From Catalimonadaceae bacterium JC749 (lineage in GTDB: Bacteria; Bacteroidota; Bacteroidia; Cytophagales; Cyclobacteriaceae), in assembly GCA_021730635.1 (NCBI GenBank), contig JAJNNC010000001.1, positions 496,001-560,000 on the forward strand: a stretch of 64,000 nucleotides of DNA, in the 5' to 3' direction. Numbering within the stretch: position 1 is the stretch's first letter; each line of letters starts with the position of its first letter. The position numbers and the translations under genes were made by a program. Under the pieces are notes generated by a model. The model saw nothing but the letters and a program-made list of their open reading frames with translations, did not search any database and was not told the origin of the DNA. Positions 1 to 64,000 of this stretch are shown in pieces.

Positions 1-163
1 ATTCAATTTTGTTTTGTACATAAGAGGGAATGCCAAAAGGTGTTTTCAGCGTCAGACACTCATTAATAAGCTGCTTGTACCTATCTTCAAAAATATGCAG
101 GTTAAGCTCTTCCCCGGGAAAGGCCACTAAATTGAGTGGAAATAATGGTAAATAATTTTCCAT
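1..163 (-). CDS. LON substrate-binding domain protein (N-terminal part only)
   Basis: The reading frame opens at an ATG at 163 on the minus strand and runs off the left edge, so only about 54 residues are seen. They begin MENYLPLFPLNLVAFPGE and continue with a segment containing HIFEDRYKQL. This is the typical start of the LON substrate-binding domain (PUA-like fold) found at the N-terminus of Lon protease and in stand-alone LON-domain proteins of about 200 residues in Bacteroidota. Whether this is full-length Lon or the short stand-alone form cannot be decided here; the short leader before the P-L-F-P-L motif favours the stand-alone form. Confidence 0.8.
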   Translation of the reverse strand, partial: MENYLPLFPLNLVAFPGEELNLHIFEDRYKQLINECLTLKTPFGIPSYVQNKIE

Positions 164-357
164 GGCTATGTATTAAAAACAACGCCACCGTCGTTTTATA
201 GCTGACTATGAAAGATACTTGCCGTTTGGTAAACACTACCTTGATAAGCCATAAAATTAATTATTTAAAGAATAATAATAATATTTCAGGCACGATTATT
301 GTAATTGTTTTATTAGCGCAAGGATTTTTCTAGCGTTTGTTTAAGGTTGATAGTTGG

Positions 358-391
358 CCCCGGACGTCTAGCCACGTCTGGGGTTTTTTTT
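358..391 (+). terminator. Intrinsic terminator, plus-strand orientation
   Basis: The stem CCCCGGACGT pairs with ACGTCTGGGG (one G-U pair) around a 6-nt loop and is followed by eight T residues. The T-tract is on the plus strand, whereas the genes on both sides are on the minus strand. The hairpin touches the stop codon of the aminotransferase. As read it would end rightward transcription; for leftward transcription it is a hairpin without a U-tract. Confidence 0.6.
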
Positions 392-1553
392 ATGAACCAA
401 AACAAGACAGTAATTTTTCCATCTGCTCAGCATCATTATACAGATACGGCGACACCCTAATGGATTTTCCTCTAACAGACACATATACCTTTTTTTCCTG
501 CAACCGCCGATGCAAATTGTCCATTGATAAGTGTGAAGGTAATCTGATACCAAACAAATGACTACCTCTGAAGTGAGCATCTTCCACACTATACCCTTTG
601 TCAATTAAGGCTTGTGTCACTGGTTCTGATAAAACCCGGCAATACTGTTGAATGTTTGCAATACCCCACTGGTTAATCTCCTGTAAGGCCTGTAATAGCA
701 TAGGGACCAAAATAAAGTTACTCCGCTCCCCTACTTCATAACGTAATGATTGGGGTTGGTATTGATCTTGGTAATTGACCAGACCTGAGAAATTTTCACT
801 GCCATAACGGGTAATCCAGCCTTCTTCCAGAGGGTCTCCCCCATCAAAATATTCGCCAAAATAAGCCATTCCAATGCCGTAAGGGCCCATCAGCCATTTA
901 TAACCAGCGCAGATCAGGGCATCCGGTTGGAGTTCCTGTACGCTGAAAGGTAAGGCTCCCACCGACTGGGTACCATCTACTACCAGCAAGGCACCCACTT
1001 CATGCGTACGCCGCCGGATAGCCGCTAAGTCAAATTTTGTCCCATCCGACCAGTGTACATGGCCGATGGCCACCATACGGGTATGCCCATCTATGGCTTC
1101 CAGTATTCTTTCATTCCAGATTTTCCCACGATGGGACAATGTTTCAGGAGGCGCTATGGTAGTGAGCACGCCCCGGCGACTGGCCGTCAGCTTCTGCCAG
1201 GCGTATACATTACTGGGAAATTGCTCTCCGGCTACTATAATTTTATCGCCGGGCGACAAATGAAGATTTTTAGCTACCGTGGCAATCCCATAAGAAACAG
1301 AAGGGATAATGACGATTCGCTGCGGGTCTTCTACATGAATGATTCGGGCAAAGGCCTGACGCAACTGATCAGCCTGATCAAAAAAATCTGGCTGAGTGAT
1401 CAGATGCGGTGTTTTCTTCAATGCCATTCCTTCTATACCGGCAGCCTCCACACTCTTCATCAGAGGAGACATATAAGCACAGTTGAGGTAGGATACCTCA
1501 GGAGGAAGACTAAATTTCTCTTTCTGGGAAGAAAGCATAGGATTTTTTTCCAT
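390..1553 (-). CDS. Class V aminotransferase-fold PLP enzyme
   Basis: This 387-residue protein has the fold-type I pattern of class V aminotransferases and cysteine desulfurase-like enzymes. A phosphate-binding region lies near SVSYGI (residues 85-90). VVDGTQSVGA follows at about 191-200, with the aspartate that contacts the pyridine nitrogen. The presumed PLP lysine is K219 in AGYKWLMGPYG. There is no obvious cysteine-loop of a true desulfurase, so the substrate is unknown; it resembles the broad isopenicillin-N-epimerase-like/aminotransferase V group. The gene stands alone, leftward, and diverges from xdhC at 1651 with about 97 bp between the starts. Family is secure; the reaction is not. 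Confidence 0.85.
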   Translation of the reverse strand: MEKNPMLSSQKEKFSLPPEVSYLNCAYMSPLMKSVEAAGIEGMALKKTPHLITQPDFFDQADQLRQAFARIIHVEDPQRIVIIPSVSYGIATVAKNLHLSPGDKIIVAGEQFPSNVYAWQKLTASRRGVLTTIAPPETLSHRGKIWNERILEAIDGHTRMVAIGHVHWSDGTKFDLAAIRRRTHEVGALLVVDGTQSVGALPFSVQELQPDALICAGYKWLMGPYGIGMAYFGEYFDGGDPLEEGWITRYGSENFSGLVNYQDQYQPQSLRYEVGERSNFILVPMLLQALQEINQWGIANIQQYCRVLSEPVTQALIDKGYSVEDAHFRGSHLFGIRLPSHLSMDNLHRRLQEKKVYVSVRGKSIRVSPYLYNDAEQMEKLLSCFGS

Positions 1554-1650
1554 TCGGTTTAATGATTTTCCGTGAAATAAAGATAGGAAGGTGCTTTATA
1601 TTTATGTAATTTTTGAGTCGCAATAAATTGATTGACTACCGCACTGTACC

Positions 1651-2781
1651 ATGAAAGAATTAAACCGGATTGTCGAGGCCTATCGTCAAACAGACTTTTC
1701 TGAGCAAAAAGCGGCCTTAGCTACGGTTGTAAAAGTACAAGGTTCTTCTTATCGCCGTGCCGGAGCCCGTATGTATATAACGGACGATGGCCGCTGGGTA
1801 GGCGCCATCAGTGGCGGCTGTCTGGAAGGTGATGCCCTGCGAAAAGCACGACAGGCCATTCTGCAGGGAACTTCCAGTGTAGTGACCTATGATACCCTAC
1901 AGGATGACAGCGCCACCAGCTTGGGAGTAGGGTTAGGTTGTAATGGGATTATTGATGTACTGATAGAACCTGTAGATTACCTGCGGGAGCAGATAGACTT
2001 ATTTTCTATTTTCGAAGTTTTCCTGCACACCAGAAAACCTGCTTTGATAGCCACTATTTTTAATATAGAAGAGTCGATGACTTATGGTATTGGTCAGCGA
2101 CTGGTGATTGATAGTGGGGGCAAAGTTTCTCACACCATAGAAGATACAGATCTGGCAGAAAAAATTCAGTCGGATGCTTACAAAGCCTTACAAAACGGAA
2201 AGTCAGCTCCCAGGTTGTATCAAACCGAGAAAGGGCAGGTAGAGGTAGCTTTAGAAATACTGCATCCTAGTATTGAGCTTGTCATTTTTGGAGGTGGGTT
2301 TGACGTGGCCCCGGTTGTGACCTTAGCCAAAACATTGGGCTGGCATGTTACCGTGACGGATGATTGTATAGCTCATACCGGAGCCAAGCGTTTTCCCGGC
2401 GCTGACCAGGTATGGCATGCGGCTCGTGAAACAGTAGTAAGCCAGATGAATATCACTCCTTACTCAGCTGCTGTCTTGATGTCGCATAACTACAAGTATG
2501 ATTTGGCCATTTTGCCTGCTCTGCTAGCGTCTTCTGTACCCTATATCGGAATACTGGGTCCGCGCAAAAGGACACAGAAAATGCTGGATGAACTTTCCCA
2601 AAATGGGAAAACTGTCTCAGAAAGGGAAGAAAGGCGTATCCATAGCCCTATTGGTCTGGATATCGGTGCAGAAACCCCGGAAGAAATTGCGCTGGCCATT
2701 GTAGCAGAAATTCAGGCGAGACATCAGCAAAGAAAAGGAGGGCTTTTAAAAGATCGCCCAGGATTTATTCATGAAAGATAA
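1651..2781 (+). CDS. XdhC/CoxI family protein
   Basis: This 376-residue protein has the two-part XdhC layout. The N-terminal XdhC/CoxI domain includes GSSYRRAGARM (31-41) and AISGGCLEGD (52-61). The C-terminal Rossmann-like domain begins near IFGGGFDVAP (212-221). XdhC proteins bind molybdenum cofactor and help sulfurate and insert it into xanthine dehydrogenase-family hydroxylases (family knowledge). The 3' end overlaps the next gene by 11 bp, so the two are almost certainly translated from one message. No molybdenum hydroxylase subunits lie downstream; instead a broken transposase gene follows, so the client enzyme must be encoded elsewhere. Confidence 0.88.
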   Translation: MKELNRIVEAYRQTDFSEQKAALATVVKVQGSSYRRAGARMYITDDGRWVGAISGGCLEGDALRKARQAILQGTSSVVTYDTLQDDSATSLGVGLGCNGIIDVLIEPVDYLREQIDLFSIFEVFLHTRKPALIATIFNIEESMTYGIGQRLVIDSGGKVSHTIEDTDLAEKIQSDAYKALQNGKSAPRLYQTEKGQVEVALEILHPSIELVIFGGGFDVAPVVTLAKTLGWHVTVTDDCIAHTGAKRFPGADQVWHAARETVVSQMNITPYSAAVLMSHNYKYDLAILPALLASSVPYIGILGPRKRTQKMLDELSQNGKTVSEREERRIHSPIGLDIGAETPEEIALAIVAEIQARHQQRKGGLLKDRPGFIHER

Positions 2782-3388
2782 GTATAAAACGGCAGCTATT
2801 ATCCTGGCCGCTGGTGAATCATCCCGCATGGGGCAGCCTAAACAGTTGCTTACTCTGGATCATCAAACGCTGCTTCAGCAATCTATCGCTACCGCACTGG
2901 CGGCAGAATGCGATCCGGTTGTTGTTGTACTAGGGGCTCATGCCGATTTGATACGACCCACCATTGCACACCAGCCTGTCACCATCACCTACAACGAACA
3001 GTGGAAAGAAGGGATGGGGGGTTCTATACGTACTGGCGTAAGACAATTGACAGCTATGTCAACGCAAACAGAAGCAGCCATTATCATGTTGTGCGATCAG
3101 CCCCTTGTAGATCCTTCGCTGTTGCAGAAACTGATCCATGAGCACCAGTCTTCCGGAAAACTTATCGTAGCATCACAATACCAGGATGTCCTGGGAGTGC
3201 CTGCTTTATTTCATCATAGTTTGTTTGAACAATTGTCCAGGTTGAAGCAAGAAACAGGAGCCAGAAAATTAATCCGAGAATATGAGGATCACACGCAGGC
3301 CGTGCCCTTTGCCGGGGGTAGCATCGATTTAGATACAGCTAAAGATTATCAGAATTATCTACACAGGAGAGATGACAAAAGTGGTTGA
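2771..3388 (+). CDS. MobA/MocA-like molybdenum cofactor nucleotidyltransferase
   Basis: This 205-residue GT-A-fold nucleotidyltransferase has the signature LAAGESSRMGQPKQ at 12-25 (nucleotide-binding glycine loop and catalytic lysine K24) and a LCDQP motif near residue 112 whose aspartate should bind the metal. In this family the enzyme attaches CMP or GMP to molybdopterin. Overlap with xdhC by 11 bp points to the cytidylyltransferase (MocA-like) branch that serves xanthine-dehydrogenase-type enzymes; that assignment is inferred from the neighbour. The ATG at 2771 fits the motif position. Confidence 0.85.
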   Translation: MKDKYKTAAIILAAGESSRMGQPKQLLTLDHQTLLQQSIATALAAECDPVVVVLGAHADLIRPTIAHQPVTITYNEQWKEGMGGSIRTGVRQLTAMSTQTEAAIIMLCDQPLVDPSLLQKLIHEHQSSGKLIVASQYQDVLGVPALFHHSLFEQLSRLKQETGARKLIREYEDHTQAVPFAGGSIDLDTAKDYQNYLHRRDDKSG

Positions 3389-3462
3389 GGAGAGCACATA
3401 AACAACTACTACTATTACATTATTGGCAAAAAGTTATTGGGATGCAATTGCATACAAATGAT

Positions 3463-3919
3463 ATGGCATATCAGAAACAAAAGCAGTATCGATTACCAGG
3501 CTATGATTATGCCAAGTCTGACGAATATTTTATTACCATCTGCACCAAAGAACGACAACCTTTTCTGGGAGGTATTTCACAGGGGGCTATGAAGTTATCT
3601 AGGATGGGGAATATAGCAAAGAAATTTTTGCTGGAAATTCCCGGAAAATTTGAAAATGTTCATCTGGATGAATGGATTATCATCCCGATTAATCATGTTC
3701 CTATCAAAAACAAATCAGGTATTCCAAACAACCCTATGGAATTACCCTATAATACTGTTGGAAAATTATGCGCTGGTATAAAGATGGGTAAAATTTGAAT
3801 GCGGCAAACAGGGAAATTCTTTATTTGCCTGGCAGGCACGATTTCATGATCATATTATCCGAAATACTCTTTCTTTAGAAAGGATACGCCATTATATCAG
3901 AAATAATCCATTAAGGTGA
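3463..3919 (+). pseudogene. Broken REP-associated tyrosine (Y1) transposase
   Basis: The N-terminal half reads MAYQKQKQYRLPGYDYAK, then YFITICTKERQPFLGG, MKLSRMG and LDEWIIIP, the classic opening of Bacteroidota REP-associated Y1 transposases. Where the family has MPNHVHGI, the sequence reads IPINHVPIKN and then runs into unrelated residues and a stop at 3798. The C-terminal end reappears about 30 nt later in another frame (3829-3919) as FAWQARFHDHIIRN, then IRHYIRNNPLR and a stop. The HUH histidine pair is damaged and the middle, including the catalytic tyrosine region, is missing. An internal deletion plus frameshift has inactivated the gene. Confidence 0.85.
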
Positions 3920-4033
3920 GAGTAAGATCGTTTAACCTAAACATTACAAGATCAAAATAGTATTTATCAAAGTAATCGCTGACAGTAATACACTGATTGT
4001 CCGCTTACTCTAAACTACCTAAATGTTAATCCT

Positions 4034-5512
4034 ATGATAACCAAAGTATACAACCTGATCGCCCTGTTTGCTCTGTTACTCTACGGGTACCCTCTGTATT
4101 TATCAAGTCTTGATTATCAGAACAACGCACCTGAATTGGCCACGCCAACAACACTGATGGTAGACACCCTACCGCAGGCTGTGCTGGAAAAAGCCCAAAC
4201 GAATTTTGAAACGTACTGCTCTGGCTGCCACGGCGAACAGATGCAAGCCTTTGTAGACCGCAACTGGAAGCATGGTAATACAAAACAGGCTATCGTACAA
4301 TCCATTACCCATGGCTATAGTGATGTAGGAATGCCTGCTTTCGGCCAAGTGCTTTCCGCAGAGGAAATTGATGGCTTAGCCGGCTATATACTTACGGGCA
4401 TTGAAAATGTAGATCGCTATACTTTTCAGGAAGAAACGCTACAATCAGATACCTTCCTGACAGCCTCTTTTCAGTTCAGCCTTGACACCCTGGCCAGCAA
4501 CCTGGAAGTTCCCTGGGGCATGGCTTTCCTGCCCGATGGAGATATGCTCATCACAGAGCGATCCGGTACACTCTACCGGCTTCGCCAGGATCGGACACTG
4601 GAAGCAGTAGAAGGAGTTCCTCCCGTACTGGCCGAAGGGCAGGGTGGCCTGCTGGATGTAGCCCTCCATCCCGATTTTGAGAACAATGCCTGGATTTACC
4701 TTTCCTATTCCATTTTCAAAGTAGAAGGAGGTGATACCCTTTCTTCTACAGCCATTACCCGAGCTAAGCTGGAAGGTAATACCCTTTCAAACCAAGAAAA
4801 AATATTCGAAGCGCTCCCTTATGCCAAGACACGACACCATTACGGGTCCCGTCTGGCGTTTGACAAGGAAGGATATCTCTACTTCTCCGTAGGCGACAGG
4901 GGCAACCGGGAGGAGAACCCCCAAAATCTGGATAACCATTGTGGAAAGATTCACAGAATTAAGGATGATGGCAGTATCCCAGAAGACAACCCTTTTGTCA
5001 ACCAGCAAGGGGCCCTGCCTTCTATTTACTCTTATGGCCACCGTAATCCACAGGGTGTAGCCATACAGCCTGCCACTGGTGTCGTTTGGACCCATGAGCA
5101 TGGCCCCAGAGGTGGTGATGAGGTCAATATCATTCAAAAAGCACATAATTATGGCTGGCCTGTTATTTCCTATGGTATCAATTATGATGGTACTACCTTC
5201 ACCCACCAAACGACTCAGGAGGGTATGGATCAGCCTGTCTTATATTGGGTCCCTTCCATCGCTCCTTGTGGTATGGCTTTCGTCGAGGGAGATCGCTACA
5301 AAGGATGGGAAAACCATCTACTGGTAGGCTCTCTGCGCTTCAAGTACCTGAACCTATGCAAAGTAGAAGGTAATAAGATCGTGCAGGAAGAGATACTGAT
5401 GGAAAATATAGGAAGGGTCAGAAATGTAGAGATGGGTCCCGATGGGTACATCTATGTAGCAGTGGAAGAACCTGGAGCCATTTATAAGTTGGTTCCCCTT
5501 GAGGATTCATAG
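4034..5512 (+). CDS. Cytochrome c - PQQ-dependent sugar dehydrogenase fusion
   Basis: This 492-residue exported protein has a hydrophobic N-terminal segment at about 5-22. A class I cytochrome c domain follows, with the heme motif CSGCH at 62-66 and a likely Met ligand in GMPAFG near residue 99. From about residue 145 there is a GSDH/SMBP-type beta-propeller, with VPWGMAFLPDGDMLITER, SVGDRGNREENPQ, YSYGHRNPQG and HGPRGGDEVN. The family oxidises sugars or alcohols with PQQ (or is a catalytically silent relative); the fused heme would take the electrons. The C-terminal propeller is complete. A TlpA-like thioredoxin starts within 40 bp downstream. Confidence 0.87.
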   Translation: MITKVYNLIALFALLLYGYPLYLSSLDYQNNAPELATPTTLMVDTLPQAVLEKAQTNFETYCSGCHGEQMQAFVDRNWKHGNTKQAIVQSITHGYSDVGMPAFGQVLSAEEIDGLAGYILTGIENVDRYTFQEETLQSDTFLTASFQFSLDTLASNLEVPWGMAFLPDGDMLITERSGTLYRLRQDRTLEAVEGVPPVLAEGQGGLLDVALHPDFENNAWIYLSYSIFKVEGGDTLSSTAITRAKLEGNTLSNQEKIFEALPYAKTRHHYGSRLAFDKEGYLYFSVGDRGNREENPQNLDNHCGKIHRIKDDGSIPEDNPFVNQQGALPSIYSYGHRNPQGVAIQPATGVVWTHEHGPRGGDEVNIIQKAHNYGWPVISYGINYDGTTFTHQTTQEGMDQPVLYWVPSIAPCGMAFVEGDRYKGWENHLLVGSLRFKYLNLCKVEGNKIVQEEILMENIGRVRNVEMGPDGYIYVAVEEPGAIYKLVPLEDS

Positions 5513-5551
5513 AGAGGCGGGGTGCTCCATTTTTATTCTTTACAATGCGTT

Positions 5552-6127
5552 ATGAAAAAAACCATGAGAAGAATCCTGCTGGAATGGGGAATCATAGGCA
5601 GTATAGGGCTGCTGCTCTATATCACCGGCATGCATACACAGGTTATGGGATTTATCCAGCAGGGTATTTTAATGACCGGCCTGGTTCGTCCCGACCTAAA
5701 GGAAACGGATGAGAACTCAAAGGCAGATTATGGACTCACCCTTGTCAACAGCCAGGGGGAAAGGGTAGATATGCGTGACTTTAAAGGAAAAGTGATTTTT
5801 CTGAACTTCTGGGCTACCTGGTGTCCTCCCTGCCTGGCGGAAATGCCGGGTATCAATAAACTGTATAACGATGTAAAAGAAGAAGACATCGTTTTCCTGA
5901 TGGTATCGCTGGACAAGGATTTTGAAAAAGCCCGAAAATTCAAAGCCAGGAAAGATTTCAGCTTCGAGGTATACCGGCTGGCAGGCAGCCTCCCCGCACA
6001 ATATCATAGCCCGAGCATTCCTACTACCTTTGTGATCTCTTCCGAGGGAAAGATAGTGCTCAAACATACCGGCATGGCACACTACGATACGGAGCGTTTC
6101 AGACAATTTCTGAGTGACAACACATAG
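5552..6127 (+). CDS. TlpA-like membrane-anchored thioredoxin
   Basis: From the ATG at 5552 the product has about 191 residues: a basic start, one transmembrane helix, then a thioredoxin fold with NFWATWCPPCLAEMPG (active site CPPC) and the cis-proline segment SIPTTFVI. TlpA/ResA proteins reduce disulfides or apocytochrome cysteines in the periplasm. Position 10-40 bp after a cytochrome c-containing dehydrogenase fits a role in its maturation (inference). An in-frame GTG at 5522 would add ten residues with no hydrophobic character, so I prefer 5552. Confidence 0.85.
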   Translation: MKKTMRRILLEWGIIGSIGLLLYITGMHTQVMGFIQQGILMTGLVRPDLKETDENSKADYGLTLVNSQGERVDMRDFKGKVIFLNFWATWCPPCLAEMPGINKLYNDVKEEDIVFLMVSLDKDFEKARKFKARKDFSFEVYRLAGSLPAQYHSPSIPTTFVISSEGKIVLKHTGMAHYDTERFRQFLSDNT

Positions 6128-6228
6128 TTAATCACTTAAAAATTATATATTTTTATCATAGGAAACTATTTATTACCCAGCTGCTTCTGAAGCTCCTTAT
6201 ATCAATACATGAGTAAACACTGATATTC

Positions 6229-7032
6229 ATGAGAAGTATAGCATGCTTCATTTTACTTTTATCACTGGCCATGCACAGTTACGGACAAACCCCTAAAAAA
6301 GCAGAAACTGTCAGTTTGAATGGCATACAGCTTTATTACGAAGTGTATGGTGCAGGTGAGCCCCTTCTGTTATTACACGGCTGGACGCAAACCTCACAAT
6401 CCTGGATAGAACACATCGCTGATTATGCGCTTCACTTCGAGGTATACGCTGTTGATTTAAGGGGGCATGGTAGAACCACACCCCTTAGTGAAGACTTTTC
6501 TATCAAAAAAGCAGCAGAAGATATATTGGCTTTGATCCATCACCTCAACCTGGAGAAAGTCAAAGCGATTGGTTTGAGTTTTGGGGGCATTGCCTTGCTT
6601 GAACTAACCCACCTACATCCGGAGAAAATCGCCTCCATGGTGCTGATTGGTACCGCCTATCAATATAGTGGGCAAGACAATCAGGCAGAAAACCAGGCTT
6701 TCCAATTTGAAAATCTACCTCCTGAATTTATTGAGCAGCTTCGCCGGCAGCACCATGGAGGAGAAACACAAATCAAAGCGCTGTTTGATCCGAAGGTAGC
6801 CTATGAAGTCAGGCTTTCGAAAGATGACCTTCACCGCATCAGGGTAAAAACACTCATCATTAGCGGTGACCATGATACGGTAGCAGGCACGAACACTGCT
6901 TTCGAGCTTCACCAGCATTTACCCAGTTCTTACCTCTGGATTGTTCCTCATGGAGATCATACGCCTATTTATGGCCCTCAAAAAGCTGATTTCATTCGCC
7001 TCACCACCGCTTTCCTGAAAGATGAATGGTAA
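6229..7032 (+). CDS. Secreted alpha/beta hydrolase
   Basis: This 267-residue protein has a clear signal peptide (about 1-20, ending SYGQ). The alpha/beta hydrolase fold shows the HGW oxyanion loop (50-52), the nucleophile elbow GLSFGG with S117, an acid in SGDHDTV (about 212-216) and the catalytic His in PHGDHTP. The family covers esterases, epoxide hydrolases, haloperoxidase-like enzymes and others; the substrate cannot be read from sequence. It stands alone between the thioredoxin and the DUF1579 gene. Confidence 0.85.
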   Translation: MRSIACFILLLSLAMHSYGQTPKKAETVSLNGIQLYYEVYGAGEPLLLLHGWTQTSQSWIEHIADYALHFEVYAVDLRGHGRTTPLSEDFSIKKAAEDILALIHHLNLEKVKAIGLSFGGIALLELTHLHPEKIASMVLIGTAYQYSGQDNQAENQAFQFENLPPEFIEQLRRQHHGGETQIKALFDPKVAYEVRLSKDDLHRIRVKTLIISGDHDTVAGTNTAFELHQHLPSSYLWIVPHGDHTPIYGPQKADFIRLTTAFLKDEW

Positions 7033-7129
7033 CAAGAGGATAGCGCAGGCTGTCGAAAACGTACAATTTTATTGAAACCCTTTTTCAGACTTTTGCCCTA
7101 AGTTTTCAGCTATTGTCAACAGAAATACA

Positions 7130-7645
7130 ATGGGCAAAGAAAAATTTGAAACCTCCAGAGCCACCGGCATACATTTTCAACTCAGCCAGCTAGCAGGAGA
7201 ATGGGAAGGCATTACCCGTACCTGGTTTGAACCTAATGTACTGGCGGACGAATCTCCTGCCCGCGGTACGATCCGCACCATGCTAGACGGAAGGTTTATC
7301 CTGCACGAATACCAGGGTAGTATAGAAGGTAAATTGCTGGAAGGAATGGCTATTTTTGGATACCAATTGGGCCATGAGAAACTACAATGTGCCTGGGTAG
7401 ACAGCTTTCATATGGGCACTGGTATGATGTTTTCGGAAGGGAATCGTCCGGGCCAGGCACCTCACCCATGGTCTGTGCTGGGCAGTTATGGCATGCCAGA
7501 TAGCAGTCAGCGCTGGGGGTGGCGTACCGAATTGGAACTTGTTGATCAGGATCAGCTCCTGATTACCGCTTACAATATTTCACCCGAAGGAGAAGAAGCC
7601 AAAGCCGTAGAAACGACCTATCACCGTGTAAACCGGAAACGTTAA
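7130..7645 (+). CDS. DUF1579 family protein
   Basis: This 171-residue cytosolic protein has no signal peptide. It contains LAGEWEGITRTWF near the start, then TMLDGRFILHEYQG and AIFGYQLGHEKLQCAWVDSF. This is the pattern of DUF1579 (lipocalin-like beta-barrel of unknown function). The stop lies 17 bp before the SRPBCC gene, suggesting one transcript with it. Its function is unknown. Confidence 0.75.
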   Translation: MGKEKFETSRATGIHFQLSQLAGEWEGITRTWFEPNVLADESPARGTIRTMLDGRFILHEYQGSIEGKLLEGMAIFGYQLGHEKLQCAWVDSFHMGTGMMFSEGNRPGQAPHPWSVLGSYGMPDSSQRWGWRTELELVDQDQLLITAYNISPEGEEAKAVETTYHRVNRKR

Positions 7646-7662
7646 AGAAAGCGATCATCAAC

Positions 7663-8127
7663 ATGGAGAACCAAAATTTTGCCAAGGCGGAAATGTTAAT
7701 TCGCCAACCGGTTGACAGGGTGTTTGAAGCATTTGTTGACCCTGCCATAACCACTAAATTCTGGTTTACCAAAAGTACAGGAAAACTGGAAGAGCATAAA
7801 AAAGTTGATTGGTCCTGGGAAATGTACGGTTTTACAGCTACTGTGCTGGTCAAGAAAATTGAAAGAAATAAAAAGATTGTGATTGAGTGGGGAGATGATG
7901 ACACCAAATCCACTGTAGAATGGTCTTTTCAACCATTCAGTGCCCACACCACATGGGTGAGTATTATCAATAAAGGTTTTGAAGGCACGTCAGAACAAAT
8001 GCTGTCTCAGGTCCGTGATTCCACTGAGGGATTTTCATTGGTACTGGCCGGCTTGAAAGCCTATTTAGAACATCACATTCAACTAAATCTGGTGGCCGAC
8101 AGATTTCCCAAGGAACTGAATGCTTAG
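7663..8127 (+). CDS. SRPBCC / AHSA1-like domain protein
   Basis: These 154 residues have the START/Bet v1-like (AHSA1) layout: an opening strand and helix with IRQPVDRVFEAFVDPAITTKFWF, a central VDWSWEMYG, then VEWSF and a long C-terminal helix from about residue 115 (STEGFSLVLAGLKAYLE). Members bind small hydrophobic ligands or act as Hsp90 co-chaperone-like proteins; Bacteroidota have many small stand-alone copies. Separated from DUF1579 by 17 bp and read in the same direction. The exact role is unknown. Confidence 0.8.
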   Translation: MENQNFAKAEMLIRQPVDRVFEAFVDPAITTKFWFTKSTGKLEEHKKVDWSWEMYGFTATVLVKKIERNKKIVIEWGDDDTKSTVEWSFQPFSAHTTWVSIINKGFEGTSEQMLSQVRDSTEGFSLVLAGLKAYLEHHIQLNLVADRFPKELNA

Positions 8128-8215
8128 GGTATGCCCAACACATACATTATCAAATGCCTTCATAAAACTTCAAATGAATTCATTTTTGTAGCTAACTCAA
8201 CCAGGATTTCCCACC

Positions 8216-8608
8216 ATGATGCCTACTACCTTCTTACAGATGATTCCTGTTCTACCCTCTGCTGACGTAGAAAGAGATGTTGTATGGTATCGGGAGAAAA
8301 CGGGTTTCGATTGCCTTGACAAAGCTTACAGGCAAGAAGGCACACCGAGCAGTTACGCTGTACTCAGCCGCGACAATCAATATATCCATCTGCAATGGCA
8401 TGCTGGCACAACAGATGATCCGCTGCTTGAGGGTTCAGTGATCAAGATTTATGTGAAGAATATAAAGCCTTTGTTTGAAGAGTTTGTGGAACGAGGCACC
8501 ATCACCCCCGAACAGTTTCGCAAGGATACACCCTGGAAAACAAACGAATTCGGTTTTTACGACTTGAATCATAACGCCATTTTCATAATGGAAGACAGTG
8601 CATCATGA
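8216..8608 (+). CDS. VOC family (glyoxalase/bleomycin-resistance-like) protein
   Basis: This 130-residue protein has the paired beta-alpha-beta-beta-beta units of the vicinal oxygen chelate fold. MIPVLPSADVERDVVWYREKTGF opens the first unit and FGFYDLNHNAIFIMED closes the second. It resembles bleomycin-resistance-type binding proteins more than a metal-dependent glyoxalase: of the usual metal ligands only HLQW and a final E are apparent. First of two VOC genes in tandem, 88 bp apart. Confidence 0.82.
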   Translation: MMPTTFLQMIPVLPSADVERDVVWYREKTGFDCLDKAYRQEGTPSSYAVLSRDNQYIHLQWHAGTTDDPLLEGSVIKIYVKNIKPLFEEFVERGTITPEQFRKDTPWKTNEFGFYDLNHNAIFIMEDSAS

Positions 8609-8696
8609 TACATTCTTTGATACTTACTACACACTGCCTTCCTGTTTGTAGCCATCTTTCTGTATAGCATTCTTAAATTTTAACTTAAAAATAAAT

Positions 8697-9086
8697 ATGA
8701 CCCATCACGAAACAACCCCCGATATACGATTTGAAGGAGGGGTTAACATTGCCATTAAAATACCAAAAAGTAAATATGAAGAAACGGTAGCTTTTTACCG
8801 GGATATCTTGAAGCTTGAAGTGATAGAAAAGCGTATTGACAACCCTACGGTTTCCAGGACACACCAGGTGAAGTTTGGGAGCAATGTGGTCTGGCTCGAC
8901 TGTGTTGACAATTACACCCATTCAGAAACCTGGTTAGAGTTAAACACCACAGATGTTGCTCAGGCCACGCAATATTTGCAAACAAAAGGAGTAGGCACTT
9001 GTGATGAATTGGAGAAAATCCCAGAGGATATGCATTGGATCATGGACCCCGCTGGAACGGTATTCATCCTCGGAAAACCAGAATAA
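8697..9086 (+). CDS. VOC family protein
   Basis: This second VOC protein has 129 residues and little obvious similarity to its neighbour. VNIAIKIPKSKYEETVAFYRDIL forms the first unit, and WIMDPAGTVFILGKPE ends the second. The proline- and glycine-containing end (DPAGTVFIL) is typical of glyoxalase-like proteins. No catalytic assignment is possible. The gene is convergent with the GH130-like lipoprotein gene; the two stop codons are 55 bp apart with no clear hairpin. Confidence 0.8.
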   Translation: MTHHETTPDIRFEGGVNIAIKIPKSKYEETVAFYRDILKLEVIEKRIDNPTVSRTHQVKFGSNVVWLDCVDNYTHSETWLELNTTDVAQATQYLQTKGVGTCDELEKIPEDMHWIMDPAGTVFILGKPE

Positions 9087-9141
9087 CAGCAACGATTTTC
9101 ACTAGCTGATAGGCTGAACAAGGAAAGGTCTGGGTTTACCC

Positions 9142-10272
9142 TCACCGACCCTGTTCCGCTTCCGGCTGGTATCTGGCTACAGCAATTTTGGAATCGGCTG
9201 TTCCATAATAGATAAACCATTGATCCTGGTAGTAGACCCATCCTTCTACAAATACCACTTTTCCTACCTGTCCCTGTATCTCATAAGGCTCTTCCGGCTT
9301 GATAAAATAACTGGCTGTCCGTTTCAAGAGGCGGGTTGGGTCTTCAGCATCCATGAGTACTTGTCCGGCCGTATATGTGCCTGGGAGCAAATTAGGATCT
9401 CCACCTTCATCCAGATTCATACTATTATAGATAAACAGGATACCCGCTTCGGTCAGGATTGGGGGTGGCCCGGGTTCTACCAACCGGCTATCAAACTGAC
9501 CTTTTCGGGGAGTAAACACCTGCTGTAACTGACCGTTGTCATCTTTCAGGGGTGTCCAGTGGATCAGATCGTCCGAAGTGGCAATTTTCATTTCCGTATC
9601 GCCCCAGTACATCCAGTATTTGTCCTGTATACGCACCGCCACCATCCGGGCCCCTTCCCTACGGCACACAATAGCACCCGATTTTGACCACAAGTCGACA
9701 TATTCTTCTCCAAAAGCCAGTCCATGTTTTTCCCATTGCAAGAGGTCAGTAGAAGTGGCCACACACAAACGAGCGGTTTTGCCGTCATAAGCGGTATAGG
9801 TCATAATATACCGCCCTTCTTCATCTTCCACTATACGCGGATCTTCACAGCCTCCCTCCCATTCGTATTTTTTCATAAAATCGTTGGCAGGATAAAAGAC
9901 TGGTTCCGGCAGCCGGATAAAATGAAGGCCATCTGTACTTTTGGCAAGGCCCAGGCGAGAAGTACCCTGATAAATGCCAACACTGTCTTCGGCCCTGTAA
10001 ATCATGAAAACCGTGTCGTTACGAACAACTGTTGCCGGATTGAAGACATCTTTCACCTCCCAGTGCAAGGTTTCCTGCCGGATAGGATCCAGAAAGGTTG
10101 TCTCTCCCTTGGGTTCCAGCACCGGATTCACATCATTGACCTTCTGAAAAGGGCCTAAGGTCCATGCCTCTTCTGTAAGCGTTGTATCGGATGCCGGACG
10201 CTCCGTAGGAGCAGGGTTGCTACAGGCGGTATAAACCAAAAGGGCGATTGGAAAAAACGGTTTGTACATCAT
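9142..10272 (-). CDS. GH130-like glycosidase/phosphorylase lipoprotein
   Basis: These 376 residues begin with a hydrophobic leader and an imperfect lipobox (VYTAC, Cys17), so the protein is probably lipid-anchored and exported. The body is a five-bladed propeller of the GH130/GH43-like kind: FNPATVVRND, FMIYRAED, SRLGLAKSTDGLHF, EGGCEDPRIV, YIMTYTAYDG, WSKSGAIV and a final WFIYYGTADSKIAVA. GH130 enzymes phosphorolyse or hydrolyse beta-mannosides; export argues for a hydrolase-type member, since phosphorylases are normally cytosolic. The assignment rests on motif order only, and no polysaccharide-utilisation genes accompany it. Confidence 0.78.
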   Translation of the reverse strand: MMYKPFFPIALLVYTACSNPAPTERPASDTTLTEEAWTLGPFQKVNDVNPVLEPKGETTFLDPIRQETLHWEVKDVFNPATVVRNDTVFMIYRAEDSVGIYQGTSRLGLAKSTDGLHFIRLPEPVFYPANDFMKKYEWEGGCEDPRIVEDEEGRYIMTYTAYDGKTARLCVATSTDLLQWEKHGLAFGEEYVDLWSKSGAIVCRREGARMVAVRIQDKYWMYWGDTEMKIATSDDLIHWTPLKDDNGQLQQVFTPRKGQFDSRLVEPGPPPILTEAGILFIYNSMNLDEGGDPNLLPGTYTAGQVLMDAEDPTRLLKRTASYFIKPEEPYEIQGQVGKVVFVEGWVYYQDQWFIYYGTADSKIAVARYQPEAEQGR

Positions 10273-10636
10273 GCAATTTGTTGGTAACCAAGCTTCCGAA
10301 ACACAAAGAGTGGAAGGAAACAGCAGACTTGGTACAACAAATATACAGGGTTATTTCTTTAATCAGGGTAAGATCAGGATAAACACCACAGGTTAGTGAA
10401 GAATCTTTCCGGGAGGCAGGAATAATGGTGCCTTAGTCAGGCTTTCCGATTTGAGAAAGCCAAACTAAGGACTTCATTATAGAGAAATCTTGAGGTAATG
10501 TTGTGAATACTATCATTTCTCTATTCATTGACCGGCCGTCTTCAGGTTGCAGCCAACAGGCCAGTAAGGCTCATAAGCCGTCAAATAAAGCTGCACATGG
10601 CTTTCCCATGCCCGAAATAAATTGTTAAGTGATATA
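10273..10636. other. Intergenic segment with a long hairpin
   Basis: This 364-bp stretch lies between two leftward genes and has no credible reading frame. Its one structured part is an inverted repeat at 10431-10470: CCTTAGT-ca-GGCTTTC, an 8-nt loop, then GAAAGCC-aa-ACTAAGG (14 paired positions with a 2x2 internal mismatch). No T-tract follows on either strand, so it is not a standard terminator. The region nearest 10273 should hold the promoter of the GH130-like gene. Confidence 0.5.
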
Positions 10637-12199
10637 TTAATGTGCGCCGTTAGACGATATTTTTGGCGATGGTATATCTTTCAGCATCAACTGAATATTC
10701 TTTTCCTGGGCAGTAGCCTTGAAGTTATGGATCGTCTCCAGCACATCATGGTCAATGTATTGGGAATACTCTCCGTTAATCTCTACCGCACTGCCTTCCG
10801 GCAACTGATCCAATGCTGTGGCAATACTGCCTTTGTTCAGGAAAGACACATGCTCGCTGAGTTTGATTTTTATACTTCCGTTGGAAGCGTGGGTCTCATG
10901 ATAGTAAGGCGTGCTATGATTCGCCTTCAAAATAAAGAATATACCTACGGCCATTCCTATAGTGATACCAATGAGCAGGTCGGTAAATAAAATAGCCAGT
11001 ATTGTGACAATGAAAGGGATAAACTGATCTTTACCCATCTTATACATCGCTTTGTAGAGAGACACTTTTGAAAGCTTGTACCCTACTATAATCAGTATAG
11101 CAGCCAGCGCTGACAATGGGATCAGATTCAGAATATAGGGAATGACCAATACACACACCAAAAGGAACAAGCCGTGGTAAAAGGCCGATAATTTAGTCCT
11201 TCCGCCAGCTGCTACGTTGGTAGAACTTCTTACAATCACAGCAGTCATGGGAAGTCCACCTAACAACCCGCTGACTACGTTGCCTATGCCCTGTGCCTTC
11301 AGCTCCCGGTTGGTAGGAGTTTTTCTCTTGTAAGGGTCCAGTTTGTCGGTGGCCTCAATACTTAACAAGGTTTCCAGACTGGCGATGACAGCGATAGTGA
11401 ATGCTACAACATATAGATCAGGATTCAACATTTGAGTAAAATCAGGAAACTGCAGCTCGTTCATCAGTCCGCTGAAACTGCTGATCTCCGGAATAGATAC
11501 CAAATGCTCCTCGGTGATGGCAATGGCAGGGAACACCTGTAAAAAGACCTGATTTAAAAGGATACCTGCCAGTACGGCTATTAAAGCACCCGGCACTACA
11601 CCTATTATTTTGTTATTTTTGATGAAGGGCCTTTCCCACAGTAGGACAATACCAAAAGCGACTACTCCGACGATCAAAGCGCCTAATCTCAGGGAGGCCA
11701 CTGCATTGAGGATAGCAGAGAAAGTATTCTGTCCGTTTTCCCAAAACCTGTCTTCTCCAAAGGCTGTCTGGTCCACTCCCATAAAGTGAGGAATCTGCTT
11801 TAAAATCAGAATCAGACCAATAGCGGCCAGCATGCCTTTGATCACGGAAGAGGGAAAATAAGCACTGACAATCCCTGCTTTAAAAAAACCCAGCACCACC
11901 TGAAGCAAGCCCGCTAAAACAACAGCAGCCAGGAAAAGCTCGTAGGTTTCCAGCGTTTCTATAGCGTTTAAGACAATCACAGTAAGACCGGCGGCTGGTC
12001 CGCTTACTGCGAGCTGCGATCCGCTGAACCAACTGACGACTACCCCGGCAACAATACCGGTAATGATACCTGCAAAAAGGGGCGCACCAGATGCCAGAGC
12101 AATACCCAAACAAAGCGGTAAAGCCACCAAAAACACCACTAACCCCGCAGGTAAATCATTTTTTGTATATTGAAAATAACTTCTTAAGTTCTGTTTCAT
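10637..12199 (-). CDS. SulP family anion transporter
   Basis: These 520 residues match SulP/SLC26 permeases. The N-terminal DLPAGLVVFLVALPLCLGIALASGAP region is followed by SGPAAGLTVI, and multiple hydrophobic helices run to about residue 430. The cytosolic tail (about 440-515) resembles a degenerate STAS domain. Family members carry sulfate, bicarbonate, chloride or dicarboxylates; short bacterial forms like this are often annotated as bicarbonate or sulfate transporters. No carbonic anhydrase gene is adjacent, so the substrate is open. Gene orientation and the 237-bp AT-rich upstream gap imply its own promoter. Confidence 0.88.
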   Translation of the reverse strand: MKQNLRSYFQYTKNDLPAGLVVFLVALPLCLGIALASGAPLFAGIITGIVAGVVVSWFSGSQLAVSGPAAGLTVIVLNAIETLETYELFLAAVVLAGLLQVVLGFFKAGIVSAYFPSSVIKGMLAAIGLILILKQIPHFMGVDQTAFGEDRFWENGQNTFSAILNAVASLRLGALIVGVVAFGIVLLWERPFIKNNKIIGVVPGALIAVLAGILLNQVFLQVFPAIAITEEHLVSIPEISSFSGLMNELQFPDFTQMLNPDLYVVAFTIAVIASLETLLSIEATDKLDPYKRKTPTNRELKAQGIGNVVSGLLGGLPMTAVIVRSSTNVAAGGRTKLSAFYHGLFLLVCVLVIPYILNLIPLSALAAILIIVGYKLSKVSLYKAMYKMGKDQFIPFIVTILAILFTDLLIGITIGMAVGIFFILKANHSTPYYHETHASNGSIKIKLSEHVSFLNKGSIATALDQLPEGSAVEINGEYSQYIDHDVLETIHNFKATAQEKNIQLMLKDIPSPKISSNGAH

Positions 12200-12436
12200 A
12201 AGGGGATATTTCTTTCACAAGAGTAAAATAGGAGGCTATTGATTATGCCGTAAGAATAAAAATACGGGAAGGAGATTAAGATGGGATTAAAAAGAGATTA
12301 ATATAAGATTGAAATCTCAAAAAAATTGATAAAATATTCTGTTATAGAATTTTAATCTATATAGTATAATATTTCACAATTATATTTTGTATTTTGAGAA
12401 TACATGAAATATAATATTGAAACGACTGAGAAATTA

Positions 12437-13816
12437 TTAGAGAGATAAAGATGAATTCTGTTGCAGGAAAATGAAAAACTGTGTGCCCTGTTTTAATTTA
12501 GAAGTAATATTGATTTCACCCCCGTGCATCTTCACAATTTTATCTGTCAGAGAAAGCCCAATGCCTGATCCTTTATAGCCACGGGCATTACTGGCCCGGT
12601 AAAAGGGTTGTGCTATGTTTTGCAAATCCTGTTCGGCAATACCAATGCCTTTATCTGAAATAACCACAGTCAGTCTGGTTTTATCAGCTTTGATAAGCAC
12701 CTTCACTTCCTGATAATCAGAAAATTTACAGGCATTTTCCAATACATTCATTAAAGCCGCATGGAGTAATTTTTTATTCCCTTTCACAGTAATGAGCTGT
12801 TCATCCTCCGGGATATGCTCAAAATTAATATATACCTGGTTGTCAGGAAGAAGATGGTCCAGATCTTCCTTCACTTCCATCATTAGTTCGTCAATCCGCA
12901 CATCTTCATTGAGGAAAACTTTATCATCAAAATCTGTTTGCGCCAGGTTCAATAACTTTACAATAAGGGTATCCAATCTTCTGGCTTCAAAATCAATAGT
13001 CTTCAGAGCGGTTTTATATTCTTCTACAGACCGATCTTTGCTCAGGGCTAATTCAACCTCGCCAATGACTGCCGTCAAAGGATTTTTTAGTTCATGAGAA
13101 GCGTTGCTGATAAAATTCTTCTGTATCTCCAGGGAAGTCTCCAGTCGTTCCAGCATCTGGTTAAAAGTGGTAGCCAGTTCGTTAATTTCATCCTTACTAC
13201 CTCCTGTAGAAAGCCTCTGGTGCAGGTTAGAGAGCCCAATCCGGTTTACATCTTTCACAATACGGGTAATGGGTTTCAACGCTTGAAGGGAAAAGAAACG
13301 ACCTGAAATAAAAATGATACCGATGCTTACTATAAAACAGATAATCAGAATCTTTTGCAGATCAGCCAGCTTCATAATCCCAAAACGATCTATGGCCGAA
13401 ATGATCACCACGAAATCACCCTGATTATCATTATACCACATGGCTACCGCCTGCCGGTCTCCGGATTTTATTTCCATATACTCCAGCGTGGCCATATCCC
13501 GAAAAAAGGTGGCAGGCAAACTCACCTGCAAGGAATCCTGCATCGTCTGTAATTGGTAACCCAATTCGAACAAACCAATAATTTCGTCGGGAAGATACTG
13601 ATGATATTTCTTCTGAACTTCCTCAAAAGTATCTTCATTTAGTTCGTCCTCCTCCAGGTAAAACTGCTCGGTAATGACAGCCCGTTCTTTCAGGCGGTCA
13701 TAAAATTCTATCTGCCGGTAGAGAGAAAAGAAGTAATAAATCGCTACACTCACACCCGTCAGAATCAGGGCTGTGATGACAGTAGAGATCAGGGTGAGCT
13801 TCAAGCGTATTTTCAT
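12437..13816 (-). CDS. HAMP-domain sensor histidine kinase
   Basis: These 459 residues show TM1 at about 9-30, a periplasmic sensor region (about 31-152), TM2 at about 155-175, HAMP (KPITRIVKDVNRIG, about 181-235), HisKA with the phosphorylated H241 in SNASHELKNPL, and a HATPase domain with N box (LENACKF), G1 (SDKGIGIAE) and G2 (GSGIGLSL). The signal is unknown; the sensor is small and has no recognised fold. It is translated directly after the response regulator (2 bp between), so the pair is one system with the regulator promoter-proximal. Confidence 0.92.
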   Translation of the reverse strand: MKIRLKLTLISTVITALILTGVSVAIYYFFSLYRQIEFYDRLKERAVITEQFYLEEDELNEDTFEEVQKKYHQYLPDEIIGLFELGYQLQTMQDSLQVSLPATFFRDMATLEYMEIKSGDRQAVAMWYNDNQGDFVVIISAIDRFGIMKLADLQKILIICFIVSIGIIFISGRFFSLQALKPITRIVKDVNRIGLSNLHQRLSTGGSKDEINELATTFNQMLERLETSLEIQKNFISNASHELKNPLTAVIGEVELALSKDRSVEEYKTALKTIDFEARRLDTLIVKLLNLAQTDFDDKVFLNEDVRIDELMMEVKEDLDHLLPDNQVYINFEHIPEDEQLITVKGNKKLLHAALMNVLENACKFSDYQEVKVLIKADKTRLTVVISDKGIGIAEQDLQNIAQPFYRASNARGYKGSGIGLSLTDKIVKMHGGEINITSKLKQGTQFFIFLQQNSSLSL

Positions 13817-13818
13817 CG

Positions 13819-14496
13819 CTAATTGGCTTTCAGTACATAGCCCATACCAATCACAGTGTGAATAAGTTTCGGTGAGAAATTCTTGTCAATCTTATTGCGC
13901 AACAAATTGACAAAGACATCTACTACGTTGGATCGGAAATCCTGATTCGCATCCCACAGCTTCTCAATGATATCTATCCGGGATAATACCCGCCCCTGGT
14001 GGCGCATCATCATTTCCAAGAGTAAAAATTCTTTGGAAGTCAGCTGGATAGGAGTGCCATTTCGCAACACGGCTTTCGTGGCTGTATCAAGGGTCAGATT
14101 GGCTATCCGCAGCAAATCGCTTTTATAATTATCTTTGCTTCTTCGCTTTAAAGCCCTGAGCCTGGCCACTAATTCATTCAGATCAAAAGGTTTGGTCAGA
14201 TAATCATCGGCCCCGGCATTCAGCCCTTCCACAATGTTTTCTTTGGTACCTAAGGCTGTTAGCATCAGAATGGGGGTGGGGGATCGGTATACATGCCGGA
14301 TTCTTCTGCAAATTTCTAATCCATTGATTTGAGGGAGAATGATGTCCAAAACAATGACGTCGTAAGGATAATGGCTCGCCATACTTAAGCCTAACTGCCC
14401 ATCGTAAGCAATATCTACGACAAAATTATTTTCTTCTAAACCTCTTTTAATGAAAGAAGCCACATTAAGTTCGTCTTCAATCAATAGGATTTTCAT
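13819..14496 (-). CDS. OmpR/PhoB-family response regulator
   Basis: The receiver domain shows ILLIEDE near the start, the phospho-acceptor D51 in VIVLDIILP (numbered from this start) and TKPFD with the conserved lysine. A winged-helix DNA-binding domain follows from about residue 125 (LTSKEFLLLEMMMRHQGRVLSR; NVVDVFVNLLRNKID). I place the start at the ATG giving MKILLIEDE (14496); an in-frame ATG two codons earlier (14502) is equally possible. The partner kinase follows at once. The 321-bp divergent gap to the antiporter gene may hold its own operator, but no repeat was evident there. Confidence 0.92.
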   Translation of the reverse strand: MKILLIEDELNVASFIKRGLEENNFVVDIAYDGQLGLSMASHYPYDVIVLDIILPQINGLEICRRIRHVYRSPTPILMLTALGTKENIVEGLNAGADDYLTKPFDLNELVARLRALKRRSKDNYKSDLLRIANLTLDTATKAVLRNGTPIQLTSKEFLLLEMMMRHQGRVLSRIDIIEKLWDANQDFRSNVVDVFVNLLRNKIDKNFSPKLIHTVIGMGYVLKAN

Positions 14497-14502
14497 AAAC
14501 AA

Positions 14503-14823
14503 TAATACGAAAAAGTGCCTAGAGGGGGAACATTTACGGATGTAAAATAAGCAGGTTCACTGCTTACAGGTCAATGTTTTCTGTATCAGTTCAGCCTGTA
14601 GTATTTGCGTTAGGGCAAACAATCACTGATATTGCAGCATGAACGATAACCTTTTTAGCCTATCTTTAAAATATGGCGTTTCAAATTGAAATCTTGCACT
14701 TAAAAAAGTTCTTTTACCATCCCTACAAATAAGCCAAGAGGAAACGAAAATAAATGATAGCAACTGCGTATATTCTCATATTTTTTCATCCTGAAGAATA
14801 ATCGCCTGCATTTAGCGCAAAAT
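14503..14823. other. Divergent intergenic region, response regulator / antiporter
   Basis: This 321-bp region separates the leftward two-component genes from the rightward antiporter gene. It must contain both promoters. I saw no reading frame, no clear inverted repeat and no RNA-like structure here. Confidence 0.4.
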
Positions 14824-16836
14824 ATGATATTACTTTTCGAGTTTCAAATTCCTTTGAAAGATCCTGTCCAGATCTTTCTGGTTATCCTGGTGATTATTCT
14901 GGTGGCACCGCTGCTGCTCAACCGGTTTAAAATCCCTAGTATTATCGGTCTGATCCTGGCTGGCACACTAGTGGGACCTCACGGCTTAAATCTTCTACAA
15001 ACTACCGAAACCACTTTGTTTGGTACGGTGGGTCTGCTGTACATTATGTTTTTAGCCGGGCTGGAAATAGACTTGAACGATTTCAGGAAGAACCGGCACA
15101 AGAGTATTATCTTTGGAGCGGCTACCTTCCTGATACCGCTTGTTTTAGGGACCCTGGCCAGCTTTTTTCTTTTACAATACCCATTTCGTTCCTCCTTTCT
15201 GCTGGCCAGTATGTTTGCCACGCACACCCTGATTGCTTATCCTTTAGCCAGCCGTTTGGGGATCACCAAGAATGAAGCAGTTACAGTGACAGTAGGGGGC
15301 ACCATTATTACCGATACCCTGGCCCTGCTGATATTGGCGGTGATTACCGGCTCTGTCAGAGGAGAAATCAATTATCAGTTCTGGATACGGCTGATCGTGT
15401 CTATGTCTTTGTTTGTCTTTATAGTCTTGTGGGGCTTTCCCAAGGTTTCCCGCTGGTTTTTCCGGAACGCGGAAAAAGAAGATGTGAGTCAGTATATTTT
15501 TGCCCTGATGGTAGTATTTGCCGCAGGCTTTCTCTCAGAAATAGCTGGCTTAGAACCCATCATCGGTGCTTTTTTAGCGGGTTTGGCGTTGAATCGTCTT
15601 ATTCCCCACACTTCTCCGCTCATGAACCGGATAGAATTTATCGGAAATGCCCTGTTTATACCCTTTTTTCTGATCGGAGTGGGTATGCTCGTTGATCTGC
15701 GTGTACTGTTTCAGGGAATGCAAGCCCTGGTGGTTGCCTTTACCCTGACTACCGTCGCTTTATTGAGTAAATGGCTGGCCGCTTTTGCTACCCAGAAAAT
15801 AGTAGGGTTCTCCTTATTACAGCGTAATGTGATTTTTGGATTGAGCAGTTCGCATGCAGCTGCCACCATCGCCATCATCCTGATTGCCTATAACCTGGAG
15901 ATTCTGGACGACAAGGTTTTGAATGGCACTATTCTGCTCATCCTGATTACCTGTATGGTCAGTTCTTTTGTGACCGACCGGGCAGGCCGGCAGTTAGCCA
16001 TACAGGAGAGCCATCAGAAGCCCGAACTGGCAGAATACCGGGAAAAAATACTGGTACCGGTCGCCAACCCGGCCAACCTGGAGCGATTGATTGACCTGGC
16101 CGTGATGATCCGGAAACTAAAATCAGAAGATCCTATTTACCCTTTATCCGTTGTTTTAGACGACCAGGAAGCACAGGATAAAGTACTGATCAACCAGAGA
16201 ATGTTCGAGAAGGCGGTTAAATACGCTTCTGCTTCCAACCATCTGCTACAACCCATTTCCCGGGTAGACCTGAATGCCAGCAGTGGCATCGTTCGCACTA
16301 TCAAAGAGCTGATGATTACGAAGGTGGTGATGGGCTGGAACGGAAAAGTGACAGCGAAGGAACGATTTTTTGGTAGTGTGCTGGACAATGTACTGGATAG
16401 TACAGAGCAAATGGTGTTGGTCACCAAGCTGCTTTACCCCATTAATATTTATCAGAAAATCGTGCTGGTGGTACCGCAAAATGCCCAGGTAGAAGCAGGG
16501 TTTGATCATTGGGTGGAAACCATGGCGCTCTTTTGCCAGCAAACCAGTGGTGTTATGCATCTTTTTGGCAATCAGGAAACCATGTGCCAGATGAATGACA
16601 TCATCCAAAACAATAAATTTACCATTGAAATGATCAAAACGGAATTTGATGAATGGGATGATTTTCTGATTTTATCCCGGCATGTAGGCATTCAGGATCT
16701 GCTCATTGTAGCCAGTGCCAGGCAAAATACCCCATCGTATCATTCTTATATGGAAAAACTTCCGGCTTACTTATCCAAGTATTTCAGTGCCCATAGCTTT
16801 ATTGTACTCTATCCGGAGCAGAAAATTTTAGTCTAG
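14824..16836 (+). CDS. CPA2-family cation:proton antiporter
   Basis: This 670-residue membrane protein has about 12 helices in the first 390 residues. The Na+/H+ exchanger (KefB/NapA-type) signature includes PSIIGLILAGTLVGPHGL, MFLAGLEIDL and GLEPIIGAFLAGLALNRL. The remaining 280 residues are soluble and resemble tandem UspA-like domains, a common cytosolic regulator of this family in Bacteroidota. Its last 131 bp are found again, about 95% identical, at 17568-17698 beyond the toxin-antitoxin genes. It presumably exchanges Na+ or K+ for protons at the inner membrane. Confidence 0.9.
   Translation: MILLFEFQIPLKDPVQIFLVILVIILVAPLLLNRFKIPSIIGLILAGTLVGPHGLNLLQTTETTLFGTVGLLYIMFLAGLEIDLNDFRKNRHKSIIFGAATFLIPLVLGTLASFFLLQYPFRSSFLLASMFATHTLIAYPLASRLGITKNEAVTVTVGGTIITDTLALLILAVITGSVRGEINYQFWIRLIVSMSLFVFIVLWGFPKVSRWFFRNAEKEDVSQYIFALMVVFAAGFLSEIAGLEPIIGAFLAGLALNRLIPHTSPLMNRIEFIGNALFIPFFLIGVGMLVDLRVLFQGMQALVVAFTLTTVALLSKWLAAFATQKIVGFSLLQRNVIFGLSSSHAAATIAIILIAYNLEILDDKVLNGTILLILITCMVSSFVTDRAGRQLAIQESHQKPELAEYREKILVPVANPANLERLIDLAVMIRKLKSEDPIYPLSVVLDDQEAQDKVLINQRMFEKAVKYASASNHLLQPISRVDLNASSGIVRTIKELMITKVVMGWNGKVTAKERFFGSVLDNVLDSTEQMVLVTKLLYPINIYQKIVLVVPQNAQVEAGFDHWVETMALFCQQTSGVMHLFGNQETMCQMNDIIQNNKFTIEMIKTEFDEWDDFLILSRHVGIQDLLIVASARQNTPSYHSYMEKLPAYLSKYFSAHSFIVLYPEQKILV
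16700..16830 (+). repeat. 131-bp direct repeat, copy 1 (antiporter 3' end)
   Basis: This is the last 131 bp of antiporter coding sequence up to the base before the stop region. It matches 17568-17698 at a constant offset of 868 bp, with six substitutions and one missing A near the end of copy 2. The central 90 or so bases are identical. Together the copies bracket the PIN toxin-antitoxin cassette. Confidence 0.92.
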
Positions 16837-16880
16837 CAACGCTGACTTGGTTTTCTGTGAGGAGGAACGTAAATTTCAGT

Positions 16881-17321
16881 ATGACAGTGTACCTTGATGT
16901 TTGTAGCATACAGCGACCATTAGATACCAAGGATCAGGCACGAATTGCCGTTGAAGCCGAAGCTGTTTTGGCTGTTGTTTCTCTCATTGAGGCTGGTATT
17001 GTTGAACTTATTTCTTCTGAACCGCTGTTATTTGAGGCGAGCCGTAACCCGGATCAGACACGTCGGGAATATGTATTAGAGGTGTTGGGTAAAGCTACTC
17101 AGTTTGTTAGATTAAGTGAAGAAATTGAAAGGCAAGCCAGAACATTTACAGAAGCTGGCCTTAAACCATTAGATGCTTTGCATTTGGCATCAGCAGAAAT
17201 CAGTAAAGCTGAGTTTTTTTGTACCTGTGATGACAAGTTTTTGAAAAAAGCAAAAGCTATGGATAACTTAACTGTTAGAGCAGTTTCACCAATAGAACTC
17301 ATCGAAAAAGCAGAGTTATGA
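16881..17321 (+). CDS. PIN-domain toxin (VapC-like RNase)
   Basis: From the ATG at 16881 the product has 146 residues. The PIN fold is shown by TVYLDVCSIQRP with D6, an acidic residue in LLFEASRN (E52), KPLDALHLASAE with D98, and FFCTCDDKFLKKA with D117/D118. These are the four metal-binding acids of PIN RNases. The stop overlaps the start of the next small gene by 4 bp (ATGA), as in many toxin-antitoxin pairs, though here the toxin comes first. Its codon and base use look slightly more AT-rich than the antiporter's. The cassette is flanked by direct repeats, suggesting acquisition. Confidence 0.85.
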   Translation: MTVYLDVCSIQRPLDTKDQARIAVEAEAVLAVVSLIEAGIVELISSEPLLFEASRNPDQTRREYVLEVLGKATQFVRLSEEIERQARTFTEAGLKPLDALHLASAEISKAEFFCTCDDKFLKKAKAMDNLTVRAVSPIELIEKAEL

Positions 17322-17524
17322 AAGCAAATGTTAAAACTTTAAGTGAAATTACACAAGAAGCAACTCGCCTCTTGTATAAAGAACTAGGCATTACCAATAC
17401 TGTACGTTTTTTAAACCAATTCAGGGCAGGTTACGGAAATTATACGGAAGAACGCGAACAACTTTTTGCGGATATGTCTCTGGATGACATCCTCTCTCAG
17501 ATCAAGCAAATGAGAAAAAAATAA
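17318..17524 (+). CDS. Putative antitoxin partner of the PIN protein
   Basis: This 68-residue protein is predicted to be mostly helical. It opens MKANVKTLSEITQEATRLL and ends LDDILSQIKQMRKK. Small charged partners of this kind, beginning with a helix and mentioning a GI-TNTVRFLNQF core, accompany PIN proteins of this subgroup. The 4-bp overlap with the PIN gene implies translational coupling. No HTH or AbrB/RHH DNA-binding motif could be recognised, so the antitoxin role is inferred from context. Confidence 0.7.
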   Translation: MKANVKTLSEITQEATRLLYKELGITNTVRFLNQFRAGYGNYTEEREQLFADMSLDDILSQIKQMRKK

Positions 17525-17567
17525 TTTATGTAGCTCTAACTGTAAGATGGTTGAGACAGCCAAGTAT

Positions 17568-17698
17568 TGCTCATTGTGGCCAGTACCAGGCAAAATACCC
17601 CATCGTATCATTCTTATATGGAAAAACTTCCGGCTTACTTATCCAAGTATTTCAGTGCCCATAGCTTTATTGTGCTTTATCAGGAGAAGAAATTTTAG
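17568..17698 (+). repeat. 131-bp direct repeat, copy 2 (orphan antiporter 3' end)
   Basis: This non-functional copy of the antiporter C-terminus can be read as LIVASTRQNTPSY and onward, with A-to-T, P-to-Q and Q-to-K changes relative to copy 1, and ends in a shifted KKF-stop. It has no start and no upstream part of the antiporter gene. It lies between the antitoxin gene and the convergent DUF697 gene. Confidence 0.9.
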
Positions 17699-17708
17699 CC
17701 TGAGTATA

Positions 17709-18632
17709 CTAGACAAACTTCAGCACCTGACGGGCTTTTTTCTGAGCCTCACGGGGAAATACCATCAACGATTCTTTGATGATCAACGAGAGTTTCTTCA
17801 GCGCTACTTTGTTGGCCGCCAAACGAGCCTGACGACGGGAATATCCATGACCGGCGGTCATATAATAGTTTTTAGTGATATAGCCTACCCGCAGGGTCAG
17901 GAAGGCATTGCCGGTACCTTGCAGGATAGAGGAGGAAAGTATCCCCAAACCAGGAATGGCACCTAAAAAGCCCCGGCTTAGCTGGGGAAAAATCTCTGCC
18001 AGTTCGGCATCTTCTATACCATCGGCAATGAGAGCAGCTGCCAACACTTTGGTATAGGTTTTCACCAGATTACCGTAGGTAGGACGATAGCCATAGCTAC
18101 TCACCAACTCTTTTAGCATACGGAAGTTGATGGTGAGTACCAGCAAGGCATCCAACCGGCCATTCTGGGAAAGGGCTGTGGAGATAAAAACCTGCTTGGC
18201 ATGGCGATGAATGATGTCGTCCATTTTGTCCAGCCGGCCGTCAAAAATCTTTTCCAGCGTGTCGCTGGGATCTACTCCTTTTTTCAGGGATTCCTTTAAT
18301 GCTTTGTGCTCTTCGGCATCCAGCCTGCCCTGCCGCATAATGGTACGGGCTGTTTTGGTAGCTATCTTACTGCCCGGTGTGGTTTTATCCAGATCCAGAT
18401 AGTCGCTGGCCTGAATTTCAGGCATAGAAAAAACAGAGAGCAGCGGACGAACCAGCAGAAAGAAAAGGAGCAGTGCTGTGACTACATAAAAGGCAATGCT
18501 GAGGAAAGGGTGTATTTCTTGCAGGTTATTGCCAATGGTGAGTATGTTACCAATGATGAGTAAGGATAAGACAAACAGCAGGCCGCTGCCAATCAATATC
18601 CAAAAAGTCATAGAAGAATTTCTCTTAAACAT
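17709..18632 (-). CDS. DUF697 (YcjF-like) membrane protein
   Basis: These 307 residues have two N-terminal transmembrane helices (about 10-30 and 44-65). A soluble region then contains repeated short helices, and the end matches the DUF697 pattern (GYRPTYGNLVKTYTKVLAAALIADG region, then IPGLGILSSSILQGTGNAFLTLRVGYITKNY). DUF697 proteins include YcjF, of unknown function, often near GTPases or stress genes; no such neighbour is here. Convergent with the toxin-antitoxin cassette; its stop is 10 bp from the repeat copy. Confidence 0.8.
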   Translation of the reverse strand: MFKRNSSMTFWILIGSGLLFVLSLLIIGNILTIGNNLQEIHPFLSIAFYVVTALLLFFLLVRPLLSVFSMPEIQASDYLDLDKTTPGSKIATKTARTIMRQGRLDAEEHKALKESLKKGVDPSDTLEKIFDGRLDKMDDIIHRHAKQVFISTALSQNGRLDALLVLTINFRMLKELVSSYGYRPTYGNLVKTYTKVLAAALIADGIEDAELAEIFPQLSRGFLGAIPGLGILSSSILQGTGNAFLTLRVGYITKNYYMTAGHGYSRRQARLAANKVALKKLSLIIKESLMVFPREAQKKARQVLKFV

Positions 18633-18852
18633 GTGAGTAATTGCTTGCCAGCAAGCTTATGGTATCTATTAATGTAAACTTAACAAAATCTAATCCTATC
18701 TCTCTTTTCCACCATTCTAGCCCTTCCTACACAGCCCACTCTTTAACATCCGCTTTTTGCTGTTTGGTTCCTGAAATCCATAGTCTGGTAAAATAAAGAT
18801 TATCTACCGGATTACAGCATCTTTTTATCAGGAAACTTATTTCTCAGAAGTA

Positions 18853-18945
18853 TGTTCGTTTCTGAACACCCTTGTTCGCTAGTGAACATTTATCATTCAA
18901 TGATAGGCCTATTTAGGCTGTCAGGCGTTTGGCACAGTTTTCCTA
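18853..18945 (+). promoter_or_regulatory. Paired 16-bp palindromes and -24/-12-like promoter before the 18997 permease
   Basis: Two palindromes, TGTTCG-TTTC-TGAACA at 18853-18868 and TGTTCG-CTAG-TGAACA at 18873-18888, start 20 bp apart. TTGGCAC followed by AGTTTTCCTA lies at 18929-18945, its GG 43 bp after the second palindrome. The -24 half is good; the -12 half is weak (TCC where TTG is expected). The predicted start site is about 40 nt before the ATG. Confidence 0.7.
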
Positions 18946-18996
18946 TGTTTAGGTAGTTGGTCCATAGATCTTGGCTGATTATAACCTGCTAACAGT

Positions 18997-21453
18997 ATGA
19001 TTAAAAACTATCTGAAAGTCGCTTTCCGCAATCTGGTAAAACAGAGATTTTATACTATCATCAATATTCTGGGACTCTCTATCGGCTTAACGGCCTGCCT
19101 GATAATCACTTTGTTTGTCGTAGACGAACTCAGCTACGACAGGTACCACGAAAAAGCAGATCGCACTTACCGGGTGAATGCACACTTCAGCTTAGGCGGG
19201 CAGGAAGGGCACTATGCGGTGGCTCCTGCCCCTTTAGCCATGACGATGGTAGAAACTTATCCGGAGATAGAAAATGCAGTCCGTTTCAGAAACCGGGGCA
19301 GTTATACGATATACCGGGAGGAAAACACTTATAAAGAAAACCAGATTATCTTTGCCGATGCTACCCTTTTCAATGTATTCACCATTCCGCTGCGCTATGG
19401 AGACCCTCAGACGGCCTTGAGCCAGCCGCATACCATGGTGATCAGCCGGGCAGCCGCCCAGAAATATTTTGGAAACAACTGGGAAAGTGATCCCCCCCTG
19501 GGTGAACATTTATTAGTAGGACTGGACAAAGTCTCTTACCAGGTTACAGGTATTTTTGATAAAATTCCTGACAATTCTCACTTTCATTTTGATGTATTTC
19601 TTTCTATGGCTTCCCTGGATGAAAGCAAGGAAGAGGTATGGCTTAGCAACAATTTTTATACTTATCTGCTTCTCCGGGAGGGTACCGATGTAAATTCCCT
19701 GCAAAGCAAACTGAATGAAACCTTTGAGCGGTATGCCGCCCCTCAGATCAAACAATACGCAGGATTAAGCATAGAGGAATTCAAACAGTCGGGCAACAAA
19801 TTCGAATATGAGCTATTTCCCCTCACCGATATCCATTTGCAGTCGGATCTGGATGCCGAAATGGAAGCCAACAGTGATGTCCGGTATGTCTATATTTTCT
19901 CAGCCATTGCCTTCTTTATCCTGCTGATTGCCTGCGTCAACTTCATGAACCTGGCGACAGCCCGTTCTTCCGGCCGGGCCAAAGAGGTAGGTGTCCGGAA
20001 AGTACTGGGGTCACAACGGAAACAACTCATTGGGCAGTTTCTGGTAGAAGCTATCATGATCTGCTTTGTTTCTTTGGCCATCGCATTGATAGCAACAGAG
20101 GTACTGCTGCCATTCTTTAATGACCTGGCCAACAAACAACTCCATCTCAGTTATATAGAAAGCTGGTACATTATCCCTGCCCTGATAGTCATCGTATGTT
20201 TGGTAGGCCTGCTGGCAGGTAGTTATCCTGCCTTTTTCCTTTCTGCTTTCCGACCCATTGTGGTATTAAAAGGAAACCTAGCCACCGGTATGAAAAACAA
20301 CTGGTTGAGAAGTACGCTGGTGGTATTGCAATTTGGCATTTCTATCATCCTGATTGTCAGTACAGTGGTAGTATACCAGCAGTTGAACCTCATTCAGAAC
20401 AAAAAACTGGGTTACGATAAAGAACATGTGCTGGTATTACAGAACACCTATTACCTGGATACCCAGGTGGAAGCTTTTAAAAATGAGGCCTTGCGTCATC
20501 CTAATATTGTGCATGCTTCTGTATCGGCCTACTTACCGGCCAGCTCGCTCGATATTAGTAACAACTCTATTTTTCCAGACAAAAACCCTCAGAGTGAATA
20601 TATTACTTCCCTTTCCTGGTATTATATAGACCATGACTATATTAAAACCATGGGGATGGAGATTGTGGAAGGAAGAGATTTTTCCAGGGCATTTGCCACT
20701 GACTCCTCAGCGATGATCATCAACGAAGCCGCTGCCGAATATTTTGAGTTTTATAAAGATGGCGGAAGCCCTATCGGTAAAATCCTGAGCCAGTTTGGAG
20801 AAGATGATAATCCCACTGACTTTTCTACTTATAAGGTCATTGGGGTAGTGAAAGATTTTAATTATGCTACGATGCGTCAAAAAATTATGCCCATGGTAAT
20901 GGTTTTGGGTCAAAGCACCGGTGCCATCTCCTTCAAAATTAAACCGGAAGAGATGCAGGGTACTATTGCTTTTCTGGAGAAAACATGGAACGCATTTGCC
21001 CCTGGTGTTCCCTTCGAATATTCCTTTATGGATGACCGTTTCAACCGCATGTATACCGCTGAACAAAAAGTAGGGAATATTTTTACAATATTCTGTTCGC
21101 TGGCTATTCTGATTGCCTGCCTTGGCCTGTTTGGCCTGGCTTCCTACACTGCCGAACAACGTACCAAAGAAATCGGTATCCGAAAAGTAATGGGTGCTTC
21201 CGTATGGAGTGTAGTCATGATGTTTTCCAAAGGTTTTACCAAACTGGTTATCATTGCTTTGCTGATCGCTATACCTATCTCCTACTATGCTATGAACCAA
21301 TGGCTGGACGACTTTGCCTATCGTATTGATATTGGGCCGACTACTTTCCTGATTGCTGGTGTCATTGCCCTGTTGGTTGCCTGGATTACGGTAAGTTTCC
21401 AATCGTTTAAAGCGGCTACAGCGAACCCGGTCAAAAGTTTAAGAAGCGAATAA
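18997..21453 (+). CDS. FtsX/MacB-type ABC transporter permease (array member 1)
   Basis: This 818-residue permease has the duplicated four-helix MacB layout: TM1 (about 20-42), a MacB_PCD periplasmic domain (about 45-260), a first FtsX helix set (about 290-450) with AKEVGVRKVLGSQRKQL, a second periplasmic domain (about 460-680), and a final FtsX set with TKEIGIRKVMGA and the tail NPVKSLRSE. Such subunits act as mechanotransmission-type exporters or lipoprotein-release permeases with a separate ATPase. No ATPase gene is nearby. It has its own paired-palindrome promoter and is monocistronic: the next gene is on the other strand. Confidence 0.9.
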   Translation: MIKNYLKVAFRNLVKQRFYTIINILGLSIGLTACLIITLFVVDELSYDRYHEKADRTYRVNAHFSLGGQEGHYAVAPAPLAMTMVETYPEIENAVRFRNRGSYTIYREENTYKENQIIFADATLFNVFTIPLRYGDPQTALSQPHTMVISRAAAQKYFGNNWESDPPLGEHLLVGLDKVSYQVTGIFDKIPDNSHFHFDVFLSMASLDESKEEVWLSNNFYTYLLLREGTDVNSLQSKLNETFERYAAPQIKQYAGLSIEEFKQSGNKFEYELFPLTDIHLQSDLDAEMEANSDVRYVYIFSAIAFFILLIACVNFMNLATARSSGRAKEVGVRKVLGSQRKQLIGQFLVEAIMICFVSLAIALIATEVLLPFFNDLANKQLHLSYIESWYIIPALIVIVCLVGLLAGSYPAFFLSAFRPIVVLKGNLATGMKNNWLRSTLVVLQFGISIILIVSTVVVYQQLNLIQNKKLGYDKEHVLVLQNTYYLDTQVEAFKNEALRHPNIVHASVSAYLPASSLDISNNSIFPDKNPQSEYITSLSWYYIDHDYIKTMGMEIVEGRDFSRAFATDSSAMIINEAAAEYFEFYKDGGSPIGKILSQFGEDDNPTDFSTYKVIGVVKDFNYATMRQKIMPMVMVLGQSTGAISFKIKPEEMQGTIAFLEKTWNAFAPGVPFEYSFMDDRFNRMYTAEQKVGNIFTIFCSLAILIACLGLFGLASYTAEQRTKEIGIRKVMGASVWSVVMMFSKGFTKLVIIALLIAIPISYYAMNQWLDDFAYRIDIGPTTFLIAGVIALLVAWITVSFQSFKAATANPVKSLRSE

Positions 21454-21480
21454 ACTGGCCGGGAGCTTCGTCTGCCGGAA

Positions 21481-21523
21481 GGCGACTTGTGCGGTTCATT
21501 CAGCATTTAGCGCACAAGTCACC
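21481..21523. other. Hairpin between convergent genes
   Basis: GACTTGTGCG at 21484-21493 pairs perfectly with CGCACAAGTC at 21511-21520 around a 17-nt loop, between the ends of the permease and of the convergent 21557 gene. There is no adjacent T-tract, but the place and shape suit a shared transcription barrier. Confidence 0.5.
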
Positions 21524-21556
21524 CTAAGACCTTATTACCATACCCAGTATGGTCTT

Positions 21557-22432
21557 TCAGGGATGCCAGACCAAAATATCTTTATTATTTTTTGTGAAAT
21601 TGATGCCTGGCGTAAACATGTAAGAAGAGTAACTCATATTATCCTTACCTGACTGGCCTTCCTGCCATTCGCCGTTGTCAATCCAACGAGCCAGAAAATA
21701 GCTTTTAGCACAGGGTTTATCGCCGAGAACGGTACTCATAGGAGGACATTTATCCCAGTCTTTCGGGAATAACTCCGAAGCTGCATCTGCGGCGACCAAC
21801 GCCTCCATCACCGTGCGGGATGATGCTGTATTGGAGTCATAAACGGCTTTCTCAAACAATACATTTCCTTTGTTCCATTCTTTAGCAAAAGCATTGAACT
21901 GATTAGGATAGAAGTTGACATAACGGGATCCACAAACGGCTTTTGCTCCTACATTCAGCCAAGTCTGATTAAAGGTTCGGCCATAACAATTGACCTGGTA
22001 GACCATGCGTATGGGCAGATGCCTGAAGCCGGATTTTTCCTCCGCCAGCTCTGCTTCCAGTTCGGATGGGCTGAGGGTTTTATTATTGGCAAAGTAAATA
22101 GCATCCTTGTTGCCATGGGTAAAGATAAAAATGTCAACATAATACCCTTCATTGACCAGTTCGATGAGTTGATTCAGAAAGACGACTTTGTTGGGTTTCA
22201 GCACTTTGGTAGGTTGGGTTTGCCCGGGCGCTGAAAAGCTCTCTTTGAGTAAAACACTCTTGCTGTATCCATCGATACAATGTTGCAGATTTACCTGTGC
22301 ATTTTGTACCAGTGTATAAAACAAATTGTCGTCAAAATGGAATACGGTAAGGGATGCACTTTTCTGTGGAGAAATATCCCGGGCAACAGTCCCTGCGCTG
22401 GTCTGTGCTGCATAAGAAGATTCCTTTTTCAT
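21557..22432 (-). CDS. Unrecognised protein with a possible clan CD (caspase/gingipain-like) core
   Basis: This 291-residue protein is not one I can name. A hydrophobic strand VDIFIFTHG ends in His106-Gly. After 43 residues another strand, RMVYQVNCYG, ends in Cys149 and is followed by Gly. This His-Gly then Cys-Gly order at the ends of successive beta-strands is the hallmark of clan CD cysteine peptidases (caspases, gingipains, C11/C14). KAVCGSRYVNFYPNQFNAFAKEW (164-186) follows, resembling the ground of CHAT/caspase-like proteins that survey surface loops. No signal peptide is apparent. Fold and activity are inference from these motifs. Confidence 0.55.
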   Translation of the reverse strand: MKKESSYAAQTSAGTVARDISPQKSASLTVFHFDDNLFYTLVQNAQVNLQHCIDGYSKSVLLKESFSAPGQTQPTKVLKPNKVVFLNQLIELVNEGYYVDIFIFTHGNKDAIYFANNKTLSPSELEAELAEEKSGFRHLPIRMVYQVNCYGRTFNQTWLNVGAKAVCGSRYVNFYPNQFNAFAKEWNKGNVLFEKAVYDSNTASSRTVMEALVAADAASELFPKDWDKCPPMSTVLGDKPCAKSYFLARWIDNGEWQEGQSGKDNMSYSSYMFTPGINFTKNNKDILVWHP

Positions 22433-22918
22433 AGTGTTAAGTATTTAAATAGATGATATGATTACCTGACGAAGATAGGAAGGCTTCTCTCCTGAAGGTA
22501 CTGGCATTTTACAGATGGCGGTCGCCATGACACAAGTGGTGGTGTTGCCAGTACAACTGTATAGGCATGAAATATTGACTCAGGATGCTCAACATACCGT
22601 GGTGTTCTATGCTGAAAATGCAGAAAATCTCAGCCTGGCCTCTGCTTGTCTAATGTTGAGGTATAAGGCAAAGGATATTGGTGGAAATTTGTGACCACCG
22701 GAAGCATCTTTGGAGGCTGATATTGAACAAGACCTATGCAAACGCTTCTTTAGTACAAACCTTGATCACCTGATGCTGTTAACCTGTAAGGCCACAAGTT
22801 ATTGCTTTCTACCAAGGGAAGAAGATGGAAATTATTCATCGGAACACTGCATGGCAATGGCACCCATTATGCTGAATAGCTACATCCTCTAAAAAAATTC
22901 ACAAGAAAAGCCTGCAGC
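22433..22918. other. 486-bp intergenic stretch with one unsupported short frame
   Basis: This lies between two leftward genes. A plus-strand frame of 59 codons (22515-22694, beginning MAVAMTQVVVLPVQLY) is open but matches nothing I recognise, and another of 60 codons follows in a different frame. No repeat, hairpin or RNA was seen. It may be decayed coding sequence. Confidence 0.3.
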
Positions 22919-24499
22919 TTAAGATTCTGAAAGTTTTTCTTCATACTCTTTGATAATCGCTTCGTACTCTTTTGTTTTTCGTGTCATTTCCTCCTGAGTT
23001 GCCTGCAGTTCTTCCATATTCTGCCGCATCTCCTCTTCCTGAGAGCGAAGCATCTCCGCCTGCTCCCTCGACTGCTCCAAGAACTTACGCATTTTCTCGC
23101 TGTTTTTAACAGTAGAAAGAGAAGCGGCAATAATTTCACCAGCGCTTTCTACAAATTCTATCTGGTATTGCTCAAAAGGTACGAAAGCCGCTATTTCCAG
23201 TACGCCCATGATTTCTTCATTGTACCGCAAAGGGACAATCATAATACTGCGGGGAGTCGCTTTGCCCAACCCTGAAGTAATACGGACATAGTCTCCCGGT
23301 ATTTCTGTCATATAAATGGTCTCGCCTTCCAGATAGGCCTGTCCCAACAGCCCCTCCCCTAAAGCCACTTTCTTTTCAATATACTTCTTCCTTTCATAGG
23401 CATAGCAGGAGACCATGTCCAGGCATTTTTTGTCATCATTGATCACAAAGATGCCAGCTTGATTAGCCCCCAGACAATGAATGACATGAGTGAGCATTTC
23501 GTCTGCCAGTTTGGTGACATCATGCTGATGCACACGGGCTATTTTATCTACTTTCGTTAGTGCTTCTGTAGCCCATAATCTTCGTTCATCGGTTTCCTTT
23601 ACTTTTTTCATCTGCTCCCGCATCTCTATGAGCTCACCTACCAGATTTTCCCGGTTGGCCTCACGATTTTCCTGGGTTAACCCTTCCCATTCTATAGTGT
23701 AGTTACCGGAAGCGATAGACCGGATAAAGACAAAAGCTTTTTGCAGATTGTTAATCAGGTTGCTCATGATAGTATTTTCATCCTGTCCGGTTTGCGGATG
23801 CCTGTCGTCAAAGATGAGGTTTCTATTATGTTCATCCAGTTCTTTAAAAAGTTTTCTGCGAGCTTTTTCTGTCTTTTTGGCAAGAAAGGAGAGATAACCA
23901 CACAGCCCACCAACGCTTAATAACAAGAACTGGACAAACACTACGCCTTGCATGGTAGCCTCATAAGTATGCTGAGAGTCTGCCTCAATCCTGTTCTCAA
24001 ATTTAATAACATCTTCAGTGAACTTTGAATATACTTTCCACACATCATACCCCGGATCTTTAGATAGCACCTGTAGAATGCTGTTGATACTATCTTTTTC
24101 TCTAAGATTTACCATCTCTTCTATCAGGCTAAAATAATCATCAAGCTTGACCCGCACCATTTGTAGATCATTGAGCGCTGGAAATTTTTGCTGAGTAAGA
24201 TAGTATGCCAGTGAATCTAAATTGTTTTCACGGTTTTCCTTGGCATCGTGAAATGGAATCAGGAATTTTTCATCTTTGATAATGATATAACCTCTAAGCC
24301 CCAAATCTGCATTATTCACATGCGTATGCATGTCTTGTAAAGCATTTCTTACATTGAGTACTTGTGCCTGCACTTTTAAATGTTGTTTCACTAGGCTTTT
24401 GCCGTAGAAAGTCAAACAGACACTGGTGATGATCAGCAATACGACCAGGGTGATAAAAAAGTTAATGCCCCGTTGATTAAACCACTGAGAGATGTTCAT
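22919..24499 (-). CDS. CHASE3-GAF sensor protein with coiled-coil tail
   Basis: These 526 residues show TM1 at about 13-34 and a CHASE3-type extracellular four-helix domain (about 38-185) with NADLGLRGYII. TM2 lies at about 187-206, followed by a linker and HAMP-like helix and a GAF domain at about 325-465 (QAGIFVINDD; GLLGQAYLEGETIYMTEIPGDYVRITSG; RSIMIVPLRYNEEIMGVLEIA). The last 55 residues are a strongly charged coiled coil. There is no histidine kinase, GGDEF or methyl-accepting domain, so output must go through a partner. Similar GAF proteins in Cytophagales accompany phosphorelay kinases, but none is adjacent here. Confidence 0.82.
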   Translation of the reverse strand: MNISQWFNQRGINFFITLVVLLIITSVCLTFYGKSLVKQHLKVQAQVLNVRNALQDMHTHVNNADLGLRGYIIIKDEKFLIPFHDAKENRENNLDSLAYYLTQQKFPALNDLQMVRVKLDDYFSLIEEMVNLREKDSINSILQVLSKDPGYDVWKVYSKFTEDVIKFENRIEADSQHTYEATMQGVVFVQFLLLSVGGLCGYLSFLAKKTEKARRKLFKELDEHNRNLIFDDRHPQTGQDENTIMSNLINNLQKAFVFIRSIASGNYTIEWEGLTQENREANRENLVGELIEMREQMKKVKETDERRLWATEALTKVDKIARVHQHDVTKLADEMLTHVIHCLGANQAGIFVINDDKKCLDMVSCYAYERKKYIEKKVALGEGLLGQAYLEGETIYMTEIPGDYVRITSGLGKATPRSIMIVPLRYNEEIMGVLEIAAFVPFEQYQIEFVESAGEIIAASLSTVKNSEKMRKFLEQSREQAEMLRSQEEEMRQNMEELQATQEEMTRKTKEYEAIIKEYEEKLSES

Positions 24500-24838
24500 A
24501 TATATCTTCAGAAATAGTTAATAGGTATACTGCAAAACTAGGAAGTAACAGACAAGAAAAAATCAGAAATTATATCGGTTTAATACGGTGGTAATGTATC
24601 TGTGCAAAACTTTGTTTGGGATGTTACCAAAGAAATCAGGCTTTATGACCGCATGATGAAAAGTTTGCAAATGTTAAAGTGACATTTTATGCATCTGAAA
24701 CTAGGAACAAGAAAATGAATTGAATCACAAAAGCAGCTGCACTCTCAGAAAATAATAACCCGGCACAAAGGGGACTGACAACGCCCGCTGTAAAATGTAG
24801 CGCAGCAAAAGACCGTCTCCACACCATGAAGCGAATAA
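24500..24838. other. Intergenic region without recognisable features
   Basis: These 339 bp lie between leftward genes (22919-24499 and 24839-27127). I see no reading frame of note, no inverted repeat with a T-tract and no paired palindromes. It presumably contains the promoter of the CHASE3-GAF gene. Confidence 0.4.
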
Positions 24839-27127
24839 CTATTTTTTCAATAATGCTTCCAATTGCTCTATCCTTGTTTTCAACAGGTTGATCACCTCCT
24901 GCTGTTCCTGAATGGCCTTGATAGCCAATACACCAAAACCGGCATAGTTGAGGGAGTAGACACCCGGTGACCGTTCGTCGGAAGAAACGGATACCAGTTC
25001 GGGGAAGAATTTTTCCACGTCCTGCGCCACAAATCCTAGGGAAGCCTTTTGACCTGGATTTCCTTCAAGGTACTGATATGAGGAAGGTGACAGTTGCATG
25101 ATACTGGCCAAGACCGTTTTCATGGGCTGAATATTGGTTTTGAAACGCCGGTCGGAGGCAGTATAAATACCGTCCGTAGGGTTGAAAGCACCGCGGAAAC
25201 TGCCATCAAAATAGAGGCGGAGTTCACCATTGCCCTGGGCTACGTATAACTCCCAATTGAAATCCGAATTGTTACGATGGAGATTGATTCCAAAACCTTC
25301 ATGTACTACTTTCATCATGTAACCAGTGGCCTCACCCGGTGAGTGCCCTATACTTAGGCCATCAGTGCGTACCTCTAATTTGCCCAAACCAGGACCGTTC
25401 GGTGAATTGGTGATGATACGGGCCCGTCCGAGCGAATTGTTGGCACTCAGGCTGACAGAATACCCAGCGTTTCCGGTTTCGAGAGCACCCCCGTCTTCAT
25501 TCCCTACCGTAATCGCCGGCACTGCCCAACCTGAACCAATGTTGTTACCAACGACCAGTTCCTGATCAGGCCCTGTATTGCCAATCCCTAGTTTTCCGTT
25601 GCCAAGGAGGGTCATACGGACGGTATCCACATTGTTGTTCTGGAAACGGAAATTCAGTTTGGCTTTGACGGGAGCAGGTGTTGTCAGCCCATCAATATTC
25701 CAACGAACATTGGGTGCCACATTATTTTTAAAAGAAAGGCGGGCGTAATCAGCTTCTTTTTCGGTGAGCAGAAGTTGGGGCTGCGTATGGGTTGAGTTGT
25801 GCGCTATTTCCAGCAGCGCAGCAGGTTGAGTGATGCCGATGCCCACCCGGCCATCCTGCCAGATTGCCATACGGCTGGTAAAAGCGGTGCTGGTATCTGC
25901 TTTGGCTCCGAAGAAGAGATGGACACCTGTGTTGTTAGTGGCCAGTGTCCATTGGTGGCCATTGTTGGGATACCCCAACACAAATTTACCTACGTTGGCA
26001 TTCACCCGCAGATCTCCGTTTACTTCCAGCTTGGCCTCCGGCACATGGGTGCCAATCCCTACATTACCGGCACCGGTAATCAAAGCCGCCCCACCCGATG
26101 ACTGAAAAAAGCCCCCTCTTCCCTTTCCTTCAGCAATGCCTATCACTCCGGTACCTGTCGAATCATTGGTGCGTCCCAATACGCCGGCAAAAGTACCATT
26201 GCCACTGGATAAACCCACCACGCCAAAGCCTTGCTCCGTGGTGCCGAAAACAGCAGCACCATTAGCCAATCCTATTGAAGATCCAGCACCCTGCTTTCCG
26301 GCAATAGCTACGCCATTGCCCGCAGTCGTATTGGCAATGCCGAATGCTATTGTATCAGGAAGCGCTGCTTCGCTGGAAAAAGGAAGTGAGAAAGCTATGT
26401 CAGGCAAAAGGATTGAACCCCCGTTTTTGGAGAGAAATAAGGTATCATTCAGTATCTGTAGCTGTTGTATTTCGTTGGTAGTGTCTACATCCGCATCGTT
26501 GGTCCCACCCTGTAAAGCAGAGAGATCTACCGAATTACCGTTTTCAATGGAGAGGATGGCTCCACTTAAACTAAGGATTTGGTCATCAGCACCGGCATGG
26601 GGGGTATCCGTGGGGACAGACAGCTTGATGGTATTACCACCGGAAATAGTAAGTTGCTGGTTTACAGAATCATACACTAGCGTTTGGATTTCATTGGCAG
26701 GATCATTGTCGCTGTCTCCCCCGCCAGCCTGGTTGGCATATAAGGCATAGGGGACAGACAGCAGTTGGCTACTGCCCATAGCAACATAATTAGTCCCTCC
26801 TTCCGGGTCGATGGCTACCCTCAGATAATAGGCATGTCCGCTCCAATCGATACCCGCAAAGTCTCCCGCAAGGGTAGCACCCTGCCCGATCTTCAAAGTG
26901 AATACCCCCAGATCGGTAGTGGTAACTTCATGCCTTTCAGCGTATTCCCATCCACCAGACAGACTATCACTTGCCAGGCTGATATGAATGCCCAGATTGG
27001 TGTTTTGGTAAGGTTGATTAGCGGCATCCCTGGCTACTGCCTGATAATTGAAACTCTGAGGGGCCTGACCCAAAGAACGAGTCACAAACCCTGCGAGTAG
27101 GCATGATAGGAGGAGTATCTTTTTCAT
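24839..27127 (-). CDS. Secreted tail-fibre-like protein with S74 intramolecular chaperone domain
   Basis: These 762 residues start with a signal peptide (about 1-20, ending SLGQ). A first domain follows, typical of Bacteroidota surface proteins that open QAPQSFNYQAVARDAAN. The long beta-rich stalk has glycine-rich repeats. The C-terminus is a peptidase S74/endosialidase chaperone domain (YTASDRRFKTNIQPM, then LGFVAQDVEKFFPELV) and a terminal coiled coil. In phage tail spikes and similar proteins this domain trimerises the fibre and cuts itself off at a Ser-Asp bond. It is read 22 bp after the T9SS gene, probably in one operon, although it has no sorting domain itself. Confidence 0.85.
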   Translation of the reverse strand: MKKILLLSCLLAGFVTRSLGQAPQSFNYQAVARDAANQPYQNTNLGIHISLASDSLSGGWEYAERHEVTTTDLGVFTLKIGQGATLAGDFAGIDWSGHAYYLRVAIDPEGGTNYVAMGSSQLLSVPYALYANQAGGGDSDNDPANEIQTLVYDSVNQQLTISGGNTIKLSVPTDTPHAGADDQILSLSGAILSIENGNSVDLSALQGGTNDADVDTTNEIQQLQILNDTLFLSKNGGSILLPDIAFSLPFSSEAALPDTIAFGIANTTAGNGVAIAGKQGAGSSIGLANGAAVFGTTEQGFGVVGLSSGNGTFAGVLGRTNDSTGTGVIGIAEGKGRGGFFQSSGGAALITGAGNVGIGTHVPEAKLEVNGDLRVNANVGKFVLGYPNNGHQWTLATNNTGVHLFFGAKADTSTAFTSRMAIWQDGRVGIGITQPAALLEIAHNSTHTQPQLLLTEKEADYARLSFKNNVAPNVRWNIDGLTTPAPVKAKLNFRFQNNNVDTVRMTLLGNGKLGIGNTGPDQELVVGNNIGSGWAVPAITVGNEDGGALETGNAGYSVSLSANNSLGRARIITNSPNGPGLGKLEVRTDGLSIGHSPGEATGYMMKVVHEGFGINLHRNNSDFNWELYVAQGNGELRLYFDGSFRGAFNPTDGIYTASDRRFKTNIQPMKTVLASIMQLSPSSYQYLEGNPGQKASLGFVAQDVEKFFPELVSVSSDERSPGVYSLNYAGFGVLAIKAIQEQQEVINLLKTRIEQLEALLKK

Positions 27128-27149
27128 CGTTTACAATTTTTTGTATGGG

Positions 27150-27635
27150 TTAATGATTTACTTTCTGAATCCTGAAGGTTCGGATGGGTCGTCCTTCCCG
27201 GCTCACCCGGAGCAGATAAATACCCTCTGGCAAAAGCTGAAGATTTAACAGATGGCTGTTCGGTGTCAAGATGTTGGTAAACAGGCGACCGCCGAGCAGA
27301 TCGGTCAGTTCAATCTCCAGGATACCCGGCAAGCTGCTTTCTAACTGTAGCCAGCTGTCAGTAGGGTTAGGAAAGACCCTGAGCATCTCATTGAAAGCGG
27401 TTTTCCCTTCAATGGCAGAGACAACATTGTAATACCCCTGTTGAAAGCCATGAGAAAGCCCCGGACCGTTTTGAAATACTTCTACCATCAACTCGCCTGC
27501 TGTGAAGTGGAGGTTACCCAGACTTGGATGAGACTGATAATCGCCACTGCTCCCTATGACGGTTCTTTCCAGAGGTTGAGCCAGCAAAGCGTAGGGGACG
27601 CTACCCACAAAAGCGCATAGGAATAATAGCTTCAT
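27150..27635 (-). CDS. Small T9SS type A sorting-domain protein
   Basis: This 161-residue exported protein has a signal peptide (about 1-19) and a short middle with SSGDYQSHPSLGNLHFTAGELMVE. A type A C-terminal sorting domain follows: LRVFPNPTDSWLQLE, then IELTDLLGGRLF and LPEGIYLLRV with a basic end. The sorting domain is cleaved as the protein crosses the outer membrane by the type IX system. The middle resembles the beta-sandwich seen in gene pairs with S74 fibre proteins. First gene of an operon with 24839-27127; it may help surface-display or anchor the fibre (inference). Confidence 0.85.
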   Translation of the reverse strand: MKLLFLCAFVGSVPYALLAQPLERTVIGSSGDYQSHPSLGNLHFTAGELMVEVFQNGPGLSHGFQQGYYNVVSAIEGKTAFNEMLRVFPNPTDSWLQLESSLPGILEIELTDLLGGRLFTNILTPNSHLLNLQLLPEGIYLLRVSREGRPIRTFRIQKVNH

Positions 27636-27772
27636 ACCTTTAACATTGTATCATAGTTCAGATAAAGGTAGAAACCAATACCACACGAGAGTACTGCCAT
27701 TTCACAGCCGGTAGCACGCTGTGCATAAGTGGATAGGAAGAAACAACAAGTGAGTGTGGATGAAAATGTAGG

Positions 27773-28522
27773 CTACAACCTATCCAACAGGCTCAAAAAC
27801 TCCTCCTTCCTGCGACGGGAGATATCTACATGGTAATGATCTGTCAGGATCACATAGCCGCCTTCTCCCTTTACATACTTCTGAATGTGCTTCATATTGA
27901 TCAGGTAAGAATGATGTACACGGCAAAAGCCGGAAGCAGCCAGCAGGCTCTCAAAGTCTTTCAGGTTTCTGGAGATAAGGGTGCTTTGTTTATTTGTGAG
28001 AAATAACGTGGTGTAATTGCCATCAGCCTGGCAGTAAATAATATGGTCTGTATTGAAAAATTCAATCCCTTCAAAGGTGGGAACCGCCAGTCTTTCAATT
28101 TTTCTGGCTCTGTACTGAATGTTATTCAGTACCGACTGATACTGGTAGGCACTGTTTTTCTGCTGCAAACGGTTCTTCACTTTGCCGATAGCATGCATCA
28201 GATCATCCACGTCTACCGGCTTCAACAGATAATCCAGGGCACTGAACCTGATCGCCTTAATGGCGTATTGATCGTGTGCCGTCACGAAGATTACCTCGAA
28301 AGTGACCGGTGACAAGCGTTGCAGCAAGTCAAAGCCAGACATATGGGGCATCTGCACATCCAGAAATACCAGATCAGGTTTCAGGTGTTGAATGGCCGCC
28401 AATCCTTGTTCTGGCGTTTCATAAATGCCTGCGAGTGACACTTCCGGGCAAAATTTCTCTATGGCTATTCTCAGCGCTTCCCGTCCGTCGGCCTCGTCGT
28501 CGATGATGAGTGTACTGATCAT
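27773..28522 (-). CDS. LytTR-family response regulator
   Basis: These 249 residues have a receiver domain with DDE at 8-10, phospho-acceptor D55 in LVFLDVQMP, and a KP motif in YLLKPVD. A LytTR DNA-binding domain follows from about residue 150 (GIEFFNTDHIIYCQADGNYTTLFL; LISRNLKDFESLL; FCRVHHSYLINMKHI). It is translated right after its kinase (3 bp gap) and diverges from the permease operon at 30937. LytTR proteins bind pairs of short direct repeats; whether it acts on the neighbouring permease promoter is not shown. Confidence 0.92.
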   Translation of the reverse strand: MISTLIIDDEADGREALRIAIEKFCPEVSLAGIYETPEQGLAAIQHLKPDLVFLDVQMPHMSGFDLLQRLSPVTFEVIFVTAHDQYAIKAIRFSALDYLLKPVDVDDLMHAIGKVKNRLQQKNSAYQYQSVLNNIQYRARKIERLAVPTFEGIEFFNTDHIIYCQADGNYTTLFLTNKQSTLISRNLKDFESLLAASGFCRVHHSYLINMKHIQKYVKGEGGYVILTDHYHVDISRRRKEEFLSLLDRL

Positions 28523-28525
28523 GTT

Positions 28526-30532
28526 TTATGCAATAGGAACCATAATGTCTACCCGCGTCCCTAACACCTGATTCAGAGAGTCTTTCAGATCTGTAATCCG
28601 GATCAGCTGTTCTAATCGCTCTTTACTGAGCAAGCGCAGGCGCTCCTCTGTAATCTTCATACCCAAAGATTTTTGTTTCGACACCGACTTTTCCTGAAGC
28701 CCCTGTGCTTTTTCTCTGCCTATCCCATTGTCCTCAATACTGCATAGCAGTCGGTCTTCTTCTTCCCTGACAGCAATGGTGATCATGCCTGTATCTTCTT
28801 TGTGCATCAGTCCGTGCCAGATGGCATTTTCCACAAAGGGTTGTAAGACCATAGCCGGGAGGTAGGTGTTTTCTCTTTCAATAGACTCATCTACCAGAAT
28901 TTGATAGTGAATCTTCCCTTTAAAACGCAAAGCTTCCAATTGAATGTAAGCCTCCAGCATGTACAGCTCACTTTCCAGCGATACCCGGGTGACCTCTGTG
29001 TTTTCCAGGATCAGACGTACCAGTTTGGAGAATTTGGTCAGATACAAAGAGGCACAGTCGGTTTCCCCTTGCAGAATCATCCGGTTAATAGAATTCATAC
29101 AGTTGAAAAGAAAGTGAGGATTGATCTGTGCCCGCAGGGCTTTCATTTCCAGCTCACTCAGTTGCTGTTTGAAATGAGCTTCTTTGATTTCTTCGTTTTT
29201 GACAGCCAGCAGCCTTTGATGCTGTAACCGCTGTCGGGAGATATAGATCAATAACAGAGTCAGCATGCTCACGAGTATTAAGCCTGCCAAAGAGGTTCTT
29301 TTCAGGGTCGCCTGACGCTCCACTTCCTTTTGCTGGATTTCCTTTTCTTTGGCTAACAAGGTGATCTGCTTGTCCTTCTCGGCCGTTTCATATTTGGCTT
29401 GAAGCTCATTGATTTGTGCTGCAGTTTTTTCATTAAAAATGCTATCCTTCATCTGATGCGACAACTCATTAAAATGATATGCTTTCTCAAAATCTTTTCT
29501 TACCACAGATAATTCTGAAAGATCTTTGTACAATTCACTCAGCAAATCTTTGGACCGTATTTCTTCGGCCAGGACTAATCCTTCATGTAGAAAAAGGGCA
29601 GCTTGTTGAGGGTTATTTAATTTCAGGTAGCTACGACCTACATTATCCAATGTAATGGCAAGCGATCTTTTTTGAGCTAATTTTCTACGAATAGCTAGGG
29701 CTTGTAAATGGTAAAATAGGGCTTTCTCCCATTGCTCCAATTTTTCATGCAAGTTACCTAAATTACTCAATACCATAGACTTCTCAGATGTATGGCCTAA
29801 TGTTTGAATAAGGTCAAGGGCTTGTTCATAATATTGCAGGGCCGTATCATAACTTTCATTAGAAGCATAGGCATTCCCTAAATTCTGAAGCCCCATGGCA
29901 TAATCTTTCTTTAAGTCTAACTTTTTATAGATTTCATTGGCCTGCTTATAGGAAGCAATAGCATTTTTATATTTGCCTGTTTTTCTGTAGATATTACCGA
30001 TACTATTGGTTGTATTTGCCAAACCATGTAGATCATTTTCTATCTCATAGATTCTAACCAACCGGTAGTAAAAAGCCAGGCTCTTTTCATAATCTCCTAA
30101 ATTGCTGTAAGCTTTGCCCAATCCAAACAAGGCTTTTCCTACACGAGTAGAGTCTCCCAACTTAGTGCAAAAATCTTGATAAAAATGAAAGTGATGTACT
30201 GCTTCATGATAGTTTCCTTCATCTAGATCTATCATCCCGTAATAGTAGTGCGAAAGAAAAAGACCTCCTTCAAAAGTCAACTTCTCAGATAATTGCTTTA
30301 CACTATCGGCATACTGCCTGGCTAACTCGTTATTTAAACGGGAGAGGGTATACAGATAACAAACCTGGCCATATACCCTCACCTTGGCTGTATCCTCCGG
30401 CAATGTTTTTAGCATATGGATTAGGCTGTCCAGTTCAGTTTGTAACTGTGCACATACCGGGGCGGTAGCCCCATTCCATAGGATGATCATCCATCCTATC
30501 AGCAAGAGGTGCTTTCTTCTCATATTCATCAT
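28526..30532 (-). CDS. TPR-containing LytS-type histidine kinase
   Basis: These 668 residues begin with a signal-anchor (about 10-30). About seven tetratricopeptide repeats follow in the periplasmic part (for example GNAYASNESYDTALQYYEQAL and the preceding unit), then a helix at about 413-433 (SLAGLILVSMLTLLLIYIS). The His_kinase (PF06580) domain shows INPHFLFNCMNSINRMI, and the ATPase domain shows MVLQPFVENAIWHGL and DNGIGREKAQG. This architecture, with its LytTR partner downstream, is widespread in Cytophagales. What the repeats sense is unknown. Confidence 0.9.
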   Translation of the reverse strand: MMNMRRKHLLLIGWMIILWNGATAPVCAQLQTELDSLIHMLKTLPEDTAKVRVYGQVCYLYTLSRLNNELARQYADSVKQLSEKLTFEGGLFLSHYYYGMIDLDEGNYHEAVHHFHFYQDFCTKLGDSTRVGKALFGLGKAYSNLGDYEKSLAFYYRLVRIYEIENDLHGLANTTNSIGNIYRKTGKYKNAIASYKQANEIYKKLDLKKDYAMGLQNLGNAYASNESYDTALQYYEQALDLIQTLGHTSEKSMVLSNLGNLHEKLEQWEKALFYHLQALAIRRKLAQKRSLAITLDNVGRSYLKLNNPQQAALFLHEGLVLAEEIRSKDLLSELYKDLSELSVVRKDFEKAYHFNELSHQMKDSIFNEKTAAQINELQAKYETAEKDKQITLLAKEKEIQQKEVERQATLKRTSLAGLILVSMLTLLLIYISRQRLQHQRLLAVKNEEIKEAHFKQQLSELEMKALRAQINPHFLFNCMNSINRMILQGETDCASLYLTKFSKLVRLILENTEVTRVSLESELYMLEAYIQLEALRFKGKIHYQILVDESIERENTYLPAMVLQPFVENAIWHGLMHKEDTGMITIAVREEEDRLLCSIEDNGIGREKAQGLQEKSVSKQKSLGMKITEERLRLLSKERLEQLIRITDLKDSLNQVLGTRVDIMVPIA

Positions 30533-30785
30533 GGGTGAAACGCCTGATAACTATCGCTTTATTAGTAAATCTACAAACCCAATTTGTAATGTTACCTGCA
30601 CAGTCTCTCTGACTTCTCCTAAGTTAACAAGAGATAAATCGCTGAACAAGCATTTTCACAGTCTGATTGTAAAGATCATTTTATTGTATTTTTGGAAGAT
30701 TTCTGTATAGAATACATAAGTATTCAGCTGCCAACACATAGGTCAAAAAGTTGGAAAACTCCTGCAACCCAAAAACCCTGAATAA

Positions 30786-30891
30786 TGTCCGATTACGAAC
30801 ATTTCTGCCCGCTAACGAACAGAAATTCATCATGGGTATTTTTGTAAATCGCTCATTGACAAGTGTTTAATACCTAGCATATTAATTGAAG
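30786..30891 (+). promoter_or_regulatory. Paired palindromes and -24/-12-like promoter before the 30937 permease operon
   Basis: TGTCCG-ATTA-CGAACA at 30786-30801 and TGCCCG-CTAA-CGAACA at 30806-30821 start 20 bp apart. TAGCAT-ATTAA-TTGAA at 30875-30890 matches the promoter pattern of the other loci except for one G-to-A change in the -24 half. The predicted start site lies about 35 nt before the ATG at 30937. The LytTR two-component genes diverge from here. Confidence 0.72.
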
Positions 30892-30936
30892 AAGAGATTT
30901 TCAACGTCATTGACCAGTTTTTTTATCTTCTCTGTT

Positions 30937-33354
30937 ATGTTTAAAAACTATCTCACCATTGCTTTGCGTAACCTGTGGAAGTATAAGCAGATTACTTTTA
31001 TCAATATTTTTGGTTTGGCCGTAGGCATGACTGCCTGTATTCTCATCCTGCTTTTTGTGCAGCATGAACTGAGCTACGACCGCTATCATGAAAAGGCAGA
31101 CCGGATTTACCGTGTCTCCCGGGAGTGGCGCAATGAGGATGGCACCACTAACCTGCATCTGGGTCATGCAGCTCCTCCTTTTGCCCCATTGCTGGAGAAT
31201 GATTTTCCCGGCGTCGTCTTACAGGCTGTCCGCCTGATCGATGATAGTCCGTTGATTACCTACGAGGAGGGCAACAAACAGATTGTAGAGGAGGATTTCT
31301 TTTTTGCCGACCCTGATATCTTCCAGGTCTTTACCTTTCCGATGCTTCAGGGAGACCCGAAAACGGCCTTGCAGGAACCTAATACGGTGGTGTTGACAGA
31401 AAGTACCGCTAGAAAATACTTTGGTGAAGAGAACCCCCTGGGAAAAACACTGAACTACAACAACTCCGTAGATATGAAGGTGACCGGGGTGGTGGAAGAC
31501 GTGCCTTCCAACTCCCATTTTCATTTCGGCATGCTGGCTTCTTTTACCATGGTAGAAAATTTCTTTGGTATAGACAACCTGATGTCCAACTGGGGGAACA
31601 ATTCCTTTTCTACCTTTTTGCTGTTACCCGAGGGGTATGATCCTGAGGATCTGCAGGCGCAAATCCCAGGTTTTCTGGATAAACACCTGGGCGAATACCA
31701 GGGCATTCCGGCCTCACGGTTTAATTTTCTGCACCTCTGGCCACTCACTGATATTCATTTGCACTCTCATCTGGATTCTGAAATTGAACCCAATGGAGAT
31801 ATTGCCTATGTGTACATTTATACCATCATTGCCTTGTTTATCCTGGGTATCGCCTGTATCAATTTCATGAATCTTTCTACGGCACGGGCAAGCAGAAGAG
31901 CCAAAGAAGTGGGCGTACGGAAAGTAATGGGTGCCCTACGCACTACCCTGATCAAGCAGTTTGTCTCTGAGTCTATGGTTATCGCTGTCTTTTCACTTCT
32001 GTTAGCAGTATTGTTAACCACACTGTTTCTCCCCTATTTCAATAATTTCCTGGGTAAAATGCTTTCCCTGAATGTGGCCGAAAACTTCTTTGTCTTGCTA
32101 TTGCTGGTAGGTATTGTGATGGTGGTAGGGCTGGTAGCAGGAAGCTATCCGGCTTTCTTCTTGTCTGCTTTCCAACCAGCCAGCATCTTACGGGGCGGGG
32201 GACATCCGAAAGGCAAACATACCCACTTACGGGCCGGACTGGTCGTGTTGCAGTTTACCATTGCCACTGCCCTGGTAGTAGGTGTCATCACCATAGAAAA
32301 ACAGTTGGATTATGTGAAAAGTAAACCGCTGGGTTTTAACAAGGAAAACCTGGTAGCCTTACCCGCTAACCAGGAAATTTATAATCAGTTTGAGTTAATC
32401 AAAGCACAGCTGATAGAACAACCGGGTATTTCAGACGTCACCCTCTCGAGCCGTATACCCTCCGGCAGGTTGCTGGATTCTCAGGATGCCCAGGCCGAGG
32501 TAGACGGACAGATGAAAGATGTAAATTTCCGCATTGCCGATGTGCACGTAGACCACGACTTTTTAAACTCTTTACAAAGTACCTTTGTAGCAGGCAGGAA
32601 CTTTGACTTCGAGCGTGTCAGTGATTCTACGGAAGCTTTTATCATTAATGAGGCCACGGTGAAAGCCATTGGCTGGCCTTCCGCAGAAGAGGCGGTAGGA
32701 AAAGAATTTCACTATGGCGACCGGCAGGGCTATATCATTGGAGTAGTGCAGGACTTTCACTTTGAATCTTTACACCAGCCTATTGCTCCCATTGTTTTTA
32801 TGGTCACTGGAGGCAGATTCAACAATGTAATCGTACGCATCAAGGAAGGAGCTATGGAGCAAACCCTGGATTATCTGAAAGAGCGCTGGGCTTACTTACA
32901 ACCTGGTTATCCTTTCACTTATTTTACCATCCATGACCGTTTTGATCAGCAATATACGTCGGAAGATAAACTGAGCAAGGTGGTACAATACTTTTCGATG
33001 TTAGCCATTATCATTGCCGCTTTAGGGTTGGTCGGACTAGCCTCTTATACAGCCGAGCTGCGCTTTAAAGAGATTGGTATCCGCAAAGTGTTGGGGGCTT
33101 CGGTGGGGCAAATTTTGTTGCTGCTTACCAGAAGCTTTACCTGGCTGGTGCTGCTGGCTTTTCTGATCGCCTGTCCGCTCGCCTGGTACCTGATGCAGCA
33201 GTGGCTGGACACTTTTGCCTATCATGATACGCTTCACTGGTGGGCATTCCTGGCGGCCGGCGCCTTCTCTATCCTCATTGCCTGGGTCACAGTAGGGTCT
33301 CAAACTATACGAGCTGCTGCCAGCAATCCGGTAGAATCATTGAGAAGTGAATAA
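30937..33354 (+). CDS. FtsX/MacB-type permease (array member 2, first of a three-gene operon)
   Basis: The start is set at 30937 (MFKNYLTIALRNLWKYK), aligned with all paralogues; a GTG/TTG further up would only add a leader that overlaps the predicted transcription start. The product has about 805 residues with two FtsX helix sets (SRRAKEVGVRKVMGA and RFKEIGIRKVLGA) and the tail NPVESLRSE. The two periplasmic domains differ markedly from those of array member 1, which suggests different ligands or partners. The next permease follows after a 188-bp gap filled by an inverted-repeat element, with no new palindrome pair, so transcription probably continues into it. Confidence 0.9.
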   Translation: MFKNYLTIALRNLWKYKQITFINIFGLAVGMTACILILLFVQHELSYDRYHEKADRIYRVSREWRNEDGTTNLHLGHAAPPFAPLLENDFPGVVLQAVRLIDDSPLITYEEGNKQIVEEDFFFADPDIFQVFTFPMLQGDPKTALQEPNTVVLTESTARKYFGEENPLGKTLNYNNSVDMKVTGVVEDVPSNSHFHFGMLASFTMVENFFGIDNLMSNWGNNSFSTFLLLPEGYDPEDLQAQIPGFLDKHLGEYQGIPASRFNFLHLWPLTDIHLHSHLDSEIEPNGDIAYVYIYTIIALFILGIACINFMNLSTARASRRAKEVGVRKVMGALRTTLIKQFVSESMVIAVFSLLLAVLLTTLFLPYFNNFLGKMLSLNVAENFFVLLLLVGIVMVVGLVAGSYPAFFLSAFQPASILRGGGHPKGKHTHLRAGLVVLQFTIATALVVGVITIEKQLDYVKSKPLGFNKENLVALPANQEIYNQFELIKAQLIEQPGISDVTLSSRIPSGRLLDSQDAQAEVDGQMKDVNFRIADVHVDHDFLNSLQSTFVAGRNFDFERVSDSTEAFIINEATVKAIGWPSAEEAVGKEFHYGDRQGYIIGVVQDFHFESLHQPIAPIVFMVTGGRFNNVIVRIKEGAMEQTLDYLKERWAYLQPGYPFTYFTIHDRFDQQYTSEDKLSKVVQYFSMLAIIIAALGLVGLASYTAELRFKEIGIRKVLGASVGQILLLLTRSFTWLVLLAFLIACPLAWYLMQQWLDTFAYHDTLHWWAFLAAGAFSILIAWVTVGSQTIRAAASNPVESLRSE

Positions 33355-33360
33355 ACTAGT

Positions 33361-33516
33361 AGGGTACACGGTGGAACGATAACACGGTGTACGGTAGAAG
33401 GGTATACGGTATAGGGTATGGGTGTAAGATCTACGATCACCATTTACCCTTATACCTTTTACCGTGTTACCGTTCACCGTACTACCGTGTACCGTTTTAC
33501 CCTTCCACCGTAACAC
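33361..33516. repeat. Heptad-unit inverted-repeat element 1 (NNACGGT / ACCGTNN)
   Basis: The left arm (about 33361-33420) is made of 7-8 nt units ending ACGGT or AGGGT (ACACGGT, GTACGGT, ATACGGT, ATAGGGT). The right arm (about 33444-33516) is made of complementary units beginning ACCGT or ACCCT. The spacer includes ATCTACGATCACCATTT, identical to element 2. Transcribed, it would fold into an imperfect hairpin with arms of 60 or more nt, in the gap between two permease cistrons. Confidence 0.85.
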
Positions 33517-33542
33517 TGTAAACCATACTACTGTGTAAAAAC

Positions 33543-35984
33543 ATGCTAAAAAACTACCTGATCATCGCTACACGCAGCCTGATGCGGCAAAAGCTACTCA
33601 CCTTGATCAATATACTGGGCCTGGCCATGGGATTATCCTGCTGCCTGCTGATCCTTCTGTATGTATCTCACGAGGTAAGTTATGACAAATTTCATACCCG
33701 TGGTGACCGTATCTACCGGGTCAACTGGGCCAGCAACCTCAGTGGAGAAAGCCGCCCATCTGCCACCACCTCTATCCCCCCGGCAGAAGCAATTATCCAC
33801 GACTTGCCCTCAGTAGAAGCCGTCGCCAGAATGTATAACAGGAGTGGTAGTGTAGAAGCGGAAAAAGAAGTAAAATTTCAGGAACAACAGGTTTATTTTA
33901 CAGACAGCACATTCTTCCGGATCTTTTCTCTACAATTTCTTTCGGGAAATCCTGCGCTTGCGCTGACCTACCCAAACGCTGTTGTGATCACGGATGAAAT
34001 GGCTCGAAAGTACTTTGGGCATACAGATGTTCTCGGCAAATCATTGTGGTATGAAAACAATACTTCTTTAAAGATCACAGGCGTTATAGAGAAGCTGCCG
34101 TCTCATTCTGACCTTACCTTTGATTTTCTTATTTCTTTTGAAACTTTGTTTCTGGTAGAAAACAAAGAAATTGCCGATTACCTGAAGTCCGACTGGCTGT
34201 ACAATCCTGTCTATACTTTTGTATTGCTCCCACCGGGTCAGGCACCGACTGAAGTAGAAAAAGGATTAGCAACCCTGCTAGAAAAATATGCCGACGAAAG
34301 AGTTAAACAACATATCTCGCTCTCTTTACAACCTTTGCATGAAATACATCTCTATGCGGAAGGGATAGAGGGAAATCCCAGTACCAGTAGCATTACCTAT
34401 ATCTATATTTTTGTGGCTATTGCCCTGATCACCTTGCTGATTGCTGGTGTCAATTTTATTAATCTGGCTATAGCGTATTCCTTAAAGCGGGCCCGGGAAG
34501 TAGGGTTGCGAAAAGTATTGGGTGCCCGGCCTATTCAATTAATCGTACAATTTTTAGGAGAATCCGTATTGGTATGCATTCTAGCTTTTCTGCTGGCTTT
34601 TTTCCTGACACAGCAGTTTCTTCCTCTGCTTAATGATATTACAGGAAAACAATTGACACTCAGCCTGGCCAATAATCTGTATGTACTGTTCGCTTGCGTT
34701 GCCTTGTTTGTGACAACCAGTCTGCTGGCCAGTGCTTATCCGGCCTTTGTCATCTCCCGCTTCGAGCCTGCTATGGCACTGAAAGAAAAGGTAGGGGGTG
34801 TAGGGCAGGGACGTTTACTACGTAAAATTTTAGTAATCACTCAATTTTCTGCTTCCTTTGTTCTGATGGTGGGTGCCTTCGTCATTTATGAGCAACTCCA
34901 GTATCTTCGGAATAAGCCTCTGGGTTTCCAGAAAGAACAAATTCTGGTCGTACCCATTTTCGGAAGCAACGCTTCCAGTATTAGCCATGCCGTGGATGGC
35001 CCGCTGAGAAACAGAATGAATGCCTTTGAAGAAGCTTTGCTACACAACAGTCATATCGGGGCTGTCACGGCGGCTTCTTCCATGCCGGGCGCTGGTTTTG
35101 TGAGAGGACTGATGATTCCGGAAGGATTTTCAGAGCAGGATAACCTTTTCGTACCCTGGGTGTCTGTAGATTATGATTTCATTGCTACCCTGCAAATTCC
35201 TTTGGTAGCAGGACGCGATTTTTCTAAAGATACAGGCACAGATCACCTGCAGGCTTTTATTATTAATGAATCGGCCGTTCGTATGTTTGGATGGAAAAAT
35301 GCACAGGATGCGCTGGGCCGGTCTATCATTCGAGGCGACCAGCAGAATGGGAAGCAGGGGCAGGTAATAGGCGTTATTCAGGATTATCATTTCAACACTT
35401 TGACACAACCTCTAGAGCCGCTCGTATTAGATGTGAATGCCGGAAGATTCACGGAATTTGCAGTGCGTCTACAACCTGACCATATGCCCGAAACGATAGC
35501 CCATATTGAGAAGCAATGGAATGCGGCTTTTCCAGAACGGGTGTTTGAATATAGTTTTCTGGATGATAATATTGATGCCCTTTATGACACTCAGGAAGAT
35601 TTGAATAAAACCATTGGATATTTTGCCGGGCTAGCCATTCTCATTTCCTGCCTGGGTCTTTTTGGTCTGACTTCCCTGTTTGCCGTTCAGCGTACTAAAG
35701 AAATTGGAATCCGTAAGGTGCTGGGTGCCACAGTACAAAGTATTGTACTGCTGCTTTCGAAAGAGCTTCTATGGCTGGTGGGTGTAGCCCTCCTGATAGG
35801 AACCCCTTTTGCCTTTTATGCCACCTACTGGTGGCTTCAGGATTTTGCTTACAAAATCGAGATAGGCTGGTGGCTATTTTTTGAAGCTGGTCTTTTTGCT
35901 GTATTTCTGGCGTGGTTAACCATCAGCTATCAGACCATTAAGGCAGCATTGATCAATCCGGTAGACAGTTTAAGAAATGAATGA
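33543..35984 (+). CDS. FtsX/MacB-type permease (array member 3)
   Basis: These 813 residues begin MLKNYLIIATRSLMRQK. The first helix set carries LKRAREVGLRKVLGARPIQL and the last TKEIGIRKVLGATVQ; the tail is NPVDSLRNE. The protein has the usual duplicated layout, with no obvious loss. The periplasmic half after the first helix set is longer than in member 4 and includes an unusual SNASSISHAVDGPLRN stretch. There is no palindrome pair upstream; a heptad hairpin element separates it from member 2. It is best read as the second gene of the 30937 operon. Confidence 0.9.
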   Translation: MLKNYLIIATRSLMRQKLLTLINILGLAMGLSCCLLILLYVSHEVSYDKFHTRGDRIYRVNWASNLSGESRPSATTSIPPAEAIIHDLPSVEAVARMYNRSGSVEAEKEVKFQEQQVYFTDSTFFRIFSLQFLSGNPALALTYPNAVVITDEMARKYFGHTDVLGKSLWYENNTSLKITGVIEKLPSHSDLTFDFLISFETLFLVENKEIADYLKSDWLYNPVYTFVLLPPGQAPTEVEKGLATLLEKYADERVKQHISLSLQPLHEIHLYAEGIEGNPSTSSITYIYIFVAIALITLLIAGVNFINLAIAYSLKRAREVGLRKVLGARPIQLIVQFLGESVLVCILAFLLAFFLTQQFLPLLNDITGKQLTLSLANNLYVLFACVALFVTTSLLASAYPAFVISRFEPAMALKEKVGGVGQGRLLRKILVITQFSASFVLMVGAFVIYEQLQYLRNKPLGFQKEQILVVPIFGSNASSISHAVDGPLRNRMNAFEEALLHNSHIGAVTAASSMPGAGFVRGLMIPEGFSEQDNLFVPWVSVDYDFIATLQIPLVAGRDFSKDTGTDHLQAFIINESAVRMFGWKNAQDALGRSIIRGDQQNGKQGQVIGVIQDYHFNTLTQPLEPLVLDVNAGRFTEFAVRLQPDHMPETIAHIEKQWNAAFPERVFEYSFLDDNIDALYDTQEDLNKTIGYFAGLAILISCLGLFGLTSLFAVQRTKEIGIRKVLGATVQSIVLLLSKELLWLVGVALLIGTPFAFYATYWWLQDFAYKIEIGWWLFFEAGLFAVFLAWLTISYQTIKAALINPVDSLRNE

Positions 35985-35992
35985 CGGTGAAC

Positions 35993-36140
35993 CGGTAATA
36001 CGGTAGTACGGTACACGGTGAAAGGGTATAGGGTAATATCTACGATCACCATTTACCCTTATACCGTTTACCTTTTTACCGTACTACCCTATACCGTGTA
36101 CCGTACTACCGTTCTACCATATATCGCACCACCGTGAACC
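35993..36140. repeat. Heptad-unit inverted-repeat element 2
   Basis: The left arm runs GAACCGGT, AATACGGT, AGTACGGT, ACACGGT, GAAAGGGT, ATAGGGT. The spacer is ATCTACGATCACCATTT, shared exactly with element 1 and followed in both by ACCCTTATACC. The right arm runs ACCGTTT, ACCGTACT, ACCCTAT, ACCGTGT, ACCGTACT, ACCGTTCT. It sits in the 177-bp gap between permeases 3 and 4, again without promoter motifs. Confidence 0.85.
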
Positions 36141-36161
36141 GTTTGTATAAATAATAGAAGA

Positions 36162-38576
36162 ATGTTAAGAAATTACATCAAGACAGCCCTACGCAACCTG
36201 GTAAATAGCAAATTTTATTCACTGCTAAACCTGTTAGGATTAACACTAGGCCTTGCCTCCACCCTGTTCATTGTATTGTATGTGGTGGAAGAACTCCGAT
36301 ACGACCGCTTTCATACGGATGCCGATAGGATCTACAGAGTCAGGATGGACCGTTATGACAGAGGCAGCAAAACATTTGAGAGCGCTGTTACTTTTCCGGC
36401 AGTAGGCCCGGCCATGGAAAGAGATTTTCCGGAAGTAGCCGGTTATACCCGCATGTTGCCCTATGCCCGCGGCGTCTATGCTTATGAAACTCCGAAAGGG
36501 GAACTCCGGACCTTTCAGCAGGAACAGGCCGTTTTTGCAGACAGCAATTTCTTCCAGTTTTTTTCTTATCCACTGCTTCAGGGAGACCCGGCTACTGTCC
36601 TTCAGGGACCCAATAAGGTAGTTATTTCTGAAACAATGGCGCAGTTGTATTTTGGAGAGGAAAACCCCATAGGCAAACTGCTTACTTTCCGGGGTGAAGA
36701 AGTATTGGAAGTGACCGGCGTTATGGCTGATCCTCAGGCTTCGCACCTCATTTTTACGATAGCCGTGTCTATGGCAACATTGGAAGGCTTTGAGGAGTTT
36801 GAAACTTTGTGGGGCTGGTATGATTTCTATACATATATCAAACTTCGCCCTGCAACAGACCCACAAACTTTAGAAGCCAGGTTTTCTGACTTCATCAACC
36901 GCTACAAAGGAGAAGATTTACAGGAGGTGGGCTGGCAGGAAGTATTCTTACTGCAACCACTTACCAGCATTCACCTGTATTCTCACCTGAGTTGGGAAGC
37001 AGGTGTGAATGGCGATGGCAACACCGTCTATTTCCTGTTGCTGGTGTCAGGGCTTATTATCGCTATTGCCTGGATCAATTTTGTGAACCTGACCACTGCC
37101 CGTGCCATGAAACGGGCCCGGGAAGTAGGCGTGCGCAAGGTAGTGGGTGCCAGCCGTATCCAACTGATCCGGCAGTTTATGCTGGAATCTCTGCTCCTGA
37201 ATGTGACCGCTTTGGCACTAACCATGGTATTCGTACAGGCATGCCTTCCTCTTTTCAATCGCTGGTTACAATTTGAACTGACTACCCGTTGGCTGTTTTC
37301 ACCCTGGGGCTTAACTGGGCTTTTCTGTGCATTAGGATTCGGTACCATCGCCTCCGGATTGTATCCGGCCTTTCGCCTGAGTGCTTTCCGGCCCGTGCGG
37401 GTGTTAAAAGGAGCCCTTCCCTCGGCACACCGTGCCTTTTCCTTCCGACAGGTCCTGGTCGTATTTCAGTTTACGGCTTCCATTATTCTTATTGTGGGCA
37501 CTCTGGTTGTCATACAGCAGCTTCATTTTATGAAAGCGCAGAACCTGGGCATCGATCTTACCCAAACGCTGGTTGTCAGAGCCCCTTCCGTAATAAACCA
37601 GGAGACCCGCACCGACCGCCTGGAAGTATTTCGCCAAAGAGTCACTCAAATTCCTACCGTCAGGAGTCTGGCTGCCACCAGTAACCTGCCCGGAGAAGAG
37701 AACTTCGCCATCAGCTCTGTACGTAGTGCCCATGAGCCGGAAGTGTACCGGGACGTGTACAACGTAAGTGTTGATCATCATTTTATGGAAGACTTTGAGA
37801 TTACCTTTCTGGCCGGACGAAACTTTTCTGCTGATTACCCTTCAGATACGTCGGCAGTCATTCTCAATGAAACGGCTTTGAAGCTATTGCAATTTGAATC
37901 TGCTGAAGCTGCCATCGGCGAGAAGATTCTGTTGAATCAGGACCGGGAAGAAACCATTATTGGCGTCATCAAAAGCTATCATCAGGCTTCACTTCGGGAA
38001 GAACTTGACCCCGTACGGTTTATTCTGGCACCTCAATACACGGGTTTCTATGCGCTGAAGATCAGTGCCACACAACCACAGCAGACACTTGCCGACCTGG
38101 AAAGAGTGTGGCAAACCTTGTATCCGGGCAACCCAATGGATTACTTTTTTCTGGATGAACATTTTGCTCAGCAGTACAAAGCGGATGAACAATTTAAAGA
38201 TATCTTCTTGCTCTTTGCCGGACTGGCCATCCTGATAGCCTGTTTGGGGTTGTTTGGGCTAGCTTCTTACACCGTTGAGCAAAGTACCAAGGAAATAGGT
38301 ATCCGTAAGGTGCTGGGCGCCTCCACTTCCAGTATTGTCACGCTTTTGTCACGGGATTTTGTCAGGCTTATCGTCATGGCATTGGTGCTTGCCCTTCCCT
38401 CAGGCTATTTCATTTTTGAGCAGTGGTTGCAAAATTTCGCCTACCGGATGGAGATACCCTGGTGGCTGTTTCCGATCGTTGGGCTGTTGGCCTTACTTAT
38501 TGCCCTACTGACCATCAGTTTTCAATCGGTGAAAGCAGCGCTGGCCAATCCGGTGAGCAGCTTAAGAAGTGAATAG
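36162..38576 (+). CDS. FtsX/MacB-type permease (array member 4)
   Basis: These 804 residues begin MLRNYIKTALRNLVNSK. Helix-set motifs are MKRAREVGVRKVVGASRIQL and TKEIGIRKVLGAST; the tail is NPVSSLRSE. The first periplasmic domain contains the common FADSNFFQFFSYPLLQGDP block, shared in varied form by all members and typical of the MacB_PCD domain. Last gene of the 30937 operon: a new palindrome pair begins 7 bp after its stop, serving the next permease. Confidence 0.9.
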   Translation: MLRNYIKTALRNLVNSKFYSLLNLLGLTLGLASTLFIVLYVVEELRYDRFHTDADRIYRVRMDRYDRGSKTFESAVTFPAVGPAMERDFPEVAGYTRMLPYARGVYAYETPKGELRTFQQEQAVFADSNFFQFFSYPLLQGDPATVLQGPNKVVISETMAQLYFGEENPIGKLLTFRGEEVLEVTGVMADPQASHLIFTIAVSMATLEGFEEFETLWGWYDFYTYIKLRPATDPQTLEARFSDFINRYKGEDLQEVGWQEVFLLQPLTSIHLYSHLSWEAGVNGDGNTVYFLLLVSGLIIAIAWINFVNLTTARAMKRAREVGVRKVVGASRIQLIRQFMLESLLLNVTALALTMVFVQACLPLFNRWLQFELTTRWLFSPWGLTGLFCALGFGTIASGLYPAFRLSAFRPVRVLKGALPSAHRAFSFRQVLVVFQFTASIILIVGTLVVIQQLHFMKAQNLGIDLTQTLVVRAPSVINQETRTDRLEVFRQRVTQIPTVRSLAATSNLPGEENFAISSVRSAHEPEVYRDVYNVSVDHHFMEDFEITFLAGRNFSADYPSDTSAVILNETALKLLQFESAEAAIGEKILLNQDREETIIGVIKSYHQASLREELDPVRFILAPQYTGFYALKISATQPQQTLADLERVWQTLYPGNPMDYFFLDEHFAQQYKADEQFKDIFLLFAGLAILIACLGLFGLASYTVEQSTKEIGIRKVLGASTSSIVTLLSRDFVRLIVMALVLALPSGYFIFEQWLQNFAYRMEIPWWLFPIVGLLALLIALLTISFQSVKAALANPVSSLRSE

Positions 38577-38582
38577 GCACAC

Positions 38583-38687
38583 TGTCCGTTGTTGTACATC
38601 TATGTCCGAATTCGTACAACTCATTAAAAAAATGCTTTTCTAATTCTATAGAAAAACGGCTTTTTCATATTGGCACTATTGTTAGTA
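38583..38687 (+). promoter_or_regulatory. Paired palindromes and -24/-12-like promoter before the 38803 permease
   Basis: TGTCCG-TTGT-TGTACA at 38583-38598 and TGTCCG-AATT-CGTACA at 38603-38618 start 20 bp apart. TTGGCAC-TATTG-TTAGT follows at 38670-38686 with the GG 54 bp beyond the second palindrome. The leader to the ATG is about 107 nt, longer than at the other loci, and contains a small hairpin ACAGC-TATG-GCTGT at 38721-38734. Confidence 0.75.
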
Positions 38688-38802
38688 AATAAATGCTGAC
38701 AGTATGGGGTCAGACTGCGCACAGCTATGGCTGTCTGCACAATATAAACATAGACCATGCATACTATGATCGTTTTCTACGCATTCAACGCTTACTAATA
38801 AA

Positions 38803-41247
38803 ATGATAAAAAACTACTTCGTTATTGCCATACGAAACCTGCTACGGCATAAGGTGTTTTCGTTCATCAACATCTTTGGGCTGGCAGCCGGCATGTCTAT
38901 CTGTTTACTGATCATTTCTATGCTGATAGAGCAAAAAAGCTATGATCAGTTTCATGAGAATAAAGACCGTATTTACCGGGTTATTACTCATCCCTTTCCT
39001 TACAACAATACGGCTACCTCCCCTGATCTGCTGGCCGAAGCGCTGGAAGAATATACTACCATAACACAAACCACCCGGCTCAAGCGAGGCTTTGGCGGAG
39101 ATGCTACTTATCACCAAACTACCATCCCGCTGATTGGATTCTTTGCAGAATCTTCTTTGTTGGAAGTGTTTGATTTTCCTCTTAAATATGGCAACCCTCA
39201 GCTGGCGCTGCAGGAGCCTTTTTCTATCGTTCTTTCAGAAGAAATGGCTGAAAAACTTTTTGGAAATGAAAATCCGCTGGGCAAAGTTTTATCATTTGAA
39301 GAACGGGGTCTGAATGCTTTTGGCTACAGTCTGAGTGCACAGAAAGGTCAGCCTTATGGTGATTTTAAGGTAACGGGTGTTTTTGAGAAAACGACTAACA
39401 AGACACACATCCCCATGGACGCTTTCATGTCTTATGCCACCCGCCAGGGGCTGGTGCAGCAGGGTATCTGGGAAAAGCATGAGGAAAAATGGTCGGATGT
39501 TCACAATACCTATACCTATGTGCTGTTAAAAGAAGGGCAGTCGGTGGAAGAATTTTCAGCGATCCTGGATCAGGTGGCACAACGTGAATATGCACAACTG
39601 GAGGAAGCGTATCATCCCTACCGGTTCCAGGCACAACCACTAACACAGATTACGCCAGGTCCTTTTACCCTGAATAATCCGATGAGTATTCAGTTGCCGC
39701 GGGAATCCTATTATTTCTGGGGCATCCTGGCGCTGCTCATTATGGTCACGGCCAGTTTCAATTATACCAACTTATCCATTGCCCGCTCGCTGACCAGAGC
39801 AAAAGAGGTGGGCATCCGCAAGGTGTCGGGAGCTTTCCGCTATCATCTTTTTGGCCAGTTTATAGGCGAATCCATTATCATTGCCGTCTTGTCGCTGGGC
39901 ATGGGTATTCTTTTTTTTCAGGTCTTAAAATCCGGCTTTATCAACTTGTGGGTTAATCAGTACCTGGAATTTGAATTGGCTGAGAACATTTCTATTTATC
40001 TTTATTTTCTGGTATTTGGCATCATCGTAGGCCTGATGTCCGGCTTTTATCCTGCCCTTTACATGAGCCGTTACTCACCTTTGCAGGTGCTGAAAAATTT
40101 CAAGCTGGTTCGCCCCGGAGGTCTGGGTATGCGTAAAATACTCATTACGCTTCAGTTTACCTTCTCTCTTGTTTTTGTCATATCCGCGCTCATTTTTTAT
40201 AAACAGCTAGACCATTACCTGCACATGGAATATGGCTTTTCTAAAGAGAATATACTCAATGTAGAACTACAGGGCCAGGAATATGATAAAGTAGCCAGCC
40301 AGCTGGCGCAGGTCAATGCGGTAGAAGACATTTCAGGCAGTTGGTACGTTCCTGCCTCCGGTATTCAGATTGGCAAAGAGGTACGTATCAAAGAAACTGC
40401 AGAACCCTTATATTTGAATTACATGGCTGTTACGCCCAATTATTTTGTCAACCATCAGATTCCCCTGCTGGCCGGCAAAACATTCTCCCTGGAAAATCCT
40501 TTGCAGGAAATTGTAATCAACCAAAAAGCAGTGGGGTTACTGGGTCTGAACAGTCCGCAGGAAGCGATAGGCACCACGCTACTGGTTGAGGATACAGAGG
40601 CGACAGCAGGCTATCGTAATGTGGTAGTGGTGGGCGTAATCAGAGATTTTCAGGGAAATCTGCCCATAGAAGAGTTACAACCGATGATGCTGGATTATGA
40701 TCCGGCCAACATCAAAATTGCCAATGTGCGCATCCTGCCTGCAGATATCCGGGAAACCATGGCCTCCCTGGAAGAAAGCTGGCAGGCTATAGACCCTTTG
40801 CATGCCTTTGAGGCTCAATTTCTGGAAGACCAGCTGAATACCATCATCAGGGTTTTTGTGGATATTCTGAAAGTCTTCGGCTTTCTCACCTTCCTGGCTA
40901 TCACCATCGCTTGTCTGGGTCTTTTGGGAATGGCTGTTTTTACGGCAGAAAGCAGAGTAAAAGAGGTCGGTATTCGCAAAGTGATGGGTGCAGAAACAGG
41001 ACAACTCGTTTTTCTACTGTCCAAAGGGTTTCTGCAACTGCTGCTCATCGCTGTGGTCATTGCTGCTCCTATGGCTTATTTCGGCAATAACCTATGGCTG
41101 CAAAACTTTGCCAACCACATCTCCCTGCACCCCGGCACTTTTCTGAGTGGTATTGCCATCATGCTGGGCTTGGGCTTGCTGGTCATTGTATCACAAACAC
41201 TGAGGGCTGCCATGCATAATCCTGTCAAAAGTTTACGGGATGAATAA
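38803..41247 (+). CDS. FtsX/MacB-type permease (array member 5)
   Basis: These 814 residues begin MIKNYFVIAIRNLLRHK. This member is the most divergent of the set: the helix-set motif reads LTRAKEVGIRKVSGAFRYHL, and the last one SRVKEVGIRKVMGAETGQL. Its tail is NPVKSLRDE. The first periplasmic domain has an insertion around SFEERGLNAFGYSLSAQKGQ. It is transcribed alone: its own paired-palindrome promoter lies upstream and a second pair lies 13 bp after the stop. Confidence 0.9.
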   Translation: MIKNYFVIAIRNLLRHKVFSFINIFGLAAGMSICLLIISMLIEQKSYDQFHENKDRIYRVITHPFPYNNTATSPDLLAEALEEYTTITQTTRLKRGFGGDATYHQTTIPLIGFFAESSLLEVFDFPLKYGNPQLALQEPFSIVLSEEMAEKLFGNENPLGKVLSFEERGLNAFGYSLSAQKGQPYGDFKVTGVFEKTTNKTHIPMDAFMSYATRQGLVQQGIWEKHEEKWSDVHNTYTYVLLKEGQSVEEFSAILDQVAQREYAQLEEAYHPYRFQAQPLTQITPGPFTLNNPMSIQLPRESYYFWGILALLIMVTASFNYTNLSIARSLTRAKEVGIRKVSGAFRYHLFGQFIGESIIIAVLSLGMGILFFQVLKSGFINLWVNQYLEFELAENISIYLYFLVFGIIVGLMSGFYPALYMSRYSPLQVLKNFKLVRPGGLGMRKILITLQFTFSLVFVISALIFYKQLDHYLHMEYGFSKENILNVELQGQEYDKVASQLAQVNAVEDISGSWYVPASGIQIGKEVRIKETAEPLYLNYMAVTPNYFVNHQIPLLAGKTFSLENPLQEIVINQKAVGLLGLNSPQEAIGTTLLVEDTEATAGYRNVVVVGVIRDFQGNLPIEELQPMMLDYDPANIKIANVRILPADIRETMASLEESWQAIDPLHAFEAQFLEDQLNTIIRVFVDILKVFGFLTFLAITIACLGLLGMAVFTAESRVKEVGIRKVMGAETGQLVFLLSKGFLQLLLIAVVIAAPMAYFGNNLWLQNFANHISLHPGTFLSGIAIMLGLGLLVIVSQTLRAAMHNPVKSLRDE

Positions 41248-41259
41248 TAGACCTTATAT

Positions 41260-41365
41260 TGTCCAGGAGTGGACAAGCTTGTCCGGTCACGAACAGTGTT
41301 TGTGGGAAGAATCCTTGTATATGCCTTAATAACAAAGGTTTTTCACTTGGCACGCTTTTTCTATA
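41260..41365 (+). promoter_or_regulatory. Paired palindromes and -24/-12-like promoter with no gene directly after it
   Basis: TGTCCA-GGAG-TGGACA at 41260-41275 and TGTCCG-GTCA-CGAACA at 41280-41295 start 20 bp apart. TTGGCAC-GCTTT-TTCTA at 41347-41363 has its GG exactly 54 bp after the second palindrome. Downstream there is no reading frame above 20 codons before a strong terminator at 41517-41544. Confidence 0.72.
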
Positions 41366-41372
41366 AGCTATG

Positions 41373-41544
41373 ATGCCCTTCTGTTAGAGGTGGTTCTGAT
41401 ACAGAAGGTAGACTGATATACAAATGAGGCAGGTAACGAATTGTTACCTACTTCAGGCAGCCAATAATAAAAGTAGTTTATAGCAAGTACATCTCATAGT
41501 TCTCTAGTATTTAAGGCACAGGTCTGTATGGCCTGTGTTTTTTT
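41373..41544 (+). ncRNA. Candidate sigma-54-type small RNA between permease genes
   Basis: The unit has a predicted promoter (-12 at about 41361), a start near 41373 and an intrinsic terminator ending at 41544, about 172 nt. Two perfect stems lie inside: CCTTCTGT (41377-41384) with ACAGAAGG (41401-41408), and AGGTAAC (41431-41437) with GTTACCT (41443-41449) around GAATT. The longest frame is about 19 codons. It resembles no RNA family I know. Alternatively it is what remains of a deleted gene between its old promoter and terminator. Confidence 0.5.
41517..41544 (+). terminator. Intrinsic terminator upstream of the 41748 permease
   Basis: CACAGG (41517-41522) pairs with CCTGTG (41532-41537) around a 9-nt loop, followed by seven T residues. 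It lies more than 260 bp after the stop of permease 5 and 58 bp before the next palindrome pair, so it closes a separate upstream transcript. Confidence 0.75.
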
Positions 41545-41601
41545 AAATATGTAAGAAACCACAGGCAGACAGATAACCCTGCCTCGCAGTGCTTAAAAAT
41601 T

Positions 41602-41697
41602 TGTCCGTAAACGGACACAAATGTTCTCATGCGTACAGATAAGAGCTGGTAAAAAGCTCAAATTTGCCTGTTATCACAGATGGCATATTTTTTTCAA
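41602..41697 (+). promoter_or_regulatory. Paired palindromes and -24/-12-like promoter before the 41748 permease operon
   Basis: TGTCCG-TAAA-CGGACA at 41602-41617 (a perfect palindrome in its arms) and TGTTCT-CATG-CGTACA at 41622-41637 start 20 bp apart. TGGCAT-ATTTT-TTTCA lies at 41681-41696, the GG 45 bp from the second palindrome. The predicted leader is about 42 nt to the ATG at 41748. Confidence 0.72.
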
Positions 41698-41747
41698 ACC
41701 CAGAAGAAATAGTTTACTTTTTTACCTTTCACGCTAATACTGGTATA

Positions 41748-44123
41748 ATGCTGAAGAATTATCTGCTTGTTGCTTTAAGAAGCTTCAACAAACAAAAAGT
41801 ATATGCGCTGGTCAACCTGACCGGGCTTACGATCGCCATCGCCGTTGCTATCCTGGCGGTCGTTTTCATCCGTCATGAACTGAATTATGATGTCTGGGTT
41901 CCTAACCAGGAAAACATTTACAAAGTGTATAGAAACTGGGAGAACTCCGGAGGCTCGGCCTGGACACCCTACCCTCTCGCTGAAGTATTGCGTAATGAGT
42001 TTCCTGAAATTCAGAGTGCTACGCGCGTAGAAAACACAGGGGAAGTGTTGATTGCTACGGAAGATCAGCAAAAATCAATTTACGCTAAAGATGCTATTTC
42101 TACTGACAGTAGTTTTCTACAGGTATTGCCTTTTCCCTTGCAAGCCGGTGATCCGGAAACGGCACTCCAACCACCATTCTCTGCTATTCTAAGCCACACT
42201 CTGGCTGAAAATTTATTTGGCAATGAGAATCCCATCGGAAAAATCATTGTCTTTAATGACGACACCGACTACCAGGTGACAGGGGTGCTGGAACCTTATC
42301 AGGGAAATACCCACCTGGACACAGATATTATATTACGTGACACTACCTATGCAGGAGGGTCCTGGTCTGGCAATAGCCCTGCCGCCTATGTGGCTCTGGC
42401 TGAAGGGGCTGACATACCCTTTCTAGAGCAGAAGATCACAGACAATATCACACCCAGAATCAAGGCAGAAGTAGGCGACAGCTGGAAAAAATTTCCCGAC
42501 TGGAAACTACAGGCCCTGACTGCCATACATTTGAACGAAGCCAATGTGCATGGCCCTTTTGTAGGAGAAGGCCGGGTGCGTACGGTCTATATTATTGGCA
42601 TAGTGGCAGTGCTGGTGCTGACCATCGCCAGTATCAACTATATGAACCTGGCAACAGCGCAGGCAACAAGGCGCGCTCGTGAAGTAGGCGTACGCAAAGT
42701 GACCGGAGCGAGCAACCAGCAACTGATCCGGCAATTTCTGGCAGAAGCCACACTCCAGGCTTTTATCGCCTTACCGCTGGCGATGATACTGGCAGATTTT
42801 ACGTTACCTGCCTTTAAAATGGTAGTAAACCGGGATTTGGTATTGAACTGGTTTGTATGGAGAGATTTGAGTGGTTATTTGCTGGTATTGGTGAGCCTGC
42901 TGGGCATACTGTCTGGAAGTTATCCGGCGTTTTTTCTGGCTGCGTATCGTCCTACCGACGTGCTGAAAGGGCAGTGGCTACGTAAAGACAAGGGAAAAGT
43001 ATTGCGCAATGGGATGGTGGTCGTACAGTTCACCGGTGCCATGGTAGCTGCCATTGTCATGTTTTTTATCTATCAGCAGGTGCAGTTTATGCAAACGCAG
43101 GAACTGGGTTTTCAGCCGGAGCAGGTGATGGTGATCAAAACCAACACCAACCAGACCTACCAGAAAGTAGAAGCCATGAAGCAGCAGCTTTTGCAGAATT
43201 CTCATATCAGAGGCATTAGCGGAACTACTACCCTGCCCGGTCAGCAGGAATCAGATTACGCATTCAAAGTGGGAGGTTTTGAGGAAGATCAGTTTATTGA
43301 TATTTATTTTACAGACGCCGATTATACAGAGACCCTAGGGTTAACCTTGAAAGAAGGTAGATTTCTTTCCCCAGCCGATACTACACCCAATACTTTTGTG
43401 GTCAATGAATCCTTTGTGAAAGAATTTCATCTGGAAGATCCTATTGGTCATCCGTTGACTTTCAGTATGATGGAAACCACTGGCACTATCATTGGCGTCA
43501 TTGAGGATTTTCATTATCATAGTTTAGAAGAAAATATCAGTCCTCTTGCCATTTCCGGTGCTATAGATTCCATGCGCGGCGGATGGATTCACAATGTAGC
43601 CGTCCGGCTTTCTACACAGGATATACAAAGTACTATTGCTGAAGTAGAAACATTCTGGAAACAGATAGAACCTGCCCACCCCATGCGCTACACTTTTCTG
43701 GATGATGATTTTGCCGGCCTCTATGCCGAACAGGAGAGGCTGGGCAAAACATTGTTATACGCAACCCTGCTGACGCTGCTGATCGCTGCCCTTGGTTTGT
43801 TTGGGCTGGCTTCCTATATGGCAGAGCAACGTATCAAAGAAATAGGGGTGCGAAAGGTATTGGGGGCTTCTGTCCAAGAGATTGTGCTGTTGATGGGAAA
43901 AGATTTTCTCAAACTGGTGCTCATTGCCGGTCTGGTAGCGGCACCTATTGCTTTCTGGCTGGCACAACGCTGGCTTTCCGGTTTTGCGTACCGTATGGAT
44001 ATGACGGTCTTCCCTTTTGTGTTGGTGATCCTTTTGGCTGTGCTGGTTGCTTTCCTTACAGTCAGTTCAAGAGCTATAAGAGCGGCGCGGGTCAATCCGG
44101 TAGAATCATTGAGAAGTGAATAA
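41748..44123 (+). CDS. FtsX/MacB-type permease (array member 6)
   Basis: The start is at 41748 (MLKNYLLVALRSFNKQK), matching the paralogues; an earlier in-frame ATG at 41664 would place the start inside the predicted promoter. The product has about 791 residues. Motifs: TRRAREVGVRKVTGASNQQL and RIKEIGVRKVLGASVQEI, tail NPVESLRSE. TM1 is unusually rich in Ala/Ile/Val (TIAIAVAILAVVFI). First gene of a two-permease operon with 44302, the two separated by the third heptad hairpin element. Confidence 0.9.
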   Translation: MLKNYLLVALRSFNKQKVYALVNLTGLTIAIAVAILAVVFIRHELNYDVWVPNQENIYKVYRNWENSGGSAWTPYPLAEVLRNEFPEIQSATRVENTGEVLIATEDQQKSIYAKDAISTDSSFLQVLPFPLQAGDPETALQPPFSAILSHTLAENLFGNENPIGKIIVFNDDTDYQVTGVLEPYQGNTHLDTDIILRDTTYAGGSWSGNSPAAYVALAEGADIPFLEQKITDNITPRIKAEVGDSWKKFPDWKLQALTAIHLNEANVHGPFVGEGRVRTVYIIGIVAVLVLTIASINYMNLATAQATRRAREVGVRKVTGASNQQLIRQFLAEATLQAFIALPLAMILADFTLPAFKMVVNRDLVLNWFVWRDLSGYLLVLVSLLGILSGSYPAFFLAAYRPTDVLKGQWLRKDKGKVLRNGMVVVQFTGAMVAAIVMFFIYQQVQFMQTQELGFQPEQVMVIKTNTNQTYQKVEAMKQQLLQNSHIRGISGTTTLPGQQESDYAFKVGGFEEDQFIDIYFTDADYTETLGLTLKEGRFLSPADTTPNTFVVNESFVKEFHLEDPIGHPLTFSMMETTGTIIGVIEDFHYHSLEENISPLAISGAIDSMRGGWIHNVAVRLSTQDIQSTIAEVETFWKQIEPAHPMRYTFLDDDFAGLYAEQERLGKTLLYATLLTLLIAALGLFGLASYMAEQRIKEIGVRKVLGASVQEIVLLMGKDFLKLVLIAGLVAAPIAFWLAQRWLSGFAYRMDMTVFPFVLVILLAVLVAFLTVSSRAIRAARVNPVESLRSE

Positions 44124-44126
44124 AAA

Positions 44127-44290
44127 ACGGTATACGGTAGAAGGGTATACGGTAAAGGGTATACGGTAAAGGGTATACGGTAAAGGGTATGGGCGTAAGA
44201 TAAACAGACACCTTATACCCTGTACCGTACTACCATATACCGTTTTACCGTGTACCCTATACCGTTCACCGTACCACCGTGTACCTTTTA
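44127..44290. repeat. Heptad-unit inverted-repeat element 3
   Basis: The left arm contains four near-perfect tandem copies of ATACGGT separated by AGAAGGGT or AAAGGGT (44133-44187). The right arm runs ACCTTAT, ACCCTGT, ACCGTACT, ACCATAT, ACCGTTTT, ACCGTGT, ACCCTAT, ACCGTTC. The spacer differs from elements 1 and 2 (ATAAACAGAC region). The expanded identical units of the left arm suggest slippage. Located between permeases 6 and 7. Confidence 0.85.
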
Positions 44291-44301
44291 TCATTTAAGA
44301 T

Positions 44302-46770
44302 ATGTTTAAGAACTACGTTACCACTACCCTAAGGAATTTTCGTCGACATAAGGCCAATACACTGATCAATATAGCAGGGCTGGCATTGAGTATTTCCTGC
44401 TGTATCTTTATCTACGCTTTTGTCAGACATGAATATACCTTTGACAACTTCCATCGCAAGGCTGATCGTATTTATCGGATAGTTTCTCAGTATAATGGTC
44501 CCAATGGATTAAGCTACCAGGGATATGTCACCTTTCCTTTAGCCAATGCCCTACGACAAGACTTTCCCGACCTTGAATATGTCACCCTGGTGTATAATAA
44601 CTTAACGGCAGTGGTCAAAACACAAAATGAAGCCGGAACGCTCAATATGTTTGAGGAAGATGAAATGGCGTATGCCGATGAATATTTTCTGGAAACTTTT
44701 GATTATGAGGTATTGGCTAGCCAACCGGGAAAACTGCTAGCTACCCCGGAAGAGGTAGTACTTACCCAAAAACTGGCAGATAAATTTTTTGGACGGGCTG
44801 CGCAAGGTCAGTATGAAACGCTGATAGGTCAGACTTTGCTTATCAATAAAAATCCCTACCGAATTTCAGCCATTCTGCAAGACATACCGCGTAATACCAA
44901 CGTTACTTTTCAGATGCTGCTCCCACTGAAAGCATTTGAAAGGCTGGAACCTCAGCAGGCTGAAAATTGGTATAACACCAATTCCAATACCTACGCATTT
45001 GTTACCTTATCCGAACAGGATGATCCTGCCAGGGTTGAAAAACAATTGGTTGCTTTCACCCATAAATACTTTAATGAAGAGACTGCTTCCCGACAGACCT
45101 ACTACCTGCAACCTTTAACAGCAGTACACACCGATGAACAATATGAAGGCACTCTCTATGCCGCACCCCGGATACTGATCATTGCTTTCGTAACCATGGG
45201 CCTGATCGTGTTGCTTACAGCCTGCATCAACTTTGTCAATCTAGCCACGGCACAGTCGGTCAAGAGGGCCAAGGAAATTGGCATTCGTAAGACCCTGGGA
45301 AGCCTTAAATATCAGCTGATCATTCAGTTTATGGGTGAGACTTTCCTGCTGACGATCCTGGCCTCGCTGGTAGCATTCTTTCTGGCCGACTGGTTTGCGG
45401 GTGTTTTCAACCAATATCTGTCAGTGGTTACTGATTATGGCCTCACCCTGGACATTTCTATCCTCTACTTTCTGTTAGGATTATCGTTGTTCATCACCTT
45501 ACTGGCCGGTTATTATCCGGCACAGATATTGGCCAGCTACCGTCCGGTAGAAGCTTTGAAGCAGTCTATTTCGCAAAAAAACACAGGTTTTGCTGGCCTG
45601 TTCTCATTGAGAAAAACTTTGGTGGTTGCCCAATTTGTAATTTCACAACTGCTAATCATAGGTACCCTGGTGGTGGCCATGCAAATGCACTACTTCCGCA
45701 ACCTTGATCTGGGCTTTGCCAAAGAAGGAATTATGGTTGTTTTCACTCCGGGCGAAGATCAACAGAAACTGGAGGTTTTACGGAACGAACTGATGAAGCA
45801 GGCACCCATACAGTCTGTCAGTTTCAACTCAGGACCACCTACCTCCGGCAGCAGCAGTTGGACCAACTACTATGCTAAATCTGCGGGAGATGGGGAGAAG
45901 TACGCCATCGAACGAAAGTATATAGACCCTGAATATCTGTCTATCTATGAGGTATCGCTGCTGGCAGGCAGAAGCCTGCGGGAAGAAGATAAGGTGAGCC
46001 GCGACAGTACCGGTGAGATAGCCCGCTACCATGTCTTGCTCAATGAAAAAGCAACAAAACTACTGGGCTATAGCCATCCGGAAGAAGCTATTGGTCAGGT
46101 CATCATCACAGATGCTACAGACGGTCGCGGCAGCGAAGCCACCATTGTAGGTGTGACAGAAAACTTTGCCAATGCTCCTTTACAGCAGGAAGTGCATCCC
46201 TGCATGCTGGTGTATAGCCGCGATTGGGTATATATGACGGCCATCAAAATGAATTTAGAACAAAAAGCCCAGACTTCAGCCTACATACAAAGTGTATGGG
46301 AAGCACTGTACCCTGACCAGTTTTATGAAGCTATGTTGTTGGACGAATACTTCCAGATTGAAGCCTTTTATTTGATAGAGGATATCATGTACCAGGGTTT
46401 TAAGATATTTTCTTTGCTGTCTATCTTTATCGGCTGTCTCGGTTTGTATGGCCTGGTGGCTTATCTCTCCCTGCAGCGCCAGAAAGAAATCGGCATTCGT
46501 AAAGTGTTAGGTGCATCTGTTGCTCAAATTATGTATCTGTTCACCCGTGAGTTTCTGTGGCTGGTCGTACTGGCTTTTATCATTGCAGCACCTCTTGGAT
46601 ATTTTGCCATGCAAGCCTGGCTGGAGTCTTTTGCCCACCGCATTGAATTGCACCTGGGTTATTTCGCGCTGGCGCTCCTGACTTCCGTAGGTATTGCCTG
46701 GATCACGGTAGGGTATAAATCCATTAAAACGGCTATCACTAACCCGGTAGAAAGCTTAAGGAGTGAGTAA
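44302..46770 (+). CDS. FtsX/MacB-type permease (array member 7)
   Basis: These 822 residues begin MFKNYVTTTLRNFRRHK. Motifs: VKRAKEIGIRKTLGSLKYQL and RQKEIGIRKVLGASVAQI; tail NPVESLRSE. Where other members read like ARKYFGEENPLGK in the first domain, this one has KFFGRAAQGQYETLIGQTL, a short insertion. It has no promoter motifs upstream and follows the heptad element, so it is probably second in the operon starting at 41748. It converges on the chromate transporter gene; the stops are 79 bp apart. Confidence 0.9.
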   Translation: MFKNYVTTTLRNFRRHKANTLINIAGLALSISCCIFIYAFVRHEYTFDNFHRKADRIYRIVSQYNGPNGLSYQGYVTFPLANALRQDFPDLEYVTLVYNNLTAVVKTQNEAGTLNMFEEDEMAYADEYFLETFDYEVLASQPGKLLATPEEVVLTQKLADKFFGRAAQGQYETLIGQTLLINKNPYRISAILQDIPRNTNVTFQMLLPLKAFERLEPQQAENWYNTNSNTYAFVTLSEQDDPARVEKQLVAFTHKYFNEETASRQTYYLQPLTAVHTDEQYEGTLYAAPRILIIAFVTMGLIVLLTACINFVNLATAQSVKRAKEIGIRKTLGSLKYQLIIQFMGETFLLTILASLVAFFLADWFAGVFNQYLSVVTDYGLTLDISILYFLLGLSLFITLLAGYYPAQILASYRPVEALKQSISQKNTGFAGLFSLRKTLVVAQFVISQLLIIGTLVVAMQMHYFRNLDLGFAKEGIMVVFTPGEDQQKLEVLRNELMKQAPIQSVSFNSGPPTSGSSSWTNYYAKSAGDGEKYAIERKYIDPEYLSIYEVSLLAGRSLREEDKVSRDSTGEIARYHVLLNEKATKLLGYSHPEEAIGQVIITDATDGRGSEATIVGVTENFANAPLQQEVHPCMLVYSRDWVYMTAIKMNLEQKAQTSAYIQSVWEALYPDQFYEAMLLDEYFQIEAFYLIEDIMYQGFKIFSLLSIFIGCLGLYGLVAYLSLQRQKEIGIRKVLGASVAQIMYLFTREFLWLVVLAFIIAAPLGYFAMQAWLESFAHRIELHLGYFALALLTSVGIAWITVGYKSIKTAITNPVESLRSE

Positions 46771-46849
46771 TGCTTCAGCCGTGGTGCCCTAACTTCCTGA
46801 AACGCCGGACGCTAAAACAGCAAACAAGGTGAAAAGTATTTTGACTTTC

Positions 46850-48184
46850 TTACCTGAGAAACAGATAATACCCCAAACCCAGCAATACACATACGCCTAT
46901 GGTCTTGAGCATGTCCCAATGAAGTTTGAAATAACAGAAAAAAGCGACCAGGGTAATGATCAGGGCGGCTACATTGAGGGTTTCCCATTGCGGTATTTGC
47001 AGTGTCATGCCTGTTACCTGCCGCTCATCTATCTGCTGAAAAAGGGTCCGGAGCGTAAACCATACCCCCAGGTTAAGTATAACACCTACTACCGCGGCAG
47101 TAATGCCAGACAGTATCGTGTTAAGATTTTTGTTACCCCTGAGGTATTCTATATAGGGCGCTCCGGCAAAGATGAAAAGAAAACAGGGCAGAAAAGTGAC
47201 CCAGGTGACCAGCACAGAAGCTAAGATGGCTGCTGTTAAAGGCTCTACATTTCCGGGGAAACGAAAAGCCCCCATAAAACCTACAAACTGCACTACCTGA
47301 ATTAAGGGACCGGGTGTGGTTTCAGCCATACCGAGTCCATCCAGCATTTCTCCGGGTTTGAGCCAGCCATAAGTTTCCACCGCTTTCTGGGTGATATATG
47401 CCAGCACCGCATAAGCACCTCCAAAAGTCACTACGGCAGTTTTACTGAAGAAGACGGCTTCAGAGAAGAAAATATTATCCTCCCCCAGGAAAAGCAGGAT
47501 AAGCAGGACTGGCAAAAACCAAAGCAGCCCACAAATAACAATGACCTGCAGGGTTCTTCTGGCAGCAGGTTTTTCCGGCTTGATATGGCTGTCAATCACA
47601 GCCATTTCATCCTGATCTGAGAGTTTATGCCCTTTGATGACATAAAATTTTTCCTCCCGGATCCTCCCCCCTATAAATCCTATGAGCCCTGCGGCCAGCA
47701 CGATATAAGGAAAATCTATCTGGAAGAAAAAGATGGCGATGAAAGCCCCTACTGCCATCATGACCATCACTTCGTTTTTCAACGCTCGCTTCCCGATCTT
47801 GATGACTGCCCCTATGACAATAGCCAGTACGGCTGGCTTAATGCCAAAGAACAGCCCCTGTACAAAAGTGACATCTATAAAAACCGCATACAGGATACTC
47901 AGGATCAGAATAGACAAGAAACCAGGGAGAATAAATAAAGTGCCGGCTACGAGGCCTCCTTTGGTTTTGTGCAACAGCCAGCCAATATAGGTAGCCAGCT
48001 GCTGTGCTTCGGGGCCGGGAAGCAACATGCAATAGTTAAGAGCATGCAGAAAGCGGTTTTCGCTAATCCATTTTTTTTCCTCTACCAGCAGTTTGTGCAT
48101 CACGGCTATCTGTCCGGCAGGTCCGCCAAAGCTGTAGATCGCCACCTTGACCCACACCTTTAAGGCTTCTTTGAAGTCAACCAT
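46850..48184 (-). CDS. chrA: Chromate efflux transporter (two-domain ChrA)
   Basis: These 444 residues are two homologous halves of about six helices each. The first has VWVKVAIYSFGGPAGQIAVMHK and NYCMLLPGPEAQQLATYIGW; the second has SKTAVVTFGGAYAVLAYI and GMAETTPGPLIQVVQFVGF. The GGP/PGP motif pairs are diagnostic of the CHR family, which expels chromate using proton motive force. In this organism the true substrate may be another oxyanion. The short tail of small genes around it includes no chromate reductase or ChrB regulator. Confidence 0.9.
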   Translation of the reverse strand: MVDFKEALKVWVKVAIYSFGGPAGQIAVMHKLLVEEKKWISENRFLHALNYCMLLPGPEAQQLATYIGWLLHKTKGGLVAGTLFILPGFLSILILSILYAVFIDVTFVQGLFFGIKPAVLAIVIGAVIKIGKRALKNEVMVMMAVGAFIAIFFFQIDFPYIVLAAGLIGFIGGRIREEKFYVIKGHKLSDQDEMAVIDSHIKPEKPAARRTLQVIVICGLLWFLPVLLILLFLGEDNIFFSEAVFFSKTAVVTFGGAYAVLAYITQKAVETYGWLKPGEMLDGLGMAETTPGPLIQVVQFVGFMGAFRFPGNVEPLTAAILASVLVTWVTFLPCFLFIFAGAPYIEYLRGNKNLNTILSGITAAVVGVILNLGVWFTLRTLFQQIDERQVTGMTLQIPQWETLNVAALIITLVAFFCYFKLHWDMLKTIGVCVLLGLGYYLFLR

Positions 48185-48640
48185 CTATTCAGTAAGCAAT
48201 TGTTCAATGAAAAAGCAGCGGACAAGTCACCACTGCTTATCTCAAAGATAGGGCATAAATCTATCAGTAGTATGCCAGGCAGTTTAAACAGCAAACGGAT
48301 TGTTTTCTGTCGTTGTTTGCGCAATCCGCCTCTGGCTTTGCCTCCTGTATTGGTTGGCAGGAGGGATAGCATCCTGGGTATTTTCCAATTCCTTACAAAA
48401 ACATTATCAGGAAAAACCTTATGGATTGGTTTTCTCTTTTACAGGGTTCGTCTAGTTGTTTTGCCACTCTGTCTATTAATCCGGACCTTATAGGCTAAAA
48501 ACTACGATTTATGCGTATACATTGATAATTATCACAAGAAAAATGAGACTTCAATAAAAATTTTCATCTTTTTTGAAACAAAGTATATACAATTGTTGTA
48601 TAGACAAACAAAACCAGATTGATTTACTAACAAAAAACAC
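48185..48640. other. 456-bp divergent intergenic region
   Basis: Between chrA (left) and the YceI gene (right). A plus-strand frame at 48200-48493 is open but its composition is unlike protein and I do not call it. The right third is very AT-rich and holds the palindrome at 48586-48602 described separately. Confidence 0.5.
48586..48602. promoter_or_regulatory. MarR-type palindromic operator candidate before the YceI gene
   Basis: TATACAA-TTG-TTGTATA, 17 bp with perfect 7-bp arms, ends 38 bp before the YceI ATG. This is the shape of MarR/OhrR-family operators (compare the known OhrR-type TACAATT half-sites). No MarR gene is in the window, so the regulator is unknown. Confidence 0.5.
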
Positions 48641-49252
48641 ATGAAAAAAGTATTCAGTAAGTTTTATGCCCTCAGCCTGTTAGCGCTGCTGGCTTTTGTA
48701 GCACCCCACAAAGAGGAAGCTACCTATGCTGTTGATCCGCAACAAAGCCAAATCAAATGGAAAGGTGAGAAGGTTACCGGCGAACATACAGGCACAATTC
48801 AGTTGAAAGAAGGAAACCTGGTGGCTCAGGACAACCAACTGACTGGCGGCCGCTTTGTCATAGACATGCCCACCCTCGTTGATGAAGACCTGACTGGAGA
48901 TTCTAAAGGGAAACTGGAAGGGCACCTGAAATCTGATGATTTCTTTGGGGTTGAGAAATATCCTGAAGCTACTTTTGTCATTACCAAAGCCACTCCTCAA
49001 CAGGGGAACCAGTATGAAATTACCGGGGACCTGACTATCAAAGACACTACAGAACCTGTTACTTTTCCCGCTACTGTCAATGTGAAGGATGGGAAGGTTG
49101 CAGCAGAAGCTACCATCACCGTGGATCGTACCAAATACGGGATCAAATTCCGCTCCGGTAGCTTTTTTGATGACCTGGGCGACAAGATGATTTATGATGA
49201 GTTCGAGCTTCAGGTTTCGTTGGTCGCTAACCAGGAAGAAGTAGGCAACTAA
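48641..49252 (+). CDS. YceI family periplasmic protein
   Basis: These 203 residues have a signal peptide (about 1-21). The YceI lipocalin-like domain shows YAVDPQQSQIKWKGEKVTGEHTG, then HLKSDDFFGVEKYPEATF, GDLTIKDTTEPVTFP and IKFRSGSFFDDLGDKMIYDEF. YceI proteins bind polyisoprenoid or similar lipids; in Bacteroidota they are often induced by stress and controlled by MarR regulators. A palindrome lies just upstream and a strong terminator just downstream, so this is a single-gene unit. Confidence 0.92.
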   Translation: MKKVFSKFYALSLLALLAFVAPHKEEATYAVDPQQSQIKWKGEKVTGEHTGTIQLKEGNLVAQDNQLTGGRFVIDMPTLVDEDLTGDSKGKLEGHLKSDDFFGVEKYPEATFVITKATPQQGNQYEITGDLTIKDTTEPVTFPATVNVKDGKVAAEATITVDRTKYGIKFRSGSFFDDLGDKMIYDEFELQVSLVANQEEVGN

Positions 49253-49280
49253 TCAAAAAAAATATAAAAACGATCAAAAG

Positions 49281-49307
49281 GCCTCAGCATCATCTGAGGC
49301 TTTTTTT
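49281..49307 (+). terminator. Intrinsic terminator of the YceI gene
   Basis: GCCTCAG (49281-49287) pairs perfectly with CTGAGGC (49294-49300) around CATCAT, followed by seven T residues, 28 bp after the stop codon. Confidence 0.9.
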
Positions 49308-49389
49308 ATTGTCACACAATCATGATACTCGGTTCATACGCCAGCATGTTATGAGCACCTGAAGCCATCCTCCCATCCAACTGCTTCAC

Positions 49390-49758
49390 TCACTTTTTAA
49401 AAATAAAATAAACGGCCAGCACCAGCAATATGAATCCTACCAGATGATTCCAGCGAAAAACTTCAGTCTTGAATACGGTCAGTGCAAAGATGGTAAACAC
49501 TACCAGTGTGATCACTTCCTGAATGACTTTTAATTCTACCAGAGAGAAAGGGCCTCCGTTCGCCCGAAAGCCAATCCGGTTGGCAGGCACCTGGAAACAA
49601 TATTCAAAGAAAGCAATTCCCCAACTGATCAGCACGATCACGGCCAGACCTGCCTGTTCAAACCAATGCAATTCTTTAAATTTTAAATGACCATACCAGG
49701 CGATTGTCATGAAAGTATTAGATAATATCAGCAATAGAATCGTGTAAATGGCTTTCAT
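49390..49758 (-). CDS. DMT-family membrane protein (DUF486)
   Basis: Starting from the ATG at 49758 the product has about 122 residues and four predicted helices: AIYTILLLILSNTFMTIAWYG, AGLAVIVLISWGIAFFEY, a helix after LVELKVIQEVITLVVFTIF, and HLVGFILLVLAVYFIF. FQVPANRIGF followed by FSLVELKVIQE is the DUF486 signature; members are small drug/metabolite transporter-like proteins of unknown function. An upstream extension to 49857 lacks membrane or family character. Confidence 0.85.
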   Translation of the reverse strand: MKAIYTILLLILSNTFMTIAWYGHLKFKELHWFEQAGLAVIVLISWGIAFFEYCFQVPANRIGFRANGGPFSLVELKVIQEVITLVVFTIFALTVFKTEVFRWNHLVGFILLVLAVYFIFKK

Positions 49759-49882
49759 AGAAAAAAATTTCGCCAAAAGTAATACAAAATTCCATCTTCC
49801 TGTTTGACTACTGACACTTAATTTTAAAGGCAGAACATCACGAATGGCGATGCACAAGAAAAATGATACTGCTCAGCGAAGC

Positions 49883-50152
49883 CTATCCCCTGATCATCAG
49901 ATTCCTTCTCCTGAACTCTTTATAATACCGGCGACGTCCCATATGATACCAGACAGCCAAAACCACAGAGACCAGCGCAATCAAAATAGTCGCCGCACTG
50001 GCTATCTCAGGCTGTACGTTGATGGGTACCAGATAGATAATAAAAAACAAGGCCAGGAGCGCCAGCGATACATATAAACCTCGGAAAGTATGCTTATGAA
50101 AGGAACGTCTTAGCTCCTCCTCGGTGAGTTGTGCCAGTGAATTACTATTCAT
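49883..50152 (-). CDS. Small two-helix membrane protein, unknown
   Basis: This 89-residue protein starts with a charged stretch (NSNSLAQLTEEELRRSFHKH). Two transmembrane helices follow (about 27-45 and 51-67) joined by a short proline-containing turn, then a strongly basic end (HMGRRRYYKEFRRRN). I recognise no family. The inside-positive ends suggest both termini are cytosolic. It is upstream of the DUF486 gene on the same strand, 124 bp apart. Confidence 0.6.
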   Translation of the reverse strand: MNSNSLAQLTEEELRRSFHKHTFRGLYVSLALLALFFIIYLVPINVQPEIASAATILIALVSVVLAVWYHMGRRRYYKEFRRRNLMIRG

Positions 50153-50453
50153 AATAGGTAAATAAGTTAGGTCCTACAATGTTTTGATTTTTCGCCGGAT
50201 GACTATCGTAAGCTATTTCTTTTCTAAAATTTTTCATAACCAGAAAAAAAAATAAAAAAAATATGTCCTGCCTGCCAACCAAATAAAACTTCCTGGTGTC
50301 ATTGTGTACATATGCGAACAATTATGCACGATAATGAACAACTTTGACGACTATTTGGCATGTAAAACACTCATTTTCAAATCATTACTTAATGGCACAT
50401 TAGTTGAAATATACTTAAAAAATTAACCTAGCCAGGATTGCCTCCTCATCGTC
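50153..50453. other. Intergenic region holding the regulatory unit of the deleted permease
   Basis: A 301-bp gap between the leftward small membrane protein gene and the rightward deleted permease. Everything recognisable is the palindrome pair and promoter-like element at 50305-50408; the rest is AT-rich. Confidence 0.5.
50305..50408 (+). promoter_or_regulatory. Paired palindromes and -24/-12-like promoter before the deleted permease
   Basis: TGTACA-TATG-CGAACA at 50305-50320 and TGCACG-ATAA-TGAACA at 50325-50340 start 20 bp apart. TGGCAC-ATTAG-TTGAA at 50393-50408 has its GG exactly 54 bp after the second palindrome. The predicted leader is about 36 nt. Confidence 0.75.
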
Positions 50454-51608
50454 ATGTTTAGAAACAACCTCATCTTTGCCCATAGAAAACTGAAAAAGAA
50501 CAAGCAAGTTTCTTTCATCGAGCCTATTGCTCCCCACGCAGTAGAAAAAGGCAAAGAGATAGGACACAGAAAACTTCTTATCATTCTGAAAAGACAGCTT
50601 TCCTGGCAGTTTCTTGGCGAAGCTACCCTGATCAGCTTTATTGCGCTGCTACTGGGAATGGTCGTTATCCAGCTGCTTTTACCCTACTTCAACGAAATGA
50701 CAGGCCAGTCTACCACTATTGATGACATTCTTTCAGCAAAGTCTTTGGTGCGTTTGTTGGCAATAGTCTGTTCAATAGGCCTTATAGCCGGTCTTTACCC
50801 CGCCTTTTACCTGGTTGCGCTGAAACGCGCAAGCCTCTTGAAAAAGCCTTTGAAGGCTGCTTTCAATAAGAGCTGGCTTCGTAAGAGTCTGACCATATTT
50901 CTATTCAGCATGGCTATATCTCTGATGGTAGGTAGCCTTGTGGTCTTTGACAAGCTCAGCATCATCAGCAACCATTCGCTGGGATTTGACCATGAGCAGA
51001 TCATGGTGGTACCTATCAAAAACAGCCTTGTGCAGGATAAACTGGAAGTAATTAAAAATGAGCTAACACAAATAGACCATGTAATTCATGTAACGGCAGC
51101 TTCTAACATTCCCGGCACCAATTTTAATCAGTTTCCAATCTGGCGTATGGATAAGCCACAACACCAGATAGACGCCTCAGAATGCTTTGTAGACGATGAT
51201 TTTTTCACCGCTATGAATATTCAGGTGCTGGAAGGCAGGGGGTTTTCCAGACAGGCAGCCTCCGACTCAGTCGATAATTTCATTATCAACGAAACAGCAG
51301 CCCGTGCTTTGCATCTGCGTCATCCGATAGGAGAAACCCTGATATGGGGCTGGGGTTCTGCGGCAGTTCCACAAAAAGGCATGGTAGCCGGAGTGGTAGA
51401 AGATTTTCCTTTTCAATCTGCACACGAACCGATCCGTCCTCTGGTCTTCCGGGTATCCCCTGGCGCTTATAATTATATGCTGATTAAAATAGAGCCTCAA
51501 AACATGAAGGCTACTATAGGCACTATTGAAAAATTCTGGTCAGGTATCGATCCGAAGTATGGCTTTAGCTTTCATTTTCTGGATGATAACCTGCAACAAC
51601 AAATATGA
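50454..51608 (+). CDS. Internally deleted FtsX/MacB-type permease remnant
   Basis: An open frame of 384 codons starts like the paralogues (MFRNNLIFAHRKLKKNKQVSF) but jumps at about residue 22 to the segment corresponding to residue 310 (KGKEIGHRKLLIILKRQLSWQFLGEA). This loses TM1's remainder, the first periplasmic domain and one helix. It ends at FHFLDDNLQQQI, where the others still have about 115 residues with the last three helices and the NPVxSLR tail. So both a central and a C-terminal part are gone, yet frame and promoter remain. It is probably non-functional as a transporter, or a regulatory fragment. Confidence 0.8.
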   Translation: MFRNNLIFAHRKLKKNKQVSFIEPIAPHAVEKGKEIGHRKLLIILKRQLSWQFLGEATLISFIALLLGMVVIQLLLPYFNEMTGQSTTIDDILSAKSLVRLLAIVCSIGLIAGLYPAFYLVALKRASLLKKPLKAAFNKSWLRKSLTIFLFSMAISLMVGSLVVFDKLSIISNHSLGFDHEQIMVVPIKNSLVQDKLEVIKNELTQIDHVIHVTAASNIPGTNFNQFPIWRMDKPQHQIDASECFVDDDFFTAMNIQVLEGRGFSRQAASDSVDNFIINETAARALHLRHPIGETLIWGWGSAAVPQKGMVAGVVEDFPFQSAHEPIRPLVFRVSPGAYNYMLIKIEPQNMKATIGTIEKFWSGIDPKYGFSFHFLDDNLQQQI

Positions 51609-51691
51609 AAGGGCCCATGCGTAAGCGCATAGCCGACAATAGCAAATAATAAATATCATATAAAACTAACTAAATAATAAGCCTGAATACA

Positions 51692-52081
51692 ATGAATACT
51701 ATCTACTTCGAGAATTTGAAGGTTTGGCAGGACAGCACTGATATCGCCGCTGCACTATATCAGCAATTGAAAGACCATCAGCCTTTTAGTATGAAAGACC
51801 ATATGCAAAGGACAACGCTTTCTATTGCTTCTAACATCAACAAATTCTTTGAAAGGCGCTCTCAGGAAGAATCTATACAATTTCTGTATACGGCTCTGGA
51901 ATTTTGTATGGAACTCAAATCTCAATTACAAATAGCGCAGCATGATCAGTTACTCCTCACAGAGGTATCCGATCTGTTACAGGAAAGAGCCCGTCAAATT
52001 TCTGCGATGCTCTACAAACTCATTCACAATAAAAGAACAGCCATGCACCCTCTCTACAATCCTTTGTATTGTATGGCATAA
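51692..52081 (+). CDS. Four-helix-bundle protein (23S rRNA IVP/S23 family)
   Basis: These 129 residues open YFENLKVWQDSTDIAAALYQQL and continue through AFSMKDHMQRTTLSIASNINKFFERRS-like and FLYTALEFCMELKSQLQIA segments. This is the pattern of the S23/IVP four-helix bundle family found free-standing in many Bacteroidota. The conserved GxxR of the second helix is altered (NINKFFERRS where most have IAEGxGR), so it may be drifting. It occupies the place where the missing end of the permease would be expected, 83 bp after it. Function unknown. Confidence 0.82.
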   Translation: MNTIYFENLKVWQDSTDIAAALYQQLKDHQPFSMKDHMQRTTLSIASNINKFFERRSQEESIQFLYTALEFCMELKSQLQIAQHDQLLLTEVSDLLQERARQISAMLYKLIHNKRTAMHPLYNPLYCMA

Positions 52082-52221
52082 AGCTGCGGTTCATCACCGA
52101 TACCGGACAGCTATCGGACAACAATTCTATCTGCTGTCTGGCCTAAGAGCCTTATTTATTGTCTGAGTTGCTTTCGGTTCCCTTACCATGTAGCGATCGA
52201 GTCTTAAAAGGTCATAAAATG

Positions 52222-52246
52222 AAAAGGGCAGGAACGATGCCTGCCC
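52222..52246 (-). terminator. Intrinsic terminator of the LamG/Ig-like gene
   Basis: On the minus strand GGGCAGG pairs with CCTGCCC around a 7-nt loop and is followed by TTTTCATTTTAT. It lies 30 bp beyond the stop codon of the gene transcribed leftward. Confidence 0.75.
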
Positions 52247-52275
52247 AATATTTACTCTTTCATTTGTCTATCATA

Positions 52276-55050
52276 TTAATCACTGATAATGACTTTTCTG
52301 GTCAATGGTTTACCATCTATATAAAGCGTCAGCAGGTAAAGGCCATTTGGTACTTCTCTGATCCAGAACGTCTCTTTCACTTCAATAGCTTTTCCTATCG
52401 TTTTTTGCTTGATGCGTTTCCCATAAGAATCGGCTAGCACCATACTGACCATAGCAGGCTGTTTCAAGCGGAAAGCCACTTCCAGATAATCGTTTGAAGG
52501 CACAGGATAAACAGACAGGTTTCTGCCAACCAAAAGATCTCTGATACCTGTGACAGCACTTTCGTAAACGATGCTAAACGTCTCGGAGGCTGTATTATCA
52601 TTTCCAGCAGCATCGGTGACCGCACCTGCCGCAATGGCTATCGTGACCACAGTGTCAGCTGAAGGGGTGATGTTAGCCGTAAAAGTAATGCTATCCGTGG
52701 TTTGCACAGTAGAAGCCACCCCATTATCGGCTGTAAAATCTGCAGAGTCAAAGCCACTCACTGCTTCGCTGAAAGTGATGGTGACCACAAAAGGATTGGC
52801 TTGTGTTGTATCTCCTTCATCGGTACTGATGGCTACCGTAGGGGCCGTTCCATCAAAAGTCACGCTCAAAGTAGCAGACGCTTGGTTGCCATTCCCCTGA
52901 CTATCCAGGGCTACTTCCTGTGCCACAGAAATATCGACAGCACCATCTTGCACCGGGGTGATCTCAGCGGTAAAGGTCACACTGTCCGCCGTGGTTAGCC
53001 CGGAAATAGCGCCGTTTACTACGGTAACATCAGCGGAATCAAAGCCGCTCACCGCTTCACTGAAAACAACTGTCAAAGGAAAAGGATTACTATTCGTGAC
53101 AGTGCCTGCCGTACTGCTAAGGGTCACAGAGGGGTTGGCACTATCAATTGTAAAGGTCAGTTGGTTTGATGCCGCATTCCCATTGCCAGCCAGGTCGGAT
53201 ACAGCCCCGGCAGCCACAGCTAACGTTACTTCACCCCCTGCGGTGATCAGTACATTGGCTGTAAAACTAATGCTGTCGGTGGTTTGCAGGGTGGGTACTG
53301 TGGCATTGGTAGCGGTAATATCGGTAGAGTCAAAACCGCTGACAATTTCACTGAAAGTAATGGTAAGAGGAATAGTATCTACCGGATTTGTAGACGGGGA
53401 TACCAATTCTACCGTAGGAGCTGTTGCATCATATCTGAGCGTTAGAGGCGCAGAAGCCACATTATTTCTTTCATCTTTGCTGGTAGCTGCTGCCGCCGCA
53501 ACAGACATGGTCACCTTGCCTTCGGCATCAGGTGCAATGTCAGCCGTGAAAGTGATACTGTCGGTGGTGGCCAAATTAGCAGCAGTACCACCTGTCACGG
53601 TTATTTCGCCTACCTCAAAACCATCTACCTGTGCATCAAATTTAACAGTTAGCACAAATGGATTTTGATTAGTCACACTGTCTGCAGCGGTTAATGACAC
53701 CAGCAGAGCATTGGGATCATATTCTATACTAAACTGTGTGGCAGCCGTATTCCCCTGCCCCCCTGTATCGGTGGCAACGTTGGCAGCAATATCTACGGTA
53801 ACCTCCCCGGTGGCTACAGGGGTGATCGCCGTAGTGAAAGTCACACTGTCTTCGGTTTGCAATTCGCCAGCCTCTCCATTGCCTATGGCGATGTCTCCTA
53901 TAGCAAAGCCACTCACCGCCTCGCTGAAAGTGATGGTGATCGGTATGGGCGTTACGTTGGTCACTCCGCTGGACGTACTGGAAATAGTGACAGCGGGAGC
54001 CATTGTATCTTTAATAATCTCGTCGGCGGCACCCATACCCGGATTACCCAGCTCGTCTGTCAAATAAAATACGAAGGCTACGATACCATCACTCAAAGGA
54101 GTGAGGTTAATGTTGGTTACCTGCCCATCGGCTGCGCTGACAGTGCCTGAACCTGAAACCTGTTTGCCACCGATACCTTTAAAAACATAGTTGTAAGTGG
54201 TGCCTACTTCTGCTCCTGTATAGGTAAAACTGATAGCTGTTATATTGCTGCCATCCGCAATGTCCTGATCCAGGGTGGCCGAATAGCCGGAGGGACCGGT
54301 CACATCGGTACTCAAAGCTGTGGAAGCTACCCAGTTGGAATTGCCCCCTGTCAGCGCGAAATTATATAGTGTGCCATCATTCGCATTCGCTGTAGCATCC
54401 GGCAGGGTCGTCACGCTTGCGTTATTGCCCGCTGCCGTTCCTTCATTAAACTGATAATAGGCAATAAGACCCGTTTCGTTGCCGGCCAGTGACAAATTCT
54501 TGCTATCATTTAGCTCCGTGGCGGTCTTGGCGTAATTCCAGATTCTAACTTCATCAATAGCGCCATTGAAAAAAAAGCCAGTGCCATAAGCACCAACCCA
54601 AAGGCTATCACCTTCGTCATTATAGTTTAGTCTGGGAACACCTTTCTTTTGTGAGACCTGCAGGCCGTTTTTATACAGCGTCAGAATATTTTGATTTTGA
54701 TTATAGGTAACCGCTACATACACCCACTGATCCACTGGAAATACGGCTGTATCCTGCACCATATCCCAATCCCCGTTGTGTCCGGCTGCCAAACGAAAAC
54801 CGGTTTCTTCAGGAATCCAAAGGGCTGTATTGGCGGTGATACTGTCGCCGGAGATGACGTTGTTACCTTCACCACCTCCTGTATAATAAACCCAGGCTTC
54901 TTTGGTGTAAGACCCCGAAATAAAAGCTTTAGTGTCTACATAATCATCAGCTCCATCAAAATCCAGTGCGTTGTCTTGTCCTTGAACAGGCATTGTCCAG
55001 CCCAGCCAAACCAAGCAGGTTAATGCGCTCCATAGTAATTTTTGCTTCAT
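52276..55050 (-). CDS. Large secreted LamG / Ig-like repeat protein with T9SS sorting domain
   Basis: These 924 residues are laid out as follows. A signal peptide ends near residue 24 (VQGQ). A LamG/concanavalin-like domain lies at about 27-195 (ALDFDGADDYVDT; TKEAWVYYTGG; VWGGAYGTGFF-like block; FNGAIDEVRIWNYAKT). A linker domain follows at about 240-345. Then come five tandem Ig-like repeats of about 97 residues each (PLTITFSEAVSGFDSADVTV type, about 350-830), and finally a type A sorting domain (NLSVYPVPSNDYLEVAF to VPNGLYLLTLYIDG). It would be exported by the type IX system and displayed on the surface, perhaps as an adhesin or glycan-binding protein. Repeat similarity makes this stretch prone to recombination. 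Confidence 0.92.
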   Translation of the reverse strand: MKQKLLWSALTCLVWLGWTMPVQGQDNALDFDGADDYVDTKAFISGSYTKEAWVYYTGGGEGNNVISGDSITANTALWIPEETGFRLAAGHNGDWDMVQDTAVFPVDQWVYVAVTYNQNQNILTLYKNGLQVSQKKGVPRLNYNDEGDSLWVGAYGTGFFFNGAIDEVRIWNYAKTATELNDSKNLSLAGNETGLIAYYQFNEGTAAGNNASVTTLPDATANANDGTLYNFALTGGNSNWVASTALSTDVTGPSGYSATLDQDIADGSNITAISFTYTGAEVGTTYNYVFKGIGGKQVSGSGTVSAADGQVTNINLTPLSDGIVAFVFYLTDELGNPGMGAADEIIKDTMAPAVTISSTSSGVTNVTPIPITITFSEAVSGFAIGDIAIGNGEAGELQTEDSVTFTTAITPVATGEVTVDIAANVATDTGGQGNTAATQFSIEYDPNALLVSLTAADSVTNQNPFVLTVKFDAQVDGFEVGEITVTGGTAANLATTDSITFTADIAPDAEGKVTMSVAAAAATSKDERNNVASAPLTLRYDATAPTVELVSPSTNPVDTIPLTITFSEIVSGFDSTDITATNATVPTLQTTDSISFTANVLITAGGEVTLAVAAGAVSDLAGNGNAASNQLTFTIDSANPSVTLSSTAGTVTNSNPFPLTVVFSEAVSGFDSADVTVVNGAISGLTTADSVTFTAEITPVQDGAVDISVAQEVALDSQGNGNQASATLSVTFDGTAPTVAISTDEGDTTQANPFVVTITFSEAVSGFDSADFTADNGVASTVQTTDSITFTANITPSADTVVTIAIAAGAVTDAAGNDNTASETFSIVYESAVTGIRDLLVGRNLSVYPVPSNDYLEVAFRLKQPAMVSMVLADSYGKRIKQKTIGKAIEVKETFWIREVPNGLYLLTLYIDGKPLTRKVIISD

Positions 55051-55766
55051 AATAAAAAGTTAATTATGTTTTTGTACTGAAATGCATCGTTTTGAACTCC
55101 TCAATTTTTTCCTACATACGGGCAGAAACCAATAGAATAAATACCAAAAAATAAGTTTACCCATACAAAATTGTAAGTTGTAAAAATTTTTATCTAACAA
55201 AAATAATCATTTAATATTTAATTAATTACAAAAAAAATAAAAATTATTCTAAAATATGATAGGGGTCATTCATATAGTATCATCTTGCTGTATCTTTTTC
55301 CCTGTATTGTGAGATGTCTAAAAGCCGCCAAAAGCCTCATAACAAGTGAATTTCTTACGCTCTCCCAATATTAAGTAAAATTATTTGTTTTGACTGCCTG
55401 AATGCAGATGGATTATTTAATTACTCACCACATTTAATATACCATTTGAGAAAAGTTATGACAGGTACATGTAGACACATCATTAGAAGCACTGCCGGTC
55501 AATGACTTGCCCCAACCCAACACTCCTGTGTGAAGGTAATACTGCGGCAGGTCATTAGCCTTGGGCATCATGTGTGCTGATTTCAGAGGAGAGAATATTA
55601 CTGGCGAAGCTACTATCAGAATATAAAAAAGGATTAACCTGCAAATATTTACTAAATGTTCTGATCTAGCCTTTTTTTGCCACATAATCTTCAAATATTC
55701 AGCCCCTTTTCTTCAAAAATTCAAATTTTCTGCTAATTTTAATGCTACACATAACTTTACCTATCC
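55051..55766. other. AT-rich divergent region
   Basis: This 716-bp region lies between the leftward LamG gene and the rightward ATP-grasp gene. The left half is very AT-rich with A/T runs (55180-55270). The one possible gene, at 55434-55694, is listed separately. No palindrome pair or RNA-like structure was found. Confidence 0.4.
55434..55694 (-). CDS. Possible small exported protein, unknown
   Basis: The frame is 86 codons long. It has a basic N-terminus and a hydrophobic segment (about 16-35, LVNICRLILFYILIVASPVIF) that could be a signal peptide or anchor. A polar region with a Cys-Thr-Cys-His sequence follows near the end. I recognise no family. The frame could be chance in AT-rich DNA; the hydrophobic segment is the only support. 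Confidence 0.3.
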   Translation of the reverse strand: MKIMWQKKARSEHLVNICRLILFYILIVASPVIFSPLKSAHMMPKANDLPQYYLHTGVLGWGKSLTGSASNDVSTCTCHNFSQMVY

Positions 55767-57239
55767 ATGATTCAGGAAAAGTATTTAGAAAATTTATTCA
55801 GGGAGTATTCCAGAACATCCGAGTTTCTCGACGAGGTATTTGACGAAAATGGTCAAATAAGACAACATTATCAGCGAGTATACAATCATCTGGCAAAAAT
55901 ATCGCTGCCAGATTTTAAATACCTGAATGATTATGCAAAAAAATCTTCTTTCGATCAGGGCATTACCTTCAATGTTTATTCGGATAAATCCCAGGGCGTA
56001 GAAAGAATATTCCCTTTCGACCTGTTTCCCAGGATCATTCCCACCAAAGAATGGGAGAAAATAGAAAAAGGGCTCATACAACGTAACCGGGCACTGAACC
56101 TTTTTTTGCAGGATATTTATAATGAGAAGAAAATTCTCAAAGATAATGTCGTGCCCAAAGAACTCATCTTCTCTTCTCGCCACTACTGCAAGCACATGAT
56201 GGATTTTGTGCCTTATGGAGGCATCTATGTGCATATATCCGGTACGGATATCATCAAACACAAAGACGGTGAATATTATGTGTTGGAAGATAATCTTCGC
56301 TGCCCCTCCGGGGTTAGCTATGTGTTGTCAAACCGCATGGCTACCAAAAGAATCCTGCCCAATCTTTTTTTCAAAAGCCGGGTTCAACCAGTGGTAGATT
56401 ATCCGGAAGCCCTGGCTGAGGTGATCAAGAGCGTGGCCCCCATCGGGGTAGACCAACCTGTGTGTGTGGTACTCACACCGGGCATGTATAATTCTGCTTA
56501 TTATGAACACTCTTACCTGGCTCTGCAGATGGGCATGCAGTTGGTAGAGGGTCGGGATCTGTTTGTGGATCATAATTTTGTATACATGAAGACCATCCAC
56601 GGGCCCAAAAAGGTGGATGTCATCTACCGCCGGATTGATGATGACTTTATTGACCCTATGGTTTTCAGAGCAGACTCAACACTGGGTATTCCCGGCTTAA
56701 TGTCCGCTTTCCGGGAAGGAAACGTCAGTCTGGTGAATGCACCCGGCACCGGCGTGGCCGACGACAAAGCCGTGTATACCTATGTGCCCGACATGATCCG
56801 CTATTATCTGAGCGAAGAGCCAATCCTGAAAAACGTATTTACTTACCGCTGTGAAAAGGGCGACGACTTCCTCTATGTGCTGGAAAACCTGGACAAGCTG
56901 GTGGTAAAACCTGTAGATGAATCCGGCGGTTATGGAATCTTCATTGGCAGTAAAGCCAGCCGGCAGGAACAGGAAGATTTTAAGGAAATCATTAAAGCCA
57001 ATCGTCGCAAATATATTGCGCAACCCATCATGTCCCTGTCAGTGCATTCTACCTTTATAGAGGAAAATGAACGGTTCGAACCCCGCCATGTGGATCTGAG
57101 GACCTTTTCCCTCAGCGGATACCAAATAGAGTATGTGTGTAAAGGCGGGCTCACACGTGTGGCTTTAAGAAAGGGAAATCTGATTGTGAACTCCTCCCAA
57201 GGCGGCGGGTCTAAAGATACGTGGGTGTTGCAGGAGTAG
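55767..57239 (+). CDS. Circularly permuted ATP-grasp protein (DUF404/DUF407)
   Basis: These 490 residues match the circularly permuted ATP-grasp type 2 family: FNVYSDKSQGVERIFPFDLFPRII, YYVLEDNLRCPSGVSYV, VDVIYRRIDDDFIDP, VVKPVDESGGYGIF and FEPRHVDLRTFSL. The acidic and Lys/Arg residues of the ATP site (PRIIPTKEW; KPVDESGG) are in place. It is predicted to form amide bonds on an unknown peptide or tag, working with the alpha-E and transglutaminase-like proteins downstream. The three-gene order is a recurring conserved set. A terminator-like hairpin lies between this gene and the next. Confidence 0.9.
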   Translation: MIQEKYLENLFREYSRTSEFLDEVFDENGQIRQHYQRVYNHLAKISLPDFKYLNDYAKKSSFDQGITFNVYSDKSQGVERIFPFDLFPRIIPTKEWEKIEKGLIQRNRALNLFLQDIYNEKKILKDNVVPKELIFSSRHYCKHMMDFVPYGGIYVHISGTDIIKHKDGEYYVLEDNLRCPSGVSYVLSNRMATKRILPNLFFKSRVQPVVDYPEALAEVIKSVAPIGVDQPVCVVLTPGMYNSAYYEHSYLALQMGMQLVEGRDLFVDHNFVYMKTIHGPKKVDVIYRRIDDDFIDPMVFRADSTLGIPGLMSAFREGNVSLVNAPGTGVADDKAVYTYVPDMIRYYLSEEPILKNVFTYRCEKGDDFLYVLENLDKLVVKPVDESGGYGIFIGSKASRQEQEDFKEIIKANRRKYIAQPIMSLSVHSTFIEENERFEPRHVDLRTFSLSGYQIEYVCKGGLTRVALRKGNLIVNSSQGGGSKDTWVLQE

Positions 57240-57257
57240 TCACACATTTCATTTTAT

Positions 57258-57286
57258 ACCGGATCAACAACCTCCGGTTTCTTTTT
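57258..57286 (+). terminator. Terminator-like hairpin inside the ATP-grasp cluster
   Basis: ACCGGA (57258-57263) pairs with TCCGGT (57273-57278) around a 9-nt loop, followed by TTCTTTTT. It lies 19 bp after the ATP-grasp stop and before the alpha-E gene, so it may reduce rather than prevent read-through. Confidence 0.6.
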
Positions 57287-57348
57287 ATAATCATATTTAC
57301 CTTACACTAGTATTAATTTAGACAAAACTTTAATTTACGTTCCTCCTC

Positions 57349-58299
57349 ATGATGCTTTCAAGAACGGCCAACAGTCTATTCTGGATAGGAAGATACATAG
57401 AAAGAATAGAGCATTTGGCAAGATATATCAATGCACAGTATCTCTCTTCTTCTGATGCTCCCAGCGCTTTTGACAAACAGCTAACCCTGGAGTCCATGCT
57501 TTTTATGGCCAGCGCCGCTCAAAGTTTCCAGGAATATAGCCCTCAGATAGTGGATCATCAGGTTATTTATTTTCTGACACTGGAAGATCAAAATCCCTAT
57601 TCTATTAAAAACTATGTAGCATTAGTACGGGAAAACGCACGGGGTGTACGGGATAATACTCCCACCGAGTTGTGGGAAGCGATTAACCGTTTTTATCATG
57701 CGATGAATGTTTTTACGCGGGAAGAAATGGAGAAGAAAGGGCCTTACGATTTCTGTAAAAGCGCTATGGATACCACTACCATTATCAAAGGGGTAGCTGA
57801 TAATACACTGCTTCGCAATGAGGTATGGTCGCTGATCAGGACCGGTATTCATCTGGAAAGAGCCACGCAGATTACACAAATTATTCTTTCAAAGCTACAG
57901 GATATCAGAAAAACAGAGGAATCCCCTATGAGCCAGGCTATTCAAAGTTACCATTGGGCCGCCCTGCTCCGGAGCGCCGGCGGACTGGATATGAGCCGCC
58001 ACTACTATGGCACTACACCCAACCGGGAAAGGGCCATAGATTTCCTGCTTCTCAACCAGAAATTTCCCAAATCGGTACTTTATAATCTGGAAAAGTTGAA
58101 AGCGGATTTAAAAATTATCAGCAACAACAAACCTATTTCGCCAGATTCCGTTGAGTTCACCGTTGGTAAATTGACAGCCAACATGAATTTTTTAACTTTG
58201 GACGAGATCCTGGCTCAGGCAGAAAAATTTTTACATGATTTACAGCAAACCCTTATCCGGATCGGTGCTCAGATTGAACAACAATATCTTACTTTTTAA
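57349..58299 (+). CDS. Alpha-E domain protein (DUF403)
   Basis: These 316 residues are nearly all helical. The start MLSRTANSLFWIGRYIERIEHLARYI is diagnostic of the alpha-E family, and the body contains DNTLLRNEVWSLIRTGIHLERATQIT and ESPMSQAIQSYHWAALLRSAGG. Its function is unknown, but it always travels with the circularly permuted ATP-grasp protein and a transglutaminase-like protein, suggesting a shared peptide-modifying pathway. Its stop is directly followed by the next ATG without spacing. Confidence 0.92.
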   Translation: MMLSRTANSLFWIGRYIERIEHLARYINAQYLSSSDAPSAFDKQLTLESMLFMASAAQSFQEYSPQIVDHQVIYFLTLEDQNPYSIKNYVALVRENARGVRDNTPTELWEAINRFYHAMNVFTREEMEKKGPYDFCKSAMDTTTIIKGVADNTLLRNEVWSLIRTGIHLERATQITQIILSKLQDIRKTEESPMSQAIQSYHWAALLRSAGGLDMSRHYYGTTPNRERAIDFLLLNQKFPKSVLYNLEKLKADLKIISNNKPISPDSVEFTVGKLTANMNFLTLDEILAQAEKFLHDLQQTLIRIGAQIEQQYLTF

Positions 58300-59151
58300 A
58301 TGGTGACATACCACATTTCCTACGAAGCTGAGAACGTTTATGACCATCAGGTGCAGGAAGCCCTGTTTGAGTTTCTGGTAGTACCCTGTACCAGCGATAC
58401 CCAGGAAGTGACAGAGGAAAAGATAGAAAACTCTCTGAAAATTCCATTCTTTCGTTCCCGCAATGTTTTTGGCTACAACCTGATCTGTGTCAGGATAGGT
58501 AAGCCTTTTAATCATTTCAAAATAAAGGTGAGCTGCACTGTGCATAAAGCGACAGAAGACTCGTTTCCTTCTTCGGCAGATAGCCTGCCTCTGGAAGAAG
58601 AACTAGCCATACTGGACTCCGATGCGTTCATTGTAGATCATTACCTTTACATACAACAGACTCCCTTAACAGCGCTGCCAGCGGAGAAGATTCCTTCTTC
58701 ACTCTTATATCAGCGGGATAAATCCTTGTTAGAGTATATGACCAGCCTGAACAGTGCTTTGTATGGCATGTTAGAATACAAGCCAGGGGTAACTAATCCC
58801 TCTACCCGCGCTTGCGACGTGCTGAATAACCCAAGGGGTGTCTGCCAGGATTATACCCACCTGATGTTAGGGGTATTGCGGCATCACCAGATTCCCGCCC
58901 GTTATGTATCGGGCTATCTTAACCAGGGGCAAGACTTTATGGGTTCAGCCCAGATGCATGCCTGGGTGGAAGCTTTCGTTCCTAAGCTGGGTTGGGTGGG
59001 TTTTGACCCTACCAACAACCGGGTGGCCGACCATCACCATATCAAGGTAGCGGATGGCACAGACTATACCGATTGTAGTCCGCTAAAAGGTCATATCAAT
59101 CCTCCTGTTCCTAACAAAACCGATCATACCGTACAGGTAGTGCAACAATAG
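58300..59151 (+). CDS. Transglutaminase-like protein of the alpha-E cluster
   Basis: These 283 residues have the bacterial transglutaminase N-terminal region and a catalytic domain with Cys in RGVCQDYTHLMLG, His in AQMHAWVEAFVP and Asp in GWVGFDPTNNR, the papain-like triad. It has no signal peptide. In known clusters this protein is thought to hydrolyse or transfer the peptide made by the ATP-grasp partner. It starts immediately after the alpha-E stop codon, so the two are translationally coupled. Confidence 0.92.
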   Translation: MVTYHISYEAENVYDHQVQEALFEFLVVPCTSDTQEVTEEKIENSLKIPFFRSRNVFGYNLICVRIGKPFNHFKIKVSCTVHKATEDSFPSSADSLPLEEELAILDSDAFIVDHYLYIQQTPLTALPAEKIPSSLLYQRDKSLLEYMTSLNSALYGMLEYKPGVTNPSTRACDVLNNPRGVCQDYTHLMLGVLRHHQIPARYVSGYLNQGQDFMGSAQMHAWVEAFVPKLGWVGFDPTNNRVADHHHIKVADGTDYTDCSPLKGHINPPVPNKTDHTVQVVQQ

Positions 59152-59171
59152 GTAATTATAGGAATACATAC

Positions 59172-59276
59172 TGTGCGCAACCGGACAATCATGCCCGTAT
59201 CTGAACAATCTGCATCCTGAACAAAGCCTTTTATAAGCGATCAGGCAGGTTTTACATCCTGGCATATTCCTTGAAA
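59172..59276 (+). promoter_or_regulatory. Paired palindromes and -24/-12-like promoter before the pentapeptide gene
   Basis: TGTGCG-CAAC-CGGACA at 59172-59187 and TGCCCG-TATC-TGAACA at 59192-59207 start 20 bp apart. TGGCAT-ATTCC-TTGAA at 59260-59275 has its GG exactly 54 bp after the second palindrome. The predicted leader is about 33 nt. Confidence 0.75.
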
Positions 59277-59317
59277 CCAGGGCTATCAATAGTATGTACT
59301 AACCTAAGCTGTTTGCC

Positions 59318-60085
59318 ATGAAACGTATCGCTTTCACTTCCTTCCTTTTGCTTTCTTGTCTCTCATTTAGTATGGCTCAAACACGCCTGGAAGCCAGCCA
59401 GATTATTGATCAGATCAATCAGGGGCAGGCTGTTCACTTTGAAAATGTAGAAATTCATGGAGAACTGGACCTGACAAACCTGGAAAACCGGAAAGAAACC
59501 AGTAGTGTCTCCAAATGGTTCAGCAACCAGGATACCTATGAGAGCACAGTAGAAAGCGCTTTATCCTTTGTTAACTGTACCTTTCAAGACGATGTCATCG
59601 CCTATTATCACGATGAAAGGTCCGACGACACATACATAGCCAATTTCAGGGATGAGGTACTGTTTAAAGATTGTACCTTCCGGCAAGCCAGTGCTTTTAA
59701 ATATTCAGAATTCTCCGATGACGCTGACTTTCAGGGTTCTGTCTTTCAGGAGGAAGCTAACTTTAAATATGCCGAATTTTCAGAAGCTCCTAATTTCAGC
59801 CAGGTAGTCTTTGAAGATGATGCCAACTTTAAATACGCTGAGTTTCCACAGCAAACAAAATTTACCAATGTGGTATTTCAGGAAGAAGCCAACTTCAAGT
59901 ATGCTGAATTTCCCAGCGGTGCCGATTTTGAAAAAGCGGTATTCAACGGATTAGCCAATTTTAAGTATACTAAGTTTGCCAATCCGCTGAATATAAGGAG
60001 CGTATCGTTCAACGGCGATGAGGACTTTAAATATACCACCGTAGAAGGAGAAGAATTTACAAAATATCTGCTGGACAACCGCTAA
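59318..60085 (+). CDS. Secreted pentapeptide-repeat protein
   Basis: These 255 residues have a signal peptide (about 1-21, ending SMAQ) and a region of pentapeptide-like repeats that should form a quadrilateral beta-helix. The later part (about 125-230) repeats nearly exactly every 20 residues with the core ANFKYAEF followed by a variable half ending in a Phe (for example QVVFEDDANFKYAEF, NVVFQEEANFKYAEF). Each unit equals one full turn of four pentapeptides. It carries the same paired-palindrome promoter as the permeases 10-40 kb away, so it probably belongs to the same response. The function is unknown. Confidence 0.85.
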   Translation: MKRIAFTSFLLLSCLSFSMAQTRLEASQIIDQINQGQAVHFENVEIHGELDLTNLENRKETSSVSKWFSNQDTYESTVESALSFVNCTFQDDVIAYYHDERSDDTYIANFRDEVLFKDCTFRQASAFKYSEFSDDADFQGSVFQEEANFKYAEFSEAPNFSQVVFEDDANFKYAEFPQQTKFTNVVFQEEANFKYAEFPSGADFEKAVFNGLANFKYTKFANPLNIRSVSFNGDEDFKYTTVEGEEFTKYLLDNR

Positions 60086-60217
60086 AGTATTCTCATAAAC
60101 CCACTTTTTTCTTTTCCGGCGCAAAACCGGAAATGATCATCCTCTTCCATCACAGCGTTTTGTCGGTAAAATGACAACAAAACAGACGGATATATGCTAA
60201 ATATGCAGCATAAAATA

Positions 60218-60257
60218 AGGCAGGCCTGGAGTTCTTTTGTAAATCCAAGCCTGGCCT
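60218..60257. other. Imperfect hairpin between pentapeptide and msrB genes
   Basis: AGGCAGGCCTGGA (60218-60230) and TCCAAGCCTGGCCT (60244-60257) form a stem with one bulge and one mismatch around a 13-nt loop. No T-tract follows, so it may be a weak terminator or a processing site. Confidence 0.4.
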
Positions 60258-60311
60258 GAGATGCGTAAATGCGTTAAAACTATCTCGTATTCTATTTTGT
60301 TATTAAGCTGT

Positions 60312-60893
60312 ATGAAACGTTTAAATTTCAAACCCATATTTATTGCCCTGTCAGGCATCATTGCAGTGGCCTGTTCTCAGGAACAGAGTACTGCCCAACA
60401 ATATATTGGCATTATGGAAAACAAAGAAAATCATCAGTACGAAGTACAACTTTCGGAAGAGGAATGGAAAGACAGGCTGACGCCTGAACAATACAACATT
60501 CTGCGGGAAGCAGGCACCGAACGAGCTTTCACAGGCGAGCTGAACAACAATAAAAAGAAAGGGGTATACTATTCGGCCGCTACAGGTCAACCCTTGTTCA
60601 CCTCAGAAACCAAGTTTGAGTCCGGCACAGGATGGCCCAGTTTTTATGCCCCTGTGACGAAGGAAGCTGTCGTGCTGAAAGAAGATAATAGTTATGGCAT
60701 GGCCAGAGTGGAGGTATTGGATAGCAGCAGTGGCTCACACCTGGGGCATGTTTTTCCGGATGGCCCCAAACCCACAGGCCTACGCTATTGTCTGAATTCA
60801 GCTGCTCTGATTTTTGTGCCGGAAGGAGAAAATCCTCCTCAGCTGGTGAAAGATTATCTGGAAAAACATCCGGACGAAAAAGTAGACTTATAA
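60312..60893 (+). CDS. msrB: Peptide-methionine (R)-S-oxide reductase, exported lipoprotein form
   Basis: The product from the ATG at 60312 has 193 residues. A lipoprotein signal is followed by Cys ([10 protein letters not shown]). The SelR/MsrB domain shows [46 protein letters not shown], with the catalytic Cys in RYCLNS. The first zinc-binding CxxC of many MsrB proteins is absent: the place reads [11 protein letters not shown]. It would repair oxidised methionines in the envelope. A frame start 17 codons earlier lacks a lipobox-style leader and is less likely. Confidence 0.9.
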
Positions 60894-60912
60894 TTAATCT
60901 ATTATAGCAGAG

Positions 60913-60947
60913 AGCAGCGTTCTACAGCAAACAGAACGCTGCTTTTT
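60913..60947 (+). terminator. Intrinsic terminator of msrB
   Basis: AGCAGCGTTCT (60913-60923) pairs perfectly with AGAACGCTGCT (60933-60943) around a 9-nt loop, followed by a T-tract. It ends just before the stop of the convergent VOC gene and may serve both directions. Confidence 0.85.
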
Positions 60948-60954
60948 AATTTCC

Positions 60955-61365
60955 TTACCTTTTTTCCCCTAAACTAAACCAGTTCCCTGAGTTATCTTTA
61001 AAGATGGCTTCCACCCCATAAAACTCCTCTGTCGGCTCCTTGACGAACTCCACTCCTTTCGCTTTGAGTTCCTCATAGGTAGCCCGAATGTTGGGCGTTT
61101 CAAATACGCCAAACCCAAAGGTTCCGTTTTTGACCAAATCTCTCATGCTCTTCGCGGTTTCCTTATTGAATACGATACCCTCCTGTATGGGCATCAGCGT
61201 AATTTCCAGGTCTGGCTGTTCCTTGGGGCCAACCGTCAGCCAGCGTGCATTAGACCCCATGGGCGCATCAGTTCTTACCTCAAAGCCCAGTTTACCGACA
61301 TAAAAATCCTGTGCTTCCTGCTGATCCAGCACATAAATACAAGTGTGCGACATTTTGGTGATCAT
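60955..61365 (-). CDS. VOC family protein, partner of the AraC regulator
   Basis: These 136 residues show KMSHTCIYVLDQQEAQDFYVGKLG at the start and AIFKDNSGNWFSLGEKR at the end. The metal-ligand pattern (H near residue 6, E or Q mid-way, final glutamate absent) is not fully that of glyoxalase I. It starts 60 bp after the stop of the AraC gene on the same strand, so the two form an operon; such pairs are common and probably sense and detoxify a small molecule. Confidence 0.85.
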   Translation of the reverse strand: MITKMSHTCIYVLDQQEAQDFYVGKLGFEVRTDAPMGSNARWLTVGPKEQPDLEITLMPIQEGIVFNKETAKSMRDLVKNGTFGFGVFETPNIRATYEELKAKGVEFVKEPTEEFYGVEAIFKDNSGNWFSLGEKR

Positions 61366-61425
61366 AGCTTTTTTTTGGTAAAGGTAACAGGAAGAAAAAC
61401 AGGAGATTTCTTGAAAATTGCGTTT

Positions 61426-61860
61426 TTAGGGGGTCCAGCCACTGACGCTGGCAAAACAGCCGGGCACATAATGCAAAGGTTGTTTTTGCATTAACTTCCG
61501 CTTCCGCCTCTCTTGCCTGCGATATACCTGGGGCGTTATTCCCGTTCGTCGTTTAAATAGTGAAGAAAAAGAGCCTACACTCTCAAAACCAACTTCAAAA
61601 CAGATAGTAGCCACCGGTATATGCTCTTGACTCAGCAAGACCTTGGCTTTTTCTATTCGCTGCGTCATCAGGTATTGGTGCGGTGTCTGGCCATAAGCTT
61701 CTTTAAATAATCGGATAAAATGATATTTGGAAAAATAAGCCTCATGGGCAATATCATTCAGGTTAATGGGCTGATAGTAATGCTGGTCAATAAATAATTT
61801 GGCTCGTACAATACGGCGGTACAAATAGACAGCGGGGTATGCTGATGCTTTCTTTTTCAT
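61426..61860 (-). CDS. AraC-family transcriptional regulator, DNA-binding domain only
   Basis: These 144 residues consist essentially of the AraC double HTH: INLNDIAHEAYFSKYHFIRLFKEAYGQTPHQYLMTQRIEKAKVLL, then VATICFEVGFESVGSFSSLFKRRTGITPQVYR. There is no N-terminal ligand-binding domain, as in MarA/SoxS-type activators. The gene is first in an operon with the VOC gene and is 78 bp from the divergent hydrolase gene at 61939. Confidence 0.9.
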   Translation of the reverse strand: MKKKASAYPAVYLYRRIVRAKLFIDQHYYQPINLNDIAHEAYFSKYHFIRLFKEAYGQTPHQYLMTQRIEKAKVLLSQEHIPVATICFEVGFESVGSFSSLFKRRTGITPQVYRRQERRKRKLMQKQPLHYVPGCFASVSGWTP

Positions 61861-61938
61861 CCGATAGAAAAGTATAAGCTATAAATTACAAATACCAGCA
61901 TTTAATGTCTATCTTCTGGCACTGTTTGTTATGCAATT

Positions 61939-62916
61939 ATGAAAGTCTTGTGTAGCCATCAAGTTTACAGGGTTGGCTGTTTGATTCTGGGATTCTTCTC
62001 AGCAATAAGTGCTCCCCCGGAGCATCATCCTATCACGGAGGAGGTAGAATTAAAAACAGCTTCGGGTTCACTGTATGGTACCCTGTCCATGCCTCAGGAA
62101 GCGCAGCCCTGTCCGGTAGTATTGATCATTGCTGGTTCAGGCCCTACCGACCGCAACGGCAACAGCGATTTACTGCCAGGAAAAAACAATGCCCTGAAAA
62201 TGATTGCAGACAGCCTGGCTCAGGCTGGTTTTGCTTCCCTCCGGTACGATAAGCGAGGGGTAAGAGCTAGCAGGGCAGCCGCTTCGCAGGAAGAACATCT
62301 TCGTTTTGAGCACTATGTAGAAGATGCTGTCGCCTGGATCCATCAACTCAAAAAAGACAAAAGGTTGACAAAAATAGTAGTGTTAGGGCATAGTGAAGGT
62401 TCACTCATCGGCATGCTGGCTGCCCGTAAAACACGGACAGACGCTTTCATATCGGTGGCAGGAGCTGCCCAACCTGCCGATTCTCTGATCCTGGAGCAGC
62501 TTAGCACACAACCCGATTTCGTCCGGGAGGAAGCAAACAAAATTATTAAAGAACTTAAAAAAGGACATACCGTTCAGGCTGTGGGCTCAGGCTTTTATGC
62601 CTTGTTCAGGCCCAGCGTGCAACCCTATCTCATGTCCTGGTTTCAATACCATCCTGCCAGGGAAATTGCCAGACTCAAACAGCCTGTACTGATTGTACAG
62701 GGCACTACCGATCTGCAGGTACAGGTAAAAGAAGCCAAACGACTGGTAACAGTGAATCCAAAGGCTGAACTCGTTCTTATCGAAGGGATGAACCATATAC
62801 TAAAAGGATCCTCTACCGATACACAGGAAAATATCGCCTCCTATAGCACCCCGGACCTCCCCCTGGCTCAGGGATTCATGCCAGCGATTATCCGCTTCCT
62901 GCAACACTATTTGTAA
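61939..62916 (+). CDS. Exported alpha/beta hydrolase (Aes/DLH-like)
   Basis: These 325 residues have an N-terminal hydrophobic stretch (about 10-25). The hydrolase core shows VVLIIAGSGPTDRNGN (oxyanion), FASLRYDKRGVRAS, the elbow VVLGHSEGSLIG with its serine, QGTTDLQVQV with the acid, and GMNHILKGS with the histidine. This is the group of bacterial exported hydrolases similar to YqkD/CocE-like esterases. It diverges from the AraC-VOC operon, which may regulate it (inference from layout). A TGGCAC sequence lies just upstream but has no palindrome pair. Confidence 0.88.
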   Translation: MKVLCSHQVYRVGCLILGFFSAISAPPEHHPITEEVELKTASGSLYGTLSMPQEAQPCPVVLIIAGSGPTDRNGNSDLLPGKNNALKMIADSLAQAGFASLRYDKRGVRASRAAASQEEHLRFEHYVEDAVAWIHQLKKDKRLTKIVVLGHSEGSLIGMLAARKTRTDAFISVAGAAQPADSLILEQLSTQPDFVREEANKIIKELKKGHTVQAVGSGFYALFRPSVQPYLMSWFQYHPAREIARLKQPVLIVQGTTDLQVQVKEAKRLVTVNPKAELVLIEGMNHILKGSSTDTQENIASYSTPDLPLAQGFMPAIIRFLQHYL

Positions 62917-63032
62917 AGTAATTAAAAAGTCATAGACAACAGCATGATTATATCAATCCTCAACTTTTGACTACTTTGTAAACCATGTTGCCCTTATCCA
63001 TGTTAATAGATGTATATACATGAATTATTGAC

Positions 63033-63578
63033 ATGGGATACGAAGCAATGCATATAGATACACTGATACAGAAACGATTCAGCCCCCGGTCTTTTAAAGA
63101 TCAAAATATTAGCCGGCAAATGTTAGAGCAACTTTTTGAAGCGGCCCGCCGGGCTCCTTCCAGCTTCAACGAACAGCCCTGGCGATTTATTTATGCTACC
63201 CGCGACGATGAAGAAGCTTATGTAAAGTTGCTGGACTGCCTGAACGAAAAAAACAGAAGTTGGGCCCAACAGGCACCGGTGATCATGCTCAGTGTTGCCA
63301 AAACCACCTTTTCAAAAAGTGATGTACAAAACCGGCACGCCTGGCACGATACAGGTATGGCTATGGCTTTCTTGCTGCTCAAGGCCACAGAGCTGGACCT
63401 TTATGTGCGCCAGATTGCAGGCTTTTCTCCGGAAAAAGCCAGAGAACTTTTGCACATTCCGGACGATTATGAACCTCTGGCGATGGCAGCTTTAGGTTAT
63501 CTGGGCGACGAAGAAAATCCTCAAAAACCCCGTAAGCCCATAGAAACCTTTGCATTCCAAGGACAATGGCCTTCCTGA
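63033..63578 (+). CDS. Nitroreductase family protein
   Basis: These 181 residues contain the nitroreductase features HIDTLIQKRFSPRSFKD (FMN-phosphate Arg/Ser region) and EAARRAPSSFNEQPWRFIYA. DTGMAMAFLLLKATELDLYVRQIAG and PLAMAALGYLGDEENPQKPRKP follow. FMN enzymes of this kind reduce nitro compounds, quinones or flavins with NAD(P)H. An alternative ATG at 63048 removes five residues and would suit the motif equally well. It stands alone ahead of the YfiT-like gene. Confidence 0.9.
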   Translation: MGYEAMHIDTLIQKRFSPRSFKDQNISRQMLEQLFEAARRAPSSFNEQPWRFIYATRDDEEAYVKLLDCLNEKNRSWAQQAPVIMLSVAKTTFSKSDVQNRHAWHDTGMAMAFLLLKATELDLYVRQIAGFSPEKARELLHIPDDYEPLAMAALGYLGDEENPQKPRKPIETFAFQGQWPS

Positions 63579-63737
63579 TCGGATAATCTGGCGTCTATCT
63601 TTCAGTGCATACTTTTCTGGTTAGAAGAATTCAGCTGGCATCAGCAGAATGAGAGATTATTGTAGGATAATGAACCGGAGGCAGGTAACTTATCATCTAC
63701 AATTTCCGGTATACTCAATAATACAACTCTCGATACT

Positions 63738-64000
63738 ATGCAACTGGAAACACTACGATATCCAATCGGCAAATTTTCGCCTCCCCAACAGATTTCTCCT
63801 GAGGAAAGGCAACATCATATTGCCGAGATAGAAAGCCTTCCGCAGAAGATGCGCCAGGCGGTAGAAAATCTGTCAGACGCACAACTGGATACCCCTTACC
63901 GGGAAGGAGGTTGGACCATCCGGCAAGTCGTTCATCATGTGCCCGACAGCCACCTCAACGGTTATATCCGTTTTAAATGGACCTTAACAGAAGAGCAACC
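63738..64000 (+). CDS. YfiT/DinB-like putative thiol transferase (N-terminal part)
   Basis: The frame opens at the ATG at 63738 and runs off the right edge after 87 residues. LRYPIGKFSPP at the start, then IESLPQKMRQAV and LDTPYREGGWTIRQVVHHV with DSHLNGYIRFKW, mark the YfiT family, a DinB-type four-helix metal protein. The first metal-ligand histidine (VVHHVPDSH) is in place. Members are thought to act as bacillithiol or similar thiol transferases. The C-terminal half lies outside the window. Confidence 0.88.
   Translation, partial: MQLETLRYPIGKFSPPQQISPEERQHHIAEIESLPQKMRQAVENLSDAQLDTPYREGGWTIRQVVHHVPDSHLNGYIRFKWTLTEEQ

Follow-up and report, generated by a model that had tools for sequence, protein, structure and literature searches.

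Permease genes, array elements and palindrome pairs in the window

The window, i.e., the whole 64-kb stretch of DNA that was analyzed, corresponds to G000:C1:496001-560000 in a genome of 8.0 Mb (G000) and contains a run of permease genes, all on the plus strand. The run opens with a long MacB_PCD/FtsX-type permease (30886..33354), followed by a permease with one MacB_PCD and two FtsX stretches (33543..35984) and by further permeases at 36162..38576, 38803..41247, 41664..44123 and 44302..46770. Three array elements, read directly in the sequence and likewise on the plus strand, lie in the gaps of this run. W1 (33361..33511) begins 6 nt past the stop of the first permease, and together with W2 (35984..36140) it flanks the second. 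W3 (44127..44285) begins 3 nt past the stop of the permease at 41664..44123 and precedes the one at 44302..46770. The permease downstream of W2 (36162..38576) and the next one (38803..41247) have no element behind them.

In all three elements, ANGGT units make up the left (5') arm and ACCNT units the right (3') arm. W1 consists of an R arm at 33361-33417 with seven ASGGT units, a loop at about 33418-33445, and a Y arm at 33446-33511 with eight ACCST units. W2 has its R arm at 35984-36034 and its Y arm at 36055-36140, and the arms of W3 lie at 44127-44188 (R, nine units) and 44217-44285 (Y). The first-pass annotation of this DNA had described three inverted-arm elements, and these are present with adjusted borders. 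Its start for W2, 35993, gave way on direct reading to 35984, where the first unit and the TGA stop of the preceding permease have 1 nt, an A, in common. The 28-bp core that it assigned to the first two elements was recovered as an exact 28-mer, ATCTACGATCACCATTTACCCTTATACC, which spans loop and arm in both W1 and W2. Hairpin folding of the message, also claimed there, agrees with predicted RNA folds of z -6.4 (W1), -7.1 (W2) and -8.5 (W3), with 0 of 200 shuffled sequences being equally stable. Detection of arrays with periods of 7, 8 and 15 across the window returned the same three, and W1 to W3 are the only such arrays there, as had been stated. A search of the window with Rfam 15 gave nothing above the gathering score, and a tRNA search of the window found none.

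Pairs of palindromes with 20-bp spacing occur on the plus strand at 30786..30821 (TGTCCGN4CGNACA), ahead of the first permease of the run, where the pair is a putative operator, and at 38583..38618 and 41260..41295, in permease gaps that have no element and ahead of the permeases at 38803..41247 and 41664..44123, respectively. A perfect single palindrome (41602-41617) shares the gap of the last pair. The TGTCCGN4CGGACA-like halves start 20 bp apart (30786/30806, 38583/38603, 41260/41280), always upstream of permease genes without an element in front, and the pattern search gave nine matches where 1.2 were expected. A TPR/histidine-kinase gene (28526-30532) adjoins the palindrome-pair region. 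Palindrome pairs lead several permease genes in what are, by gene order, the same operons as those that contain elements; they were also seen at loci L046 and L048 of the same genome. The pairs are likely operators of a permease regulon.

Genome-wide census, unit grammar and distribution

Arrays were collected from the whole genome by searching with the W1 sequence and with the three-unit pattern ACGGTN{2,3}ASGGTN{2,3}ASGGT, after which the regions were read directly. The pattern gave 79 genome matches, as opposed to one for a reversed control pattern, and both searches agreed on a set of 17 arrays. Fourteen of these begin -1 to 25 nt past the stop codon of a long MacB_PCD + FtsX permease, a double-FtsX class that has about 70 genes in the genome (hypergeometric probability about 2e-26, with 6500 genes assumed). 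Ten of these arrays separate two tandem permeases. Among the others, the array behind permease C1:52680-55331 is followed by a Na+/H+ exchanger gene and a second one by a peptidase (prolyl oligopeptidase) gene, and another closes an operon. Array G1 shares its gap with permease array G2, which it faces. No permease adjoins array D, found behind ffh in the gap between this gene and a transketolase-like gene, or array F, which occupies a divergent gap and has no opposite arm. The proposal that such elements sit only between permease genes was thus borne out for the permease link (14/17) but not for exclusivity, given the exchanger, peptidase, operon-end, D and F cases. The corrected rule is that they lie immediately 3' of a permease stop codon, with few exceptions. 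Several permease operons of the genome have no element at all. Permease runs of up to about nine genes on contigs C12 and C86, an unusual permease expansion, carry none. Arrays with other words, of ATTCANN and CTTCANN type, were also seen in this genome (L051 11216-11380 and 14415-14470, on G000:C45), and these are not beside permeases.

In the ten permease-permease gaps the distance from stop codon to element is -1 to 15 nt and that from element to next start 15-31 nt, which leaves the start region free. The longest T run within 25 nt behind these elements is 1-4, by which intrinsic terminators were ruled out for these gaps; array D is the exception, with TTTTTT downstream of its stem in the ffh sense. 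A palindrome pair was found in 0 of the 10 element-bearing permease-permease gaps and in 2 of 23 other such gaps. The claim that elements occur where palindrome pairs are missing therefore holds, and within the window the exclusion is complete. The lack of both T-tracts and palindrome-pair operators in element gaps fits placement within operons. Judged from gene order, the simplest reading would be that the pairs mark operon starts while the elements sit inside operons.

Units are 7 or 8 nt long and follow the form A-N-GGT-R-N(-N). Most have the core ACGGT (141 units), followed by AGGGT (39), ATGGT (31) and AAGGT (12), and the commonest spacers are AT, AC, AGT, AA, AGA, GT, AAA and GA. Steps of 7 and 8 alternate in 97 of 145 cases, where 71 were expected (p 1e-5). 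The A and the GGT are fixed and the next two or three positions variable, a measure that is partly circular because units were anchored on GGT. All 15 two-armed elements of this genome start with the purine arm, whichever strand is read. The arms vary from 68 to 244 nt across elements and share no ends, which speaks against a MITE with its conserved length. Mirror symmetry between the two arms extends from the shared cores into the spacers, with 661 Watson-Crick pairs as compared with 598 ± 13.6 for spacer-shuffled arms. Read in the sense of the transcript, G.U exceeds A.C (0.66, null 0.557 ± 0.049), a value reached by 2 of 100 shuffles and computed on 15 elements that are not fully independent; this lends weak support to selection at the RNA level. 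Predicted RNA folds of the elements in this genome have z values of -6 to -10.

On a tree of 62 permeases from this genome, the presence of an element needs 12 changes, as compared with 12.7 for shuffled labels. Inheritance along with permease duplication was ruled out by this result. It follows that gain or loss of elements has happened many times over, at paralogues that diverged deeply. Element-bearing permeases are scattered across the tree, and the elements cluster by operon and not by permease lineage. Longer stretches common to elements E2 and E3, and to W1 and W2, indicate some copying between neighboring gaps. The first-pass annotation had offered three possible roles. Recombination points between paralogues are unlikely as the main one, since the permeases are mostly 30-40% identical and the elements do not track the tree. 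A classical mobile-repeat family finds no support either: the 17 copies are written in one unit grammar yet have neither termini nor a body in common. The remaining role, an RNA-level hairpin, is the best supported of the three.

Relatives and other phyla

In nearly all of 391 genomes of the family, searching for the ACGGT word gave at most 0-2 pattern matches; the exception, G080, has six, in what looks like a related heptamer array family. Arrays of the ACGGT word are missing from nearly all of the family, including G001, a genome of the same genus. Instead, the permease gaps of G001 contain hairpins of GGAGCNN(N) units, which begin a few nt past the stop, finish about 17 nt before the next ATG, and have predicted RNA folds of z -4.4 and -4.9. 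Whole-genome pattern searches located GGAGC arrays at four sites of G001, of which three follow permeases, and at none of G000. One pair of permeases, C67:412676-415072 in G000 (element G4) and L235 2671-5055 in G001, are reciprocal best hits with 61% identity, and both bear elements whose words are unrelated. At other orthologous permeases of these two genomes the presence or absence of an element differs, so that elements come and go and appear to be dispensable. A perfect 8-nt tandem array of about 17 copies, ATGGGTTA, was also observed in G001 (G001:C1:94513-94645, L303).

In the gap at ffh, G000 has an ACGGT array, G001 a hairpin of TTGAAGA type and G038 a TGGGTNN hairpin, and several other relatives have ordinary terminators there. 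TGGGTNN heptamer hairpins occur at many sites of G038 (L216/L304; C7:73878-73989 and other contigs), including the one directly after ffh. Permease gaps of G017 and G046 contain further words, with fold z values of -4.5 and -2.7, and those of G040 (L276, L277) contain GGGATT-like repeats enclosed by a GTCTGGAACC...GGTTCCAGAC inverted repeat, which are possibly a more MITE-like relative. A self-alignment score for 7/8 steps, applied to relatives only, flagged 7 of 74 permease gaps and 2 of 103 other gaps (p 0.036), a modest test since the loci in relatives had been chosen around permeases; control step lengths flagged almost no gaps. The hairpins built from a different word at the same kind of gene end in a sister species suggest a conserved architecture whose sequence may vary freely.

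GTDB genomes were scanned with a four-unit ACGGT pattern; loci were selected by the ACGGT word, and taxon counts are lower bounds. The matches listed come from Gemmatimonadota, Bacteroidota, Chloroflexota, Pseudomonadota and others, and almost all arrays among them are pure 7-nt. Among these same listed matches, 17 of 20 two-armed arrays have the purine arm first. In the 81 one-armed arrays listed, the median distance to a gene is 20 nt from the 5' end of the purine strand and 102 nt from its 3' end; the 5' end is the nearer one in 55 arrays and the 3' end in 26 (p 0.002), or 28 vs. 11 when the listed matches are counted by organism (p 0.009). The same directional rule, together with convergent pairs and closeness to stop codons, was reported for heptamers of Xanthomonas and Nostoc (Rehm et al., 2015; PMC4692102). 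Any model of array origin has to accommodate this rule, by which, in many phyla, the purine strand sets out from a gene and extends away. Some Gemmatimonadota, Caldilineales and Chitinophagales MAGs among the matches listed (L081-L198) have many ACGGTNN heptamer arrays per genome.

Possible explanations and known repeat systems

We tentatively favor the view that the elements are intercistronic mRNA hairpins in which the fold matters more than a freely drifting word. The arrays would be transcribed as part of a polycistronic mRNA immediately after stop codons, mainly those of MacB/FtsX-type permeases. The purine arm would be made first, and the emerging pyrimidine arm would fold back on it to give a stem of roughly 25-55 bp between two cistrons. 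Such a stem may act in the manner of REP/BIME sequences by blocking 3' exonucleases and separating neighboring cistrons, and could thereby protect or uncouple the upstream permease message while transcription continues. As a speculation, the purine-first order would sequester the C-rich arm upon synthesis, such that it would not serve as a Rho loading site. Growth of the arrays would probably proceed by unit duplication and by fold-back copying between the arms. We propose that, because only the fold and a free start region of 15-31 nt would matter, the word drifts and is replaced, and each species acquires its own. The folds predicted for elements of G001, G017 and G046 (z -2.7 to -4.9) support the hairpin reading, as do the position of most arrays behind permeases in G000 and G001, the spared start regions, the lack of T-tracts and the mirrored spacers. 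Against it, selection on the fold alone would admit unrelated hairpins, and a word shared by scattered loci calls for a homogenizing or copying process; element-free permease operons, turnover at G000/G001 orthologues and the one-armed array F are further difficulties.

It is also quite possible that the arrays are merely tolerated, having arisen at gene ends by replication slippage in heptamer steps and by hairpin template switching, and persisting where they do no harm, without function; the word would then differ between species because each array family expanded recently. Among the GTDB matches listed, ACGGT-type heptamers occur in many phyla without a common gene context, and the 5' anchoring of the purine strand extends to genomes without a permease link and looks like a trace of how arrays arise. 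The fast turnover between G000 and G001 and the other words at non-permease sites point the same way. What this leaves unexplained is the position of 14 of 17 arrays in G000 and three of four GGAGC sites in G001 after permeases. Slippage with random mutation should also blur all positions, yet A and GGT are fixed (by the partly circular measure), and the excess of G.U on the sense strand, though weak, would be unexpected. The fixed core with its spacer of 2-3 nt and the non-random 7/8 alternation could instead reflect binding sites, in which case a protein, or a TRAP-like ring-shaped RNA binder, would read the word in DNA or RNA and tie permease operons into a regulon, with the word changing along with the protein. 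One word across scattered permease paralogues within a genome, and another in the next species, would suit this idea. We consider it improbable, as it comes without a candidate protein, the number of units and their order vary freely, the word stands at gene 3' ends and the part of operators at promoters already seems to be taken by the palindrome pairs, and two arrays of the genome lie away from permeases. Least probable would be mobile or recombination-driven repeats (MITE/REP-like) that insert after stops or drive exchange of permease genes. The longer stretches shared by E2/E3 and W1/W2 could be read in this way, and elements that form direct repeats around whole permease genes would allow clean gene deletion. 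The 17 copies nevertheless lack common termini or body and are not tied to permease phylogeny, and the permeases are too diverged for frequent homologous exchange. A broader idea, which we regard as rather unlikely, is that gene-end hairpins are widespread and that their architecture and association with MacB/FtsX permeases are selected. The word would then be a species dialect rewritten genome-wide, with a trans-acting factor as its reader or a dedicated directional process as its source, one that extends the purine strand away from gene ends.

Heptamer arrays have so far been described in few genera, as curiosities, and a literature search on Bacteroidota heptamer hairpins found only the heptamer studies discussed below (PMC4692102, PMC4476775, PMC4679880). 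The closest published kind is that of the degenerate heptamers in Xanthomonas and Nostoc, and the elements are placed here as a variant of it. The published repeats are G-rich (GGGAATC in Xanthomonas, with the heterogeneous form GGGANTN, and GGGGA(C/T)T in Nostoc), intergenic, located on the sense strand no more than 50 bp from stop codons with some overlapping the stop, and mostly transcribed (Rehm et al., 2015; PMC4692102). Both kinds have tandem intergenic units with fixed and variable positions, a genus-specific word, and convergent pairs with the G-rich strand first that are able to form stems, and in the 14 permease-following arrays the G-rich strand is likewise near the stop (-1 to 25 nt). 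The published units are exactly 7 nt, whereas those of G000 alternate between 7 and 8 nt around a fixed A.GGT with the other positions variable, and mostly contain GG only and hence no G3 runs for a quadruplex. There are about 180 Xanthomonas/Nostoc arrays but 17 here, almost all beside one gene class, and here the two arms make one long predicted hairpin. The same architecture recurs in sister species behind genes of one class, with unrelated words, in cases that include one reciprocal-best-hit permease and the ffh gap. This makes architecture separable from sequence and renders testable the long-open question of whether heptamer arrays are a by-product of slippage or work as mRNA hairpins.

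In the cyanobacterial tRNA-Leu intron, the P6b stem is likewise built from complementary 7-nt repeats, and two unrelated motif classes produce a similar structure (PMC4476775). There too the word is exchangeable and the fold kept, but P6b repeats lie inside a group I intron, at one locus and in two classes only. TAACTGA heptamer direct repeats, for which a post-transcriptional role was proposed, occur in Beggiatoaceae, cyanobacteria and five Bacteroidetes (MacGregor, 2015; PMC4679880). Like the present elements they are intergenic heptamer arrays scattered over phyla that include Bacteroidetes; unlike them, they are direct repeats of an almost invariant unit, lie for the most part right ahead of start codons, and are predicted to be unfolded.

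Two other systems place inverted repeats at gene ends. The REP/BIME sequences of Enterobacteria are transcribed stems between cistrons and after stop codons, and a REP is a 20-40 bp palindrome of conserved sequence with a terminal tag, spread by RAYT transposases, unlike the 17 copies of G000, which have no conserved body or common termini. The inverted pairs of DNA uptake sequences in Neisseria are species dialects, with thousands of single-word pairs at gene ends that act as terminators. They resemble the present elements in having a species-specific word in inverted pairs at gene ends, and differ from them in that the elements of G000 are long arrays without a T-tract.
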